A DNA stretch of 64,000 nt from Amycolatopsis pithecellobii (GTDB lineage: Bacteria; Actinomycetota; Actinomycetes; Mycobacteriales; Pseudonocardiaceae), in contig NZ_WMBA01000026.1 of NCBI RefSeq assembly GCF_009707865.1, positions 1 through 64,000 on the forward strand, in the 5' to 3' direction. Under the pieces are notes generated by a model, which was not told the origin of the DNA, searched no databases, and was given only the letters and a program-made list of their open reading frames with translations. Positions 1 through 64,000 of the stretch are shown piece after piece. The position numbers and the translations under genes are program-made. Numbering within the stretch: position 1 is the first letter of the stretch; every line of letters starts with the position of its first letter.

Positions 1-160
1 GGGGTGGTTCACGGGGCCGGGAGGCTGGGTGCGCAGCCGGGCGCGGTGGTTCGCCGAGCCGAGAAAGTTGGGCGGGCACGCGCGGGCGTGTGTTCGCCCG
101 AGCCGAGAGAGTTGAGCGGGGCGCGTGGGTTCGCCGGGCCGGGAAAGGCCGCGGGCACGC
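1..160. repeat. Imperfect 40-bp tandem repeat at the left edge
   Basis: Four consecutive segments of about 40 bases (1-40, 41-80, 81-120, 121-160) share a core resembling GGTTCGCCGGGCCGAGAAAG. The segments have diverged and a fifth (161-200) is barely recognisable. The first 211 bases hold no convincing gene; open frames here are long only because GC is very high. The array may continue left of the window. Confidence 0.5.
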
Positions 161-211
161 ACCGGCGTGCGCGTGAGCCGGTGGGCGGGGCGCCGAGGCG
201 GAGAGCGTGAC

Positions 212-1207
212 CTAGCCGCGGACTGAGGCCAGGTCCTGGGCGTACCGGGGGTCGACGAACTTTGCGAAGTTCACTTTGCCCGGCAGTACCTTGTCGTCGG
301 TGAACGCATCGGCCAGTTCCTGTTCGGATCGGCTCACCGTGTCGTCCAGTGCGACCGGTAGGTCTGGACCTTTCCCCGCCGCGGCACGGGTCACCGCCGG
401 GGGCAGGCCGGTGTCTGCCGACCACGCCTGTGCCCACTGGTCCCGATGCGTGTCCGACCAGCGTTCGGCCTTGGCGATACGCACCACGTAGTCACGGATC
501 GCCGCGTTCTTGCCCGCGTCGGACAGTGCGTCGTGCCCGGCTACCTGGAACGAGTAACCGTTGGCGGTCCCGGTGCCGTCCGCGAGTACCTTCGCTCCGG
601 CTTCGAGTTCCGCCTGTGACGTGTAAGGGTCCCACACCGCCCAGGCGTCGATCCGGTGCTGGGCGAACGCACCGTACGCGTCCGCCGGTTGCAGGAACGA
701 CAGCTTTACGTCCTTTGTGGACAGACCAGCTTTGCGCAGGGTCAGCAGGATCTGCCCGTGCGCCGAACTGCCCTTCGCAACCCCGATTGTCTTGCCCTGC
801 AGGTCTTTCACAGTTTTCAACGGCGAGCCGTCCGGCACGAGTACCACGTCGCTCACCACGTTTCCCTTGGCAGCACTGATAATCGACACGTTCGCGTTCG
901 CCGCGGCCGAGAAGATCGGCGGCGTGTTGCCCACCCCGCCGATGTCGATCGCACCGGCCGATGCCGCCTCCAGCAACGGCGGGCCCGACGTGAAAGTGGA
1001 CCACTCGATCTTGTACGGCACATCCGAAAGCAGCCCAGCGGCCTTGAGCAGCGCCTGCGAATTCCCTTTCTGGTCACCGACTTTCAAGGTCACCTTCGCC
1101 AGGTCGGCCGCGCTGACCGGCGGCGGCACGGCAGGCGTGCCGGTCGAGGTGCCGCACGAGGCAAGCCCGAGCAGGGCCACGGCCGCGATCGCCTTACGCA
1201 GTCGCAT
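212..1207 (-). CDS. ABC transporter substrate-binding lipoprotein (SsuA/TauA/NitT type)
   Basis: A 331-residue exported solute-binding protein. The N-terminus is a lipoprotein signal: two Arg, a hydrophobic run, then the lipobox LASC with Cys at about residue 18, followed by a Pro/Ala-rich linker. The body matches the periplasmic-binding fold used for aliphatic sulfonates, taurine or nitrate (LKVGDQKGNSQALLKAAG near the start, then the GGVGNTPPIFSA segment). It is the last gene of a permease-ATPase-binding protein operon; its start overlaps the ATPase stop by 14 bases, indicating coupled translation. It should capture substrate outside the membrane and hand it to the permease. The substrate cannot be read from sequence; sulfonates are the most likely class. 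Confidence 0.88.
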   Translation of the reverse strand: MRLRKAIAAVALLGLASCGTSTGTPAVPPPVSAADLAKVTLKVGDQKGNSQALLKAAGLLSDVPYKIEWSTFTSGPPLLEAASAGAIDIGGVGNTPPIFSAAANANVSIISAAKGNVVSDVVLVPDGSPLKTVKDLQGKTIGVAKGSSAHGQILLTLRKAGLSTKDVKLSFLQPADAYGAFAQHRIDAWAVWDPYTSQAELEAGAKVLADGTGTANGYSFQVAGHDALSDAGKNAAIRDYVVRIAKAERWSDTHRDQWAQAWSADTGLPPAVTRAAAGKGPDLPVALDDTVSRSEQELADAFTDDKVLPGKVNFAKFVDPRYAQDLASVRG

Positions 1208-1898
1208 GTTCGGTCACTCCCAAATCGGCGAGCACCTTGGCCCGCACGTCGAGATGATCCACCGGCCGGCGCGGCCGGGGGCGGTCGAGCACATGCTCGG
1301 CGCGGATCCGGCCGTCGGCCAGCACCAGAATCCGGTCGGCGAGCAGCAGCGCCTCGTCGACGTCATGCGTCACCAGCAACACCCCGGGCCGGTGCCGTCG
1401 CCACAGGTTTTCGACGAGCGCGTGCATCGCCAGCCGCGTCAGTGCGTCCAATGCCCCGAACGGCTCGTCCAGCAACAACAAATCCGGCTCACGAACAAGT
1501 GCGCGAGCCAGCGAAACCCGTTGTGCTTCACCACCGGAGAGCGTGCGCGGCCAGGCATCGGCGTGCTCGCCCAGCCGGACCTCGGCGAGGGCGCGTTCGG
1601 CCAGCGCGCGGTCACGCCCCCGGCCGGGCAGACCGAGCACGACATTGCGCCACACCGGGCGCCACGGCAGCAGCCTCGGTTGCTGGAACGCGATCGAAAC
1701 CGCGCCGGGCACATCCACCTCACCGGCCTCCGCGGGTTCGAGCCCGGCCAGTATCCGCAACAACGTCGACTTGCCCGAGCCGCTGCGGCCGAGCAGTGCG
1801 ACGAACTCCCCCGCGGCGAGCTCTATGTCTACTTCGGACAGTACGGCGCGCTCGCCGAATCGCTTGGCCAGCCCGCGTACCTTCACGCTCAGCGCCAT
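1194..1898 (-). CDS. ABC transporter ATP-binding protein (SsuB/TauB type)
   Basis: A 234-residue ATPase subunit. It shows Walker A (GRSGSGKST), a Q-loop (AFQQPRLLPWR), the ABC signature (LSGGEAQRVSLARAL), Walker B (LLLLDEPFGALD) and the H-loop His (VTHDVDEAL). The ATG at 1898 is chosen because MALSVKVRGL begins the domain directly; the same frame stays open far upstream only by chance. It overlaps the permease stop by 10 bases and the lipoprotein start by 14. It would hydrolyse ATP on the cytoplasmic side to power uptake by the neighbouring permease. Confidence 0.92.
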   Translation of the reverse strand: MALSVKVRGLAKRFGERAVLSEVDIELAAGEFVALLGRSGSGKSTLLRILAGLEPAEAGEVDVPGAVSIAFQQPRLLPWRPVWRNVVLGLPGRGRDRALAERALAEVRLGEHADAWPRTLSGGEAQRVSLARALVREPDLLLLDEPFGALDALTRLAMHALVENLWRRHRPGVLLVTHDVDEALLLADRILVLADGRIRAEHVLDRPRPRRPVDHLDVRAKVLADLGVTEHATA

Positions 1899-2686
1899 CG
1901 CAGTGCCCTTCGCTCCAGCAGGCGCACGATCGCGTCGGTCACCAGGCCCAGCACGGCGTAGACGACCAGGCCGACGACAATGACATCGGTGCGCAGGAAA
2001 TCGCGCGCATTGTTGATGAGGTAACCGAGCCCGGCGTCGGCGTTCACCGTCTCGCCGACGATCAACGCGAGCCACGCCACGCCGAGCGACTGCCGCAACC
2101 CGACGAGCGCCTGCGGGACGGCGCCGGGCAATACGACGTGTGCGAGCCGTTCGCGGCGCGTGTACCCGAGCGCGACCGAGGCCTCCAGCAGGTCCGGGTC
2201 GATCGCGCGGATACCGGAAAAGATGTTGAGATACAAGGGAAACAGCACACCGAGAGCCACGAGCAAGATCTTGGGCGCCTCGCCGATGCCGAACCACAGG
2301 ATGAACAACGGGATCAGGCCGAGGAACGGCAGCGTGCGCAGCATCTGCACCGGCGGGTCGATCAGCGCGCCGCCCCAGCCGGACAATCCCGCGATGATCC
2401 CGAGTACGAGTGCGGCGGCCGCGCCGATCGCGAACCCGGCCGCGACGCGGCCGATCGACACCACGAACGCCGAGCCCAGTTCACCGGACCGCGCGGTCTC
2501 CACGCCGGCCTGCACCACCGTCCACGGTGAGCTGAGTTTGTCAGGCGGCAGCAGCCCCGTCGAGCCGGCCACCTGCCACAACACCAGCAATATCAATGGA
2601 CTGAACCACCGGCGCAGGTCCGGCACACGCCGGCGGCGCGGCGGCGCATCGGCACGCGCGACAACGCCGGTTGCGCTGAGGGACAC
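1889..2686 (-). CDS. ABC transporter permease (SsuC/TauC type)
   Basis: A 265-residue inner-membrane permease with about six hydrophobic segments, the first at LILLVLWQVAGSTGLL. It carries the EAA-type loop that contacts the ATPase (EASVALGYTRRERLAHVVLPGA cut short: EASVALGYTRRERL). The start is the GTG at 2686, preceded by the strong ribosome site GAAGGAGAG. This is the first gene of the importer operon. A divergent gene begins 126 bases away, so that gap should carry the operon promoter. Confidence 0.9.
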   Translation of the reverse strand: MSLSATGVVARADAPPRRRRVPDLRRWFSPLILLVLWQVAGSTGLLPPDKLSSPWTVVQAGVETARSGELGSAFVVSIGRVAAGFAIGAAAALVLGIIAGLSGWGGALIDPPVQMLRTLPFLGLIPLFILWFGIGEAPKILLVALGVLFPLYLNIFSGIRAIDPDLLEASVALGYTRRERLAHVVLPGAVPQALVGLRQSLGVAWLALIVGETVNADAGLGYLINNARDFLRTDVIVVGLVVYAVLGLVTDAIVRLLERRALRWR

Positions 2687-2779
2687 GATCTCTCCTTCGA
2701 ACGGCTTCGCGGCTGATGCAACCGTGCCCGGCCTCTCGCGGTCAATGTGTCCCGGATCGTGGAAGAGTCCGGTTAGGAC

Positions 2780-2806
2780 TTGACGAGGTTGTCCATCCCT
2801 TATCCT
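2780..2806 (+). promoter_or_regulatory. Leaderless-type promoter of the MmcQ/YjbR gene
   Basis: TATCCT (2801-2806) fits the actinobacterial -10 pattern TANNNT and lies six bases before the ATG at 2813, so transcription would start at the start codon. TTGACG (2780-2785) could be a -35, although the 15-base spacing is short. No ribosome-binding site precedes the ATG. Confidence 0.5.
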
Positions 2807-2812
2807 GAACGG

Positions 2813-3235
2813 ATGGTGGACGACGACCGGCCGGCTCGGGAAGAGGACGTGCACGAGCTCGCGCTCGCGATGCCCCATGTCACCATCGAACGGTTGCACG
2901 GCGACAATCCCGTGTACCAGGTCGGCCGCAAATCGTTCGTGTTCTTCCGCAATCCGCGCCCGGACGCGGTCGATCCCGAGACCGGCGAGCGCTACCGGGA
3001 CGTGATCGTCTTCTGGGTTCCCTCCGAGGCCGACAAACTCGCGCTGGTGCAGGACGAGCATTCCCCGTTCTTCACCACTCCACATTTCGACGGGCACCTG
3101 TCGGTGCTGTTGCGGGCCAGCCGGGTCGGCGAACTGTCCCGCCGCGAGCTGGCCGAGGTGGTGCAGGACGCGTGGCTGTGCCGCGCCTCGCCCCGCCGGG
3201 CCGCCGACTGGCTGGCCGCGCACCCCGCCGGGTGA
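2813..3235 (+). CDS. MmcQ/YjbR family protein
   Basis: A 140-residue protein of the MmcQ/YjbR family, a small CyaY-like fold of uncertain function often annotated as DNA-binding. Typical features are the YQVGRKSFVFF strand near residue 35, a central VPSEADKLAL segment and a C-terminal helix pair ending in RRAADWLAAHPAG. The ATG at 2813 is preferred to an upstream in-frame TTG (2780) because a TANNNT hexamer lies just before it. It is divergent from the ABC importer and convergent with the sigma factor, so it is probably transcribed alone. Confidence 0.8.
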   Translation: MVDDDRPAREEDVHELALAMPHVTIERLHGDNPVYQVGRKSFVFFRNPRPDAVDPETGERYRDVIVFWVPSEADKLALVQDEHSPFFTTPHFDGHLSVLLRASRVGELSRRELAEVVQDAWLCRASPRRAADWLAAHPAG

Positions 3236-3239
3236 CCGG

Positions 3240-4082
3240 TCACTCGTCCAATGGCGCGAGTTCGAGCGCGGCGATGCGGTCCGGGTCGTCGATGATGTCC
3301 AGCGCCAAGACCCGCCCGTCGGCAATCGTGAACAGCGCCACCGAAATGGCCTCTCCTCCGTCGTCGTAGGCGATCGCGGCCGGGGTGTCCCCCGCGAGCA
3401 CCGGCTGGGCGAGTGCGGCGATGCGCGCGAACGCGCGAGCGCCGCCGGCCACCGCGTCGGCACCGCGCACGATCGTCTTCCCGGTGTGGATGACGACATC
3501 GGGATCGAGCACCGCCACGAGCGCGTCGAGATCACCGCCCCGTGCCGCGGCGAGGAACGCCTCGACGACCGTCCGCCGCGGTTCGCGTTCCGGGACGGGT
3601 GCACCCCGCACGCGGCGGCGCGCGCGGCTGGCCAGCTGACGCGCGGCGGCGGAAGACCGGCCGAGGATCCCGGCGATTTCGTCGAAGGGCACCGCGAACA
3701 GATCGTGCAACACGAACGCGAGCCGTTCCGCGGGATCGAGCGTCTCCAGCACGACGAGCAGCGCCAAGCCGACCGAGTCGGCCAGCAGCGCCTCCTCCTC
3801 GGGCGCCTGCCGCGGGTCGGGCGGCTCGGACAGCTCGCCCAGCGGCTCCTCACGATGCGCCTTGCGGGCGCGCAGGATGTTCAGGCAGATGCGGCTGACG
3901 ATCGTGGTCAGCCAGCCGCCCAGGTTGTGCACCCCGGCGCCGCCGTCGCGGTCGACCCGCAGCCATGCCTCCTGCACCGCGTCGTCGGCCTCGCTGACCG
4001 AGCCGAGCATGCGGTAGGCCACCGCGCGCAGGTGTGGGCGGTGCTCCTCGAAACGTGCCGCCAGGAACTCTCGCTCATCCAT
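3240..4082 (-). CDS. ECF41-type RNA polymerase sigma factor with SnoaL-like C-terminus (SigJ-like)
   Basis: A 280-residue extracytoplasmic-function sigma factor. Region 2 (about residues 10-75: RPHLRAVAYRMLGSVSEADD, then VQEAWLRV) would bind the -10 element, and region 4 (about 110-165: LDPAERLAFVLHDLF, then a helix-turn-helix) the -35. Residues 170-280 form a SnoaL/NTF2-like domain, the hallmark of ECF41 sigmas, which regulate themselves through this domain rather than through an anti-sigma. DDPDRIAAL near the end matches the NPDKL-type motif of the group. AAGGAGG lies six bases before the ATG. The usual ECF41 target neighbour (a carboxymuconolactone decarboxylase, oxidoreductase or epimerase gene) is absent; only a small unknown gene lies upstream. 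Confidence 0.9.
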   Translation of the reverse strand: MDEREFLAARFEEHRPHLRAVAYRMLGSVSEADDAVQEAWLRVDRDGGAGVHNLGGWLTTIVSRICLNILRARKAHREEPLGELSEPPDPRQAPEEEALLADSVGLALLVVLETLDPAERLAFVLHDLFAVPFDEIAGILGRSSAAARQLASRARRRVRGAPVPEREPRRTVVEAFLAAARGGDLDALVAVLDPDVVIHTGKTIVRGADAVAGGARAFARIAALAQPVLAGDTPAAIAYDDGGEAISVALFTIADGRVLALDIIDDPDRIAALELAPLDE

Positions 4083-4137
4083 CGGTCCCCTCCTTCACCA
4101 CGTGGACACCGCGGCGACGGCCGATGTGACAGAGTCC

Positions 4138-4365
4138 CTATGCGGTGACCTCGATGATGCTCTCCTTGCGGATGAGCCGGGGCTCGACGTCGTCGGATGC
4201 ACCGTCGGGCTGGACGGGCACCCAGACCTCCATCGTGTACCGGTCGAAGATGGGTTCGCCGGCGACCGTGCCGTGGCAGCACGGCCGCGGGCCGTCGCCG
4301 GACCGACCCCGAACCCGATAGGTGACTCGCGCGCCGGCACTCAGCCCTGTGTTCTGGTGGTCCAC
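4138..4365 (-). CDS. Small conserved-looking hypothetical protein
   Basis: A 75-residue protein starting at a GTG, with a G-rich ribosome site five bases ahead. It contains a short beta-barrel-like pattern (ARVTYRVRGRSG ... MEVWVPVQ) and ends in RLIRKESIIEVTA, which looks like a small SH3-like or hypervariable actinobacterial protein. A Cys-Cys-His triplet (PCCHGT) sits mid-protein. It lies 55 bases upstream of the sigma factor on the same strand and may be co-transcribed. Function unknown. Confidence 0.6.
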   Translation of the reverse strand: MDHQNTGLSAGARVTYRVRGRSGDGPRPCCHGTVAGEPIFDRYTMEVWVPVQPDGASDDVEPRLIRKESIIEVTA

Positions 4366-4866
4366 CTGGCCCCCTCGACTGCTACGACTGCAAGTACTCG
4401 ACGGTAATCAGCATCGGGAGAAATCCCCATCCCGTAGCCGGGTGAATTCGAGAAACGGTGGCTACCTGGCGCTACCACCGGTGGAGAGTCCACATGCGCA
4501 GCCGGCACGGTTCACCGAGCGCTGCACCCCCGCGAAGTGGCCCGTTGTCCACTATGGACGGATGAGCCTGCGATGTCCACAATAGACAGTACATAGTAGA
4601 CATGATCAGTGGACGGTCGCGTCCGGACGCGACATAGCGCCCATACGAGCGCCAGGGGGCATCGTATCGCGCACACGCCAACGTTGCCGTGTAAGGGAAA
4701 TGTGAGCGGGATCTCGACCGGACTCACAGCGTTACCACCTGTGCACAGTGGATCACCCGCTCAGCGTAATGCCGTTTTCCCGGTTCTGCGTTACGTTATT
4801 GGACGGTCTGTAAACAACTTCCCGAAGTTGCAGGGATTTCGCATTCGCCTGTCCGCCGGAGCCACC
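4366..4866. other. 501-base gene-free region with the prenyltransferase promoter
   Basis: No convincing gene is seen. The stretch 4540-4610 is clearly richer in A/T than its surroundings and carries palindromic half-sites (annotated separately). The prenyltransferase frame stays open back to 4609, but the residues encoded before 4867 do not resemble the family. Confidence 0.6.
4547..4602. promoter_or_regulatory. Candidate operators upstream of the prenyl-indole operon
   Basis: GTCCACTATGGAC (4547-4559) is a perfect 5+3+5 palindrome. TGTCCACAATAGACA (4574-4588) has TGTC/GACA ends, and TAGACA is repeated at 4583-4588 and 4597-4602. This A/T-richer island is the best promoter/operator candidate for the genes at 4867 and 6013. 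No regulator gene lies beside it. GTCCACTGTGGAC-like sequences also occur elsewhere in the window, so the first palindrome may not be specific to this locus. Confidence 0.35.
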
Positions 4867-5994
4867 GTGACCCTCGCCGACGAAACGTTGTTCAACCATG
4901 CCCGAAACCAACTGCGGGGCCTCTGCGAGGTAGCCGGCTTCGCACCAGGAGACGAAACCCCATCGGTGTTGCTGCGGGAACTCCTCGGCCCGGCCGGCGC
5001 ACGTACACTGTCGGACGGGCCGGGCTGGCGCTGCGACGTCGCGGATGACCAGACGCCGGTGGAGTTCTCGATCGCCTTCGACGACGACGGCCGCCGTGCC
5101 ATCCGGGTGCTGGGCGAGGCCGGCGGGGAAAAACCCGGCCACAGCGACGATATCGCCGCGGGAAAGCGCTTCCTGAACGCGCTGAGTAAGCGCTTTCACA
5201 TCCCGATCGAGCGGTTCGACGCGGTGTCGGACCTGTTCCTTCCCCCGCGGGCGGAAGGAACGTTCGCGGTGTGGTTCTCGCTGATCTTCCGGCCGGGCGC
5301 GCCGCCGAAGCTCAAGGCGTACTTCAACCCGCAGGTACGCGGCGATGACCAGGCACAAGACCTCGTACTGGAAGGGTTCCGCCGGCTTGGCCTGGATCAC
5401 GCGTACGACACCATCGCCCGGCACGCACTGCTGCGCGGTGCCCTCGACCGGTTGTCGTTCTTCGCCGTCGACCTCGACGACAGCCCGCTGTCCCGGGTGA
5501 AGCTGTACGTTTCCCACCACGACGCGGTCTGCGCGGACGCCGAACGCGCCGCCGCGGCGGTCAATGGCGCGGATCCGTTGCGGATACGCGAGTTCTGCCA
5601 GGCCATCGGCGGCGAAACCACCACGTTCCGTGGCAGGCCACTGGTGTCAAGCTACTCGTTCGTGAGCGCCGACCCGTCCGGGCCCGGTACCTACAGTCTC
5701 TATCTGCCTGTCCGTGACTACGTGCCCGACGACGAGGTGGCACGCGAGCGGGTGGCCGGATTCTTCGCCAGGCAAGGCCTTCCGGCGCGCACCCTCGACC
5801 GGGCGATCGACGCGGTCACCAGCCGGCCACTGCATGCGGGTGTCGGCCTGCTCGCCCACGTTTCCCTGCGACTCGGTCCGTTCGGGTCCGGTACCACGGT
5901 CTATCTGTCATCCGAGGCCTATCACGTCGCCGCGCCGCGGCGGCCGGCCGATACGGTCTGCACTGGCGTGGCCGACTCTGCGATCACGCCGTGA
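4867..5994 (+). CDS. DMATS-type aromatic prenyltransferase (tryptophan/indole prenyltransferase)
   Basis: A 375-residue protein of the bacterial dimethylallyltryptophan-synthase (ABBA-fold) family, related to CymD/IptA-type enzymes. The N-terminus (TLADETLFNHARNQL) and the central blocks PVEFSIAFDD, LPPRAEGTFAVWFSLIF, PPKLKAYFNPQ, SRVKLYVSHHD and GTYSLYLPVRDYVP follow the family order; the KAYFNP and KLYVSHHD strands line the barrel that binds the prenyl diphosphate. It would transfer a dimethylallyl group to an indole ring, probably of tryptophan. The GTG at 4867 with GGAG five bases ahead gives the usual family length; a longer frame from 4609 is unlikely. It lies 18 bases upstream of tryptophanase, as in known prenyl-indole operons, but no flavin monooxygenase follows. 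Confidence 0.85.
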   Translation: MTLADETLFNHARNQLRGLCEVAGFAPGDETPSVLLRELLGPAGARTLSDGPGWRCDVADDQTPVEFSIAFDDDGRRAIRVLGEAGGEKPGHSDDIAAGKRFLNALSKRFHIPIERFDAVSDLFLPPRAEGTFAVWFSLIFRPGAPPKLKAYFNPQVRGDDQAQDLVLEGFRRLGLDHAYDTIARHALLRGALDRLSFFAVDLDDSPLSRVKLYVSHHDAVCADAERAAAAVNGADPLRIREFCQAIGGETTTFRGRPLVSSYSFVSADPSGPGTYSLYLPVRDYVPDDEVARERVAGFFARQGLPARTLDRAIDAVTSRPLHAGVGLLAHVSLRLGPFGSGTTVYLSSEAYHVAAPRRPADTVCTGVADSAITP

Positions 5995-6012
5995 GCACGA
6001 AAGAGGGGCAGC

Positions 6013-7389
6013 ATGAAATCCTTTCCGCCGTACCGGATCCAGGTCGTCAAGGAAATCCCGATCACCACACGCGCCGAGCGTGCGGAAGCGCTTTCCGCCG
6101 CTGCCTACAACATGTTCGACGTGCCGGCGGCCAAGGTGACCATCGACCTGCTGACCGACTCGGGCACCGGCGCGGTGTCCGCCGCGCAGGAGGCCGCCGC
6201 GGCGGCTGCGGACCGTTCGTACGCCGGATCCGATTCGTACTACCGGTTCCGCCAGGTCGTCGACGAGCTGACGTCCTACCCGCATGTGTTCCCGGTGCAT
6301 CAGGGGCGCGCCGCAGAGCGGGTGCTGTTCTCGACCGTGCTGCGGGCAGGCCAGATTTCGTTGTCCAACACGCATTTCGACACCACCCGCGCCAACGTCG
6401 AACTGCTGGGCTGCGAGGCGCGGGACCTGCCGTGTGCCGAAGCGCGGGACCTCGACAGCGCGGAACCGTTCAAGGGCAACATCGATCTCGACACGCTGGA
6501 GGCCACCCTGAGCGGCCCTGACGGGCAGCGGGTCGGCCAGGTCCTGATCACCATCACCAACAACGGCGGCGGCGGGCAGCCGGTGTCAATGGCGAACCTC
6601 CACGCCGTGCGCGAACTGTGCCAGCGGTACCAGGTTCCGTTCTTCCTCGACGCCGCACGCTTCGCCGAAAACGCCTGGCTGGTTACCGAACGCGAGCCGG
6701 GGTACCGCCACCTGAGCCCGCGCGAGGTCGCGCAGCAGGCCTTCGCGCTGGCCGATGGCTGCGTGGCGAGCCTCAAGAAGGACGGCATCTCGCCGATGGG
6801 CGCGTTCATCGGGCTGCGGGATCCGGATCTCGCGAAACGCAGCGAGGTCAACCTGATCGCCACCGAGGGTTTCAGGACCTACGGCGGGATGGCCAGTCAC
6901 GACCTGGAGCGGGTCGCCCAGGGCCTGCGCGAGGTGCTCGAACCGGACTACCTTCGGTCCCGCGCCGCGGAAACCGCACACCTGGCGCAACTGGTCAACG
7001 CGGCCGGCGTCGACATCGTGCAGCCGGCCGGGATCCACGCGCTCTACCTCAACGCGGGGCGGCTGCTGCCCCACATCCCGCCGAGCGGTTTCCCCGGACA
7101 TGCACTGGCCTGCCAGCTGTATCTCGAAGGCGGAATCCGCTGTGCGGAACTGGGATCGTTGTACCTGGGCACGTTCGATGCCGAGCACAACCTGCTGCAG
7201 CCGGCGCCGTTCGAGCTCGTCCGGCTCGCGATCCCGCGCCGCACGTACACCCTGGCGCACCTGGAGTACGTGGCGGACGTGCTCGCAGACATCGCGAAGA
7301 ACCCGGAGCGCGTGCCGTCGTACCGCGTGGTCCACGCACCCCCGCTGCTGCGCCACTTCAACCTGAAGCTGGCACAGATCCCGGCCTGA
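6013..7389 (+). CDS. tnaA: Tryptophanase (tryptophan indole-lyase)
   Basis: A 458-residue PLP-dependent beta-eliminating lyase. The cofactor Lys lies in the VASLKKDG segment near residue 256, the region DAARFAENAWL carries the Asp-Ala-Arg signature, and the N-terminal PPYRIQVVKEIPITTRAER matches the family. It would convert tryptophan, or a prenylated tryptophan, to the indole plus pyruvate and ammonia. AGAGGGG precedes the ATG. Linked to the prenyltransferase, the pair would make a free dimethylallyl-indole. Its TGA overlaps the first base of a 22-bp repeat array that separates it from conservon 1. Confidence 0.92.
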   Translation: MKSFPPYRIQVVKEIPITTRAERAEALSAAAYNMFDVPAAKVTIDLLTDSGTGAVSAAQEAAAAAADRSYAGSDSYYRFRQVVDELTSYPHVFPVHQGRAAERVLFSTVLRAGQISLSNTHFDTTRANVELLGCEARDLPCAEARDLDSAEPFKGNIDLDTLEATLSGPDGQRVGQVLITITNNGGGGQPVSMANLHAVRELCQRYQVPFFLDAARFAENAWLVTEREPGYRHLSPREVAQQAFALADGCVASLKKDGISPMGAFIGLRDPDLAKRSEVNLIATEGFRTYGGMASHDLERVAQGLREVLEPDYLRSRAAETAHLAQLVNAAGVDIVQPAGIHALYLNAGRLLPHIPPSGFPGHALACQLYLEGGIRCAELGSLYLGTFDAEHNLLQPAPFELVRLAIPRRTYTLAHLEYVADVLADIAKNPERVPSYRVVHAPPLLRHFNLKLAQIPA

Positions 7390-7516
7390 CGTTCAACTCG
7401 CGGGTCGGCAACGTTCAACTCGCGGGTCGGCAACGCTCAACTCGCGCGCCTGCAACGTTCAACTCGCGCGCCCGCAACGTTCAACTCGCGGGTCGGCAAC
7501 GTTCAACTCGCGGGTT
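7389..7516. repeat. 22-bp tandem repeat array between convergent genes (5.8 units)
   Basis: Units start at 7389, 7411, 7433, 7455, 7477 and 7499 (last one partial). Each has the core ACGTTCAACTCGCG followed by a variable eight-base tail. The array starts within the tryptophanase stop codon and ends within the GTPase stop codon on the other strand, so it is the whole intergenic region. A related array lies at 55831-56054. Confidence 0.95.
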
Positions 7517-8123
7517 AGGCGCCGGCTGTGGTTACCAGTTCGGCGGGTTCTGGGGGGAGGCGGTCCATGGCGTAGCGGACCAGGCGGATGAGGGCGAGCT
7601 TGCTCGACTCACGCTGACGGGCGTCGAAGAACATCACCGGCACGCTCGGCGAAAGGGCGAGCGCCCTGCGGATTTCCTGTTCCTCGTAGCGGTCCGCGTC
7701 ATCGAAGATGTTGACCGCCACGATGAACGGGATCTTGCGCCGCTCGAAGAAGTCGATCGCCGCGAAGCTCGAGTTGAGCCGCCGCGTGTCGACAAGGACC
7801 ACGGTGCCGATCGCGCCGCGGGCGAGCTCGTCCCACATGAACCAGAACCGGTCCTGCCCCGGCGTGCCGAACAGGTACAGCACCGTCTGCGGGGAAATCG
7901 TGATGCGCCCGAAGTCCAGCGCGACGGTGGTCGTGGTCTTGCGCTCGACGCCGGTGATGTCGTCGATCCCGTCGCTCGCCTGCGTCATCACCTCTTCGGT
8001 GGACAGCGGCACGATCTCGCTCACGGACGCGACCATGGTGGTCTTGCCCGCGCCGAATCCGCCCGCGACGACGATCTTGACCGGCGTGGGGATCACGCCG
8101 TCACTAGAGGTTGTTGAGTCCAT
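7515..8123 (-). CDS. cvnD: Conservon 1 small GTPase (CvnD-type)
   Basis: A 202-residue GTPase of the conservon (MglA/Rab-like actinobacterial) type. The P-loop is GGFGAGKTT (about residues 21-29), followed by VALDFGRI and the G3-like FGTPGQDRFWFMWDELARGA. The base-specificity position reads VNIFDDA, in the NKxD position. It would switch between GTP and GDP states under control of the membrane kinase-like protein and the roadblock partner. It is the last gene of the four-gene operon and overlaps the DUF742 gene by 20 bases. Confidence 0.93.
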   Translation of the reverse strand: MDSTTSSDGVIPTPVKIVVAGGFGAGKTTMVASVSEIVPLSTEEVMTQASDGIDDITGVERKTTTTVALDFGRITISPQTVLYLFGTPGQDRFWFMWDELARGAIGTVVLVDTRRLNSSFAAIDFFERRKIPFIVAVNIFDDADRYEEQEIRRALALSPSVPVMFFDARQRESSKLALIRLVRYAMDRLPPEPAELVTTAGA

Positions 8124-8466
8124 GCAGCACCGCCTGAAGTAGTTGCCGATCCGGAGCCTTCGCCGACTGCGACGGCGAACGCACGATGACGTCGCCTCGC
8201 TCGACGAGGTCGGTGCACAGCACGCGCACCACCGCGAGCGGCACCTTGACGTACGCGGCGACCTCGGCGACGGACAGCGGACGCTGGCACAGCTCGAGAA
8301 TCGCCTGGTGTTCCGGGGTGAGCCCGACCGGGTCCTGCCTGCCGCGGATGGCCATCACCTGAGTGGCGACGTCCATCGCGGCTTCCGTCGGAATGCGGCC
8401 ACGGGTGATCGCATACGGCCGGACCAGTGGGCCGGCCGCTTCGTCATACCACTCCTGGTCCGCCAT
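8104..8466 (-). CDS. cvnC: Conservon 1 DUF742 protein (CvnC-type)
   Basis: A 120-residue DUF742 protein. LVRPYAITRGRI near the N-terminus is the family signature, and the C-terminal half (PLSVAEVAAYVKVPLAVVRV onward) forms a winged-helix-like unit. DUF742 proteins are interaction partners within conservon complexes. Its ATG overlaps the roadblock stop codon by one base (TGATG), and its own end overlaps the GTPase start by 20 bases, so translation is coupled. Confidence 0.93.
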   Translation of the reverse strand: MADQEWYDEAAGPLVRPYAITRGRIPTEAAMDVATQVMAIRGRQDPVGLTPEHQAILELCQRPLSVAEVAAYVKVPLAVVRVLCTDLVERGDVIVRSPSQSAKAPDRQLLQAVLHGLNNL

Positions 8467-8891
8467 CAGCCGCGCTCCGGACCAGACCTCACGGCTTCCC
8501 GTGGCGCCGCGGTCATGTAGTCGCCGACGCGCTTGACGAGCCGGTTCATCTCGTACGCGATCATCTCGACGTCGACGCTGCCCTCGGCGAGGATCGCGAG
8601 GCAGGCACCGGCCCCGGCGGCGGACACGAACAGGTACCCCTCGGCCATTTCGATGAGGGTCTGCAGCACCGGACCACGGGAGAAGTGCCTGCTCGCGCCC
8701 TTCGCGAGGCTCTGCAGGCTCGACGCTATCGCCGACAGCTGATCGGAATCGTCCTTGGAGAGGCTGGCCGACTTGCCCATCAGCAGACCGTCCGCGGAAA
8801 GCACGACGGCGTGCTGGGCACCGACGACACGGTCGACCATGTCGTCGAGCAACCAGTTCAGCTCGACCTTGGAACCATCTTTCTCGTTCAT
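8466..8891 (-). CDS. cvnB: Conservon 1 roadblock/LC7 protein (CvnB-type)
   Basis: A 141-residue roadblock/LC7 protein, the likely regulatory partner of the GTPase. LNWLLDDMVDRVVGAQHAVV and LSADGLLMGKSASL are the family N-terminal blocks; the GYLFVSAAGAGACLAIL strands complete the fold. The ATG at 8891 gives the usual length. A GTG at 8915, directly abutting the stop of the kinase gene, would add eight residues and is an alternative start. Confidence 0.92.
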   Translation of the reverse strand: MNEKDGSKVELNWLLDDMVDRVVGAQHAVVLSADGLLMGKSASLSKDDSDQLSAIASSLQSLAKGASRHFSRGPVLQTLIEMAEGYLFVSAAGAGACLAILAEGSVDVEMIAYEMNRLVKRVGDYMTAAPREAVRSGPERG

Positions 8892-8915
8892 TGCTGAGTC
8901 CGAATTCCCTCTCAC

Positions 8916-11273
8916 TCAGTGGTTTCCAGGGCGGTGCCTGCCCGGTTCGTCCGCGTCCCGTCCCCGGCGGGTCCCGCGGTGGAACGCCGAGATCGTGCCG
9001 AGGGTGCGCGGGGCGTATTCGTCGAAGTCGGGTGCCTCGTAGTCGGGGTCGTCGCGCAGCTGGGCGACGAGGTTCTCCTGCGGTTCGCGTTGTGGCAGCG
9101 GCGGTCGCTCCCGGCGTACCGGCACTTCGGGTTCCTGTTCCGGCATCATCGTCATGGTACGAGCCGGTTCGCGTTGCGGCGCCTCCGGCGCGGGCGCGGA
9201 ACGTCGTGGCTCGGGTGACGGCGGTTCGCGTCGCACCAGTTCCGTGGGTTCGTCGACCGTGTCCTCGTAGACGGCGGGCTGCGCCGCGCTACGGAACTCG
9301 GGCTCGGCACTGTCGGCCACCTCGTCTCCCGTCGCCAGCAATTCGGTCGGGATGAGCACAGTAGCGCGTGTGCCGCCATAACGGGACGTGTCGAACATGA
9401 CTTTGATGCCCAGGCGCGAAGCGAGGCGCGCGACCACGAACAACCCGAGGCTGGCGTCCGCTTTCAGTGCCATCGCGTCGAATTCGGGTGGTTCGGCCAT
9501 CATCCGATTGGCCCATTCGCGGACCTCGTCGGTCATTCCGAGTCCCTGGTCGGCGATGTCCACGACGACACCGCGCGCGACCCGGGTACTGGTCAGGTGC
9601 ACCTGCGAAGCGGGCGGGGAGAACGACGTCGCGTTGTCCACGAGCTCGGCGACGAGGTGGATCGCGTCGGCGACCGCGGAACCGGTGATCGCCACCTGCG
9701 GCACGTTCTCCACCTCGACGCGGGCGAAGTGCTCGGTCTCCGACACCGCGGCGCGCAGCATGTCCATCAGCCACACCGGTTTGCGCCAGCGGCGGCCCGG
9801 CTGCTTGCCGCCGAGGATGATCAGGTTCTCGGTGGTGCGGCGGGCACGGGTGGCGAGGTGGTCGAGCTGGAACAGACCCTTGAGCTGACTGGGGTTGTCC
9901 TCCTGCGATTCCATCTGGTCGAGGATCTGCAGCTGCCGGTGCACCAGTCCCTGGTTGCGGTGTGCGATGCCGAGGAACACGTTGTTCACACCACTGCGGG
10001 CCTTCGCCTCGCTGGCCGCGGCGTTGACCGCGGTCAGCTGCGCCATGTTGAACGCCTCGGCCACCTGCCCGATCTCGTCCCGGCCGTGGTCCAGCCGGGG
10101 CAGCTCGGCGCTCATGTCGACGGTCTCGCCGACCTTGAGCCGTTCCACGATGCTGGGCAGGCGAACCTGGGCCAGTGCCAGTGAATCGTCGCGCAGCCGG
10201 GCGAGGCGGGTCACCAGGGTCCGGTCGACCAGGGTGCGCGAAACCCGGACCGCGACGTAGATCGACGCGATGGCCGCGAGCAGCGCGGCGATACTGCCGA
10301 TGATCGCGTTGCGCAGGCTCGCGTTCCCGTCGGAAAGCGCTTGCGAGGACGCCTTGTCGGCCTGGTCGGCGGTGACCCGGATGAGCGAGTCGGAGACCTG
10401 GCCGGTCAGCTGGCGCCAGTCGCTGTCGCGCACGGCGAGACCGCCGACGTTCTGCCGGAACGTGCCGGGGCCGTGGTTGATGATCGCGTCCTCGTCGGCC
10501 TGCAGCCGCGCCCACGGGTCGCTGGTGATCAACTGCTGGTAGCGCTGGGCGGTGCCAGGGCGCAGGAACGGCGCGACCTTCGCGAGCGTTTCGCGATAGG
10601 ACCCGACGAGTTGCGAGAACGCGAGGTGGTCGGCGGGCGCGAGGGTGCCGGTGGCGAACGCGCTGGAAATCAGGGACGCGGCGCGCGACATCTGGTCCGA
10701 GGCCCGGAAGACCTCGGTGGCGTCGATACCGCCCTGGGTGGCGGTCACGTCGGGCACGATGCGCGCCTGCGCGGCGAAAAGATCGGAGGAGGTGTCGAGC
10801 AGGTGGTTGTAGAAATCGTTGACCTGCTGTTTGGTCGCGGTGCGCAAATCGACCTGTGCGCGGATCACCTGCAGCTGGTCCAGTGTCGCTTCGAGATTGT
10901 GCATCCGGTCCACGAGCTCGTCGGGCGCGAGACTTGCGGCCGAATCCAGCGCCGAGCGCAGGTTCGCCAGATTCGGATCGATCGATTGCTGCTGGTTCTG
11001 CAGATCCTGCAACGTGGCCGAATTGCCTTCGAGGTAGACCAGGCTCAGTTGCCGTTCCTGTTGCAGCGCGCCGAGTGCGGTGACCGCGGGGATCGACACC
11101 TCCTGCACGGTCGAGGCAACGGTGCGCACATAGATGGCCTGCGCGACGAAGTACGCCGAACCGCCGATCCACATCACCAGCAGCGTGATACTGGGAATCA
11201 GAACAGTTCCCGTCAAGCGCTTTCTGATCGACTTGTTGCGTTCATTGCCCGACTGCTCTTTTGTGCTCTTCAC
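8916..11273 (-). CDS. cvnA: Conservon 1 membrane sensor, NIT domain plus histidine-kinase-like ATPase (CvnA-type)
   Basis: A 785-residue membrane protein. One transmembrane helix (about residues 23-46), an outside helical region resembling a nitrate/nitrite-sensing domain (about 50-310), a second helix (about 330-350), a HAMP-like linker, and a HATPase domain (about 520-640) with an N-box (HLVAELVDNATSFSPP), DIADQGLGM and GLGLF-like GLFVVARLASRLG. A Pro/Glu/Arg-rich tail of about 130 residues follows. It lacks a clear phospho-accepting His box, as in other conservon kinases. It starts at a GTG with GGAG five bases ahead and leads the A-B-C-D operon. Signal unknown. Confidence 0.93.
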   Translation of the reverse strand: MKSTKEQSGNERNKSIRKRLTGTVLIPSITLLVMWIGGSAYFVAQAIYVRTVASTVQEVSIPAVTALGALQQERQLSLVYLEGNSATLQDLQNQQQSIDPNLANLRSALDSAASLAPDELVDRMHNLEATLDQLQVIRAQVDLRTATKQQVNDFYNHLLDTSSDLFAAQARIVPDVTATQGGIDATEVFRASDQMSRAASLISSAFATGTLAPADHLAFSQLVGSYRETLAKVAPFLRPGTAQRYQQLITSDPWARLQADEDAIINHGPGTFRQNVGGLAVRDSDWRQLTGQVSDSLIRVTADQADKASSQALSDGNASLRNAIIGSIAALLAAIASIYVAVRVSRTLVDRTLVTRLARLRDDSLALAQVRLPSIVERLKVGETVDMSAELPRLDHGRDEIGQVAEAFNMAQLTAVNAAASEAKARSGVNNVFLGIAHRNQGLVHRQLQILDQMESQEDNPSQLKGLFQLDHLATRARRTTENLIILGGKQPGRRWRKPVWLMDMLRAAVSETEHFARVEVENVPQVAITGSAVADAIHLVAELVDNATSFSPPASQVHLTSTRVARGVVVDIADQGLGMTDEVREWANRMMAEPPEFDAMALKADASLGLFVVARLASRLGIKVMFDTSRYGGTRATVLIPTELLATGDEVADSAEPEFRSAAQPAVYEDTVDEPTELVRREPPSPEPRRSAPAPEAPQREPARTMTMMPEQEPEVPVRRERPPLPQREPQENLVAQLRDDPDYEAPDFDEYAPRTLGTISAFHRGTRRGRDADEPGRHRPGNH

Positions 11274-11625
11274 GACGCTCCACGGGAGGTAGGAACCGCT
11301 TCCGGCGAACCCACTACGGGAAGGTAGTGAACCACCCTTGTCAAGCCGGTTGCCGACAAGGAAAAGGGTGATTCAGCGGCTGGCGCGGGATATTCCCGTT
11401 GCCGGGAGCGCGCTCTGTGCCACACGGGGAACCACCGACCATCCGGACCATCCGACTGTCATCTTGTTGGCGGAGATCATTGCGCACGGTGGCGGGCGAT
11501 CGATCTCCACCCCCCAATTCGGTTACATAAGCCCACTCCAGCGTGTTGCCACGTCAGCGGGCGGACCATTGGCCGCCGGAGCATGCCCGGCAGCGGAGGA
11601 GATCGGCCGATCGCTTGGCGGAGGA

Positions 11626-11639
11626 GGAAAGCGCTTTCC
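11626..11639. promoter_or_regulatory. Perfect 14-base palindrome, LacI-type operator candidate
   Basis: GGAAAGCGCTTTCC is a perfect palindrome with the central CG typical of LacI/GalR-family operators. It is non-coding and lies about 105 bases before the PASTA gene. No LacI-family gene is in this window, so the binder would be encoded elsewhere. Confidence 0.35.
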
Positions 11640-11709
11640 GGGAAAGCCATTCCGATGCGGGTGAACACAATTCAAACGCCTGACCGACGAAGTCGCGTCA
11701 CGGCGAATC

Positions 11710-11738
11710 TGGACGACCGGCTCCTGTCAGGGTAGCCT
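11710..11738 (+). promoter_or_regulatory. Leaderless-type promoter of the PASTA gene
   Basis: TGGACG (11710-11715) and TAGCCT (11733-11738) are 17 bases apart and fit -35/-10 consensus. The -10 ends six bases before the ATG at 11745, placing the predicted transcript start at the start codon. No ribosome site is present. Confidence 0.6.
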
Positions 11739-11744
11739 GACAGC

Positions 11745-12356
11745 ATGAGTGAGGACCCGTGGCTGGAGGCACAACAGGCATGGCGCCGCCTCGCGGGCAT
11801 CCGCGGGACGGCAGCCGACGGCGAGGGCGCCCTGTCGGCGCTGTCGGATCTGGGACTGGTGCGCCGACTGGTCGACCAGGCCGAGTTCGAGGCGGTACGC
11901 ACGGCCCGTACCCATGGCAAATCGTGGTCGGAGATCGCGGTCCGGCTGGGGGTGGCCCGGCAGTCCGCGTGGGAACGCTGGCGCGACGTCGACGAGCCGC
12001 AGGAGCAGGCGCTCGCCGTGGCGACGAAGGATCCCGCGGGACGGCGGCGGCGCGGGAAACAGCTGGTACCGAACGTCATCGGGATGACAAAGGAGGTCGC
12101 CACCAGCGTGCTGGCCGAGCACGACCTGGTGCTGGTGGTGCCGAACCAGCCCGCGTATTCCGAAGGCGGGCCGGAGCGAGTGATCGTCGACCAGAGTCCC
12201 GAGGCGGGCGCGAAAGTGCCGGCCGGCACCCCGGTCACCGTGTGGCTTTCGAATGGTGGCGGCGGTTCCGGCGTGCGTGAACCACGGCGGCCGAAACCGG
12301 ATCCCAAGACGGGCCGCAAGATGCGAGATGAATTGACGGATGAAACCGTGAACTGA
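11745..12356 (+). CDS. HTH and PASTA domain protein
   Basis: A 203-residue soluble protein. Residues about 35-80 contain a helix-turn-helix-like unit (GKSWSEIAVRLGVARQSAWERW), probably DNA-binding. Residues about 100-170 form one PASTA domain (VPNVIGMTKEVATSVLAEHD ... ERVIVDQSPEAGAKVPAGTP), usually a cell-wall-fragment-binding module of Ser/Thr kinases and penicillin-binding proteins. A basic tail follows. Neither a signal peptide nor a transmembrane helix is seen, so the PASTA unit is cytoplasmic here. The combination suggests a regulator related to wall state, but that is inference. Divergent from conservon 1. Confidence 0.85.
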   Translation: MSEDPWLEAQQAWRRLAGIRGTAADGEGALSALSDLGLVRRLVDQAEFEAVRTARTHGKSWSEIAVRLGVARQSAWERWRDVDEPQEQALAVATKDPAGRRRRGKQLVPNVIGMTKEVATSVLAEHDLVLVVPNQPAYSEGGPERVIVDQSPEAGAKVPAGTPVTVWLSNGGGGSGVREPRRPKPDPKTGRKMRDELTDETVN

Positions 12357-12452
12357 ACGTTGAATAGGGCCATCCGGGTGACTCCGCCTACCAGCGGTTA
12401 CTGCCGCTGCGTCTGGTTGAGTGAAATTCCCTCACCATCGATTCGATGTGTT

Positions 12453-12458
12453 TAGTAT
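12453..12458 (+). promoter_or_regulatory. Leaderless-type -10 box of P450 gene 1
   Basis: TAGTAT fits TANNNT and ends six bases before the ATG at 12465. No ribosome-binding site lies before that ATG and no clear -35 is visible. Confidence 0.5.
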
Positions 12459-12464
12459 CACGCC

Positions 12465-13643
12465 ATGACTAGCACGGCCCCTCGCACGGCACGGTCGACG
12501 GTGGACCCTTTCGCCGCGGAGGTGGCAGCGGATCCGTACCCGTATTACCGCGAGCTCCGGAATTCCGGACCGGTGGTGTATCTCGAAAAACATGACGTCT
12601 ATGCCCTTACCCGGTATGCCGATGTCCGGGCGGCGCTGCGCGACTGGGAAACGTTCACCTCGGCCAAGGGGACGGCATTCAACCCGGTGATGAACCAGCA
12701 AGTGCGCGGCCTGGTCCTCACCGCGGAACCGCCCGAGCACGGGGCGCTGCGAGGCGCACTGCTGGAACGGCTGAAGCCCTCGTCGGTGCACGGTTACGCG
12801 AACTGGTTCGAGCAAAAAGCCGCCGAAATGGTCACTCCACTCGTCGAACGAGGCACCTTCGACGCGGTGAACGAACTGGCGCAGCCGTTTCTGGCGACCA
12901 TACTCACCGAGCTGATCGGTTTTCCGCACGAGCTCACGGACAAGTTCGTAGCCGGTAGCACGGCGGCGTTCCTCGCCATGGGCCCGATGAACGAACGCAC
13001 GGACAACGCACTCGCCGTCATCCAGGACGTGATGTCGACGATCGCCGGGATCACCCGCGCGGACCTCGCGCCGGGCAGCATGGGCGAGTCGCTTTATCGC
13101 GCGGCCGAGCGTGGCGAAATTCCGGATGAATACGTCGGAAACCTGCTGTTCGACTACGTGGGCCCGGCCTTCGACACCACGACCCACGCGATCGGCAACC
13201 TCATCTGGGCACTGGCGCGAAATCCCGGCCAGCTCACCATCCTGCGTGCGGAACCGGCACTCATTCCGCGCGCGGTCGACGAAATTCTCCGGTACCAGCC
13301 GCCCATCCAGATCTGGGGCCGGTTCTGCCGCAAGGACACCGAGTTCGGCGACATGACCGTGCCCGGCGGGTCGCGGGTGGCGATCGTGCTGGGCTCGGCG
13401 AACCGCGACGAGCGGCACTACTCCGATCCGGACATCTTTGACGTGCGGCGCACCGCCCGAGACCATCTGGGCCTCGGGTACGGCATGCACCGCTGCACCG
13501 GAGCTTCGTTGGCACACCTGGAAATCGAGGCCGTACTGCGGGCGCTGCTGGAGCGCATGGACCGGATCGAGCTCGGCAAGTCACGGCGGCTGCTCAACCA
13601 CACCGTCCGGGGTTTCGATCGCCTGGAGGTCCGAGCCGGCTGA
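12465..13643 (+). CDS. Cytochrome P450 with atypical I-helix and heme loop
   Basis: A 392-residue soluble bacterial P450. The K-helix motif is EILRY, and the heme Cys is in [10 protein letters not shown] near residue 346. Two signatures depart from consensus: the residue before GxG in the heme loop is Leu, not Phe, and the oxygen-activating I-helix reads GPAFDTTT, with Pro-Ala where AG is usual while Asp-Thr is kept. It would need an external ferredoxin and reductase. The fused hydantoinase gene follows 50 bases downstream on the same strand and may be co-transcribed. Substrate unknown. Confidence 0.92.
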
Positions 13644-13693
13644 CACCTCGGGGTAGCGTGCCAGGAGAGGGCGCGGACCGAGGAGGACTTCAC

Positions 13694-17373
<3,680 letters not shown>

Positions 17374-17392
<19 letters not shown>

Positions 17393-19692
17393 CCATCAGC
17401 GCACAGGCGCTTGGCGACCTGATCGACCTCGTCCCAGACCCGGCCGTCGGTCCAGTAACCGGAATGCCCGCCCGCGGCCGGCGCCGGGTCGCCGTAGATG
17501 TACCAGGCGGTGCGCGGATCACGCAGTCGCGTGTCGTGCACCGTATCCCCGGCGACGCTGACGGCGGCACCGATCGGATCGGTGGGGTACCAGAAGTTCC
17601 GCCACTCGGTCACACAGGACTGGTTGGCACCGCTGGAAAAGACGTGCGCCAAGGCCGCCGGGTTGAACCAGCCGGGGAATGCCCAGGAATACAGCCAGGT
17701 GTCCGGGTTGCCGAAGGTGACCAGTGCGATCTTCCCGTGCAGCGCGCGGCAGCCGCGCGGCAGCAGGGCGACCGTGGACAGGATGGCGCCCTGGCTGTGC
17801 CCGACGAGCACCACCCGGGTGCCGTGGTCGTTCAGCCGCCAGATCCGGCGCTGTAGATCGGGCACGGCGCGCTCGGCGTAACACGGCGGCGCGAACGGGT
17901 GGAACGAACGCGGCCAGAACGTGCCGACGTCCCACAGCACCCCGATCAGTCTGCGCCTCGCGGGATCGCGCCATCCGTTGCGCAGCAACCACATCACGCC
18001 CAGCAGCACCGCGTCCCCGGCGAACACCGTGACCTTGCCCAGTGCCCCGTTCGGGCTGAACCACGCGTCGGGCACCGGCGGCTGGGCGATGATGGTCCAG
18101 ACAACAGCGGCGAGCTGGAACCCCACGATCAGCCACAGCAACGCCGGGACCGCCGAGCGGAGCTCACCGAAGCGGTAGAGCCAGGTGAGCCTGCGCCGCC
18201 AGGGCTGCTCACGTTCCGCGGTGACATACCATTCCTTGTCCGGACCATCACGATCGACGGGTTGCTGTGCGCGATAGCCGGCGAAATCCGTTTCGGCGTC
18301 ACGAGGATCGCGCATGAAGAACGTCGCGCGGATCGCCTGCGTGAGCACCCACACCAGCAACCCGGCGAACAGTGTGAGCGTCAGCAACGGACCGGCCCAG
18401 CCGATCGGGATCGGTACATTGAGGACAGTCGGCGCGGGCGCCGCGTCCGCGTGCAGCCCGCCGAGTGCGTGGCCGAACGTGAACAACAGCCCCAGCAGCA
18501 AGGCATTCAGCAGCCCGATCGCGAGCAGCATGACCACCACGGGGCCCGGCCCGCCACGGTTCTTCGCCGGCAACCCGGTGAGGATCATCAGCAGGACACA
18601 AGCCCCGAGCGCGGCATACGTGGCGGCGACGATCGTGTCCAGGCCGGGCAACGAACCCGCGGCACGACTCACTTCCGGTTGGTGTAAAGCGAAAACGGTG
18701 GCACAGACCACCGCGACCGGGGCGAGCAAGCGGTTGAACACCCGCAGCACCACCGAACCGGGGTCCACAGCGCCGAGCCACCGGTCGGCCGCGACGACCA
18801 CGACCGACACCGCGAGCGCGAGGCCACCCCCGAGCACCGCCACCCACCACCAGCCGAGCCCGCGTGGCGCCTGCGCGGACGCGGCCCGTGCCGTCACGGC
18901 GAACACGACGGCGAGAAACCCGCCCGCCGCACTGAGATGCGCCCACGTCATCCGGCGCACCGCGAGCGCGGAATTCCAGAACTCGCGATCGGTCAACCGG
19001 GTGTCCGCGGCCGACCTGCGTGATTTCGTCGAACCGGCGTCCACTCGCCACGGTGGTTCCACCGACTCGTAACGCCGCTGGGTCAGCACGGCGAGACCGA
19101 TCAGCACGAGAATCGCGAGCACGACCGTCGCGTACCCGATCACGAGCGGCCGCTCGCCGTGTCCGGCGACCCACGTCCACGACAGCGGCCACAACCAGAA
19201 CTGGCCGTGCGCGAGGCCCGCCCGCGGCGCCTGGTAGGTGATCAAGTTGGGCCCGAGCATGATCGCGACCAGCACGGTGTTCACCGTCAGCGCCAGGCAG
19301 GCGAGGTTCGTCACGACCCGGTGGCAGGCGTAGCGGGCGCCCGACGGCTCGCCCCGGTACATCCAGCCGGCCAGGTTCGCCAGCAGGAACGGCAGCAGCA
19401 ACAACCACAGCACCCGGGTGCCGGACCGCGACGTCATCCCGCCCCACGCGTAGCCCTCGACCTGGCGTGGGGCGCCGTCGCCGTCCGGCTTGAGGTCCGC
19501 GGTGCGGTAGAAGCCCGCCACCCGGTCGCCGCCGACCTGCTGCGGCGCGAGATCACGCAGCAGCGCGGCCGGCGTGCTCCCACCGACACCATGCACCCGC
19601 AGCTCGGTGACACCGGCGTCCAGGACCGGCGCCGGCGGCACCGCACCGGCCGGGCGCGGCCCTTCGGGGATGCCGTACTGGGGAACGGCCAC
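17374..19692 (-). CDS. Multi-pass membrane protein with alpha/beta-hydrolase (lipase-like) domain
   Basis: A 772-residue protein. A short conserved N-terminus ([20 protein letters not shown]) is followed by about eleven hydrophobic helices spread over residues 90-580. The C-terminal domain holds a serine-hydrolase nucleophile elbow, VGHSQG near residue 630, and the [15 protein letters not shown] segment with a later His (GGHSGYW). It looks like a membrane-anchored esterase or lipase; both HGVGG and GHSQG are usual for a class of actinobacterial proteins without assigned function. Convergent with the hydantoinase gene (19-base overlap). Confidence 0.8.
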
Positions 19693-19753
19693 ACGATCAC
19701 CTCGATTCGTCCGGCCGTCATCTCACCGCAAGGCCGCGCCGGCCCGCCATGCG

Positions 19754-19792
19754 CTGTGCCGATTGTTACCAATCCGACCGGCAGTCACGGCG
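19754..19792. repeat. Second partial copy of the inserted element
   Basis: These bases match 16086-16123 with few differences, including the 14-base end GTTACCAATCCGAC (19765-19778). The copy sits between the Fgd stop and the membrane hydrolase start. Only the left half is recognisable. Confidence 0.6.
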
Positions 19793-19807
19793 ATCCGCGG
19801 CCGGTCC

Positions 19808-20809
19808 TCAGCTCGCGCGGAGCCGGGGCACCACGTCCTCGGCGAGCTGGGTGAGGAACCGTTCCTGGTCGTGGCCGGGGCCGTGGAAGACCAGGTGGTT
19901 CAGGCCCGCGTCGAGGTAGGGCTTGATCTGCGCGACCGCGTCGTCCGGGTCCGAAGCCACGATCCAGCGCTTCGCGATCTGCTCGACCGGCAGCTCGTCC
20001 GCGAGACGCTCCATCTCCTCGGCCGAGTTCACCGAGTGCTTCTGCTCCGCACTCAGCGAAAGCGGCGCCCAGAACCGGGTGTTCTCCAGCGCCGCGGTGT
20101 GATCGCGGTCGTAGGACATCTTGATCTCGATCATCCGGTCGAGCCCGGCCGCGTCCCGTTCGGCCTGCTGGGCGCCCTCGTCGACGGCGGGCATGAGCTT
20201 CTCGGTGTAGAGATCCATGCCCTTGCCGGAAGTGCAGATCACGCCGTCACCCGCGCGGCCGGCGTAGCGCGCGACCACCGGGCCGCCCGCCGCGATGTAC
20301 ACCGGAACCGGCACGTCCGGCCGGTCGTAGATCTGGGCGCCCTTGAGCGTGTAGTACTCGCCGTCGAAATCGACGCTGTCCTCTGTCCACAGTGCACGCA
20401 TCAGCCGCACGGATTCACGCAGCCGCGCGAAACGTTCCTTGAACTCCGGCCATTCCATACCGGACACCGCGATCTCGTTGAGTGCCTCGCCAGTGCCGGC
20501 GCCGAGGATGATCCGGTTGTCGTAGAGCAGCGCCATGGTGGCGAACGTCTGGGCCATCACGGCCGGGTTGTAGCGGAAGGTCGGGGTGGTGACGCTGGTG
20601 CCGATCTGGACCCGGCGGGTACGCTCGCCGACCGCGGCCATCCAGGTCAGCGCGGACGGCGCGTGCCCGCCCTTGTGCCGCCACGGCAGGAAGTGGTCCG
20701 AGACCCAGACACTGTCCAGGCCCAGCTCTTCGGCCCGGACCGCGTACTCCACGAGGTCCCGGGGCCCGAACTGCTCCGCCGACGCCTTGTAGCCAATCTT
20801 CACAGTCAT
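19808..20809 (-). CDS. fgd: F420-dependent glucose-6-phosphate dehydrogenase
   Basis: A 333-residue luciferase-fold enzyme that oxidises glucose 6-phosphate and reduces coenzyme F420. It closely follows mycobacterial Fgd1: [20 protein letters not shown] at the start, [15 protein letters not shown] with the catalytic-region His residues, [26 protein letters not shown], and [15 protein letters not shown]. Length is the same as the family. The ATG at 20809 is chosen over one six codons upstream because it fits the family start. It supplies reduced F420 for other reductases; no F420 partner is obvious next to it. Confidence 0.95.
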
Positions 20810-20900
20810 GCCGCCATCCTCTCTCACACGGCCCGCGTGACGCCGGGTGTGGCGGCGAGTGTCACGCGTGCGGCAACGGGCCGTAGCCGGCTGGATGACG

Positions 20901-20906
20901 TAGCGT
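20901..20906 (+). promoter_or_regulatory. Leaderless-type -10 box of the SRPBCC gene
   Basis: TAGCGT fits TANNNT and ends seven bases before the ATG at 20914. No ribosome site is present. Confidence 0.5.
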
Positions 20907-20913
20907 TGCCTTC

Positions 20914-21372
20914 ATGTACTCGATGGAGCTCTCCGGCCACGTGAGCGCGCCACGCGCGGCGGTGTACCGGGCGCTGCTCGACCCGGCCGCCGTGGCGAAG
21001 TGGCGTGCGCCCGCCGGGATGACCGCGCACGTCCACGAATTCGAGCCACGAGAAGGCGGCCGGTTCCGGGTCTCGCTCACCTACGAGGCGCCGGATCGCA
21101 CCGGGAAATCGAACGCGCGCACCGATACCTACCACGGCCATTTCGCGAAACTCGTGCCCGGCGAGCAGGTCGTCGAGGTACTCGCGTTCGAGACCACGGA
21201 TCCCGCGCTGCAGGGCGCCATGACGATGACGACCACGCTCGTCGAAACCCCCGGCGGCACCGAGGTCCACCTCAGCCACGACGGCATCCCCGACGCGATT
21301 CCCGCCGCCGACAACGAAACGGGCACCCGGATGGCACTGGAGAACCTGGCGAAGCTCGTCGAGGGGCGCTGA
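20914..21372 (+). CDS. SRPBCC (AHSA1-like) domain protein
   Basis: A 152-residue START/Bet v 1-like protein of the AHSA1 group. It opens with SGHVSAPRAAVYRALLDP, a typical first strand and helix, continues with AKWRAPAGMTAHVHEFEPRE and ends with a long C-terminal helix (NETGTRMALENLAKLV). Such proteins enclose a hydrophobic ligand pocket; the ligand is unknown. It is divergent from fgd and convergent with the TetR gene. Confidence 0.85.
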   Translation: MYSMELSGHVSAPRAAVYRALLDPAAVAKWRAPAGMTAHVHEFEPREGGRFRVSLTYEAPDRTGKSNARTDTYHGHFAKLVPGEQVVEVLAFETTDPALQGAMTMTTTLVETPGGTEVHLSHDGIPDAIPAADNETGTRMALENLAKLVEGR

Positions 21373-21396
21373 CCCGGCTCGGTCCCCGACCCGATC

Positions 21397-21957
21397 TCAG
21401 TCCTCGGCGTCGACGTCCTCGCCGAGCGCCGCGGTGACCCAGGGATGGACCGTCTTTTCCAGCTGTGCCGGGGAAATCTCCTTGAGCGCGTCGAGCTCGA
21501 GGAAATGCCGCGCGATCGTCAGCCCGAGAATGCTGCTGACAGTCAGCGCCGCCCGCAGGTCGGCGTCCTCGCCACCACTGGCCCGCGCGAGGTTCGTGAC
21601 CCGCTCGTTGAGAAACTCGCGCATCGCCTCCTTCGCTTCGGGCGCGGTGAGCATCGACCGCACGAGCGCGCGGGTTTCGGGCGGGAGGCCGCCAAGCCGG
21701 ACACCGACGACGTCGAAAAGGTGTCCGGCGACGTCGCCATCCGTGCTTTCGCGGTGAAGCTCGGCCGCGATCGCGAACAGGTCGCGCTTCGAGCCGTAGT
21801 GCTGGATGACGAGCGAAGGATCGACCCCGGCCCGCTGCGCGATCGCGCGGATCGTCGCGCCCTCGAGCCCGTGTTCGCCAAATTCCAGCTGGGCGGCCTC
21901 GAGGATCCGCTGCGCGCTGGCGGCGCGCTTCGCCGCGCGCGTCCTGGGTTCCTCCAC
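21397..21957 (-). CDS. TetR-family transcriptional regulator
   Basis: A 186-residue repressor-type regulator. The N-terminal helix-turn-helix spans about residues 12-58 (AQRILEAAQLEFGEHGLEGA, then QHYGSKRDLF). The C-terminal ligand domain shows no recognised ligand. The start is a GTG at 21957 preceded by TAGAGT six bases away, suggesting a leaderless transcript. It is divergent from the SDR gene, with a perfect inverted repeat between them, so it probably represses itself and the SDR gene. Confidence 0.9.
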   Translation of the reverse strand: MEEPRTRAAKRAASAQRILEAAQLEFGEHGLEGATIRAIAQRAGVDPSLVIQHYGSKRDLFAIAAELHRESTDGDVAGHLFDVVGVRLGGLPPETRALVRSMLTAPEAKEAMREFLNERVTNLARASGGEDADLRAALTVSSILGLTIARHFLELDALKEISPAQLEKTVHPWVTAALGEDVDAED

Positions 21958-21963
21958 GCGCTC

Positions 21964-21969
21964 ACTCTA
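21964..21969 (-). promoter_or_regulatory. Leaderless-type -10 box of the TetR gene
   Basis: On the minus strand TAGAGT lies six bases before the GTG at 21957, fitting TANNNT. The operator at 21974-22003 would cover the -35 region. Confidence 0.5.
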
Positions 21970-21973
21970 CATG

Positions 21974-22003
21974 TGTTGAGCGAGCTGGTAGACTCGCTCA
22001 ACA
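21974..22003. promoter_or_regulatory. TetR operator: perfect 11-base inverted repeat
   Basis: TGTTGAGCGAG (21974-21984) and CTCGCTCAACA (21993-22003) are exact reverse complements with an eight-base spacer. The position between the divergent TetR and SDR genes is that of a classical autoregulatory operator. Confidence 0.85.
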
Positions 22004-22066
22004 GAACATGAGTCAACGCGGGCCGACAGTCTTTCCTCCGTCGCGACCCATGCAGTAAGGAGCATT

Positions 22067-22768
22067 TTGCCTGCTACCAAAGAAAATCCCACGATCCTGA
22101 TCATCGGAGCCTCACGAGGGCTCGGCCACGCCACGGCCGCCGAATTCCTGAAAAAGGGCTGGCACGTCGTCGGCACGGTTCGCGGCGAGAACACCAAGCT
22201 GCACGAGCTGGCCGCTGAATTTCCGGGCCGGGTCGGCATCGAACTGCTGGACATCAACGACACCGCACAACTGACGGCGTTGCATGAGCGCCTGTCCGCC
22301 CGCGTGTTCGACATTCTGTTCGTCAACGCCGGCACCACGAACAACGAACAGAAACCGATCAGCGAAGTGCCGACGGACGATTTCGTGGACCTCATGATCA
22401 CGAACGCGCTCAGCCCGATGCGCGTCGTCGAAACGCTCCAGGACCTCGTGTCGCCCACGGGCATGATCGGCGCCATGTCGTCAGGGCAGGGCAGCATCAC
22501 CAACAACACGACCGGGATGCGTGAGGTCTACCGCGGCACCAAGGCGGCGCTCAACATGTATATGCGCAGCTTCGCCGTCCGGCAGGCGGACACGGGGCGG
22601 TCGTTCGTGCTGATGGCACCCGGCTGGGTCCAGACGGACCTCGGCGGACCCGGCGCGCGGCTGACCATCGAGGAAAGCGTGCCGAGCCTGGTGAATGTGC
22701 TGCTGGAGAAACGCCGGCGCCCCGGCCTCGAATATCTCGATTATCGCGGGCAGACCGTACCGTGGTGA
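22067..22768 (+). CDS. Short-chain dehydrogenase/reductase
   Basis: A 233-residue SDR. The cofactor motif is GASRGLG (about residues 14-20), NAG lies in LFVNAGT, and the catalytic pair is Tyr-Lys in YRGTKAA with a Ser in the preceding SSGQGS. It would oxidise or reduce an alcohol/ketone using NAD(P). It starts at a TTG (22067), justified by AAGGAG five bases ahead. The divergent TetR regulator and shared inverted repeat indicate it is the regulated target. Confidence 0.9.
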   Translation: MPATKENPTILIIGASRGLGHATAAEFLKKGWHVVGTVRGENTKLHELAAEFPGRVGIELLDINDTAQLTALHERLSARVFDILFVNAGTTNNEQKPISEVPTDDFVDLMITNALSPMRVVETLQDLVSPTGMIGAMSSGQGSITNNTTGMREVYRGTKAALNMYMRSFAVRQADTGRSFVLMAPGWVQTDLGGPGARLTIEESVPSLVNVLLEKRRRPGLEYLDYRGQTVPW

Positions 22769-22772
22769 CGCC

Positions 22773-23327
22773 TCAGTAATCCGAAACGAGCTCGGCCGGA
22801 TTGATGGTCACCGGAAATGGCACGGAAATGGTGATGGTCTGGTCGTGTTCGGCTTTCGCGACCGTTTCGTAAACGCCGTCGTGCAAACCGAGGCACAGCA
22901 CATCGGGCACATAAGGATCGACGAGCCAGTAGTTCGGGCAGCCGGCCGCGGCCAGGCGGGCGCGTTTCAGCTCGGTGTCGATCAACCGGCTCGACGGTGA
23001 GATGACTTCGACCGACAACACCGGCACACCGACCAGCGCCCGCTCGGTGTAGTCGGCGCGGCGGCCGACGACGACGTCGGGAATGAGCACGGTGTCGTCG
23101 GCGAGCACCACATCCACCGGCGCCGGCAACGCTTCGCAGTCCTTCGGGCAATGCCGGGTCACCGCCGCGAGCATCCTGGCCACGACACGTTGATGGAGGG
23201 GACGGGGTGAGGGGCTCATGAGGAGCACCCCGTCCACGAGCTCGTAGCGGTGACTGTCATCGGCGATCGACTCCAGGTCCCTACGCGTCAATGGCTCGCG
23301 GTGTCCGAACACCGGTACAGTCGCCAT
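22773..23327 (-). CDS. Uma2-family (DUF820) putative endonuclease
   Basis: A 184-residue protein of the Uma2 family, with a PD-(D/E)XK nuclease-like core (IPDVVVGR, LSVEVISPSS, then DTELKRARLAAAGCPNYWLVDP). The family is abundant in actinobacteria and cyanobacteria and its role is unknown. The ATG at 23327 has GGGGAG just upstream; the frame is open further but unlike the family. It is convergent with the SDR gene, four bases apart. Confidence 0.85.
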   Translation of the reverse strand: MATVPVFGHREPLTRRDLESIADDSHRYELVDGVLLMSPSPRPLHQRVVARMLAAVTRHCPKDCEALPAPVDVVLADDTVLIPDVVVGRRADYTERALVGVPVLSVEVISPSSRLIDTELKRARLAAAGCPNYWLVDPYVPDVLCLGLHDGVYETVAKAEHDQTITISVPFPVTINPAELVSDY

Positions 23328-23726
23328 GGTCTCCCCAAATCGCGTAGACACGAACCCTCGACGCGCCAGCTTAGACTCCCCCATGATGACCAACCGCGTC
23401 AGGCGCGTCGCACATCGAAACCCGAAAAGACTATTGGTCACGTAACGGCCAGTCAACGCCGGATACCAAGTGTCACCAAGGGTTGGCCCGGTGTCACTTT
23501 CCGCGGCAGACAACCACGACATTGCGCCGAACGTGTGCTGATCCGGAGTTAGGAAAATCGTTGGCGAAAATACTCCCGCCCGCAATGTAACGCGGTTCTT
23601 GTCGTCATATTGCCAACGATTGTCCGATGGTAAGCCATGCCAACAAAACGCGACAACCGGCAAATTGATTTTTCCACATCCACAAAGGATGGTGACACTA
23701 GACAGGTAGGATGCTAGCATGCTTGG
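23328..23726. other. 399-base gene-free region, lower in GC than its surroundings
   Basis: No gene is seen. The stretch 23550-23700 is noticeably A/T-rich for this genome. GTGTCAC occurs twice near 23470-23505, and GTGACAC near 23692. It separates the divergent Uma2 and RHH genes and must carry their promoters. Confidence 0.5.
23707..23720. promoter_or_regulatory. -10 box and palindrome before the RHH gene
   Basis: TAGGAT (23707-23712) fits TANNNT. It overlaps ATGCTAGCAT (23711-23720), a perfect ten-base palindrome that ends six bases before the RHH start. RHH proteins commonly bind such short palindromes at their own promoters. Confidence 0.45.
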
Positions 23727-23897
23727 GTGAGCGAGGATGAGGTCAAGCAGTTCAACGTCTACCTGCCGATCACGCTGATCAAGCAGGTGAAACACCACGC
23801 CATCGAAGAGGGCCTGTCCCTCTCGGCACTGGTCGCCGACGCGTTGCGCGCCTACCTCGCCGAACCCAGCCGGTCAAGGAAGGAGCCGCAGAGATGA
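23727..23897 (+). CDS. Small ribbon-helix-helix (CopG/Arc-type) protein
   Basis: A 56-residue protein starting at GTG. Residues 7-14 (KQFNVYLP) form the expected DNA-contacting strand, followed by two helices ([15 protein letters not shown] and [16 protein letters not shown]), the CopG pattern. It overlaps the VOC gene by four bases (ATGA), so the two are translationally coupled. RHH proteins of this size are antitoxins or autoregulators; no toxin is adjacent, so autoregulation of the small operon is more likely. No ribosome site precedes the GTG. Confidence 0.75.
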
Positions 23898-24214
23898 ATA
23901 CCGAAGGCATCGAGGCCGTGGTCGTGGAAACCCACAACTGGGGCAAGACGGCGAAGTTCTGGCAAACCGTGGGATTCAAGCTCGCGTTCGAGACCGATCA
24001 CAATTCCGGCCAATTCACCAGCGGCGACGGGCCGTACGTGTTCGTCGTCGAGGTCCCGGAGACACAGGAGCCGCGGCTGCGGGTCGTGCTGAAAACACCG
24101 GAAGGGGACGGCGACGGGCTCGACGTCGTGGCCCCCTTCGAGGAAACCCATTACGGCACAACGGAAATGACCATCCGCGATCCGGACGGCCGGCACTGGG
24201 TGCTGCAGCGATGA
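23894..24214 (+). CDS. VOC-family (glyoxalase/bleomycin-resistance-like) protein
   Basis: A 106-residue single-module VOC protein. [20 protein letters not shown] and the end segment [15 protein letters not shown] are typical; the terminal RDPDG is the usual last-strand motif. Expected metal ligands are not all evident (His in VETHNW and a late acidic residue are candidates). It is likely a homodimer binding a small ligand or acting in detoxification. AAGGAAGGAG precedes the ATG. It overlaps the RHH gene upstream and the methyltransferase downstream by four bases each. Confidence 0.82.
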
Positions 24215-25053
24215 CCGAGGCGGAGAGCACGGCGGTGCGGGTCGCGTTGTGGCGGGCGATGCACGTTCTGGCCGACCCGCCGCCGCATGTGCTCACCGAC
24301 GAGATCGGGCTGCGGCTCGCCGACCCGGAAAAAGGCTGGCGTGACCGTCCGGACATGGACCCGGCGGGCACCCGGGGTTTTCGGCTGGCGACCGTGACCA
24401 GGGCCCGGTTCGTCGAGGATCTCGTCGCCGAGCAGGCGGGAAACGGTGTCACACAATACGTTCTGCTCGGTGCGGGCCTCGACACCTTCGCCCAGCGCAG
24501 GCCGGAGCTCGCCGCGCGGCTGCGGGTGTACGAGATCGATCAGCCCGGGCCGCAGGCATGGAAACGCCGGCGCCTCGAGGAACTCGGTTACGGCGTGCCG
24601 GAGTGGCTTCGGTTGGTGCCCACGGATTTCGAGGTGCCCGGCCAGTGGTGGACCCGGTTGCTCGCCGCGGGTTTCGACACCGCGCGGCCCGCGGTCGTGG
24701 CGTCGACGGGCGTGACCATGTACCTGACGAAGGAGGCGACGGCGGCCACCTTGCGGCAGTTGGCGACGCTCGCGCCGGGCTCGACGGTGGCCATGACGTT
24801 CCTGCTGCCCGCCGACCTGCTCGACGACACCGACCGGCCGGGGCTGCGCGCGAGCAAACAGGGCGCGCAGGCGTCCGGAACTCCGTTCGTGAGCTTCTAC
24901 CGGCCGGAGGAAATGCTCGCGCTGGCGCGGGAATCCGGGTTCGCCGAGGCCCGCTACGTGCCGGGAGCCGAACTGGCGGACCGGTATTTCGCCGGCCGGA
25001 CGGACGGGTTGCGCCCGTCGGCCGGGGAGGGGTTCCTGATCGCCGGGGTGTGA
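24211..25053 (+). CDS. Class I SAM-dependent methyltransferase (leucine carboxyl methyltransferase-like)
   Basis: A 280-residue methyltransferase of the actinobacterial LCM-like family (TIGR00027 type). The SAM site is VLLGAGLDTFAQR near residue 85, with the acidic YEIDQPG about 25 residues later, and VASTGVTMYLTKEA matches the family's catalytic region. The methyl acceptor is unknown. Its ATG overlaps the VOC stop by four bases, closing a tightly coupled three-gene operon (RHH, VOC, methyltransferase). Confidence 0.88.
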   Translation: MTEAESTAVRVALWRAMHVLADPPPHVLTDEIGLRLADPEKGWRDRPDMDPAGTRGFRLATVTRARFVEDLVAEQAGNGVTQYVLLGAGLDTFAQRRPELAARLRVYEIDQPGPQAWKRRRLEELGYGVPEWLRLVPTDFEVPGQWWTRLLAAGFDTARPAVVASTGVTMYLTKEATAATLRQLATLAPGSTVAMTFLLPADLLDDTDRPGLRASKQGAQASGTPFVSFYRPEEMLALARESGFAEARYVPGAELADRYFAGRTDGLRPSAGEGFLIAGV

Positions 25054-25113
25054 GAGGGGCGCGAGTGTCCGGAGTGGACATCGCGGCGGGCGGTGGCGGG
25101 TCCGTGCCGGCCC

Positions 25114-25283
25114 GGCGCCCGGGTGGGTTCGTGGTCGCCAGGATCTGAGCGGTGCCCCCGGGTGCGGGCAAGGTCGCCGGGCACGCTGGGGATGGCCACA
25201 CGGCGGTGCGGGGCTGCGGTCAAGAAGCCGGCCGCGTAGGCGAGGCGCCCGGGTGGGTTCGTGGTCGCCGGGATCTCAGTGGT
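25114..25283. repeat. 40-base direct repeat in an intergenic region
   Basis: GGCGCCCGGGTGGGTTCGTG plus about 20 further bases occurs at 25114-25153 and again at 25244-25283 with about three mismatches, 130 bases apart. The surrounding 25054-25305 carries no convincing gene and separates the methyltransferase and MarR stop codons. Confidence 0.7.
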
Positions 25284-25305
25284 CGCCCGGGTCCGAAAAG
25301 GACAC

Positions 25306-25761
25306 TCACGCCGGGGCGATGGTGGCTTCGGTGAGGTCGCGCAGGACGTCCGCGACGACGGGTAGCGCGTCGGCGGGGATGTGGTCCAGGATCCGCCTGC
25401 GGGCGATGGCCAGGTACGCCGGATCGGCGGTCTTGAAACGCTCGCGCCCCGCCGCCGTCAGGACGGCTATGGTGCCGCGGGCGTCCGTGTCGTGCCGTTC
25501 CTTCGTGACCAGCCCGTGTGCGCGCAGCGTGTCCACGACCCGCGTGATGCGCGATGGGGTCAGGCCCGTCGCGGCGGCCAGTTCCGACATCCGCAGCTGC
25601 TGCCCCGGCGCCCGGCATAAAGTGGCCAGCGCGGCGAACTCCGTCATCGACACCCCGTTCGCCCGGATCATGTCATCTTCCAGCACCCGCGGCAGGGCAT
25701 GCACAAGCCGCCCCAGGGTTTCCATCAGCAGCGCCTCATCCGGGGTCAGCGGGTCCGTCAT
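25306..25761 (-). CDS. MarR-family transcriptional regulator
   Basis: A 151-residue winged-helix regulator. The recognition region is LRMSELAAATGLTPSRITRV (about residues 55-75), followed by the wing with RDARG-type DTDARGTIAVLT. Ligand unknown. AAGGTG lies six bases before the ATG. It is divergent from the epoxide-hydrolase-like gene, with a direct repeat between them, and probably controls it. Confidence 0.9.
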   Translation of the reverse strand: MTDPLTPDEALLMETLGRLVHALPRVLEDDMIRANGVSMTEFAALATLCRAPGQQLRMSELAAATGLTPSRITRVVDTLRAHGLVTKERHDTDARGTIAVLTAAGRERFKTADPAYLAIARRRILDHIPADALPVVADVLRDLTEATIAPA

Positions 25762-25771
25762 GGTGACACCT

Positions 25772-25818
25772 TAGTTGACGAGGCAAGCAAACCTCGGTAA
25801 TAGTTGCGTGAGCAAGCA
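25772..25818 (+). promoter_or_regulatory. Promoter with direct repeats between MarR and hydrolase genes
   Basis: TTGACG (25775-25780) and TAATAG (25798-25803) with 17 bases between form a good promoter for the gene at 25837. TAGTTG (25772, 25801) and GCAAGCA (25783, 25812) are each repeated 29 bases apart, giving two copies of a possible MarR site overlapping both promoter elements. Confidence 0.6.
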
Positions 25819-25836
25819 CCTAGAAAGGCGAACTCC

Positions 25837-26721
25837 GTGAACACACCCCTGCGCGGGCCCGATCTCGACGGGTTCAGCCACGCATACGCCGACGTCAACG
25901 GCGTGCGCCTGCACTACGTGATCGGCGGTGACGGCCCAGCGGTCGTGTTGATCCACGGCTGGCCGTTCACCTGGCTGGAGTGGCGCGCGACGATGCCGCT
26001 GCTCGCCGACGCCGGATTCACCGTCATCGCCCCCGATCTGCGGGGGTCGGGCGACTCCGGCAAACCCGCCGGACGCTGGACCAAACGGGACGAAGCCGAG
26101 GATCTGCACCAGCTACTGACGCGGCTGGGCCGGACCGAGGCCGAGGTGGTCGGCACCGATATCGGCACGATGGTGGCGCACGCCTGGGCACAGGCGTACC
26201 CGGACGAGGTCCGCCACCTCGTGCTGTCCGAGTCGCACTTGCCCGGTTTCGGCCTGGAGGACCACATGAATCCGGCCACCGGTGGGTACTGGCATTTCGG
26301 TTTCCACGCCCAGGTGGATCTGGCCGCGATGCTGACCGAAGGCAAGGAAGAACAGTACCTCGGCCCGTTCTGGCAATTCATGACGCGCGGTGGGCTGACC
26401 GACGCCGACCGGGCCGAACTGCTGCGCAGCTACCGCGCGCCGGGCGCCATGCGGGGCGGCTTCGAGCATTACGCCACCCTCGTCGAGGACGGCCACGCCG
26501 CACGGGCCGCCGGGCAGGTGACGATGCCGGTCCTCGTCCTCAACGGCGAACACGGGCTCCCCCAGGACGTTCTCCTCGCCGGAGCCCGCAAAGCCGCGAC
26601 CGACGTGCGCGCGGACATCGTCCCGGGCGCCGCACACACCATCGGCGCGGACAACCCGCAATGGCTTTCCGGCCGGCTCACCCGATTCTTCACCGAAACC
26701 AGCAAGGAGCACAATTCATGA
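25837..26721 (+). CDS. Alpha/beta-fold hydrolase (epoxide-hydrolase-like)
   Basis: A 294-residue hydrolase. The oxyanion HGWP motif (IHGWPFTW) and a nucleophile elbow with Asp (VGTDIGTMVAHAWA) are typical of epoxide hydrolases and dehalogenases. The catalytic His is in GAAHTIGADNP near the end, and a ring-opening Tyr is plausible in YWHF or YLGP. The start chosen is the GTG at 25837; a frame from 25804 overlaps the promoter. Its stop overlaps the epimerase start (ATGA). Confidence 0.85.
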   Translation: MNTPLRGPDLDGFSHAYADVNGVRLHYVIGGDGPAVVLIHGWPFTWLEWRATMPLLADAGFTVIAPDLRGSGDSGKPAGRWTKRDEAEDLHQLLTRLGRTEAEVVGTDIGTMVAHAWAQAYPDEVRHLVLSESHLPGFGLEDHMNPATGGYWHFGFHAQVDLAAMLTEGKEEQYLGPFWQFMTRGGLTDADRAELLRSYRAPGAMRGGFEHYATLVEDGHAARAAGQVTMPVLVLNGEHGLPQDVLLAGARKAATDVRADIVPGAAHTIGADNPQWLSGRLTRFFTETSKEHNS

Positions 26722-27620
26722 AAATTCTCGTCTTCGGCGCCACCGGCTACGCCGGGTCCCACCTCGCCCCGGCGCTGGCCCGCGCCGGGCATACCGTGCT
26801 CGGGCTGACCCGGAACCCGGATTCCCCGGCGGCGCGGCAGCTCACCATCGGCGAAGTCACGCCGGTACAAGGAAACTTCAGCGATCCCGACACCTGGCGC
26901 GCACACCTCGACGGCGTCGATGCCGTCGTGCACTCCATGATGGACCCGGCCGAACCGTACGAAGGTGACCGGCGGCTGTTCGCCGAAGTCGTTGCCGCAC
27001 AGGAACGTGACGGCCGCAAACGCCACGTGGTCTTCACCACCGGCATCAGCTGCTACGGCCGCACCGGCGTGGCACTGATGGACGAGAACACCCCTGGCAA
27101 CCCGGAAAGCTTCCTCAGTTTCCGTTTCCAGCTGGAAAAAGAGCTCGCGGCCAGCGGCCTGTCGCACACCATCGTGCGCCCCGGCTTCATGTACGGCGGG
27201 GCGGGCACGACTTCGATGAGCGCCCAGTGGTTCGCCGCCGCGGAGGAAGGCAAGCCCGTTTTCTACGGTGACCCCGAAAAACAGTGGAGCTGGGTGCACA
27301 TCGACGATCTCGCCGAGGCCTACGTGCGCATCCTCGCGCACCCCGCGGCGGTCGACGGGGAGACCTTCGTGATCGCCGACGACCAGCGGCTGCGAGTCCT
27401 CGATGTCATGAAGGTCGCCATCGGGGTGGCCGGATACACCGGTGAGATCACGATGGAATCAGCCGAGGCCGGCGGTGTGCTGCAGGTGACGGCCGACCAG
27501 AACGAGCTTGTCTCCAGCGCGAAGGCGCGGCGCATTCTCGGCTGGACCCCGAACCACGCGTCCTTCACCGACGCCCCCGAGGTCCACTACCGCGCCTGGA
27601 AGGCCGCCCGGCCCGCATGA
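26718..27620 (+). CDS. NAD-dependent epimerase/dehydratase-like protein (extended SDR)
   Basis: A 300-residue extended short-chain dehydrogenase. The cofactor motif is FGATGYAGSH (residues 5-14). The usual YxxxK is not evident: FTTGISCYGRTG and SFRFQLEKEL occupy that region, so it may be an atypical or non-catalytic member. VRPGFMYGGAG and WSWVHIDDLAEAYV are family blocks. AAGGAG precedes the ATG, which overlaps the hydrolase stop by four bases. The pair would act on the same substrate under MarR control. Confidence 0.85.
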   Translation: MKILVFGATGYAGSHLAPALARAGHTVLGLTRNPDSPAARQLTIGEVTPVQGNFSDPDTWRAHLDGVDAVVHSMMDPAEPYEGDRRLFAEVVAAQERDGRKRHVVFTTGISCYGRTGVALMDENTPGNPESFLSFRFQLEKELAASGLSHTIVRPGFMYGGAGTTSMSAQWFAAAEEGKPVFYGDPEKQWSWVHIDDLAEAYVRILAHPAAVDGETFVIADDQRLRVLDVMKVAIGVAGYTGEITMESAEAGGVLQVTADQNELVSSAKARRILGWTPNHASFTDAPEVHYRAWKAARPA

Positions 27621-27625
27621 CGGGG

Positions 27626-27658
27626 GAAGGGTGTTCAGGACGCCTGAACACCCTTCCG
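27626..27658. terminator. Perfect 15-bp hairpin terminator
   Basis: GGAAGGGTGTTCAGG (27626-27640) and its exact complement at 27644-27658 surround a three-base ACG loop, six bases after the epimerase stop. It lies between convergent operons and probably serves both. No long T-tract follows. Confidence 0.85.
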
Positions 27659-27668
27659 TTGTCACGGT

Positions 27669-29132
27669 TTACGCGGCGGCGAACCGGAAATTGCGGAACA
27701 GCTCCGTTTCCGGTGCGCCCGCACCACGCATCCGCAAGGCGTAGCTGACCAGCGCATGATTGATCATGTAGAGCCGGGTGCCTTCTTCTTTCGCGCCCTC
27801 GGACATGTGGTCCACGACCCAGGCGAGCGCCGAACTGCCCCCGTATTGAGCGCGGGGTTCGAAGATCAGGTCGGCGGCATCGATCTCACCGAGCACGTTG
27901 AGGACATAGCTGACCGGGAAAGCACTGTTGGCATGGTCCGCTTCGGTCCGGTCGTAGCCGGGGAAGGCGTCGACCATGCGGGTCAGCGCTTCGTCAGGGA
28001 TCAAATGCATCCGGCCGGTGATCATGGCGACTTCGATGATGTAGGGATAGGCGATGCCGTTGGGGAAGAAATTGCCACCGGGGTCGACCAGATCCAGCAC
28101 GGCCGCCACCTGCGCAAGATAGCCGTCCAGGTCGGGCAATTCCTCTTGCAGCCGCCCGAGATTGTGCAGCGCGACGATGTAGTACTGGCTCATGTGGACC
28201 CGGTCGTCCCACGGCACCTGCTCCAGCAGCACCTTCGCCTCGGCCAGCCAGTCGATCGGATCGTTCAGGTACTCCGTCCTGCCGGACATGGCGATGGCGT
28301 TGAGCATCGTCAGCAGCGGATAGACCTTCGCCCAGGCGACGGGCAGTTCCTGCGGAAACGACGGGTAGATCTTCAACTCGTCGGCACGGGTCATGTAGTG
28401 CAGGACTTCCTTCATGTAGTCCCGCTCACCGTCGAAAATGTACTCGTCGAAACCGAGCAGCGTCACCACCGACAGGAACATCGCGCCGGCACGGCCGCGG
28501 AAGTACGGCGCGGGGATGTTCTCCAGCAGGTTCAAGCCTTCGATGACGTGGTTGCGGTCCGGGGTGACCAACCGGTCCTTCAACCCGAGCTGGCCGATGG
28601 CGAGGAAGACGGTCGACGACGCGGACAGCCGCTCGTAGTCACCGTGGCGCCCCTGGTTCTCGTCGGCGATCTGATCCGGCGCGATCTCGTCGAGCATGCC
28701 CAGCACCTCCGCCGGGAAATCTCGTTCGTCGTTGACCAGCAATGACACGTCGAGGCCGAGCTTGGCGAAGGAGTCCATCACCAGGCTGCCTGCCATCGCC
28801 CGGTAGTAAGGATTGCGCTCGGCACGGGCGGCTTGCAAGAGCGGCCCGACAGCCGGCGCGACGTCGTCCTGACGCGCCGGGTCCGCCACCGTGAGCACGA
28901 AATCCGTCAGATCCCGGCAGAACAGCGTGTACGCATTGGACGGTGACACCTTCGCCGCCAGCTGGTCGAATGTCCGGCGGATGTGCCCGGCGACCGCCGG
29001 GGCGAACTCGATCGGATACTGGCCGAGGCCGATACCCCGGATCATCCGGCTCCACGGCGCCGAGATCATCCGGGATTCGTTCGACAAGTCACTCAGTCCG
29101 GATACCGGAAGAGCGCGAGCGACACTGGTCAT
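27669..29132 (-). CDS. Helical protein of unknown function (third gene of the acyltransferase cassette)
   Basis: A 487-residue protein I do not recognise. It is acidic, rich in predicted helices and has repeated helix-pair segments (EGLNLLENIPAPYFRGRAGA, WAKVYPLLTMLNAIAMSG, YYIVALHNLGRLQEELPDLD, YPYIIEVAMITGRMHLIP), suggesting an alpha/alpha-toroid or similar barrel. No signal peptide, transmembrane helix or cofactor motif is visible. It begins 24 bases after the kinase-like gene, with AAGGG before the ATG, so it is in the same operon. Possible roles are a cyclase- or hydrolase-like tailoring step; this is inference from context only. Confidence 0.75.
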   Translation of the reverse strand: MTSVARALPVSGLSDLSNESRMISAPWSRMIRGIGLGQYPIEFAPAVAGHIRRTFDQLAAKVSPSNAYTLFCRDLTDFVLTVADPARQDDVAPAVGPLLQAARAERNPYYRAMAGSLVMDSFAKLGLDVSLLVNDERDFPAEVLGMLDEIAPDQIADENQGRHGDYERLSASSTVFLAIGQLGLKDRLVTPDRNHVIEGLNLLENIPAPYFRGRAGAMFLSVVTLLGFDEYIFDGERDYMKEVLHYMTRADELKIYPSFPQELPVAWAKVYPLLTMLNAIAMSGRTEYLNDPIDWLAEAKVLLEQVPWDDRVHMSQYYIVALHNLGRLQEELPDLDGYLAQVAAVLDLVDPGGNFFPNGIAYPYIIEVAMITGRMHLIPDEALTRMVDAFPGYDRTEADHANSAFPVSYVLNVLGEIDAADLIFEPRAQYGGSSALAWVVDHMSEGAKEEGTRLYMINHALVSYALRMRGAGAPETELFRNFRFAAA

Positions 29133-29156
29133 GGACTTGCCCTTTCTGTTTGTCGT

Positions 29157-30833
29157 TCACAGCGGCGGGACGGGCAACCCGAGGAATTCCGTGCGCCGCC
29201 CCTCCAGCATTTCCAGGGCCCAGTTGAGCCATTTGATGCCTTCGCAGTAGATGGCGACCGGGCGCCGCTGCGTCTGAAGGTCGTCGACGAACGTGCCGCC
29301 TGGTTCGGTGTGGAAATGGAACGGCGGCATGGCGGCGAAATGTGTCCCCATGATGAAGACGAAACGGGTCAGCCAGTGGGGATCGTCCCGGCGATAGGTG
29401 GAATCGGGGTCGTCGAGGCCGTACACCTCGGTCATCACGGGCGCGAAGTAGTCTTCCATGCCCTGCGGCACGGCGCGCTCGACGCGCCCGCCGTGCGCGG
29501 TGACATCCCGTACGCGATACGCGCGCTGGTAATTGTTCCCGTCGGCGAATCCGATGTGGACGGTGGGGATCCGCCCCTCCTCGCACTGGGCCTGCAAACT
29601 GAACTGCTCATGGTGAATTTCGTCGTAATGGCCGAGGGAATTGTGCCACGGTTTGTTGTCGTACATCGGATCGTCGCTGGTCTCGCGTCCGGTCCCGCGG
29701 AAACCGATGGCACGGGGATCGAGGAACCGGATGCCCACCGATTCCGCGGTGATACCGGCCAGTGCCGCGTCGATTTCGCCGCGCGGAGCGCCGGAGGAGA
29801 TCAGCCGTTGCGCCCGCACGAGCGGGTCGAGGTTCGCGATCTTGATGTTCTCGGTGTTGGTGTCCCCCATGACCAGCGAATGGAACCGCGGCTCCAGTGC
29901 GGTGAGAAAGCGCGGGTTTTCGCGGAACCGTGCGAGCAACGCCGGCGCGTTGAGATAGGACACGCCGTTGATCACGATCCGCTCGGTGTCGAGCAGATGC
30001 TGGTTGAAGGTGCGCGGCGCGGTGCGCCGGCACAGGGCCAGCCGGTCCTCGATCTTGCGGAAATAGGAGATGTCCAGCGTTGCGCCGGGTGCGGGGACGC
30101 GGTTGACCGTGTGCACGACCTCGTTCAGCACCGACAGGATCAGCGTGTACAAGCGGGCGATCACGGCCGGTGGCGGACAGTATTTCTCGACGAACTGGCT
30201 GACCTCCAGACCGGGCACGTAACTCATCTCGTAGATGAATTCCTTGTGCGTGGTCTTCGCGCCGGTCCTGTGGTGGTCGGGAATGAGGATTTCCCGTGCG
30301 ACGGTGTCGAAAACCTCCGGGAAGTAAGGACGCACCGAGCCGGGCAGGGCGGCGAGGTACTCGGCCTGGTTTTCCGCCTTGGCGAAAGGAGGCAGCATCA
30401 CGCCCTCGCCACGACGGTCCCATTCCGCCGTGGTCAAAGCCTCGCTGAGAATCTTGCGAACGATGATCCGGTCGTCGCCGTCCCGGGTGAGCAGGATCGT
30501 CATGGACTCGCTGCCGCCGGTGCCGAACCCGGCGACCGTCTCCCCCACGTTGACGTAGGCGTTGACCATGCTGGCGAGCAGGTTCCGGGCTCGCGCCTGA
30601 CGCAGCACTTCGGTGTTTTCGATGGTCGATGACAGCGCCGACCGGAATTCGAAGTCGTCGAGTTCGGGATTGGCGCGCCTGCGCCAGACATCCGCCGGCG
30701 ACGACACCGAGATGATCTGCGTGGCGAACGGCGCGTTGTCGAACTTCCCCGGATCGAGCGCCGAGCCGAATGCGATGATCTGGCAGTTTCCGTCGAGCCG
30801 GATCCGGCGCGAGCTCTTAGTGGAAGACGGCAC
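29157..30833 (-). CDS. Small-molecule kinase-like protein (aminoglycoside-phosphotransferase-like fold)
   Basis: A 558-residue protein. The first part is unassigned. A kinase N-lobe is suggested by IIVRKILSEA (Lys), the catalytic loop by LVMGDTNTENIKI near residue 320 (Met replaces the usual His, Asp and Asn kept), and the metal Asp by FLDPRA near 370. The following DDPMYDNKPWHNSLGHYDEI matches the block seen after DPRG in phosphotransferases linked to polysaccharide synthesis. A C-terminal domain of about 170 residues has no recognised family. The GTG at 30833 overlaps the acyltransferase stop by 17 bases with GGAGG upstream. Probable substrate: a small molecule made by this cassette. Confidence 0.7.
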   Translation of the reverse strand: MPSSTKSSRRIRLDGNCQIIAFGSALDPGKFDNAPFATQIISVSSPADVWRRRANPELDDFEFRSALSSTIENTEVLRQARARNLLASMVNAYVNVGETVAGFGTGGSESMTILLTRDGDDRIIVRKILSEALTTAEWDRRGEGVMLPPFAKAENQAEYLAALPGSVRPYFPEVFDTVAREILIPDHHRTGAKTTHKEFIYEMSYVPGLEVSQFVEKYCPPPAVIARLYTLILSVLNEVVHTVNRVPAPGATLDISYFRKIEDRLALCRRTAPRTFNQHLLDTERIVINGVSYLNAPALLARFRENPRFLTALEPRFHSLVMGDTNTENIKIANLDPLVRAQRLISSGAPRGEIDAALAGITAESVGIRFLDPRAIGFRGTGRETSDDPMYDNKPWHNSLGHYDEIHHEQFSLQAQCEEGRIPTVHIGFADGNNYQRAYRVRDVTAHGGRVERAVPQGMEDYFAPVMTEVYGLDDPDSTYRRDDPHWLTRFVFIMGTHFAAMPPFHFHTEPGGTFVDDLQTQRRPVAIYCEGIKWLNWALEMLEGRRTEFLGLPVPPL

Positions 30834-33702
30834 GGGTGGTGGCCTCCAAATCGATCCTTGCTCGCACGGGAATCCCGTCCGGCGAAATGATCGGCGCATC
30901 GGGCGTGGTCAGGGCGGCCGTCACCCGGTCAAGGGCGGCCTTCGCTTCCGCGGTGTCCACACCGGACCGCAGGGACGCGGAATAGAGCCGGAGCACGTCC
31001 GGCAGCGTCGCCGCACCGGAAACGGCCAGCGCGACCAGCCAGCCCATCGCGTCGCCGCCGGCGAGGTAGTAGCCGTGCAGGAACATGGCGGGCCGGTGTA
31101 CCCGCAGCAGCTGGAAAAGCACGTACTGGTAGACGAGCTGGCTCAGGGCGACCTGCTCACCGCTTGCCGCCGCGTCACCGGGCAGGAACTCGCCATCCTC
31201 GACGCCGACGAGCTCGGAAACCTGTTCGTAGATCCGGCGCGCCAGCGGTTGTGTGTCCAGCAGCAACCGCGTGTCGCGGACCAGATCGGCCTGATCGAGG
31301 CCGGTACGGCGATCGAAGTGGAACACGGTCGCTTCATGTTGTCCACTGTGGAGCGTGCTCCGATCGCTGACGGACCCGGCCGCGTCGAGCACCTTCAGCT
31401 CCGCGTACACCTGGCCGATCCGGTCCGGCTGCCCGGCAAGGCGTTTCTTCAACCTGGCCTGGAGTACCAGCTCGCCTGCGGGGACGTCGATGTGCTTGCG
31501 GTAGTTGGCGGTGTGCTGGTAGATCTCCAGTAACTGGTGGAACGCCGAGCAGGCGGTCCGGTCCCGGTGCAGGATCGCGTTGCGGATGGCGCGCCAGATG
31601 GTGTGCGCGAAATAGCGTTCGCAGAAGGGGATTGTCTCCGACAGCCGGACGATTTCCCGGGACGTCTGGTAGTGCCGGAAGACCAGCCGGCTGCCGGGCG
31701 CGTGCAGTTCCTCGAGCTCGCCGAACAGCGTGTCCACCAACCGCACGGCACGCAGGAAGCGACCACCCTCCCCCGCTGGGCCGGCGTACGAGGTGACCGG
31801 CACATCGATGTCGTTGTCGATGAGCAGCTGCACGGATTTGTTGCCCAGCCCCAGTTCCAGCGCCACGTCAGGACGAAGATCCGCCAATGTCTCCACCGTG
31901 TCCCGCGACGCCATGATCTCGTCGGTGATAGCCAGTACCCCCGCCCGCACCTCGGCGGCCGTGGTGAGCAGACCGGAATCGTTGTTCGAGATCACCGGCG
32001 TGTGCGGGGTGCGGAACACGATCTCGTTGTCCGTCATGAACTCCTCGAACGCCTGGCGGGCCTCGTTCATCCGCTCGGCGTGGGCGAGGAAGGTGGTCGC
32101 CTCCTTCAACTCCGTGACCTCGACGGCGGGGAATTTCGCGGCGAACAGGTCGAAGCCGGGTTTGACACCCGCCCTGACGTAAACATTGGTCTGCCGCCGC
32201 GAATAGAACTTGTGGATCTCGACGTCCGTCTTCGGGTAGGTTCTGGCGATTTCGGTCAGGATCTTCTCGAGCTGCGCGGGCTCACCGCGAAGCCCGAGCA
32301 CGTGATGGGGCTCGGGCACCAGCCTCTCCGCGACCGTCAGCATCAGCGGCGTGAACGCCTGGCCCAGCTTGACGCCGTCGGCGATGGAAAGGGCACCGCC
32401 GGCCACCGCCGCGGTGATGATGCCGAAGCTCTCGCCAGTGTAGGCGAGGAAGCGCACCGGCAGCCCGGTGTCCCGGGCCGTCGCCCTCAGGTGAGCCTCG
32501 ATGGCGAGGCTGTGCACCAAGAACGCCGCGCCGATGAAGCCCTGCGCGACCATTTTGCCGGTGGGGATGTTTTCCGGGATCAGCAGGAGCTTCTCCGGCC
32601 GGCCGGGGAAACCCAGCGCCCGCGCGCTTTCCTGATAAATGTCGGTGACTTCGGAAACACCCGAGTCGAGCAGACCCCGGCCCAGGTTCTGATAGAAGGC
32701 CCGGCTCCCGAGGCCGGGGAAGAAACCCACGATCGTGCGGCCCCGCTCGGCATTGGGCAGGTAGTCGTGGACGACCCGGTTCATCCGGCGCGACTGTTCC
32801 CGGGAAAACAGAAAGGAATTCGCCGCGGACAGGGAGTGTCCCAGTTTCGCGCAGTCCCGCGGGGTGCTCGGCACGACGACCGCGGCGGCCGGGCGGGCGA
32901 GCGGAACCCGGTCCAGCAGAAAGATCCGGAAAAACTCGCTTTCTCGCAGTTCCTCGGCCAGCGCGAGGACGTCGCTCACGGCCGTCTCCGCGACGAGTCC
33001 CAATCCGGCGTCGTCGCCGCCGGTTTCCCGGAGGATCACCCGGCGAGGCACCCGGCGAATGGCGAGGACGGGCCGGATCCCGCGCCTGAATCGGCCGGCG
33101 ACCTGAGCGGCACTGTCCAGTGCGTGCCGCAGGCCGGGGTCGAGGCCGTCGCGACGCAGTTCTCCCGACGCGAGCCGGACATTCCGCACGAATTCCGAGA
33201 TGTCCGCGCACTCGCCATGGTCCAGCGCCTGCACCGCGGCCCGGATCCGGGGATGAACCACCGCCACGTCAGCACGATTCAGGATTCCGGTGAGAAAGCC
33301 CCGTAGCCGCACCGAATCCGGGAAAACAAAATTCGCGCCGGCTTCCGTTGCCCCTTCGGTCAGCCAGTAGTGCGGCCGCAGGAAATCAAGCAGGCGCTGC
33401 CTTTCCGGCGTGCCTGTCTCCTCGTCGAGCAGGAAGACGACCTGCCCGCCGTGCTCGGCCATGAAGTCGAAAGACCCGCCGCGCGGCATGATCTCGTTGA
33501 CATCGAAGGGAATTTCCGAGACTGCGCGGCCGGACGCGTCACCCGGCCGCAGCCGGTCGGCATGTACCTCGATATCCGTGACCTTCGACAGTTCATTCGT
33601 GCCGAGCCCGCCGGTGATCGCTTGTTCCAGCGCCGGATATCCTCGCGGATAGGTACGCCGCAGTGAATAGGTAACGGAATCGCCGCATGTTTCGCCGGTC
33701 AT
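30817..33702 (-). CDS. Large acyltransferase with a malonyltransferase-like domain and a degenerate second AT-like region
   Basis: A 961-residue protein. Residues about 320-640 follow the ACP acyltransferase fold: FFPGLGS (FPGQGS position, near 326), nucleophile elbow TGESFG near 423 (Glu replaces the usual His), catalytic His in LAHAERM near 538, and LELGLGNKS near 614 in the VGPGKVL position. Residues 1-310 have no recognised family. Around 840-910, LSQLVYQYVLFQLLRVHRPA and GYYLAGGDAMGW resemble a second AT half in which GHSxG is lost. No acyl-carrier or ketosynthase domain is present. It would load an acyl group onto a carrier or small molecule, with the downstream kinase-like and helical proteins acting on the product. 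Confidence 0.72.
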   Translation of the reverse strand: MTGETCGDSVTYSLRRTYPRGYPALEQAITGGLGTNELSKVTDIEVHADRLRPGDASGRAVSEIPFDVNEIMPRGGSFDFMAEHGGQVVFLLDEETGTPERQRLLDFLRPHYWLTEGATEAGANFVFPDSVRLRGFLTGILNRADVAVVHPRIRAAVQALDHGECADISEFVRNVRLASGELRRDGLDPGLRHALDSAAQVAGRFRRGIRPVLAIRRVPRRVILRETGGDDAGLGLVAETAVSDVLALAEELRESEFFRIFLLDRVPLARPAAAVVVPSTPRDCAKLGHSLSAANSFLFSREQSRRMNRVVHDYLPNAERGRTIVGFFPGLGSRAFYQNLGRGLLDSGVSEVTDIYQESARALGFPGRPEKLLLIPENIPTGKMVAQGFIGAAFLVHSLAIEAHLRATARDTGLPVRFLAYTGESFGIITAAVAGGALSIADGVKLGQAFTPLMLTVAERLVPEPHHVLGLRGEPAQLEKILTEIARTYPKTDVEIHKFYSRRQTNVYVRAGVKPGFDLFAAKFPAVEVTELKEATTFLAHAERMNEARQAFEEFMTDNEIVFRTPHTPVISNNDSGLLTTAAEVRAGVLAITDEIMASRDTVETLADLRPDVALELGLGNKSVQLLIDNDIDVPVTSYAGPAGEGGRFLRAVRLVDTLFGELEELHAPGSRLVFRHYQTSREIVRLSETIPFCERYFAHTIWRAIRNAILHRDRTACSAFHQLLEIYQHTANYRKHIDVPAGELVLQARLKKRLAGQPDRIGQVYAELKVLDAAGSVSDRSTLHSGQHEATVFHFDRRTGLDQADLVRDTRLLLDTQPLARRIYEQVSELVGVEDGEFLPGDAAASGEQVALSQLVYQYVLFQLLRVHRPAMFLHGYYLAGGDAMGWLVALAVSGAATLPDVLRLYSASLRSGVDTAEAKAALDRVTAALTTPDAPIISPDGIPVRARIDLEATTRAVFH

Positions 33703-33860
33703 GACAGAATTGCCTTCCCAGGTTCCTGCCCGAGGAATCTGCCACTCCCCTACGGCGCCGCGCCAGGCTCGTTGAGGAGGACTTGAGATTGTCCGACCGG
33801 GGAAAGGACACGCGAAATCGCTGTGTCACAAGGCAACACAAGTCCGCGCACACGACTGAT

Positions 33861-33889
33861 CCCCACAGCCACCCGATCGGGCCGTGGGG
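33861..33889. terminator. Hairpin terminator after conservon 2
   Basis: CCCCACAGCC and GGCCGTGGGG pair over ten positions with one mismatch around a nine-base loop. It lies 16 bases after the GTPase stop (33905) on the minus strand and separates the conservon operon from the acyltransferase cassette, which therefore likely has its own promoter in 33703-33860. Confidence 0.6.
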
Positions 33890-33904
33890 TTTCCCGATAC
33901 GACG

Positions 33905-34513
33905 TCAGGAAGTCTTGGCGTCCTCCGCTTGGACCTGAGCCATGACATGCTCGAGCAGGCGCAGCAACGTCTGTTTCACCGGGCCACGCTCGCGCGCGTC
34001 ACAGGTGAGCACCGGCACGGACTCGTCGATCGACAGCGCCTTTCGCACGCTTTCCACGCGGTGGTGCAGGATACCGTCGAAAAGGTTGATCGCGACGACG
34101 TACGGAATTCCCCTGTTTTCGAAGAAGTCGATCGACGTGAAGGTGTCGGACAGCCTGCGGGTGTCGGCGAGTATGACGGCCCCGAGGGCACCGCGGACCA
34201 GGTTGTCCCACATGAACCAGAACCGCTCCTGCCCCGGGGTGCCGAACAGGTACAGCAACAGGTCGTCCTCGAGCTCGACCCGGCCGAAGTCCATGGCGAC
34301 CGTCGTCGTGCTCTTCAAGGGCACGCGATCCAGCGAATCGTAGCTGTTGCTTGCCGCCGTCATGATGGCTTCGGTGCGGACCGGGTGGATATCGGAAACC
34401 GCACCGACGAAGGTGGTCTTGCCGACCCCGAATGCGCCGGCAACCACTATCTTCACCGAGGTAACCGACTTACGCCTCGCCACGGTCGAGGGGCGAGCGG
34501 AATCTGTCGTCAT
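33905..34513 (-). CDS. cvnD: Conservon 2 small GTPase (CvnD-type)
   Basis: A 202-residue GTPase paralogous to that at 7515. P-loop GAFGVGKTT, then AMDFGRVELED and the switch block FGTPGQERFWFMWDNLVRGA. The base-specificity site reads INLFDGI. It is the last gene of the eight-gene minus-strand run, 54 bases after the roadblock gene, and is followed by a hairpin terminator. Within the proposed system it is the switch read out by unknown downstream partners. Confidence 0.93.
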   Translation of the reverse strand: MTTDSARPSTVARRKSVTSVKIVVAGAFGVGKTTFVGAVSDIHPVRTEAIMTAASNSYDSLDRVPLKSTTTVAMDFGRVELEDDLLLYLFGTPGQERFWFMWDNLVRGALGAVILADTRRLSDTFTSIDFFENRGIPYVVAINLFDGILHHRVESVRKALSIDESVPVLTCDARERGPVKQTLLRLLEHVMAQVQAEDAKTS

Positions 34514-34567
34514 GACAACTCATTTCCTGTGGAGATTGGTCGGTGTCTGTGCCCCCGCACGCCCGGC

Positions 34568-35023
34568 TCACGCACCGATGTCGGCAGCGGCGGCGATCCG
34601 CGCCCGCATGGCGTGGTCATCACGCGGCTGGAGGCTGAGCGTGCGCCCGACCCGGTCGACCAGCAGGGCCATCTCGTAAGCGATCTGCCCGATGTCATCC
34701 GAAGAATCGGCGAGCACGGCGAAACACGAGCCGTCGCTGATCGACATCAGCAACATCGTGCCCGCGTCCATTTCCACGATCGTCTCGTTGACATTGCCGG
34801 CGTCGAAGCATTGCGCGGCACCGTCGGTCAGGCTCACCAGACCGCAGGCCACGGCCGCGAGCTGATCCGCCCGATCCTCCGGCAGGCTGTCCGACGCCGC
34901 GATCAGCAGCCCGTCCGCGGAGACGACGACCCCGTGTGCGACTCCCGGCACCCGCTCGGCGAAATCGTTGATAAGCCAGCCGTAGTCTTCGGGGGACTCG
35001 GTAATCGCGTTCTTCTCGGTCAT
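34568..35023 (-). CDS. cvnB: Conservon 2 roadblock/LC7 protein (CvnB-type)
   Basis: A 151-residue roadblock protein. YGWLINDFAERVPGVAHGVV and VSADGLLIAASDSL are the family blocks; TMLLMSISDGSCFAVLAD completes the sheet. It presumably regulates the adjacent GTPase. It lies 31 bases downstream of the kinase-like gene and 54 upstream of the GTPase. Confidence 0.92.
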   Translation of the reverse strand: MTEKNAITESPEDYGWLINDFAERVPGVAHGVVVSADGLLIAASDSLPEDRADQLAAVACGLVSLTDGAAQCFDAGNVNETIVEMDAGTMLLMSISDGSCFAVLADSSDDIGQIAYEMALLVDRVGRTLSLQPRDDHAMRARIAAAADIGA

Positions 35024-35054
35024 ATTTCACCAATCCTCGTCACTGTGCCGTCCG

Positions 35055-37670
35055 TTACTGATCCGAATCACTTTTGCGCAGCTTTCCCCATCCGCCGGGC
35101 TTTCTGGGCCGCTTGCCGTCGTCGCCCCGTGCCTTCCGGATTCCCTGCTGGAAACTCGACAGCCGGCTGCGGGCACGCGCCGGGTCGCGCTCGGTGGACT
35201 GCACGGGCCTGCCCGCCGCGCTTCCCGGCAACAACTGGGCGCCACGCCGGCGGATCGGCAGGCCGTCATCGGTGTAGGTGTACTTGTCACTGCGTGCGAC
35301 GGTTTCCACGATGATCCATCCTTCGTCGGCTTGAGAAGGCCAGTTCTCCCGCGAACCGTCCGCCACGGTGGAACGCGAGACCGCCCGTGGCTGGGTGGCC
35401 GTGTTGCGTGCCTTGAACCATCCGGACGCCGCCCGCTGCTCGGCCGTCTTCGCCGTCACGGCACCGCTGCGGCCGATGACACGGTTGGGCGTCCGGACCG
35501 GAAGCTCTTCGGGCACGTCCGCATGCGACGATTCGACCAGCTGCTGCCGGGTCTGCTCGTCCAGTGGCGCGGGCGCCGCACGTTCGGCGGTTTTTTCCTG
35601 CCGGGCACCGACTTCGACCAGCCGCCGCACCGGCGCCAGCTGCCCGTTCGCCGCTCCACCGGTCGCGGCCGGCGGGTTTTGCCTTGCCCGGCGCGACGAA
35701 GCCGCCTGCATCGCGTGCCTGCGGTCCGCCCAGCCGGGACGCTCGGCTTCGAGCACCAGGTCCGCGGGGACCGACAGCACCGCGGTCACCCCGCTCGCCT
35801 GGTCCCCGCCGAGGAGTTCCACCCCGATCCCGTGGCGGCCGGCGAGCCTGCCGACGACGACCAGCCCGACCCGGCGCGAGTCGGCCAGATCCGCGGAACC
35901 CAGCCGGGTCAGCCGCTGGTTCGCGTGTTCGAGCTCCTCGTCCGACATGCCGATCCCGCTGTCCACGACGGCGATCGAAAGGCTGCCGTCACGCAGGATC
36001 TGGCCCTGCACGGTCACCGTCGTTTCCGGCGCGGAGAACGAGGTCGCGTTGTCGAGCAGCTCGGCGAGCATCCGGGTGAGATCCTGCGCCGCCGTGTCGA
36101 TGATCTTCGCTTTCGGCGCGTCGAGCGCCTCGACCCGTTGGTATTGCTCGATTTCCGAAGTGGCCGCGTGGAACACGGTTTCCACCGTCGCCGGTTTGCC
36201 CGGCTTGCGCACGGGCTCGTTTCCCGACAGCACCAGGATGTTCTCGTTGTTGCGCCGCATCCGGGTGACCAGGTGGTCGAGCCGGTAGAGCAACTCGAGC
36301 CGGTCGGGGGCCGGTTCGTCCTTCTCCAGGTTCTCGATCAACCGCAGCTGCCGCAGCATCAGCGACTGGCTGCGCATGAAGACGTTCTCGAACACCTCCG
36401 AATAGCCGGCCCGCATCTTCGCGTGCTCGGCCGCGGCCGAAATCGCTTCGGCACACACGGAATCGAACGCCTTCGCGAGCGCGCCGAATTCCCCGTCGTG
36501 CGAGGGGGGCAGCGAAGGCGCGGTCTCCGGGTGGCCTTCCCTTGCCCTGCGCAGTTTCGCGGGCAGGCCCGTCTCGGCGATTTCGACGGCGCTGCGGCGC
36601 AACGAGGAGACCGTCCGATGGAGATAGCCGCCGATGACCAGGACGAGCATCGCGGCGACCACCCCGGCGGCGGCCAGCGCGATCACCAACGTCCGGTTGC
36701 GTGCCGCCGCGTCGTCCGCTTTCCGGCTCGCCAGTCCGATATCCGCCGCGCTGAACTGGCCGGTCAGCACGTCCAGCCGGTCCACAACTCGCCCGGCGTC
36801 ACGCCACTGTGCGGCGGGGACGGCGGGGACGAACGCCGCGCCAGGATTCAGGACACGGGCCGCGAGCGCGTCGCGGGCGGCCTTGTCGTCGGCGGGCACG
36901 GTCTCCCGGTAAGCCCGCAGCGCGGAGTCGGGGGCGATGGCGGTGAACTGATCGAGCCAGCTTGCGCCCAGCGTCGTGGCTTCCCGCGCCGCGGCCAGGT
37001 CCGGCCCGGCCACCGGCGCGCCACCGAGGCCCAATTCCACAAAGGACTGTTGACGGGCGAGATACTCGTGTGCCCTGGCGAGATCGAGTGTGCCGAGCAA
37101 ATCCGCGGACAGTTCCCTGTCATCGGCGCGGCGCACGAGCGTGCTGGAAACATCGAGCAGCGCGCCGGTGAGATCCGAATACGCGGTCACCAGCTGGACC
37201 GGGCCCGGCACCGCACGGACATCGTTGATCCGGGCCAGTTGCGCTTCGGCCGCCCGGCGTGGCTCGCCGGACTCGCCCACCGCGGCCATCGCGGCACTGA
37301 ACTGCGCGGCGGCAGTGTCCACTTCGCTCCGCGCGTCGGCGAGCTGCCCCTGATCGGCAGGCGTGTTCGCCGTTCCGGAACCGAGCTCCCGCTCTGCCTG
37401 CACCGACCCGAGCAGCTTCAGCACGCTGTTCTCGGCCTGGACGATCCGCTCATCGGCGTAGGCGCCCCGCACGGTGCTCATGGTGGTCGCCACCAGCACG
37501 CCGCCGGTCGCACCCGCGATGAGGACGGGCAGCGCGACCAGCGCGACGATCTTCACGGACGTGGGCCAGCGCCGCCAGGCGGCCAGCGTGCGGACCGGTC
37601 CGGGCACCGTGCTCGCCGCGCCGCCACGCTCCGGCGCGGGCTGTCCTCCTGTGTTCCGCATTTTCCTCAT
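35055..37670 (-). CDS. cvnA: Conservon 2 membrane sensor with NIT and histidine-kinase-like ATPase domains (CvnA-type)
   Basis: An 871-residue membrane protein. Helix 1 spans about 38-60, a helical outside sensor region about 65-320 resembles the nitrate/nitrite-sensing domain, helix 2 about 325-348, then a linker with HHATPase N-box (LTRMLAELLDNATSFSAPET near 500), VVDSGIGMSDEEL and GLVVVGRLAGRHG. A basic Pro/Arg-rich tail of about 230 residues follows, longer than in conservon 1. The ATG at 37670 is used; one three codons in (37661) has a better ribosome site. It follows the DUF742 gene by 33 bases, an unusual order. Confidence 0.92.
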   Translation of the reverse strand: MRKMRNTGGQPAPERGGAASTVPGPVRTLAAWRRWPTSVKIVALVALPVLIAGATGGVLVATTMSTVRGAYADERIVQAENSVLKLLGSVQAERELGSGTANTPADQGQLADARSEVDTAAAQFSAAMAAVGESGEPRRAAEAQLARINDVRAVPGPVQLVTAYSDLTGALLDVSSTLVRRADDRELSADLLGTLDLARAHEYLARQQSFVELGLGGAPVAGPDLAAAREATTLGASWLDQFTAIAPDSALRAYRETVPADDKAARDALAARVLNPGAAFVPAVPAAQWRDAGRVVDRLDVLTGQFSAADIGLASRKADDAAARNRTLVIALAAAGVVAAMLVLVIGGYLHRTVSSLRRSAVEIAETGLPAKLRRAREGHPETAPSLPPSHDGEFGALAKAFDSVCAEAISAAAEHAKMRAGYSEVFENVFMRSQSLMLRQLRLIENLEKDEPAPDRLELLYRLDHLVTRMRRNNENILVLSGNEPVRKPGKPATVETVFHAATSEIEQYQRVEALDAPKAKIIDTAAQDLTRMLAELLDNATSFSAPETTVTVQGQILRDGSLSIAVVDSGIGMSDEELEHANQRLTRLGSADLADSRRVGLVVVGRLAGRHGIGVELLGGDQASGVTAVLSVPADLVLEAERPGWADRRHAMQAASSRRARQNPPAATGGAANGQLAPVRRLVEVGARQEKTAERAAPAPLDEQTRQQLVESSHADVPEELPVRTPNRVIGRSGAVTAKTAEQRAASGWFKARNTATQPRAVSRSTVADGSRENWPSQADEGWIIVETVARSDKYTYTDDGLPIRRRGAQLLPGSAAGRPVQSTERDPARARSRLSSFQQGIRKARGDDGKRPRKPGGWGKLRKSDSDQ

Positions 37671-37703
37671 CCACTCGGTATTCGTGCCGGCTCGGTTGTG
37701 CTG

Positions 37704-38372
37704 CTAGGCGAGCTTCGCGATGCCCGCATGGACCCGCTTGAGCAGTTCCATCGGTGGCCGCCCGCTGATCATCGGCGTCATCTCCTGCAGCTCAAGAAGT
37801 CCCTGGTCGATCACGTCGCTGATGAGAACCTTGGCCACCCCGATCGCGACATCGAGTTCCACGGCGATCTCGGCTACCGACCGCGGCGCGTCACACAGGC
37901 GGCACAGCGTCAACTGGTCGGCGGACAGCTCCCGCTCGCCGGACCAGGACAGGTGTTTTCCGGTGGTGGTCAGTAAAGTCTCGAACTCGAGTTCGTACCG
38001 GGCCGCCGCGCGGCCACGGGCTCGAACGTAGGGCCGGACATGGAGAGTGCCCTCGTCATCCGGTTCGGCACCCGGATCAACACCGTCCCACGGCACGGCC
38101 GTCGTCTGCGACGGCAACGGGGAAACCGGGCGCGGATCCGCGGCGTCTTCCTCCATCCAGAGCAGGGTCATCGGGGACATCTCGATCACCACGTCAGTCG
38201 TCCTCACCGGACTCCCACTCTCGTCCGCTGCCGTCCGCGGGCGGAAATCGTGTGCGGCCCATTCCTGGTACCCGGACCAGCCGCCGAATCGGACACCGGC
38301 CCGGGAAGGCTCGTCGTCAGCCGGAGATTGCTTCGATGAACTCACGCGGGCTCCCAAGCTCGGCGGGGCCAT
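37704..38372 (-). CDS. cvnC: Conservon 2 DUF742 protein with long N-terminal extension (CvnC-type)
   Basis: A 222-residue protein. The DUF742 part occupies about residues 105-222 (LHVRPYVRARGRAAARYELE, then the helical CRLCDAPRSVAEIAVELDVA block). About 100 extra residues of low-complexity, acidic and Pro-rich sequence precede it; conservon 1 has none. The ATG at 38372 lies seven bases after the upstream stop with GGTGAG ahead; an ATG at 38396 is an alternative. Unlike canonical conservons it precedes the kinase gene. Confidence 0.87.
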   Translation of the reverse strand: MAPPSLGARVSSSKQSPADDEPSRAGVRFGGWSGYQEWAAHDFRPRTAADESGSPVRTTDVVIEMSPMTLLWMEEDAADPRPVSPLPSQTTAVPWDGVDPGAEPDDEGTLHVRPYVRARGRAAARYELEFETLLTTTGKHLSWSGERELSADQLTLCRLCDAPRSVAEIAVELDVAIGVAKVLISDVIDQGLLELQEMTPMISGRPPMELLKRVHAGIAKLA

Positions 38373-38379
38373 GTCACGC

Positions 38380-38868
38380 TCACCCGCCCGCGGCATTCGT
38401 CAGTGCACAGGCCAGCTTCTTTTCCGGCGCGACGCCGTCCGCGGAAATCACCGGCAGCGCGGCACTTCCCTTCGAGGTGTCCAGCGCGACGCCGACGAAT
38501 GGGGCAGCGGCGACCCGGTCGGCGGTGGTGCTCTCGCACCGGAACGCCGGCTGCTCACCCGAACTGACCATTGTGGACACTTGCATGGCTGCCGGGCCGT
38601 CCTTTGCCGCGACCAGATAGACTTTCTTGTTCACCATGGTGAAACCGACGTAACCGGGGCCACCGGTCGCCTGGGACTTGACGCTCGCGTCCCCCGCCTC
38701 CGGCGGGCCGGGAGTCAGCATCGGTGCCAGGGGCGACCCCGTCGCCGGTGCCCGGACGATGGAGGGAGCCGCGCTGCTCATATCGCCATCCGAGCCGGAT
38801 TCCGTGATCAGCACCACGGCCAGGCCCGCACCGGCCAGTACGCACACCGCCAGTGTTTTTCTGTTCAC
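38380..38868 (-). CDS. Small membrane-anchored or exported protein of unknown function
   Basis: A 162-residue protein starting at GTG with GGAGG five bases ahead. A hydrophobic segment (TLAVCVLAGAGLAVVLITE) near the N-terminus acts as signal anchor; no lipobox Cys at the right position is seen. The remaining 140 residues include a repeated small-residue region and paired Cys (FRCEST and KLACALT) that could form a disulfide outside. It sits between the ferredoxin reductase and DUF742 genes (gaps of 31 and 7 bases) and is therefore a candidate extracytoplasmic component of the conservon 2 system. Confidence 0.78.
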   Translation of the reverse strand: MNRKTLAVCVLAGAGLAVVLITESGSDGDMSSAAPSIVRAPATGSPLAPMLTPGPPEAGDASVKSQATGGPGYVGFTMVNKKVYLVAAKDGPAAMQVSTMVSSGEQPAFRCESTTADRVAAAPFVGVALDTSKGSAALPVISADGVAPEKKLACALTNAAGG

Positions 38869-38899
38869 TTTTCCTCCCTTCCCTCTCGTTTCGAACACC

Positions 38900-40153
38900 T
38901 CACGCGCTACGGACGGCCTCCAGGAAGGAAACTCGCCGCGCCGGGGCCGGTTTTCTGCTCCACGCTCCCGGGTCCGGCAACCCGCGCCGCTCCAGCAGTT
39001 CCTCCGTATACGTGAGCACCGCGGGGGAGGAATTGAGGCCGACGATCCCGACCGGCCGATGATCACGCAGATACGCGGTCACCGAACGGGCTCCGGTCGG
39101 ATCCTGCTCCAGCACGACCCGTTCCGTACCGAGCGGAGGAATGCCCGCCGCCTGGATGCGGACCCCGTGCTGTTCGGACCAAAATCGCGGCAGCGGCTCG
39201 AACGGCCGCGCCGAAGCCCGGCCCGCCAGCAGGTTTTCCGCCGCCGCACGGCCCATCTCGATCGCGTTCGTCCAGTGCTCGACACGCCGGGGCCGCTCGG
39301 CGAACCGGCGGTTCGTCCACTGTGCCACGTCGCCGGCGGCGACGACGTCGTCGAGCCCGATGACATGGCAGGTCGGCTCGCACAGCAGCCCGTCGTCCAC
39401 CTGGACCCCGGCGTCGCGCAGCCATCCCACCACCGGCACCGAACCGACGGCCACGATGACACACCCGGCCTCGAGGATCTTGCCGGTCGACAGCCGGATC
39501 CCGACAGTGTCGGGATCGTGCAGATCCCAGTCCTCGATCTGCACGCCGAGTTCAAGGTGAACATCGTTGCGCCAGTGCAGATCGGCCATCTGCTGCCCGA
39601 GTTCGGGGCCCAGCACATTACCCATCAAACCCTGGGAGCGGCCCACGATCGTCACGTCACGATCCATCGCCTTGAGCGTGGAGGCGACTTCCCCGCCGAT
39701 GAACCCGCTGCCGATGACGACCACCGGTTTGTGGCTACCGGCGATCCTCCGTTGCACCCGCTGGGCATCGGTGATCGTGCGGATGACGACGACCCGGGGA
39801 TGGCCGTGCGGCCCACCCGGGAGCCTTCGGGCTTCGACACCGGTCGCGATGATCAGACCGTCGTAAGCCAGTTCTTCCCCACCGGGCAAGGAAACCACGC
39901 GGCGCTTCGGGTCCAGTTTGGACGCTGTGGTGCCGTTGCGCCACACCGCATCCAGTTCCAGCAGCGGTTCGATCGTGAGATCGGCGGCATTCATGTGCCC
40001 GTCGAGGAACCCTTTCGTCAACGCCGGCCGGTGATACGGCAGCTGGTTCTCGTCACCGACGATGACTATTTCCCCGGAAAACGCGATTTCCCGGAGGCGT
40101 TCCGCGGCGCGCATCCCGGCCAGTCCCCCGCCGACGATGACAATCCGGTTCAT
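38900..40153 (-). CDS. FAD-dependent ferredoxin/rubredoxin-type reductase
   Basis: A 417-residue flavoprotein. Two dinucleotide-binding motifs are clear: FAD site VGGGLAGMRAAE at the N-terminus and NAD(P) site VIGSGFIGGEVAST near residue 150. GLIIATGVEARRLPG and AAGDVAQW are typical of ferredoxin reductases of P450 and dioxygenase systems. It would pass electrons from NAD(P)H to the ferredoxin encoded immediately upstream; the ATG overlaps that gene's stop (ATGA). This is direct evidence of a physical and regulatory link. Confidence 0.92.
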   Translation of the reverse strand: MNRIVIVGGGLAGMRAAERLREIAFSGEIVIVGDENQLPYHRPALTKGFLDGHMNAADLTIEPLLELDAVWRNGTTASKLDPKRRVVSLPGGEELAYDGLIIATGVEARRLPGGPHGHPRVVVIRTITDAQRVQRRIAGSHKPVVVIGSGFIGGEVASTLKAMDRDVTIVGRSQGLMGNVLGPELGQQMADLHWRNDVHLELGVQIEDWDLHDPDTVGIRLSTGKILEAGCVIVAVGSVPVVGWLRDAGVQVDDGLLCEPTCHVIGLDDVVAAGDVAQWTNRRFAERPRRVEHWTNAIEMGRAAAENLLAGRASARPFEPLPRFWSEQHGVRIQAAGIPPLGTERVVLEQDPTGARSVTAYLRDHRPVGIVGLNSSPAVLTYTEELLERRGLPDPGAWSRKPAPARRVSFLEAVRSA

Positions 40154-40998
40154 CGCTGGGCTCCCTGCAGTTGAATGGCCCGCATCGGGCAAGCACGGGC
40201 GGCCGATCGGACATCGGAGTTCTGCGATACGTCAGGCATCGCGCGGTACTGTAGCCGCCCGTCTTCCAGCAGCTGGAAGATATCCGGCGCCTCGGACTGG
40301 CAGAACCCGTAGCGGTGGCAACGCTGGTTGTCCACACTGACCCGCATCGGCGCGGTCTTGTCCAACGGCTTCACCGCGGCCATCTCGGCGCCGACAAGTC
40401 CGGCCCGGACAAGGAGTTTCGGCGGCAGCACCCGCAGCGCCACCAGCGCCAGCGCCGGCATCGCCACGGTGATCCCGGCGAGCCACATGACGTCGACATC
40501 GGTGTTGGCCCACGCGCCGAGCCAGGAATGCACGAAGGCCAGCGCGATCGCGAGATAGGCAAGCTGGTGGAAACGCAACCAGTTGCGGTAACGGAAAAGC
40601 CGGTGCAACCCGGCGGTCGCGGTGATGGCCACCATCAGATCGAAGGCGATGATGCCGAGCGCGTGCCGGAATTCGCCACCGAGAAAAGGAACGAAGATCT
40701 GGATTCCGGAAAGGACGCGCTCGTCGAGGAACAGGAACGACATCGCATGCACCAGGCCGGCGATGACCGTGAACGCGGCGAGCATCATGTGCCCGCCCCG
40801 CAGCGCCTGATGTCCGGTGACGCGGCGAACCCAGCCCGTGGCGGTCAGCACGCCCCAGCACAGGGTCAGACACATCGCCAGGTAGGTGAACCTGGCCGAC
40901 AGCGCCGCCATCTGCCGGATACCGACGTCATGAGCGTCGATCGCCGCGGCCAGTACAAAATCGTTGGTGTGCAACAACAGTTGCATGTGGACGGTCAT
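40150..40998 (-). CDS. Ferric-reductase-like transmembrane domain fused to a ferredoxin
   Basis: A 282-residue fusion. Residues about 30-200 contain about five to six membrane helices with two bis-His heme patterns: H-x13-H (GHMML ... VHAM) and H-x12-H (FHQLA ... FVHSW), as in ferric reductase/NOX proteins. Residues about 215-282 form a ferredoxin (CHRYGFC, C-x5-C, then CPMRAI) of the 3Fe-4S type used by P450 systems. So the protein can move electrons from a cytoplasmic iron-sulfur cluster through two hemes to the outer face. It overlaps both neighbours by four bases. Confidence 0.87.
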   Translation of the reverse strand: MTVHMQLLLHTNDFVLAAAIDAHDVGIRQMAALSARFTYLAMCLTLCWGVLTATGWVRRVTGHQALRGGHMMLAAFTVIAGLVHAMSFLFLDERVLSGIQIFVPFLGGEFRHALGIIAFDLMVAITATAGLHRLFRYRNWLRFHQLAYLAIALAFVHSWLGAWANTDVDVMWLAGITVAMPALALVALRVLPPKLLVRAGLVGAEMAAVKPLDKTAPMRVSVDNQRCHRYGFCQSEAPDIFQLLEDGRLQYRAMPDVSQNSDVRSAARACPMRAIQLQGAQR

Positions 40999-41822
40999 TC
41001 CGCCACCCGGGGCCGGGGGTTGTACCGCGCAGCGATCCGGACGACAGCGAACGTGCCGAGCAACACCAGCACGGCCAGGCCGATACCGACGAACAACTTG
41101 TTTTTACTCGGCATCACCTGGTACGGCGCGCTGGCCATCGAGCCGACGTACAACGACGTCGAGCGGACCAGGCCGGTGCTTTCCAGCAGGGTCATGTGCC
41201 GCATCACGATATCCACCCCCTGCTGCGCGAAATCGCGGACCATATCGTTTTTGGTCTGTGCGCGGACGGTCGCGAGCAACATGAAAATGGTGCCGTGTGC
41301 CTCGCGGGTAAGGTTCGCCCAGGCGTCATCGGCGTCACGCCCCGTTTTCTCATGGATCTCCTGCTGCCATGACTGCTGCAATGGCGTCGGCGTTGTCGGC
41401 ATGGCGACATTCAGTTTCGCTGCCACGCCGAGTACAGCCTCGTCGAGGATGTGGTGGTCGGTCATCATTTGCTCCGCCGCGGTGCGGACTTTCGAGTTCG
41501 TGGTCCGCTGCGCGGTTTCGTCACTGGACGGCGCTTCCCACAGGTTCGCCCAGCGCACGTTGATCAGCAGGTTCCGATCGTATTGCGACAACGGTCCCCA
41601 TGGGGTGTCCCAAATGGACGTGTCCTGGTCCCCGGTGGTTCCCGGGTCCATGGCCGGGGCGTCACCGGGAGACCCATGCCCGTGGGGTGACGGCGGAGTC
41701 TGCGCGGCTGCCGCGGGTGCGGTGACGGCGAACAGCACGAACGCCAGCGTGAGCACCGCGGACAACCGGGTGACCAGGCCGGACGGCCGTGCCCCCACCG
41801 AATGCACAAAAGAAACAGCCAC
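40995..41822 (-). CDS. Exported DUF4142 (ferritin-like helical) protein with C-terminal membrane anchor
   Basis: A 275-residue protein. A signal peptide (about residues 5-40, ending AAAAQT) is followed by a His/Pro-rich linker and a DUF4142 four-helix region (about 75-230; MMTDHHILDEAVLGVAAKLN and MRHMTLLEST), then a transmembrane helix (LFVGIGLAVLVLLGTFAVV). DUF4142 is related to ferritin-like folds; the His pairs could bind metal, which is inference. The start is GTG 41822 with AAGGAG seven bases upstream. It leads the eight-gene run and overlaps the ferredoxin-fusion gene by four bases. Confidence 0.85.
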   Translation of the reverse strand: MAVSFVHSVGARPSGLVTRLSAVLTLAFVLFAVTAPAAAAQTPPSPHGHGSPGDAPAMDPGTTGDQDTSIWDTPWGPLSQYDRNLLINVRWANLWEAPSSDETAQRTTNSKVRTAAEQMMTDHHILDEAVLGVAAKLNVAMPTTPTPLQQSWQQEIHEKTGRDADDAWANLTREAHGTIFMLLATVRAQTKNDMVRDFAQQGVDIVMRHMTLLESTGLVRSTSLYVGSMASAPYQVMPSKNKLFVGIGLAVLVLLGTFAVVRIAARYNPRPRVAE

Positions 41823-42020
41823 AAGCGTCTCCTTAACTGGAGCTTGGGGCCACACAGTATTGCCGCCATGGCTCGCCCGGAAGATCACGGGGAGAAGAGG
41901 CAACCGACCTTGGACAAACTTTCGGACAGCACGGAGCCCCGCGGCAATCGCCGGTGCCCGTGCACCCCTCGATACGGGGAAGAACGGAGCGCGACGGATC
42001 CGAGTTCAGCCGACTTCGAA

Positions 42021-42770
42021 CTATTTTTCCGCCGGCATTCGCCGTGGTGGCGTGTGGATGTCGAAGTGCACGGTCGGCTGGACCAATGCGGAGTGCGGAA
42101 GACTGGTGGGCTCGATCAACCCGAGTTGCTCGAAGAATGTCAACCGCGCCGAAACCACCTGGTAAGGATTCGGTGCCATGACGTCATGCCAGATCGAGTA
42201 ATGCCCGACGCCACCGGCACGTCGCCGGTACCAGCCGTCGGTGGGATGGGTCAGCAGCCGCAACATCCTGTCCACGTCGGGAAAACCGTCGAGCGCCCCG
42301 AGCGGCTCCCCGGTCGCGACCAGCTCGCAGTGACTTTCGCCCGAGACGTCGGACGCGCTCATCCGCCACCGGTCCGGCGCCGAGGAGATCCCGATCCGGC
42401 TGCGGGTCCACGGCATCCCCCACACCGTCCGCGGGATCGCGACGAGCGCGTGGTCGAGACTGGTGCCGAAGAACCAGACCCCGGTCGTGCCATACGCGCG
42501 CACGTAGGCGCGGTAGTTGATCTGCCCGCACGACATGGTGACCGCCGGGAGCCCGCGGAACCGGAAATCGCGGTCCTTGAACGCGACGGCGGAGATGAGC
42601 GCGGCGGTGGTGCCGTCTTCGAAGGTGAACGTTTCCGGTACGACGTGGGCCGGCAGGTGCCGGGCGAGTCCGGCGGGATCGACCCGGTAGCTCACGATGG
42701 CGAAGTCGTCGAGCTCGGTGGTGGCGTGGTACCAGCGAGGCGCTTTCCGCGGCGTGCCGGTGAACGTCAT
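42021..42770 (-). CDS. DUF2071/acetoacetate-decarboxylase-like protein
   Basis: A 249-residue protein of the acetoacetate-decarboxylase-like group. ALISAVAFKDRDFRF, INYRAYVRAYGTTGVWFF and IPRTVWGMPWTRSRIGI are recognisable DUF2071 blocks. The reaction is unknown for the group. It is divergent from a TetR gene that carries a perfect operator, and probably controlled by it. Confidence 0.8.
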   Translation of the reverse strand: MTFTGTPRKAPRWYHATTELDDFAIVSYRVDPAGLARHLPAHVVPETFTFEDGTTAALISAVAFKDRDFRFRGLPAVTMSCGQINYRAYVRAYGTTGVWFFGTSLDHALVAIPRTVWGMPWTRSRIGISSAPDRWRMSASDVSGESHCELVATGEPLGALDGFPDVDRMLRLLTHPTDGWYRRRAGGVGHYSIWHDVMAPNPYQVVSARLTFFEQLGLIEPTSLPHSALVQPTVHFDIHTPPRRMPAEK

Positions 42771-42776
42771 GGATCC

Positions 42777-42782
42777 ACGCTA
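42777..42782 (-). promoter_or_regulatory. Leaderless-type -10 box of the DUF2071 gene
   Basis: On the minus strand TAGCGT lies six bases before the ATG at 42770, fitting TANNNT. No ribosome site precedes it. Confidence 0.5.
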
Positions 42783-42846
42783 CGGAGATGATCACTCCCA
42801 ACCCGGGGTCTTCCGGCCCCGTTTGGGGAAATCGTGCACGAACATC

Positions 42847-42870
42847 TTCATGCGAGTACACTCGCATGAA
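42847..42870. promoter_or_regulatory. TetR operator: perfect 10-base inverted repeat
   Basis: TTCATGCGAG (42847-42856) and CTCGCATGAA (42861-42870) are exact complements around TACA. It lies 19 bases before the TetR start and about 75 bases from the divergent DUF2071 start. Confidence 0.85.
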
Positions 42871-42888
42871 CAGAGTGCGGGAGGCAGG

Positions 42889-43497
42889 ATGACTTCGCTG
42901 GACACAGGCGGGCGGATCAACCAGAAGCGGCGGACCTACAACACGATCCTGCAGGCGGCGGCCGAACTGGTGCGGACCGGTCGCACGGTGACGATGCCCG
43001 AGGTCGCCAAGGCGGCGATGGTGTCCGAAGCCACCGCCTACCGGTACTTCCCGGACCTCGCGACACTGCTGCAGAAAGCCATGGCGGAACAGGAAAACGA
43101 CCCGGCGGAGGCGCTCGCGGATGCCGGTGACTCCACGGACCCGGTCGCGCGGGTCGCCGCCGTCACCGGCTACCTGATGCGGCACGTCGCACGGTTCCAG
43201 CAGCCGGTGCGCACCACGATCGCGGCGACGATCACCGACCCGGCCGGCGCCGTCGCCACCCGCCGCGGGTTCCGCTTCGAGCTGATCGACCTCGCGCTGG
43301 AACCGTGGGCCGCCACACTGCCCGGCGATCATCCCCGGCTGGCCCAGCTCAAGCGCGACCTGGCGATCACGATGGGCGCGGAGCCACTGTTCTGCCTGAC
43401 CGATCAATGCGGGCTGGCCATCGAGGAGGCCATCACCAGCATCGTGCACACCGCGACCACACTCACCCGCGCGGCGATGCGGGAAATCCAGGACTGA
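42889..43497 (+). CDS. TetR-family transcriptional regulator
   Basis: A 202-residue TetR regulator. The helix-turn-helix is near the N-terminus (YNTILQAAAELVRTGRTVTM, then ATAYRYFPDLATL). The rest is the ligand-binding helical domain. The ATG at 42889 is preferred over upstream frames because GGGAGG precedes it. The operator just upstream is expected to be its own binding site and to repress the divergent DUF2071 gene. Confidence 0.9.
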   Translation: MTSLDTGGRINQKRRTYNTILQAAAELVRTGRTVTMPEVAKAAMVSEATAYRYFPDLATLLQKAMAEQENDPAEALADAGDSTDPVARVAAVTGYLMRHVARFQQPVRTTIAATITDPAGAVATRRGFRFELIDLALEPWAATLPGDHPRLAQLKRDLAITMGAEPLFCLTDQCGLAIEEAITSIVHTATTLTRAAMREIQD

Positions 43498-43808
43498 GGG
43501 GTGTCGCGAAAGCGGCTTGCGTGCCGGTGCGGGTGGCGGCGCAAGCGCCGTGCGTGGTGAAAGAGCTCACGCGCGGTGATGCGGAGGATCACCGGTCCAT
43601 CGGGGCACTCCTTGCCGACGAGCGACCTCGGGCCGGGCGCATCCGGGGCGTGATCACGCACACTCGAAGGGCGAGGCGCCGGCGAACCTTCCTGCATTGT
43701 CGGCGGAGCCGCCGCCCACAACGGTGTCGCGGCCGATGGGCCCCCTGACACTCCCCTGAAGGCGCACGCGCCGTCCGGGGGTGCCCATCCCTCCAGAGAC
43801 CACCGGCC
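43498..43808. other. 311-base gene-free region
   Basis: No gene is supported. A short inverted repeat GGCGG/CCGCC near 43700 could be a weak terminator for the convergent TetR and LuxR genes. Open frames across it resemble nothing known. Confidence 0.5.
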
Positions 43809-44429
43809 TCAGATGACGCCCGCGCGCATGGCATACGCCACCGCGTGCGACCGGTTGCGCAGATGCAGCCGGCTGGTGAGCGCCGAGATGACGTTCTTCA
43901 CGGTGCGCTCCGAGTAGGACAGGTTGCGCGCGATCTGCCCGGTGTCCAGACCGTCGGCGATGAGCCGCAGCACGCTGATCTCGCGCTCGGAAAGGCTCGA
44001 TGCGGTCAGCCCGTTCGGCGCCAGTACCTCGCGGTGCAGCCACTCCGCCTGCTCGAGCAGCCGGCCCAGCAGGTCCGGCGGGATGTCCGCACCCTCCGCC
44101 GCGGCGGCCTGGATGCTCGTCGCCAGTCGCTCGTTGGTCGTCGCGGCGCGCGGCACGATCGCCACCACCCGGCACTCGACCGCGGTGAACAACTCGACTT
44201 CCTTGATCTCGTTGATCACCAGCACGATGGGGCGCTCGTACTCGGCAAGCTCGCGCAACGTGGCCACGGCATTGGTGGACAAGCGGTCGAACGCCGCGAC
44301 CACCACATCGGCCTGCCCGCTCGCCAGGTCGCCCGCCACGGTCAGGCCCGGCCGGGACTGCACGTAGTTGACCAGGCCCGCGGTCGTGATCGGATCATCG
44401 GTGCGGACGGCCACCCGGACTCGCTTCAT
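43809..44429 (-). CDS. LuxR/NarL-type regulator with degenerate receiver (paralogue 1)
   Basis: A 206-residue response-regulator-like protein. The receiver-like part (1-120) lacks the phospho-accepting Asp: the expected LLDxxMP position reads VVVAAFDRLS. The HTH is C-terminal (SEREISVLRLIADGLDTGQI, then YSERTVKNVISALTSRLHL). Paralogues lie at 58915 and 59648. GGAGGAACC precedes the ATG. Genes so built act independently of phosphorylation. Target unknown. Confidence 0.9.
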   Translation of the reverse strand: MKRVRVAVRTDDPITTAGLVNYVQSRPGLTVAGDLASGQADVVVAAFDRLSTNAVATLRELAEYERPIVLVINEIKEVELFTAVECRVVAIVPRAATTNERLATSIQAAAAEGADIPPDLLGRLLEQAEWLHREVLAPNGLTASSLSEREISVLRLIADGLDTGQIARNLSYSERTVKNVISALTSRLHLRNRSHAVAYAMRAGVI

Positions 44430-44455
44430 GGTTCCTCCAGCTCTGTCTAGCTTGA

Positions 44456-44491
44456 CCAGAGTCTGGACGAGATGTCTTCACGGCGTCTCTA
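44456..44491. promoter_or_regulatory. Operator-like elements upstream of LuxR paralogue 1
   Basis: CCAGAGTCTGG (44456-44466) is a perfect palindrome. CTTCACGGCGTCTCTA (44476-44491) matches 60321-60336 upstream of paralogue 2 at 15 of 16 bases. Both lie 25-65 bases before the start codon. Confidence 0.5.
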
Positions 44492-44559
44492 ACGCATCTT
44501 GACGGCGCCGCACCCGGCTTGCCCGTTCAGGCAAATACCAGGCGAATTCCGGGCAACAT

Positions 44560-44596
44560 GGGTACGGCCGGGCAGCTCGGCTGCCCGGCCGTACCC
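44560..44596. terminator. Perfect 17-bp hairpin terminator
   Basis: GGGTACGGCCGGGCAGC (44560-44576) and its exact complement at 44580-44596 enclose a TCG loop. It lies 17 bases after the stop of the lipoprotein gene (44613, minus strand). There is no T-tract, as is common in actinobacteria. Confidence 0.85.
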
Positions 44597-44612
44597 GGTG
44601 AGGCGACTGCGA

Positions 44613-45227
44613 TCACGCCTTGATGTCCATCCCGGCCACGTACCAGAGGTCATCCTTCTTCTGCACCTGCAGGCTCAGCTGGAACGAGCTGGTGTCACCC
44701 GTGGACTCGATGAGCTCGATGTCGCGAAGCGTCTTGTCGCCGACCTTGATATCGGTGTCGGGCACCGTCGCCTTGCCGTCCTGTCCCTTGACGTCGTTCA
44801 CCGTCACCTTCACCTCGGGCGGCAGCTTGACGCCTTGCTTCGTCGCCCACGCTTCGTGAAGCTGCTTCACCGCGTCGAAGCCGTCTCCGCCGCTCGCGCA
44901 CAGCTTGTCCACATCGTCCCCGGGTTCGGCAGACACCACGGCGGTCGACCGGCACGCCTTGTCGTAGTCCCCCTTGAGTACCAGGGTGACCCAGGATGCG
45001 ACGGCGGCGGACGCCGTCTTACCGCTACCCGGGGGCGTCGGTGGGGTCGCCTTCGCACTGGTGGTCTCCGCCTGCGCCGGCGCGGCCGACGTCGGCGCCG
45101 CGGCGGCACCGGTGACCTTCGTGCCGCACGCGGTCAGCGCCATCGCCACGGCGACCACGGCCACGGCGAGCCGGCCGGCCTGCGGCACCCGCGTCTTGCG
45201 GACGGCCTTGACGCCTTTGTTGTTCAT
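44613..45227 (-). CDS. Small lipoprotein with NTF2-like region
   Basis: A 204-residue lipoprotein: basic N-terminus, hydrophobic run, lipobox ALTAC with Cys near residue 33, then an Ala/Pro/Thr-rich spacer. Residues 75-204 (AVASWVTLVLKGDYDKACRS ... DLWYVAGMDIKA) resemble a small NTF2-like/DUF4878 fold, common in exported actinobacterial proteins. GAGGAG precedes the ATG, and a strong terminator follows. Function unknown. Confidence 0.8.
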   Translation of the reverse strand: MNNKGVKAVRKTRVPQAGRLAVAVVAVAMALTACGTKVTGAAAAPTSAAPAQAETTSAKATPPTPPGSGKTASAAVASWVTLVLKGDYDKACRSTAVVSAEPGDDVDKLCASGGDGFDAVKQLHEAWATKQGVKLPPEVKVTVNDVKGQDGKATVPDTDIKVGDKTLRDIELIESTGDTSSFQLSLQVQKKDDLWYVAGMDIKA

Positions 45228-45351
45228 CGGTACTCCTCATCACGGGTTTCGGTGGGGTCGCACTTGCGTGGATACACCCGGTACCAGTGGTTTCCGGTGC
45301 GATAGACCCTTTTGCCCCTGTTCGCTGCCCGTGCGTACGGAAATTGTGGAA

Positions 45352-46569
45352 TCACACGGCGACGGTGAGCGACTTCAAACCGCGGAAACCCGCATAGGAG
45401 TGCCATACCGGCTCCGGATCGGCGCACACTTCCAGCTCCGGAAACCGGTCCAGCAACGAGCGCAGCGCGATACCGGTCTGGACCCGGACCAGTCCGGCGC
45501 CGAGGCACCGGTGCAATCCCTCGCCCATGGCGAGATGCTTGGGGCGCCGCCGTACATCGAGGACATCCGGTTCCGGGAACTGCCCGGGATCCCGGTTGGC
45601 CGAACCGACGAACGGCAGCACCGGCTGTCCTTTTTCGATCCGGTGCCCGTGGTAGGTGAAGGACTCGGCGGCGAGCCTGCCGATGTACTGCACCGGCGGG
45701 TCGAACCGCAGGAATTCCTCCACCGCCGCCGGCCACAGCCGCGGGTTCTCCCGCAGCAGCTCGCGTTGGTCAGGAAACTGTTGCAGGGCAAGGATTGCGG
45801 AGCCGATCAGGTGCCGGGAAGGTTCCAGCCCGGCGAACATCATGAGCACACACTGCGCACACGCATCCGCCACGGTGAAGGAAAAACCGGGTTCCTGCCG
45901 TGCGAGCATCGTACCGAGCAGTGAACGTTCGGGAAATTTCACCATTTCGGCGGCCAGGGTTTCCAAATAGGACATCAGCGCCTGCGCACTGGCCCAGCCA
46001 CGGCGGACGTCCTCGACGGTGATGTCGCTGGCGGCGAACAGGTAGGCGATGTCGTCGGCCCAATGATCCAGTTGCGCGTAGTCCGACTCCGGTGCGCCCA
46101 GCAGGCGGGTGAACACCATGGCGGGCAACGGCCGCGCGAAATCGGCGACCAGATCCATTTTCGCCCGGCCGTCCCAACGGGACAGCAGGGTGTCAACGGA
46201 ATCCTGGACGACCTCGGTGATCAGTGACCGGGTGAGTATACGGAAAACCCCGTCCATCGCCGCGCGCCGCAGCACATAGGAATCACCTTCGTGGAACGCG
46301 AACCAGGTCCGCAGAAACGCGACGAAATCAGTGAACTCGGCGCGCTGTTCCGGCCGGAGTGCCAGCACCGGCAGGTTCGCGCGGTTGTTCGTCAGCCGCG
46401 AATCGCGCAGCAGGGTCGCGGCATGCTCGTACGAGAACAGGATCCAGGAGCCGCCATACATCGTCGAACGGTGCACCGGCTCACGTTCGCGAAGTTCGTG
46501 GTAAATCGGGTAAGGATCGGTGAACAACTGGGAATTGCTGAAACTGAACGAGCTGAAATCGAAAGTCAA
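45352..46569 (-). CDS. Cytochrome P450 with I-helix lacking the conserved Thr
   Basis: A 405-residue P450. Heme loop LAMGEGLHRCLG near residue 355 (Met in place of Phe), ExxR in EEFLRFDPPVQ. The I-helix reads MFAGLEPSRHL: AGxE is kept but Thr is replaced by Pro-Ser. Such a change is seen in P450s acting on carrier-bound or unusual substrates, and it can block ordinary oxygen activation. Start is TTG 46569, supported by GGAG seven bases upstream. It lies between an exported lipoprotein gene and mycosin; no reductase is adjacent. Confidence 0.9.
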   Translation of the reverse strand: MTFDFSSFSFSNSQLFTDPYPIYHELREREPVHRSTMYGGSWILFSYEHAATLLRDSRLTNNRANLPVLALRPEQRAEFTDFVAFLRTWFAFHEGDSYVLRRAAMDGVFRILTRSLITEVVQDSVDTLLSRWDGRAKMDLVADFARPLPAMVFTRLLGAPESDYAQLDHWADDIAYLFAASDITVEDVRRGWASAQALMSYLETLAAEMVKFPERSLLGTMLARQEPGFSFTVADACAQCVLMMFAGLEPSRHLIGSAILALQQFPDQRELLRENPRLWPAAVEEFLRFDPPVQYIGRLAAESFTYHGHRIEKGQPVLPFVGSANRDPGQFPEPDVLDVRRRPKHLAMGEGLHRCLGAGLVRVQTGIALRSLLDRFPELEVCADPEPVWHSYAGFRGLKSLTVAV

Positions 46570-46674
46570 GACACGCTCCGGCTCATGTGGGGATGCGTCT
46601 TTCGGACGCTAACAGGGCTTTTCGGCCCCGTTTACCGACATGGCGAAGGTTTGACCAAGATTTGAGCGGGCTCC

Positions 46675-47910
46675 CTAGGCGTGGTCCGGCGCCTTTTCCC
46701 GGTCCGGCGAAGGGGGTTCCACGGGCCGGATGACCCGGCCACGGCGCCACTGACGGCGGTGGCCGGCCGGACCGATCCGCCGCCACAGCACCAGCACGAA
46801 GGCCAGCAGCAGCGCCACGAAAAGGCCGAGCACCACCAGCAGCGGGCCGACTTTGTCGAGCGGCTGCACCACGGGCGCGTGTGCCGGTTCGGCCTTCACG
46901 GTCCTGCCGGCATCACCGCTTTCCTCCGGCAGCACGGCGGAAACCGCGGCGACCGGATTCACCGTGCCCCAGCCCAGTTCCGGGTCGGGCAGTTTCGCGG
47001 CCGGGTGATCGGCGGTCACCTGCAGCCGGTGCCGCACCTGTGCCGCGCTGAGCCCCGGCCGGTAAGCACGGATGAGCGCCGCGGTGGCCGTCACGAACGG
47101 TGCGGCGTAACTGGTTCCGCTGCCCTGCCACTGCCCCGGCCCGCCCGGTCCGACGCTGACCACGTTCACGCCCGGTGCCACCAGACCGAGATACGGGCCC
47201 GTTTGGGAGAAATCCGCGCGCTGGCCCGCGGAATCGATCGCGCCGACCGCGATCACCGTGGGATAGGACGCCGGATACGTCACCGGGTCACCGTTCTTGG
47301 CGCTGTTCGCCGCGGACGCGATCAGCACCACATCGCGCGATTCGGCGTACGCCACCGCATCCTGCAACGCGGGCAGTTGCACGGTCGTGCTCGCGGACAC
47401 GTTGATCACCCGCGCCCCGCCGTCCACAGCGGCACGGATCCCGGTGGCGATCGAGGCGGCGGACACGTCGTCGGCGTTGTTGGCAACCCGGACCGGCAGA
47501 ATCTGCGCCCCGGGGGCGACCCCGGTGAACCCGGTTCCGTCCAGCGGGGACGCGGCGATGATGCCGGCGACGAACGTGCCGTGCCCGAAACAGTCGCTGT
47601 TTCCCGTTCCCCCACCGGGATTGAGCACGTCGGTGCCTGCCTGCACGTGCCCGGCGAGCTGCGGCGTGTTCGCGTCGACCCCGGTGTCGACGACCCCGAC
47701 GACGATGCCTGCCCCGTTGGTGAGCGTCCAGACCCGTTGTGGCGCAAGCTGTTGCTGCGCCCACGGGACCGCGGGGTCACTGGCAGGCGGCTTGCCGAGG
47801 CAGGCCTGCTGCTGGCCGGACGGCAACGCCGGTTGGGCCAGCGCCGGTGCCGCCGGAGCCGTGAGCAGCACACTGAGCGCGACGGCGCCGGCCGCGAGGT
47901 ACTTCCGCAC
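46675..47910 (-). CDS. mycP: Mycosin, type VII secretion subtilisin-like protease
   Basis: A 411-residue S8 serine protease. A signal peptide is followed by the catalytic triad: Asp in GVVDTGVDAN, His in GHGTFVAG, Ser in GTSYAAPF. A C-terminal transmembrane helix (LLVVLGLFVALLLAFVLVLW) and short basic tail anchor it, as in mycosins. It processes components of type VII (ESX-like) secretion. It overlaps no gene but starts 12 bases after the stop of the large upstream protein. EccB/C/D/E and WXG100 genes are not in this window. Confidence 0.93.
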   Translation of the reverse strand: MRKYLAAGAVALSVLLTAPAAPALAQPALPSGQQQACLGKPPASDPAVPWAQQQLAPQRVWTLTNGAGIVVGVVDTGVDANTPQLAGHVQAGTDVLNPGGGTGNSDCFGHGTFVAGIIAASPLDGTGFTGVAPGAQILPVRVANNADDVSAASIATGIRAAVDGGARVINVSASTTVQLPALQDAVAYAESRDVVLIASAANSAKNGDPVTYPASYPTVIAVGAIDSAGQRADFSQTGPYLGLVAPGVNVVSVGPGGPGQWQGSGTSYAAPFVTATAALIRAYRPGLSAAQVRHRLQVTADHPAAKLPDPELGWGTVNPVAAVSAVLPEESGDAGRTVKAEPAHAPVVQPLDKVGPLLVVLGLFVALLLAFVLVLWRRIGPAGHRRQWRRGRVIRPVEPPSPDREKAPDHA

Positions 47911-47921
47911 TGTTCGCTCCC

Positions 47922-50669
47922 TTACGCCGGAACCATCGGCATGGTCAGCCGCAGCACCACATCGGGATCGTCGACGACGTCGAGGCTGCGCTGCGCGCGC
48001 GTGGCCCAGGCTCGCTCCAGCCGGGCGAGCGCGGCCGTGTCGAGACGGTCCACATCGGACTCATCGGTGGTCAGCTCGCGCAGCAGCACCGTGGTGGGCG
48101 GGACCGTCGGCCCGTCGACGTCCTCGATGCCCTCGGCCTTGCGCGTCCCGAGGATCTTGAATCGCCTGCCGGGCAGGAAAACGGCTTCGTCGATCGGGCG
48201 GTTCACCACGAGCTCGGAGGTGCGCCGCGCGGTGGCGGGCCAGATCAGCAGATCCGCGGCCGCCCCGGCGACGGTGACGTCGTAGCCGACGCTGGCGCTG
48301 ACGAAACCGGGATCGGTCAGCACCGCGCCGACCTCCCATTTCCGCGACGCCTTCGCCTTCGCCTGACGCAGCACCACGCGCCGGTGGATCGGCAGCCGGA
48401 TCAGGCCCGACACGAGGCACGACATGTACGCCTCGGTCGACACTTCCTTGCCCGCGCGCAACGTCCGGTTCACGCTCACCCCACCGACCTCGCCGCGCGA
48501 CAGGTAGAGACACACCGCGACGTAGTCGGATTTGGCGCCGGCTTCGGTGCGGCGCAAGGCAGGCCAGGTCGCCAGTGCCGCGTTCACCAGGGAAAGCCCG
48601 TCGGTGAAAGCGTTTCCCGCGGCGGCGCTGAACCGGCTCTGCTCACCGGAGGTGCTCGCGCGCTCCGGCCACGGCTCGGCCGTCGCCGAGACCACGTCGT
48701 CGTCCGGCTCCGGCTCGGCCCGCGCGGGCGCCGCGTTCGCCGGCACGGCAACGGTTTCCGCGGCCGGCCCGGACATCATCGGCACCGGCATTCCCGGCGA
48801 CGTGACCATCACGGGGTTCGGCGGCGCCGGGTTCGGCGGTGGTGGGGCCGCCTTGGCGGCCACGCCGGACTGGACCTGGTGCCCCGGTGGCATCGGGTTC
48901 GGCAGCCGGGGCGGGTTCGGCGCACCCGGAGGCCGGGGCGCCCCGGGCGGCGGAGGCGGAACCGGCTTCATGCCCGCCGGCGGCGGTGGCGGAACGTCGG
49001 CCCTCGGCGCGGGTTCCGCCCTCCGTCCGGCGGCTGGATTCGGTGTGGCGGCTGGGTTCGGTGCGGCAGACGGGTCCGGCCCGGCGCCCGGGTTCCGCGC
49101 GGCAGCTGGATTCGGTGCTGCGCCTGACTTCGGTGGGGCGGCCGGGTCCGGCCCGGCGCCTGGATTCGATCCGGGGCCTGGGCTCGACGGCGTCACCGGC
49201 TTCGATGCGGCGGCCGGCTTCGACGCCAGGTCCGGCTGCGGCGCGGAGTCCGGCCTCGGTGCGGCTTCGGGCTTCGGTGGGACCTCCGCTTGAGGTTCCA
49301 CGTCCGGACCGGACGTGGTGCGTGGGCCCGACACCATCGACATCGGGATCGGCGGTTTGCCCGCCACCGGCGGAATTCCCGGCGCCGGCGGTTGATCGAG
49401 CGTCACCCCGGCCTCGCGGGCGATCTGAGCGATCCGCTCCCGATCGGCGACGTCGAGCTCCCCGTCGATACGCACCCGGCAGCGACGCAACCGGTCCGCG
49501 CCGGCGGCGGACAGCAACGGCCCCAGCGCGTCGATCACCTTCGCGGTCACCGCATGGCCCCGCACGCCGACGGTGAGCGTCCAGCCGTACGGGTCGAACG
49601 GCACCCTCGCGGCGTTCACCGACTCCGGCGCCGGCTCCTCGCGCAGCACCAGCCCCGCCGGGACGACGTCCGCGACCGGGCCGCCGGGGCCGAGCCGGTA
49701 AGCGCGCTCGCCATAGCCCTGCCAGCCCGCCGGCGCCGGCGCGATCTCGAGCACTTCCTGGCCGAGCGAACCCGGGCTTTGCCGCAACGCAACCGGGAAC
49801 GGGCGGAACGCGGAGTCCCCGCCGGCGCCCGAAACGACCGCGTGCTCCCCCTTGCCGTCCACGAGCTGCACGCCGGTGCTGAACATCACCGGACCCGCCC
49901 CGCGTTCCGCCAGCTGCGAAACCCAGCCGAGGCTCACGATCGACGGGTCCAGCGGCACGATCAGCAGTGTCGAGCGCACCGGGCCCGGGATCGTCTCCAG
50001 CAGCGTGCTCGCCTGCCCGGGCAGGATCCGGCTGCCTTCGATGATCACCTTCGGCCGCGCCGGGTCCACCGGAACGCGGAACGCCGGATGCCCGGGGTTG
50101 AGCGGAGGTGCCGGGGCGCCACGCATCAGCAGGCCGGCGCCCACCGGCTCGACGACCACACCGGATTCGCTCACCGGCACCGCCGGCAGGGACCGTTCCC
50201 ATACCGGCACAGGGAACCTGGCGCTGATCACGGTGCTCGCGCTGCCGGTGTGGAACCGGCGCCACCCGGCCGATCCGATGCTCGCGCCGACGTAGATCCC
50301 GGCGCCGGGATCGCCGGCGAGTTTCCCGTCCGGCGCGACCACATCGACTTTGAACTCGTCGAGGATCCGGCGCACCAGCGGCGCCTGGGAACCGCGGTCC
50401 GCGCCGAGACCGGGAATGCCGACCCACACGGTGTGCACGCCCGGCTTCGCGGGCAAAGTCGAACGCAGCAAGGAAAGCACGGTGCTTTCGAGCGCGGGAT
50501 GCCGGTGTGCCTCCGGCGAAACCAGCACGACCAGCTGACCGGAGCGACCGGGGAACGCGGCCAGCGACGGGTTGCCCGCCGCCTCGCGCGGGCTGCGGAC
50601 CAGCGCGTGCGCACCACACCAGTCGACTGCGAGGTCGTCTGCGCGGGGCTTGGTCGCGGCTGCCGTCAC
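47922..50669 (-). CDS. Large type VII-associated protein, proline-rich with ADP-ribosyltransferase-like C-terminus
   Basis: A 915-residue protein. The N-terminal 450 residues are an unassigned globular part (GRSGQLVVLVSPEAHRHPAL, VWVGIPGLGADRGSQ). Residues about 450-700 are extremely Pro/Ala-rich with repeats such as NPGAGPDPAA. The C-terminal part has ART-like landmarks: Arg in RRVVLRQAK near 760, FVSASVG near 785, and DEAVFLPGRRFKIL near 825 in the place of the ExE/EVLLPxGTxF loop. The catalytic Glu pair is not clearly intact. The start is GTG 50669 with GGGAGAG ahead; an ATG at 50741 is the alternative. Located next to mycosin. Confidence 0.72.
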   Translation of the reverse strand: MTAAATKPRADDLAVDWCGAHALVRSPREAAGNPSLAAFPGRSGQLVVLVSPEAHRHPALESTVLSLLRSTLPAKPGVHTVWVGIPGLGADRGSQAPLVRRILDEFKVDVVAPDGKLAGDPGAGIYVGASIGSAGWRRFHTGSASTVISARFPVPVWERSLPAVPVSESGVVVEPVGAGLLMRGAPAPPLNPGHPAFRVPVDPARPKVIIEGSRILPGQASTLLETIPGPVRSTLLIVPLDPSIVSLGWVSQLAERGAGPVMFSTGVQLVDGKGEHAVVSGAGGDSAFRPFPVALRQSPGSLGQEVLEIAPAPAGWQGYGERAYRLGPGGPVADVVPAGLVLREEPAPESVNAARVPFDPYGWTLTVGVRGHAVTAKVIDALGPLLSAAGADRLRRCRVRIDGELDVADRERIAQIAREAGVTLDQPPAPGIPPVAGKPPIPMSMVSGPRTTSGPDVEPQAEVPPKPEAAPRPDSAPQPDLASKPAAASKPVTPSSPGPGSNPGAGPDPAAPPKSGAAPNPAAARNPGAGPDPSAAPNPAATPNPAAGRRAEPAPRADVPPPPPAGMKPVPPPPPGAPRPPGAPNPPRLPNPMPPGHQVQSGVAAKAAPPPPNPAPPNPVMVTSPGMPVPMMSGPAAETVAVPANAAPARAEPEPDDDVVSATAEPWPERASTSGEQSRFSAAAGNAFTDGLSLVNAALATWPALRRTEAGAKSDYVAVCLYLSRGEVGGVSVNRTLRAGKEVSTEAYMSCLVSGLIRLPIHRRVVLRQAKAKASRKWEVGAVLTDPGFVSASVGYDVTVAGAAADLLIWPATARRTSELVVNRPIDEAVFLPGRRFKILGTRKAEGIEDVDGPTVPPTTVLLRELTTDESDVDRLDTAALARLERAWATRAQRSLDVVDDPDVVLRLTMPMVPA

Positions 50670-50968
50670 GTCGGTGCTCTCCCGGTTCCTGCCGTTGTGG
50701 TCGCGCTCTCCCCGCCCAGGGGGCACGACATGATCCTGCATCGGCGACTATCCCCCATTCATAGGTATGCACCACAGCGTCCGCGCGCGGACGCTACCGC
50801 GCTTGCGGGATATCCCTCACTCGCCCTTAGTGGGGCCCGCGGTGGGACATTCGGGCAGCATTCGCTTCCAGGGTGTCACTCAAGGCACCGGAATGGCCCC
50901 TTGGCACGTCCAACTCGCGACGATATGAAGCACCACCCATAGCGGGGGTCGACCACCAGGGGGTCAAC

Positions 50969-53401
50969 ATGGCACGCGAACGTACCGCGCTGTCCGGAAG
51001 GGATGACGAGCTGGCCGAACTCGGCGCTGCGCTGGCCGGCGTCACCGCGCACCGGCACACGCTGGCGGTCGTCCGCGGGACGCCGGGCATCGGCAAGTCG
51101 GCGCTGCTGACGGTCGTCGGGCAGCGGTGGCGCCGGGACGGCGCGACCGTCGTCGAGATCTCCTTCGGCGCCGCGGGGGTCGCGCCGTGGGACGCGTTCG
51201 GTGTGCAGGCGACGATTGCCGCGCTGCGCAAGCATCTCGAGCGTTCGGTCGACGTCGCGCTGGCGGACGCGATCAACGCGGTCAGCCGGTTGTGCACGCC
51301 GGAAACCTACGCGTCGCCGAAGCTGCGGTCGAGGTTGCTGGTCGGGCTGGCCAAGATCTTCGGCAGGCTGCGGCGCGAGGGTCCGCTGGTGGTCATCGCC
51401 GATGACGTGGACGCCGTGACCAATCCCACCCTCGCGATCACCCCGGCCTGCCTGCCCGGCTGCCTCGTGCTGGCCGCCTGCCGCGACGACGGCCGGTTCG
51501 CCGCGGCGCCGGTCCAGCTGGCACCGCTGGCCGACCACCTCGTCGATCTGGGCCCGTTGTCCGACGAGCACGCCTTCACCCTGCTCGGCCAGCGGATCGG
51601 CGCGGCACCGGACGACTCGCTGCAGATCGCACTGCGGCGCGCGCTCGGCCCGCTGATGTGCGATCCCGGCACGCTGCTGTCCACTGTGGACGAACTGCGC
51701 GCGGCGGGGCGCATCGTCACCGTGCACGGCAAGGCCTGCCTCGCCGGGGACGAGCCGGTCGTGCTGGCGGCCGGACACGATCTGGTGCGCCAGGTGCGCG
51801 CGCTCGACGCCGCCGGACACGATCTGGTGGCGCTCGCCGCGACCGGGCCCGTGTTCGGCATCGACGATCTTCCCGCGCTCGCCGCGGTCACCGGCAACCC
51901 GCTGGCCGCCTACGGGCAGGCGGTCGACACGCTGGTCGCGGTCGGTGCCTTGTTCTGCACCGAGTCGGGTCAGCTCAGCTGCGGCTGCCGGGCGCTGGCC
52001 GATGCCGTACTGGCCGGGACGCGGGCGGAAGTCGCGCGGCTGCACGGAGAACTCGCCGAATATCAGCTCACCGCGGGCGTCGGGGACGCCGTCATCGCCG
52101 GGCATCTCGCCGCGGCCGGCCGCGACATCGCGCCGTCGGCGGAGCTGGCATTCCCCCTCGTGACCGCCGCGGACCGGGCGGTCACGGCCGAACCGGCCCG
52201 GGCCGCCGTCTGGTACCACGCCGCGCTGTGGCACCTCGGCAGCGATTCCGAGCGCCCGCGCGTAGTGTCCACTTTGGTCAGTCTGCTGCAACAGCTCGGC
52301 CAGTACGGCAAGCTTGCCGCGCTGATCGCCGAGTACCCGGAAACCACCGGTGCCGTGCCGCGGGCCGGCCGCGAGCTGATCGCGAACCCGTTGGCGTGGC
52401 ATGAAAAGCAGCTCGCCGGGGACGCGCTCGATCTGACCCGCCTGCTGCCGGCCGGGCACGGGGTGCCCGCCGACGGCCCCCTCTCCCACTACCAGCGCCT
52501 CGTCACCCGGTACGCCCGCGGCGAGTGGCAGGGCGCACTGTCGGCCGCACGTGAACTCATGCTGACCGGCTCCCCGGACAGTGTCACGCACCGGCTGGGT
52601 GCGCTGCTCGCCGCGGAGATCAGCACCGGGCTCGGTGAGTTGAAGGAAGCCGCCGCCTGGCTTCCCGACGCCGGCGAGGACGACCGGCTGATCGCGATGC
52701 GGGCCTGGGTCGAAACGGGGCTGCTGGCGGCCTCCGGGGACAGCGCCGAGGCACTCGCCGCCGGCTGGTGGGCCTACCGCCGGATCCCCGCGGACGAGAC
52801 GCGGGTCGGCGGGGAACGTCTGCTCGCGCGGTTGGCCGTGGTCGCGATGGCCGGCGGCCAGGAGGAACGCGGTCGTGCCATACTCGCGGAAATGGCGGAT
52901 CTTGACGAACGCGCGCACAGTCTCGCCACCCGTGCCGCGCTCCTGTTCGTCCGCGGCGTGGTGGACGCTGACGAAACAAGCCTCTCCGAGGCCGCGGAAC
53001 TGGCGCGCGAGCAGGACCGGTTGCCGGAACTTCTGGTGGCTTGCCTCGAACTCGGGCGGCTCGCGGACCAACCGCGGCCGTGGTTGCACGAGGCGCATGA
53101 ACTCGCGGGCCGCGCCGGTGCGGCGCCGAGCCGGGCGCAGGCGATGACGCTGATGCGGCGCCGTGGTGTCGCCACGCCGCGCGCCGAGGGCGACCGGACC
53201 GGGTTCTCCGACCGGGAACTGCGGATCGTCGACCTCATCCGGGACGGCCGCACCAACCGTCAGGTCGCGGTGGCGTTGCAGGTCACCGAAAAGACCGTCG
53301 AGTACTACCTGTCCCGGCTGTTCGTCAAGACCGGGTGCCGGTCGCGGATCGACCTCGCCGCGGCGAGCGCACGCGGCCAGCTGACAGCGGTCAGCGCGTG
53401 A
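50969..53401 (+). CDS. Large LuxR-family ATPase regulator (LAL-type)
   Basis: An 810-residue LAL-type regulator. Walker [15 protein letters not shown] near residue 35, Walker B-like [11 protein letters not shown] near 146, a long helical repeat middle and the C-terminal LuxR HTH ([20 protein letters not shown], then [13 protein letters not shown]). The ATG at 50969 with a G-rich site is chosen over an open frame from 50873. It is divergent from the type VII-associated protein and 31 bases upstream of the beta-helix/AAA gene, so it may control both. Confidence 0.88.
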
Positions 53402-53432
53402 GGAAACACAACCTAGTGAGGCGGGAGAAGAC

Positions 53433-55829
53433 GTGGCCCACGATGTGATCTTGGTGAGCCAAGGCGCGTCCGGCGGTTACCGGAGCATCGCGGCCGGGCT
53501 CGCCGCGGCGTCGGAGGGTTCGCTGATCGTCGTCGGCGCGGGCCGGTACGCCGAGAACCTGACGTTGACGAAATCCGTCACCATCGCCGCGGAGGACGGG
53601 CCGGGCAGCGTCCACATCGCCCCGACCGCCGGTGCCGCCGTGGCGCTGGCGGCGGAATCGGCGGCGCTGTCGGGAATCCTCGTGGAGTCCAGCGATCCGG
53701 AGACGCCGGCGATCTTCTGCACGGCGGGCCAGCTGAGCCTGACCGAGTGCACGGTGCGCGCCGCGGGCTGGACCGCGGTGTACGCGCTGGAGCGCGGGTC
53801 GGTGCTGATGCGCGAATGCCAGGTGAGCAATCCCAACGGCGCGGGCGTCGTGGTGACCTCACGAGAGAACGTCCTCGATGGCTGCCGCCTCACCGGGCTC
53901 GGCACGTCCGGCGTCGTCGTGGCCGACGACGGCTCGCTCACCGTCCGCTCCTGCACCGTCGATCGCGCCGGTGGCAACGGAATCTGCCTCAACGGCCGCG
54001 GCCAGGCCCTCATCGAGGACACCACGATCACCGGGGTGACCAAGCCCGCGATGGCCGTCGAGCACCAGGCGGTGACGACCGGCAGCCGGATCACCATCCG
54101 CGACACCGCCGGAATCGGTTTCTACCTCGCCACCCGGGAACGGGTGACCTTCGACGACTGCTCGGTCATCGGCAGCGGCGCCGAAGGGGTGTTCGTCGCC
54201 GAGGGTTGCGCGCCCACTCTGCGTGGCTGCCGGGTGAGTGACGCCGGTGGCCACGGATTCCACTTCGCCGGGCGCGCGGCGGGCAGCCTGTCCGGGTGCG
54301 AGTCCGCGGGCAGCACCGGCGCCGGGGTGAACGTGGCCGAGCGCAGCACCACCGAGTTCGACGTGATGAGCATCAGCGGCAGCAAGCTCGCCGGCGTGCA
54401 GGTGGCGGGCGGCGCGGACCCGTTCTTCCGCCAGCTGCGGGTGAGCGGCTCCGACGGTGCCGCGATCCGGTTGTTCGACGATGCACGTGGACGGTTCGAA
54501 AACGTTGAGCTGAGCGAGATCGGCGCGGCCGGGGTGGTGGCCGAAGGCGGTGCGCGCAGCTCGCTGACCGGGTTGAGCATCCGCGGTACCACCGAGGCCG
54601 GGGCGACGATCAACGGCGCGTCCGTCCGGCTGTCCGACTGCGACCTGAGCGGGATCGGCGGCGACGGCGTGTTCGCCGACGACGGCGCCGAACTGGAACT
54701 CGTGCGCTGCCGCGTGCATCGCTGTGGTGGCAACGGGGTCGTCGTCGGCAAGGGCGCGTCCGGGCGGATCGTGGACTCCGAGTTCGTCGGCAACTCCGCC
54801 GACGGGATCCAGTTGCGCACCACCGAGCCGATCGTCGTTTCCGGTTGCGCGACAAGGGAAAACACCGGCTCCGGGCTGCGGCAGCTGCAGGCGAGCGACG
54901 TCGCGGAGGTCACCGGGCTGGTCAGCGTCGACAACCGGGTCCCCGACGCCTACGGCACCGCCGCGGTCACCCAGCAGGACGCGCCCGGCGAGCCCGCCGC
55001 GCCCGCACCCTCGGCCGCCCGCGGGCCGATGGACCCGATGACCGAGCTGACCAGCCTCGTCGGACTCGACGGCGTGAAGCGTGAAGTCACGTCGCTGGTC
55101 AACCTCAACAAGATGGCGCAATTCCGTCGCAACAAAGGACTTTCCGCGCCACCGATGTCCCGGCACCTGGTCTTCGCCGGTGCGCCGGGTACCGGCAAGA
55201 CGACCGTCGCCCGACTCTACGGGGCCATCCTCAAAGGACTCGGCGTGCTCCGGTCCGGGCACCTCGTCGAGGTGGCGCGCGCGGATCTCGTCGCGAACAT
55301 CATCGGTGGCACGGCGATCAAGACGACCGAGGCGTTCAACTCCGCTCTCGGCGGCATCTTCTTCATCGACGAGGCGTACACGCTTTCCAGTAGCGGCGGC
55401 GGCAGCGGACCCGACTTCGGCCGGGAAGCCATCGACACCCTCGTGAAGCTGATGGAGGACCACCGCGAGGACGTGGTGGTCATTGCGGCGGGCTACTCCA
55501 AGGAGATGCGCAGCTTCCTGGAAGCCAACCCCGGTATGGAATCCCGGTTCAGCCGCACCATCGAATTCACCAACTACACCCCGGATGAGCTGGTGACGAT
55601 CGTCAAGTCACACTGCTCACGCCACGACTACCAGCTCGACCAGAGTGCGGAAGAGGCGCTGCTCAAGTACTTCACGGACATCCCGAAGGACGGCACATTC
55701 GGCAACGGCCGCACCGCACGCAAGGTGTTCGAGTCGATGGCCGACCGGCAGGCGTCCAGGCTGGCGATGAGCGGATCCGAGGATATGGCCGACCTCACCC
55801 TGCTCACCGCCGAAGACCTAGCGATGTAG
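53433..55829 (+). CDS. Beta-helix protein fused to EccA-like AAA ATPase
   Basis: A 798-residue fusion. Residues about 1-510 are a right-handed parallel beta-helix made of some 20 short repeats ([19 protein letters not shown] is one), of the pectate-lyase-like type. Residues about 540-798 form a CbxX/EccA-type AAA+ domain: Walker [14 protein letters not shown] near 583, Walker [13 protein letters not shown], sensor region SRFSRTIEF and Arg-finger region [11 protein letters not shown]. EccA acts in type VII secretion. The beta-helix might recognise a surface or substrate. Located in the same stretch as mycosin; starts at GTG with GGGAGAAG ahead. Confidence 0.88.
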
Positions 55830-55830
55830 G

Positions 55831-56054
55831 CGCGAGTTGCACGTTCCCGCCGCGCGAGTCGCGCGTTCCCGCTGCCCGAGTTGCGCGTTCCCGCTGCCCG
55901 AGTTGCGCGTTCCCGGTGCGCGAGTTGCGCGTTCCCGCTGCCCGAGTTGCGCGTTCCCGGTGCGCGAGTTGCGCGTTCCCGGTGCGCGAGTTGCGCGTTC
56001 CCGGTGCGCCCAACGCTCAACTCGCGCACACGCAACGTTCAACTCGCGCGCTCG
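55831..56054. repeat. 22-bp repeat array with terminal inversion
   Basis: Eight direct units occupy 55831-56006; each begins CGCGAGTTG, the complement of the CAACTCGCG core of the array at 7389. Two units in the opposite orientation follow at 56011-56032 and 56033-56054. The array starts one base after the AAA gene stop and ends four bases before the stop of the convergent gene. Confidence 0.93.
55983..56028. terminator. Large hairpin at the array inversion point
   Basis: Bases 55983-55999 and 56012-56028 pair over 17 positions with one mismatch around a 12-base loop. The stem arises because the repeat orientation flips. It is a plausible bidirectional terminator for the two convergent genes. 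Confidence 0.55.
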
Positions 56055-56058
56055 GGGC

Positions 56059-56421
56059 TCAGCCCCAGATGCCGCCCTCCGGGAAGCGGAAGTCGGCGGC
56101 GAAGACGAGTTCCTCGATGCGGACCCGGTCCAGACATCGGGATGCCGTCAGCTCGTTCTGGTCCGCGGTGATCTGGTCGCTCTGGGTGCGGGCCCGCAGT
56201 GATTCCGCCGTCAGCGCCAGGCCCATCATCAGGTCCACATACATTTCGCGCGCGTCCGGCGACGGCTGGAACGCGACACCCGGCGCGAGACGGTCGACAC
56301 AGCGGTCCAGCCATTTGGCGGTGTCGAGGGCACGCCCGTTGTCGAACAAGGACATCGCGATCGCTTCCGCCACGATTTCCTCGATCTCCCCCAGCGGGTC
56401 TTCCCCCGGCCAGTCCTGCAT
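56059..56421 (-). CDS. Small hypothetical protein
   Basis: A 120-residue acidic, mainly helical protein (EIEEIVAEAIAMSLFDNGRA, DAREMYVDLMMGLALTAESL). No family is recognised and no signal peptide is seen. The ATG at 56421 has AAAGGCAGG ahead; a GTG five codons upstream is possible. It is convergent with the beta-helix/AAA gene and separated from it only by the repeat array. Confidence 0.65.
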   Translation of the reverse strand: MQDWPGEDPLGEIEEIVAEAIAMSLFDNGRALDTAKWLDRCVDRLAPGVAFQPSPDAREMYVDLMMGLALTAESLRARTQSDQITADQNELTASRCLDRVRIEELVFAADFRFPEGGIWG

Positions 56422-56575
56422 CTGCCTGCCTTTCACCCGTTGAACCGCGTTCGACTACCAACATGAAATCGCGGTGACGGCCAGATTGCGACGTGCGGCG
56501 GCGATCCGTCCCTTCTTTTCCATGGAGAGGTGCCCCAATTGCCAGAATATCAATTTTTCCTCAAATCCACCTCAG

Positions 56576-58798
56576 TTAATCCGGCGGTAACCGGGCCAGT
56601 TCGGCACGGACCTCGTCCCGCCACTCCTGGAAAACCACATCGCGGAATTCGGTGATCGCATACCGCAACGTTTCGCGTGCCTGGGCGTACTCACCGGCCT
56701 CCCGCAGCGCCCGCCCTTCCGACAGCAGGGCCTCCGCCACCAGCCCACGCAAACCACCCTCGGCGAACACCAGCCGGGCATCGTGGAACATCAAAGCCGC
56801 CTGCTGGTGCTCACCCTGCTCCCGCAGCGTCCGGCCGATGTCCAGGGTGACCGACGCCATCATCCAGCGCCGCGTCTCCGCCGGTGCCTCATCGCTGTGC
56901 TTCTCCCCTTCCTCACGCAGCTGCCGGTGCACGGCAAGCGCTTCGGTGTACCGGCCCAGCGCCCGCAACACCCTCCCGAGCCGGGTCCGCACCGCGAGCT
57001 GCATCTCCCAGAACCGGAACTCCCGCGACAGCTCGACCGCCTTCGCCGTGTGCTCCAGCGCTTCGGAAAGACGGCCGAGCCGCATCAGCACCGAACCGAG
57101 ATAACCGTGCGCCCACGCCTGTTCCCGCCGGTCCCCGATCTCCGTCGCGACGGCCAGCGCCTGCCGGTGTGTGACCAGCCCGGTTTCGTTGTCCCCGAGG
57201 CACATGTGCTGCGCCCAGCCGAGGAAGTTCAGCAGCAGAGCCAGATCGGGCTTGCTGTCCAGTGCGCGGGCCGCGTCCACGCCCAATGCGAAGATCCGGT
57301 CCCACGGGCCCTGCATCCACTGGGTGTCGGAGTACCAGTGCATCCCCTTCGCGAGCTCGGCCACCGCGCGATGGTGACCCAGTGCCGCCGCCGCGCGTTG
57401 TGCCGCCACCCAGTGCGATTCCTCGCGGCTCAACCATTCCGCCGCCTCCTCACGGGAGGGGAACGGTCCGGTGGCGGTTTCCTCCGGAAAGAACGCGAGC
57501 CCGGCGGCGGTCGCGGTGGCGAGCAGATGATCGAGCACGCCGTGGTATCGCCGGGCCCGCTCGCCGGCCTCTTCCTCCGCCTTCCAGCACTCGACGGCAT
57601 ACAGCTTGATCAGGTCGTGGAACTGGTAGCGCCCCGGCGGCAACGTCACCTGCAGCAGGCCCGCGTCGACAAGCTCGTCGAGGCAGGGCCCCACCTCCTC
57701 TTCGGGCAGCCCGCCGGCCACGGCGGCGAGCCCGCTGCCGAAGTCCACCCCTGGCAAGGTGGTCAGCCGCCGGAACAACAGCCGCGCGGACGGCGACAGC
57801 CGCCGGTAGGAGACTTCGAACGCCGAGCGCAGCTCGAGATCACCGGCCGACAGCGAGGACAGCCGGGTGCCCTCGTCGCGCATCAGCATCACCAGGTGCG
57901 CCAGCGACCAGTGCGAGCGGGTCGCCAGCCGGTTGCCGGCGATGCGCACGGCCAGCGGCAGGTTCCCGCAGAACCGCACGAGTTCGCGGGCGGCCTTCGG
58001 CTCGGCGGCCACCCGGTCCGCGCCGATGATCGTGGACAGCAGCTCGACCCCGCCGGACTCGCTGAGGGATTCCAGCGGGATCCAGCGCGCCGACTCCAGA
58101 CCGGCGAGCGCGCGACGGCAGGTGATCAACGTCAGGCAGCCGGGCGCGATCGCCAGCAGCGGCCGCACCTGTGCCTCGTCGGCCGCGTTGTCCAGCAACA
58201 GCAGGGCCCGGCGTTGCTCGAGCAGCATCCGGAACAGGCCCGACTGCTCGGCCTCGGTGGGCGGGATCTGTGCCGGTGGCACGCCGAGCGCGCGCAGCAG
58301 CCGGTCGAGCGCGGCGCGCGGGGTGACCGGCTGGTCGTCCATGCCGCGCAGGTCGATCGCGAAGCAGCCGTCCGGAAAGTCCGCCGCCACGGAATGCGCC
58401 GCCGCCACCGCCAGTGCCGTCTTGCCGACGCCGGGCTGGCCGATGATCGCGACCGCCTCGCCGCGTGCCCGCGCCCACGCGCGGATGCGCTCCAGCTCCT
58501 CGTCTCGCCCGACGAGATTGCGCACGGGCACCGGCAACGCGCACAACGCCCTGGCCGGCGAGGTCCGCGGGCTGCGCCGGCGTCCTTCCTTCGCCACGGC
58601 CAGAAACCGGGCCCGTTCGGGGCCGGCCAGGCCCAGTGCCTCGGCGAGGACCTCGGCGGAACGCTGCTGGGCAGCCTGTGCCCGGCCGTGCTCCAGGTCC
58701 CGCAGCGCCCGGACGCTGATCCCGGATCGCCGGGACAGCTGGGCCTGCGAAAGTCCGGCCGCGGCGCGGTATTCGAGCAGCAATTCCCCGAAAGTCAT
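56576..58798 (-). CDS. XRE-NB-ARC-TPR (STAND-type) regulator
   Basis: A 740-residue regulator. Residues 5-60 are an XRE helix-turn-helix (AAGLSQAQLSRRSGISVRAL). The NB-ARC ATPase follows (Walker A GQPGVGKT at 120-127, LLLLDNAADEAQ, GNLPLAVRIAG), and the C-terminal half is TPR repeats (HGYLGSVLMRLGRLSEALEH and similar). STAND proteins couple ligand binding to transcriptional control; the ligand is unknown. It stands alone, divergent from LuxR paralogue 3. Confidence 0.92.
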   Translation of the reverse strand: MTFGELLLEYRAAAGLSQAQLSRRSGISVRALRDLEHGRAQAAQQRSAEVLAEALGLAGPERARFLAVAKEGRRRSPRTSPARALCALPVPVRNLVGRDEELERIRAWARARGEAVAIIGQPGVGKTALAVAAAHSVAADFPDGCFAIDLRGMDDQPVTPRAALDRLLRALGVPPAQIPPTEAEQSGLFRMLLEQRRALLLLDNAADEAQVRPLLAIAPGCLTLITCRRALAGLESARWIPLESLSESGGVELLSTIIGADRVAAEPKAARELVRFCGNLPLAVRIAGNRLATRSHWSLAHLVMLMRDEGTRLSSLSAGDLELRSAFEVSYRRLSPSARLLFRRLTTLPGVDFGSGLAAVAGGLPEEEVGPCLDELVDAGLLQVTLPPGRYQFHDLIKLYAVECWKAEEEAGERARRYHGVLDHLLATATAAGLAFFPEETATGPFPSREEAAEWLSREESHWVAAQRAAAALGHHRAVAELAKGMHWYSDTQWMQGPWDRIFALGVDAARALDSKPDLALLLNFLGWAQHMCLGDNETGLVTHRQALAVATEIGDRREQAWAHGYLGSVLMRLGRLSEALEHTAKAVELSREFRFWEMQLAVRTRLGRVLRALGRYTEALAVHRQLREEGEKHSDEAPAETRRWMMASVTLDIGRTLREQGEHQQAALMFHDARLVFAEGGLRGLVAEALLSEGRALREAGEYAQARETLRYAITEFRDVVFQEWRDEVRAELARLPPD

Positions 58799-58914
58799 CG
58801 ACTTCCCGTCTGTGCTATCGACATTTGCCCTTTTACACCGGCGGGCCCTCGAAAGTGAAAGCCTGCCGCCCTCCGCATCTTGTCGATTACCGTCTGACAG
58901 TGTTCGCTAGGCTC

Positions 58915-59562
58915 ATGTCGTCGCGAATCACCCGGACAGTGGATCATCCCTCCGTCCCACAGGCACGCCGTGTCACGATTCAGGTGGCTGTGCGCGCGAC
59001 CGATCCCCTCGTTCAGGTGGGGGTGACCGGCGAGCTCTCGAAAGCCGCCGGTCTGCTGCTGGTCGACGACGAAGCCGACGCGGATGTGGTGGTGGCGGTC
59101 GCCGAGTCCGGGCTGCGGACGATGCTGAGCGCGCCGACCCGGCTGGTTCTGGTCGCGGACGAACCACGCGAAGGTGAACTCTGGGCGGCGCTCGAATACG
59201 GACTCGTGGTCCTGATTCCGCGGGCGGAGGCGACTCCCCAGCGGTTGCTGCGTGCCATCGCCGACGCTCATCACGAGCGCGGGCACCTGCCGGCCGATCA
59301 GCTCGGTGATCTGCTTCGCGGGCTGTCGAGGTTGCACGAGAACACCCTTGCCCCGCGGGATCTGACGCTGAGTGTGCTGTCCCGCCGGGAAACCGAGGTG
59401 GTGCGGTTGCTGTCGGAGGGGCTCGGCACCGCCGAGATCGCCACGAAACTCAACTATTCCGAACGCACGGTGAAGAACATCCTGCACGATCTGCAGGCCC
59501 GGCTCGGTCTGCGCAACCGCGCGCACGCGGTCGCCCACGCCCTTCGCCAAGGGTTGATCTGA
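58915..59562 (+). CDS. LuxR/NarL-type regulator with degenerate receiver (paralogue 3)
   Basis: A 215-residue paralogue of the genes at 43809 and 59648. The receiver-like part again lacks Asp at the phospho-site (ADVVVAVAESGL). The HTH block is SRRETEVVRLLSEGLGTAEI, then YSERTVKNILHDLQARLGL. The ATG at 58915 is used, but TAGGCT lies only one base ahead, so if that is a -10 box the true start is further in, for example the GTG before AVRATDPL. It is convergent with paralogue 2. Confidence 0.85.
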   Translation: MSSRITRTVDHPSVPQARRVTIQVAVRATDPLVQVGVTGELSKAAGLLLVDDEADADVVVAVAESGLRTMLSAPTRLVLVADEPREGELWAALEYGLVVLIPRAEATPQRLLRAIADAHHERGHLPADQLGDLLRGLSRLHENTLAPRDLTLSVLSRRETEVVRLLSEGLGTAEIATKLNYSERTVKNILHDLQARLGLRNRAHAVAHALRQGLI

Positions 59563-59566
59563 ACCG

Positions 59567-59589
59567 GCGGCCGGCTCGTGGCCGGCCGC
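59567..59589. terminator. Hairpin between convergent LuxR genes
   Basis: GCGGCCGGC and GCCGGCCGC are exact complements around TCGTG, five bases after the stop of paralogue 3. The convergent partner ends at 59648. Confidence 0.65.
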
Positions 59590-59647
59590 GCGGCAGATCT
59601 TCGAGTCCATTTCGGACAGTGTACAGCGGGGGTTTCCCGCGGGATGG

Positions 59648-60265
59648 TCAGATGACGCCGGCACGCATCGCGTAGGCCACGGCGTGGGATCGGTTACGCA
59701 GCTGCAACCTGTTGGTCACCGCGTAGATCACGTTTTTCACGGTCCGCTCCGAATACCGGAGCCGGTCGGCGATTTCGCTGGTGTCCAAACCATCCGCCAT
59801 CAGCCGCAGCACCTCGATCTCGCGCGGCGTGAGGTTGGCGTCGTCCAGACCATCCGGCGACATCCGCTCGCGGTGCAGCGCTTCCGCCTGCTCCACCAGC
59901 TTGCCGAGCAGGTTGGCCGGCACCCCGCCGGCCGCCGCGGTCTCGGCCGCGCGCACCAGCCGGTCGTCGGTCACCGCGCTGCGCGGCAATAGGGCCACCA
60001 CGCGGCACTCGACCGCGGTCAGCAGCTCGACTTCCCGGATTTCGCTCAACACCAGCACAATCGGCTTGCCCAGTTCGCCGGCCAGAGTTCTCAACATGTT
60101 CACCGCGCGGGCGGAAAGACGTTCGCACGCCGCGACGACGACATCCACGTCGGCCGGCTGCGCACGGGAAACCACGGTGACCCCGGACCGCGATGCCAGG
60201 CAATTGGTGAGGCCGGCGACCGCGATGGGATCCAGGGCACTGACGGCTATGCGGAGCTGCTCCAT
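59648..60265 (-). CDS. LuxR/NarL-type regulator with degenerate receiver (paralogue 2)
   Basis: A 205-residue paralogue. The receiver-like part has VVVAACERLS at the phospho-site, without Asp. The HTH is TPREIEVLRLMADGLDTSEI, then YSERTVKNVIYAVTNRLQL; the last residues (NRSHAVAYAMRAGVI) are identical in paralogue 1. The ATG at 60265 has GGGAG about ten bases upstream. Direct repeats of 11 bases lie 60-105 bases before it. Confidence 0.9.
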   Translation of the reverse strand: MEQLRIAVSALDPIAVAGLTNCLASRSGVTVVSRAQPADVDVVVAACERLSARAVNMLRTLAGELGKPIVLVLSEIREVELLTAVECRVVALLPRSAVTDDRLVRAAETAAAGGVPANLLGKLVEQAEALHRERMSPDGLDDANLTPREIEVLRLMADGLDTSEIADRLRYSERTVKNVIYAVTNRLQLRNRSHAVAYAMRAGVI

Positions 60266-60320
60266 GGTATCTGGCTCCCTTCGATTCCGATTTTCGTTGG
60301 CGGAATTCTGCACGGAAATC

Positions 60321-60371
60321 CTTCACGCCGTCTCTAGGCGGTCTACACGCGGTCTCCATGCGACTACACGC
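60321..60371 (-). promoter_or_regulatory. 11-base phased direct repeats upstream of LuxR paralogue 2
   Basis: Four 11-base units lie at 60328-60338, 60339-60349, 60350-60360 and 60361-60371; on the plus strand they read CCGTCTCTAGG, CGGTCTACACG, CGGTCTCCATG and CGACTACACGC. One helical turn of spacing is typical of sites for regulators that bind one DNA face, such as SARP-type proteins. The block at 60321-60336 is shared with LuxR paralogue 1 (44476). Confidence 0.5.
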
Positions 60372-60418
60372 CGGCCGGTGGCCGGATCGGGACCGGCCAC
60401 CGGCTGACACCCGGCTTG

Positions 60419-61888
60419 CTACACGGGTTCGGTAAAGCCCGACGCGAGAGCCCGTTCCTCGGCGATCCGGCGGACCCGGCCGCGAACCGCGAGCCAGCCC
60501 AGCACCAGAAGCAGTGCGATACCAGGCAAACCGTAAATCAGGATGCGCCCGCTCTCGCCATTGAAGTAACTCAATGCCAGCACGCCGATCAGGAAGACGA
60601 GCGTGACGTAGTTGGTGTACGGCGCCCCAGGGAGCCGATAGGACGGCCGCTCCATTTCGCCCTTCTTCGCCTTGCGGTACAAGGCAAGGTTACAGACGAC
60701 GATCATCGACCACATCGCGATGATGCCCACGGCGGAGAACTCGAGCGCGATCTCGAACGCCTCGTTCGGCACGACCATGTTCATCACGATGCCCATGAGG
60801 TAGACCACCGCGGTGAGCAGCACGCCACCGAAGGGAACGCCACGCTTGTTCATCAGCGCGGTGAACTTCGGCGCGGAACCCGCTGCCGCCAACGACTTCA
60901 GGATCCGGCCGGTGGAGTACAGACCCGAGTTGACACTGGAAAGCGCGGCGGTCATCACGATCAGGTTCATCACACCGCCGGCCGCGGGCACACCCAGCTT
61001 CGACAACACCGTGACGAAGGGGCTTTCCCCGGCCTTGAAGTCGGTCCACGGCAGCAGCATGACCAGCAGCACGACGGAACCGATGTAGAACACGGCGATC
61101 CGCCACGCCACCGAGTTGACGGCCTTCGGGATCACCTTCTTCGGGTTGTCGGTCTCGCCCGCGGTCACGCCGACCATCTCGATACCGGCGTAGGCGAACA
61201 CGACGCCCTGCAGGATCAGCACCGCCGGCAGGACACCGGCCGGGAAGATACCACCGTGGTCGAAGATCAGGCTCGGCCCGGTCACGTTCCCAGCCACTGG
61301 ATGCCGGGTGACGAGCAGGACGATACCGGCGATCATGAAGCCGACGAGCGCGACGACCTTGATCGCGGCGAACCAGAACTCCAGTTCCCCGAACAGTTTC
61401 ACCGACACCATGTTCACCGCGAGGATGACGAACAACGCGATGAGAGCCGGGATCCACTGCGGCACATTCGGCCAGAAGAACTGCGTGTACTTCGCGACCG
61501 CGGTGACGTCCGCGATACCCGCGGTGGCCCACTGCAGGAAGTACATCCAGCCGGAGAAGAAAGCCGCCTTCTCGCCGAGGAATTCGCGCGAGTACGAGAC
61601 GAACGAACCCGAGGTGGGGCGGTGCATCACCAGTTCACCCATGGCACGCACGACAAGGAACGCGAACACACCCGACACCGCGTACACAATGGCCAGCGCA
61701 GGTCCCGACGAGTGCAGCCGCGAGCCGGCGCCGAGGAACAGACCGGTTCCGATCGCACCACCGATCGCGATCATCTGCACCTGGCGGCTGCTCAGACCCT
61801 TGTGATAGCCGGCGTCCTCGTGATCGAACTGGCCGGTACCGGCCGCTCGTGGCCCGCTATCGACAGGCGGGCTCGAAGGTTGGGACAT
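60419..61888 (-). CDS. ansP: Amino-acid permease, L-asparagine permease-like
   Basis: A 489-residue APC-superfamily transporter with about twelve membrane helices. The segment QVQMIAIGGAIGTGLFLGAG, then GELVMHRPTSGSFVSYSREF, LQGVVFAYAGIEMVG and AALSSVNSGLYSTGRIL, follows E. coli AnsP closely. It would import asparagine or a related amino acid with protons. GAGGA precedes the ATG. It is divergent from NAD-glutamate dehydrogenase, a plausible pairing in amino-acid catabolism. Confidence 0.88.
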   Translation of the reverse strand: MSQPSSPPVDSGPRAAGTGQFDHEDAGYHKGLSSRQVQMIAIGGAIGTGLFLGAGSRLHSSGPALAIVYAVSGVFAFLVVRAMGELVMHRPTSGSFVSYSREFLGEKAAFFSGWMYFLQWATAGIADVTAVAKYTQFFWPNVPQWIPALIALFVILAVNMVSVKLFGELEFWFAAIKVVALVGFMIAGIVLLVTRHPVAGNVTGPSLIFDHGGIFPAGVLPAVLILQGVVFAYAGIEMVGVTAGETDNPKKVIPKAVNSVAWRIAVFYIGSVVLLVMLLPWTDFKAGESPFVTVLSKLGVPAAGGVMNLIVMTAALSSVNSGLYSTGRILKSLAAAGSAPKFTALMNKRGVPFGGVLLTAVVYLMGIVMNMVVPNEAFEIALEFSAVGIIAMWSMIVVCNLALYRKAKKGEMERPSYRLPGAPYTNYVTLVFLIGVLALSYFNGESGRILIYGLPGIALLLVLGWLAVRGRVRRIAEERALASGFTEPV

Positions 61889-62116
61889 GAAGAGTTCCTC
61901 TGCGTATCAGGGACTTCGTCCGTAGCGGGCAGGCGGCGCGGAAAAATTCGGTGCGCCATAGCCGTACATGATGTGAGCGCGATTACCACCACGGCAACGC
62001 TGCTTAGGAGAGACTTGATGTCGGCTTGACGGGAATTTAGTCGGGGGACCCGGCACGCCCAAAACGTCAAGTCCTGCTCAAACAGCCTGGCGGAGCGCGG
62101 CAGGGGATGGCAGATT

Positions 62117-62136
62117 TTCCCGGCAGAAACCGGGAA
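62117..62136 (+). promoter_or_regulatory. Leader hairpin before glutamate dehydrogenase
   Basis: TTCCCGG (62117-62123) and CCGGGAA (62130-62136) are exact complements around a six-base loop. The right arm touches the purine-rich AAGAGG (62135-62140), the only ribosome-site-like sequence before the ATG at 62152, so the hairpin could hide it. Confidence 0.35.
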
Positions 62137-62151
62137 GAGGCGATCAGTGTC

Positions 62152-64000
62152 ATGACCGTGACCGACGAGAAGTCCACTGCGGACTCACGATTCGACGAGC
62201 TGGTCCGGCTGTATTACCGCGCGGCCGGCGCGCCGACCGCGGAGGAGACCGAACTCGTCCGCGCGCACCAGACCCTCGCGCGGGTACGGCAAGCCGGCAC
62301 CACGCGCATCGAGACTACCGATCATCCGGCGGCGCCGACAACGGTGCTCCAGCTGGTCACCGACGACATGCCGGGACTGGTGGACTCGGTGCTCGACGAG
62401 CTTGCCCATCAGGGCATCCGGGTACGGCGGGTCGTGCACCCGATCGTCGTGGTGCGGCGCGATTCTTCCGGCGCGCTGACCGAAGTGCTGCCCGACGCCG
62501 ACCCGGAGCGCCCGGAGGCCGGCACGATCGTCGAGTCGTGGATCAGCGTCGAGGTCGACCGGATCAGCGGTCCAGACCAGCTCGACGAGCTGCGTGACCG
62601 GCTGTCCTCGGTGCTGAACGACGTGCGCGAGGTCATCGACGCCGGCGAGGAAATGCGGTCGGTCGCACTGGACCTCGCGGGCGAACTGTCCGATCCGGAC
62701 ACCGCGGCGCTGCTGGGCTGGCTCGCCGACGGTCACTTCATGTTCCTCGGCTACCGGTTCGACGATCTCACCGCGGACTCCGGCAGGCCCGGAATCGGCT
62801 TGCTGCGCAAGGAAAGCAGCCTTCTCGCCGGACTGGACGCCGCGGGCGGGGCCGAACTGGAGCTGACCAGAGCGACCGGACGGTCCACAGTGCACGGTCC
62901 GGGTACGCCGTTCTCGGTGACCGTCCGGATCTTCGCCGGTGCCGAGGTCACCGGCGCGCACCGGTTCGTCGGCGCCTTCACCACCGCGGCGAAACACGAA
63001 GACGTCACGACCATCCCGGTGGTCTCGGACCGCGTCAAGCGCGCCATCCACGAGGCCGGTGTCCCGCTGGACTCCCACTCCGGCCGGGGCATGCTCGCCG
63101 TCCTGCAGGACCTGCCGCGCACCGAGTTGTTCTCCGCGGACTGGAAGTTCCTGCACGACACCGCGACCGGTGTGCTGGCCTCGGCCGAGCGGCACCGGCC
63201 ACGGCTGTTCGTGCGGCGCGATCCCTGGCACCGCTTCTATTCGTGCCTGGTCTACCTCGCCAGGGACCGGTTCACCACCACGTCCCGCACCGCGATGGAG
63301 CAGGTCCTGCGCACCCGGCTGGGCGGCACGTCCGTCGAGCACACCCTGCGCGCGGGTGAAGCGGCGCTGACCGCCGTCCAGTTCGTCGTGCACACCGATC
63401 CCGGACACCGGACCGAGCCGGATATTCCGCTCATCCACGAGGAAATCTCCGCCGCGGTGCGTACCTGGGAGGACCGGTTCATCGACGCGATCCTCGCCGA
63501 GCCCGACCCGGACGGCACGGCCGAATCGCGTCAGCGCTACGCGAGCGCGTTCCCCGAAGCGTACAAAGAGGACTTCGGCGCCGAGGTGGGCCTGGCCGAT
63601 CTGCGCCGCCTGCAAGCGCTTTCCGGCGACGGGGACCTGTCGCTGTCGGTCTACGTCCCACCGGACGCCGAACCGGGCGAAGCGCGGTTCAAGGTGTACC
63701 TGCGAGGCGCGCGGATCACGTTGTCCGCGGTACTTCCGGTGCTGGACCGGATGGGCGTCGAGGTGGTCGATGAGCGACCGTACGAGATCGAGTGGGACAG
63801 CGTCCCGCGCTGGATCTTCGATTTCGGCCTGGCACACGAGGAAACCGGTGTCTGGCGGGACGAGGACGTGCGGACGCGGTTCTCCGAGACGTTCGCCGCG
63901 GTGTGGCGCGGGGACGCCGAGGCCGACCGGTTCAACGCGCTCGTGGTGCGGACCCCGCTCGGCTGGCGACAGGCCGCGCTGCTGCGCGCCTACGCCAAAT
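62152..64000 (+). CDS. NAD-specific glutamate dehydrogenase, large type (N-terminal part)
   Basis: A gene cut by the window's right edge; 616 residues are visible and the family is about 1,600. The N-terminus has ACT-like regulatory sequence (APTTVLQLVTDDMPGLVDSV, then RVRRVVHPIVVVRRD), followed by LGWLADGHFMFLGYR, FVGAFTTAAKHEDVTTIPVV and FVRRDPWHRFYSCLVYLARD, which are characteristic of this class. It converts glutamate to 2-oxoglutarate. The ATG at 62152 is used; one at 62107 is in frame but adds atypical residues. Confidence 0.93.
   Translation, partial: MTVTDEKSTADSRFDELVRLYYRAAGAPTAEETELVRAHQTLARVRQAGTTRIETTDHPAAPTTVLQLVTDDMPGLVDSVLDELAHQGIRVRRVVHPIVVVRRDSSGALTEVLPDADPERPEAGTIVESWISVEVDRISGPDQLDELRDRLSSVLNDVREVIDAGEEMRSVALDLAGELSDPDTAALLGWLADGHFMFLGYRFDDLTADSGRPGIGLLRKESSLLAGLDAAGGAELELTRATGRSTVHGPGTPFSVTVRIFAGAEVTGAHRFVGAFTTAAKHEDVTTIPVVSDRVKRAIHEAGVPLDSHSGRGMLAVLQDLPRTELFSADWKFLHDTATGVLASAERHRPRLFVRRDPWHRFYSCLVYLARDRFTTTSRTAMEQVLRTRLGGTSVEHTLRAGEAALTAVQFVVHTDPGHRTEPDIPLIHEEISAAVRTWEDRFIDAILAEPDPDGTAESRQRYASAFPEAYKEDFGAEVGLADLRRLQALSGDGDLSLSVYVPPDAEPGEARFKVYLRGARITLSAVLPVLDRMGVEVVDERPYEIEWDSVPRWIFDFGLAHEETGVWRDEDVRTRFSETFAAVWRGDAEADRFNALVVRTPLGWRQAALLRAYAK

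Follow-up and report, generated by a model that had tools for sequence, protein, structure and literature searches.

A rearranged conservon co-inherited with a predicted transmembrane electron-transfer module in Amycolatopsis pithecellobii

The window analysed here is a stretch of 64,000 nucleotides from the genome of Amycolatopsis pithecellobii. Eight genes lie on its minus strand between positions 33905 and 41822 (Table 1), where they had first been noted. They encode a DUF4142 protein, a diheme protein with a fused ferredoxin, a ferredoxin reductase and a small exported protein, followed by the proteins of a conservon. The distances between successive genes are −4, −4, 31, −17, 33, 31 and 54 bases. 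The dense packing described in an earlier note on this DNA is thus confirmed, with gaps of up to 54 bases and three overlaps, of 4, 4 and 17 bases. The gene identities given there are supported by Pfam for seven of the eight proteins, the small exported protein having no Pfam match. About 200 bases flank the block on either side, with a DUF2071 gene ending at 42021 and the next gene starting at 33702; the gene directly after cvnD is acyltransferase-like. The eight genes are probably transcribed together. No promoter-like sites were found in 33.7–42.1 kb with a sigma-70-type scan, a weak test in an actinomycete, and the number of terminator-like sites across the block (7, compared to 4.8 in shuffled sequences) is uninformative.

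Table 1. Genes of the redox module and the conservon in the window, listed from the first gene to the last.
Product	Position	Strand	Family match or motif
DUF4142 ectodomain protein	40995..41822	-	PF13628, E 1.5e-15
Ferric-reductase-like diheme protein with C-terminal [3Fe-4S]-type ferredoxin	40150..40998	-	Fer4_15/Fer4_13
FAD-dependent ferredoxin reductase, BphA4/putidaredoxin-reductase type	38900..40153	-	Pyr_redox_2 and Reductase_C
Small exported/anchored protein, no family	38380..38868	-	no Pfam match
CvnC (DUF742) with extra N-terminal region	37704..38396	-	PF05331
CvnA, histidine-kinase-like	35055..37670	-	NIT and HATPase_c
CvnB, roadblock/LC7 protein	34568..35023	-	PF03259 (Robl_LC7), E 2.3e-19
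CvnD, small Ras-like GTPase	33905..34513	-	ATP_bind_1/GTP_EFTU; G1, G3 and G4 motifs

The DUF4142 protein has an N-terminal signal-like segment, an ectodomain and a C-terminal hydrophobic segment (judged by eye). Residues E96, H123, H176, H209 and E214 are invariant among 16 aligned sequences. The diheme protein has the two intact bis-His patterns, on putative membrane helices, and the fused ferredoxin that had been claimed for it. The two His pairs for heme, H70/H84 and H144/H157, do not vary across an alignment of 15 sequences and are found by pattern in all 13 loci where the module is linked to a conservon (see below). Cys residues 227, 233 and 270 of the ferredoxin domain (CxxYxxC...CP) are invariant in the same alignment. 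As there are three of them, a [3Fe-4S] cluster is more likely than a [4Fe-4S] cluster. With the Pfam family Ferric_reduct (PF01794), the window protein gives no match at E ≤ 1, but 12 of the 15 sequences in the alignment do (best E value 8.9e-10). The ferredoxin reductase has relatives of solved structure (3lxd, 1d7y and 1q1r). A small open reading frame with a hydrophobic N-terminus, of one of two sequence types, occupies the position of the small exported gene in 12 of the 13 linked loci (not in L048).

A detailed comparison can be made with two groups of membrane redox proteins, in each case limited to the part of the published account that was available. Like the bacterial NADPH oxidase SpNOX (PMC5676040), the window protein has a diheme ferric-reductase domain, in which the His residues form two pairs of the His-X12/14-His type, and it is probably also fed by NAD(P)H. 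It lacks the fused FNR-type FAD/NADPH domain of the NOX family; it has instead a fused three-Cys ferredoxin at its C-terminus, and the BphA4-type reductase is separate. The MsrPQ system and the extracytosolic redox systems of MsrQ-like type in Actinobacteria (PMC8238504) share the arrangement of a diheme membrane protein that passes electrons to an exported partner, as predicted for the window. In comparison, the exported partner here is the DUF4142 protein, and neither an MsrP-type molybdopterin methionine sulfoxide reductase nor an FMN-binding partner was found by Pfam among the eight proteins.

The conservon core consists of clustered genes for a histidine-kinase-like protein, a roadblock protein, a DUF742 protein and a small GTPase on one strand, the same four proteins (CvnA–D) as in the conservons, or actinobacterial G protein systems (AGPS), of Streptomyces coelicolor. 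The H-, N- and G-boxes of CvnA and the G1, G3 and G4 motifs of CvnD are all present in the window. Each motif is positive in 12 or 13 of the 13 linked loci, the misses being the N-box pattern in L015 and the G1 pattern in L049. The CvnA of the window has two transmembrane segments with a loop of 268 residues between them, the NIT ectodomain.

There are three differences, however, from the S. coelicolor conservon. First, the four redox and exported genes stand at the head of the operon. Second, the gene order is C-A-B-D and not A-B-C-D, and we therefore term the window's conservon a rearranged variant. This order, with the DUF742 gene before the kinase gene, is found in 13 of 13 linked loci and in none of 41 other conservons, which were chosen by eye for spread. 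In these, the DUF742 gene lies between the roadblock and GTPase genes in 37 cases and is undetected in four (L118, L125, L128 and L143). It was located with DUF742 stretches from the unlinked conservons themselves, 32 being placed by the script and five (L137, L139, L140, L141 and L151) by hand, as the script had taken the gene of a neighboring conservon. A published survey, in the part available, scores cvnB, cvnC and cvnD at one, two and three genes from cvnA (PMC13343842), and scoring by such fixed distances would not register the present one as complete. Third, CvnC has an extra N-terminal region. Its motif GGWxxYxEWAxxDFR is present in all 13 linked loci and absent from the 41 other conservon stretches, searched over their whole length in six frames. 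A CxxC pair in CvnC was also considered as a redox relay. It is present in 10 of 13 linked sequences and in 3 of 12 aligned unlinked ones (by eye), and is not diagnostic.

The distribution of this arrangement was examined at 90 loci encoding the diheme protein, mostly the best among the matches listed and not a random sample. A conservon lies directly downstream of the redox module, on the same strand, in 13 of them, including the window, and in none of the other 77; the stretch read for L070 ends about 4 kb past the diheme gene, at the contig end. Saccharothrix (S. coeruleofusca among them), Amycolatopsis (including A. oliviviridis), Crossiella and Kribbella are among the hosts of linked loci. 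Strand and order, redox genes and then conservon, are kept down to about 60% diheme identity and across two taxonomic orders, with reading frames that overlap or are closely spaced. The linked loci share a common descent, forming a single clade in the trees of the diheme protein (100/100), the GTPase (100/99) and the roadblock protein (100/98). Moreover, pairwise distances of three module proteins and three conservon proteins are correlated (r 0.84–0.91), with 0 of 2000 permutations reaching each value. The redox module and the conservon are a co-inherited unit and no local accident, and the conserved order in relatives for which the earlier note had asked is borne out.

Nearness alone does occur, since of the 77 unlinked loci two (L059 and L065) show a conservon on the opposite strand at a distance of about 5 kb. 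Beyond these two, nothing speaks for a chance neighborhood without functional meaning, which is extremely improbable given the order, strand and spacing kept in the 13 loci, and chance clustering is refuted by their conservation as a single clade.

The linked unit is rare and patchy, being present in at least 11 of 390 sampled genomes of the family, and this observation sits poorly with an input role for the module. In a wider search of the class at E ≤ 1e-40, 2 of 296 sampled genomes match, the window's own being one of them. The fusion of diheme protein and ferredoxin is therefore largely restricted to the family, with Kribbella (L010) as an outlier. Homologues were called by tblastn thresholds, and both genome sets are samples.

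The neighborhood of the module differs between the two kinds of loci. A divergent ECF sigma factor gene lies upstream in 66 of the 77 unlinked loci and in none of the 13 linked loci. In those 66 loci, one and the same module is thus connected to a different kind of signalling device. Matches to an anti-sigma factor (38/77) and to Lipoprotein_15 (41/77) are also found in the unlinked loci. The ECF-sigma-linked module of Pseudonocardiaceae has the same three redox genes (DUF4142, diheme and ferredoxin reductase); its signalling partner is the sigma factor and that of the window is the conservon. The literature search found no published report of this module in titles or the openings of abstracts, and none of a conservon joined to such an electron-transfer chain, in agreement with the novelty claimed earlier. 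An observation against an input role is that 11 of the 77 unlinked loci are without the sigma factor.

Genes for thioredoxin (10/13), peroxiredoxin (8/13) and a sulfur transporter (2/13) accompany the linked loci, and none was found in the 77 unlinked loci. The thioredoxin and peroxiredoxin genes are located downstream of the unit in most linked relatives, which suggests what the stimulus may be. Neither is found nearby in the window, which again runs against an input role. A search for a thioredoxin gene moved to another part of the window's genome gave a single match (29% identity, E 3e-9), and this idea was dropped.

A P450 gene lies upstream in the window (45352–46569) and in L009. As the ferredoxin reductase and the ferredoxin have P450- and dioxygenase-partner proteins among their relatives, the module could supply a P450 such as this one with its class I redox partners, and the locus would be a version of the known conservon–P450 linkage. 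This is very unlikely, as the ferredoxin forms one polypeptide with a diheme membrane protein and 11 of 13 linked loci have no P450 match in the stretch searched (about 2.5 kb upstream only for L048–L052). Electron supply to a P450 was dropped for the latter reason.

In 9 of the 13 linked loci, the loop between the transmembrane segments of CvnA has only 3–12 residues, leaving no ectodomain. In comparison, a short loop is found in 2 of 41 unlinked conservons, both with a P450 match nearby, and one of the 41 has no transmembrane segment. The segments are from a hydropathy script, with the loop in L140 (155) split by a third segment. The nine sensor-less proteins fall in one clade, and the counts may overstate what is perhaps a single loss. 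On the other hand, the CvnA ectodomain is complete (247–268 residues) in the window, L009 and L015 and shorter, at 132 residues, in L048, which tells against the module as an input.

In the available part of the literature, accessory genes accompany CvnA proteins that lack sensory domains, and CvnF8, the only accessory protein there with a demonstrated action on a CvnA, stimulates CvnA8 (PMC13343842). Nine of the 13 linked loci resemble the CvnE (P450) and CvnF (GAF) systems, as described in the parts available (PMC13343842, PMC8510531), in having extra genes beside a sensor-less CvnA. The linked loci differ in that the accessory genes are a membrane electron-transfer set 5′ of the core and neither P450 nor GAF genes, and the window also in that no P450 or GAF gene directly follows cvnD and that its CvnA keeps its sensor. 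The 5′ position, unlike that of cvnE and cvnF (3′ of cvnD), is a further observation against an input role. The accessory rule is not strict here, as L150, an unlinked conservon with a full ectodomain, has a P450 match nearby.

We consider it about an even proposition that the eight genes are one inherited unit in which the redox module feeds a G-protein switch as its input. Electrons would pass from NAD(P)H through the FAD reductase and the [3Fe-4S] ferredoxin to two b-type hemes and on to the outer face, the probable site of the DUF4142 protein. The membrane part of CvnA would read the redox load carried by the hemes or by the DUF4142 ectodomain and, acting through CvnB and CvnC, would set the GTP state of CvnD. 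A redox input is favored because CvnA is sensor-less in 9 of the 13 linked loci and because the conservon replaces the sigma factor of other loci. To this extent the redox sensor for the GTPase proposed in the earlier note gains support; the full NIT ectodomain in the window's own CvnA does not fit it.

The relationship could also be reversed. Rac acts directly on NOX2, and ECF sigma/anti-sigma pairs normally regulate neighboring genes. With the conservon as the switch and the electron exporter as its effector, CvnD-GTP would switch the diheme chain directly or via its expression, for electron export or for making or removing oxidants on demand. This is the chief alternative, possible but less probable. 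The sigma and anti-sigma genes beside the unlinked modules would make the module the regulated part, the window, L009 and L015 still have the full CvnA ectodomain, in agreement with such an arrangement, and the downstream thioredoxin and peroxiredoxin look effector-like. Moreover, MfpA of M. smegmatis, encoded by the gene after a conservon, binds the GTP form of the conservon GTPase as an effector (cited in PMC4316618, in the part available). However, a CvnA without an ectodomain, as in the nine loci, needs another input, and in the window the redox genes begin the operon and the GTPase gene ends it. A related idea, less likely than not, is that the NOX-like diheme channel and the Ras-like GTPase cassette form one membrane machine, an independently arisen prokaryotic counterpart of Rac–NOX, in which electron flow toward the outer face and the GTP state of CvnD would be coupled in one or both directions.

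Both cassettes might simply be co-transcribed for the same oxidative stress, with no direct signalling link. Operon packing would suffice for their co-inheritance, and the thioredoxin and peroxiredoxin genes suggest a stress regulon. We find this distinctly unlikely, since the absence of a CvnA sensor from a large part of the linked clade, the CvnC extension confined to the linked loci and the pattern of conservon or sigma factor together indicate that the conservon has adapted to its partner.

With the redox module as input, these loci of a small number of soil actinobacteria suggest a bacterial G-protein switch linked to redox, which is now open to test. For the question of what conservons sense, the unit offers a third class of accessory with readable chemistry, and a clade in which the sensor of CvnA itself is gone. 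The same redox module beside an ECF sigma factor, found even in the window's own genome (L198), serves as a natural control. Two further diheme loci of that genome, L198 itself and L199, lie outside the 90 loci, and both stand without a conservon.

The eight minus-strand genes that the earlier note had placed at 33905-41822 were all confirmed at these positions. Adjacent genes overlap or are separated by 54 bases or less, while on both sides of the block roughly 200 bases lead to the nearest gene. The three genes directly downstream of the block gave no match in the other linked loci (L009-L015, L048-L052), those where the diheme protein gene and a conservon stand together.

Features of the window and of related loci, with coordinates where available.
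Feature	Coordinates	Strand	Content
Gene 1		minus	DUF4142 protein; signal-like N-terminus, hydrophobic segment at C-terminus
Gene 2		minus	diheme ferric-reductase-like protein with fused ferredoxin
Gene 3		minus	FAD ferredoxin reductase
Gene 4		minus	small exported protein
Gene 5		minus	CvnC, DUF742
Gene 6		minus	CvnA, NIT-domain kinase
Gene 7		minus	CvnB, roadblock protein
Gene 8		minus	CvnD, small GTPase
Genes downstream of block	window 27669-33702	minus	three genes; one with weak acyltransferase (fabD/mdcH-like) similarity, two without Pfam match
Second conservon	window 7515-11273	minus	ordinary order kinase-roadblock-DUF742-GTPase; full-size CvnA ectodomain (281-residue loop); P450 match nearby on other strand
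Sigma-type locus L198	G000:C133:150700-162000		anti-sigma, ECF sigma, Lipoprotein_15, DUF4142, diheme protein, ferredoxin, reductase
Gene in linked locus L051	L051:8862-10361		GAF-SpoIIE phosphatase-like; shortly 3' of cvnD, where most others have thioredoxin and peroxiredoxin
Genes in linked locus L011	L011:17383-20814		two LuxR-type (GerE) regulators and an AAA_16 ATPase-like gene; 3' of peroxiredoxin

The cofactor residues of the redox proteins are well conserved. The four heme-ligand His and three ferredoxin Cys residues of the diheme protein are invariant in an alignment of 15 sequences. The three Cys residues lie in a CxxYxxC...CP pattern, which suggests a putative [3Fe-4S] cluster, presumably as in the P450-type ferredoxins. 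The solved structures related to this part comprise small ferredoxins and the tail of a P450 51 chain (551 residues); the reductase has BphA4 and putidaredoxin reductase among its solved relatives. In the DUF4142 protein, E96, H123, H176, H209 and E214 are invariant (16/16 aligned sequences), side chains that could together bind a metal or a heme.

Relatives of the diheme protein were found at nine loci when named genomes were scanned. In seven of them (Saccharothrix obliqua, Kribbella antibiotica, Amycolatopsis oliviviridis, Amycolatopsis sp. A133, Saccharothrix carnea, Crossiella sp. S99.2 and Saccharothrix coeruleofusca) DUF742, kinase, roadblock and GTPase genes come after the redox genes. 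Five further linked loci (L048-L052) came from 390 genomes of the family of the window and the 80 neighborhoods examined. An order of redox genes followed by conservon genes, for which the earlier note had proposed to search relatives, is kept in 13 of the 90 diheme-protein loci read, including the window. The redox triad (DUF4142 protein, diheme protein and reductase) is itself common: of the 77 unlinked loci, 70 have all three genes. Two unlinked loci (L059 and L065) have a conservon about 5 kb away on the opposite strand. Among the 390 family genomes, the 11 best GTPase matches coincide with the 11 linked loci found there, and the unit is therefore rare and patchy in distribution. The next GTPase match (genome G274) has a similar score, yet the diheme match of that genome is weak (1.1e-5).

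The literature searched on conservons and actinobacterial G protein systems, mostly outside subscription papers, gave no report of this unit among the matches listed, in agreement with the claim that a conservon joined to an electron path had not been described. No match was found for DUF4142 with ferric reductase, or for roadblock and DUF742 with ferredoxin reductase, and the words 'ferric' and 'ferredoxin' are absent from PMC13343842 and PMC8510531. Conservons are known; by this literature, their joining to this predicted electron-transfer accessory set appears to be new.

The linked units share one origin, as judged from protein trees. The 13 linked diheme proteins form a single clade (support 100/100, tree of 50 diheme proteins), as do, in trees with other conservons, the linked GTPases (100/99, 40 rows) and roadblock proteins (100/98, 38 rows). 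The diheme and GTPase trees agree on the groups inside the linked clade (L014 and L052; L010, L013 and L051; L011, L012, L049 and L050). Moreover, module and conservon protein distances are correlated in nine comparisons (r 0.84-0.91), a level reached by 0 of 2000 permutations in each case. Kribbella belongs to another order, Propionibacteriales rather than Pseudonocardiales, and its unit adjoins a Saccharothrix sequence in the trees, which suggests horizontal transfer.

Most of the 77 unlinked loci, which include L053, L067 and L079, have a different partner. A divergent ECF sigma factor is located upstream of the diheme gene in 66 of 77, and one on the same strand in two more. A zf-HC2-type anti-sigma match is present in 38/77, and a Lipoprotein_15 match before or after the triad in 41/77; HTH_67 matches occur in 44/77. 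ECF sigma, anti-sigma and Lipoprotein_15 were found in none of the 13 linked loci within the stretches examined. One electron-transfer module, as predicted from its genes, is thus found with either of two signaling devices. In the 50-protein diheme tree, sigma factor versus conservon requires one change when ten loci are left out (those with neither partner, or with the sigma factor in another orientation), and five when these ten are a third state. Both kinds of module occur in the genome of the window, the sigma-linked kind at L198, and a further locus there (L199) has the diheme protein and reductase only. Papers found on DUF4142, or on ECF sigma with ferric reductase, gave no description of the sigma-linked triad in their titles or the opening of their abstracts.

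The linked conservons were compared with 41 others, 40 from other loci and the second conservon of the window. Gene order is C-A-B-D in 13/13, and DUF742 precedes the kinase in 0/41; in the others it lies between roadblock and GTPase (37/41) or was not detected (4/41). These four (L118, L125, L128 and L143) have kinase, roadblock and GTPase alone, with roadblock and GTPase matches about 70-110 bases apart. Linked CvnC proteins carry an extra N-terminal region with GGWxxYxEWAxxDFR (13/13), a motif found in 0/41 other conservon stretches by six-frame search.

There are also differences in CvnA, for which transmembrane segments and loops were predicted with a hydropathy script. The two segments are separated by 3-12 residues in 9 of 13 linked proteins and by 132 in L048; the window (an exception to the sensor-less pattern of its clade), L009 and L015 have loops of 247-268 residues. 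A large ectodomain is present in 38/41 other conservons (224-291 residues, except for L140, with a 155-residue loop and the ectodomain split by a third predicted segment). L151 has no segment, and only L155 and L156 have short loops, each with a P450 match nearby; L150 retains a full ectodomain despite such a match. As all nine short-loop linked cases are in one clade, the loss may be a single event. According to PMC13343842, the accessory proteins CvnE and CvnF go with CvnA proteins without sensory domains, and CvnF8 binds and stimulates CvnA8. A sensor-less CvnA is likewise seen in much of the linked clade, but with a new type of accessory set.

From the protein families, electrons would pass from NAD(P)H through the reductase, the fused ferredoxin and the two hemes to the outer face, where the DUF4142 protein could be acceptor or carrier. 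CvnA in the membrane would read the redox state of this assembly, a step supported by the loss of its ectodomain in much of the linked clade, and would act through CvnB and CvnC on CvnD, as in the known conservon frame. We give about even chances to the redox module being the input to the GTPase switch. The main alternative reverses these last two steps, so that the GTPase would control an electron exporter; NOX2 in phagocytes, controlled by Rac, offers an analogy, and we consider this possible but rather doubtful. That module and conservon are merely co-regulated seems improbable.

With the redox module as input, gene content in the relatives indicates that the response would include thiol and peroxide handling. 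Ten of the 13 linked loci, all except the window, L048 and L051, have a thioredoxin gene after the GTPase (WCxPC in 10/10). A peroxiredoxin gene is next in eight, with two Cys five residues apart, a spacing we take to be that of the PrxQ subfamily. In L009 and L015, thioredoxin and a YeeE/YedE-type sulfur transporter (PF04143) replace the thioredoxin-peroxiredoxin pair. The 77 unlinked loci gave no match to any of the three, and the stretches around the 41 other conservons none to thioredoxin or peroxiredoxin. The theme of the unit is likely thiol or peroxide stress, and the window looks like a reduced member of the group because these genes are missing there. Homologues of the L011 regulators are present in L012, L049 and L050.
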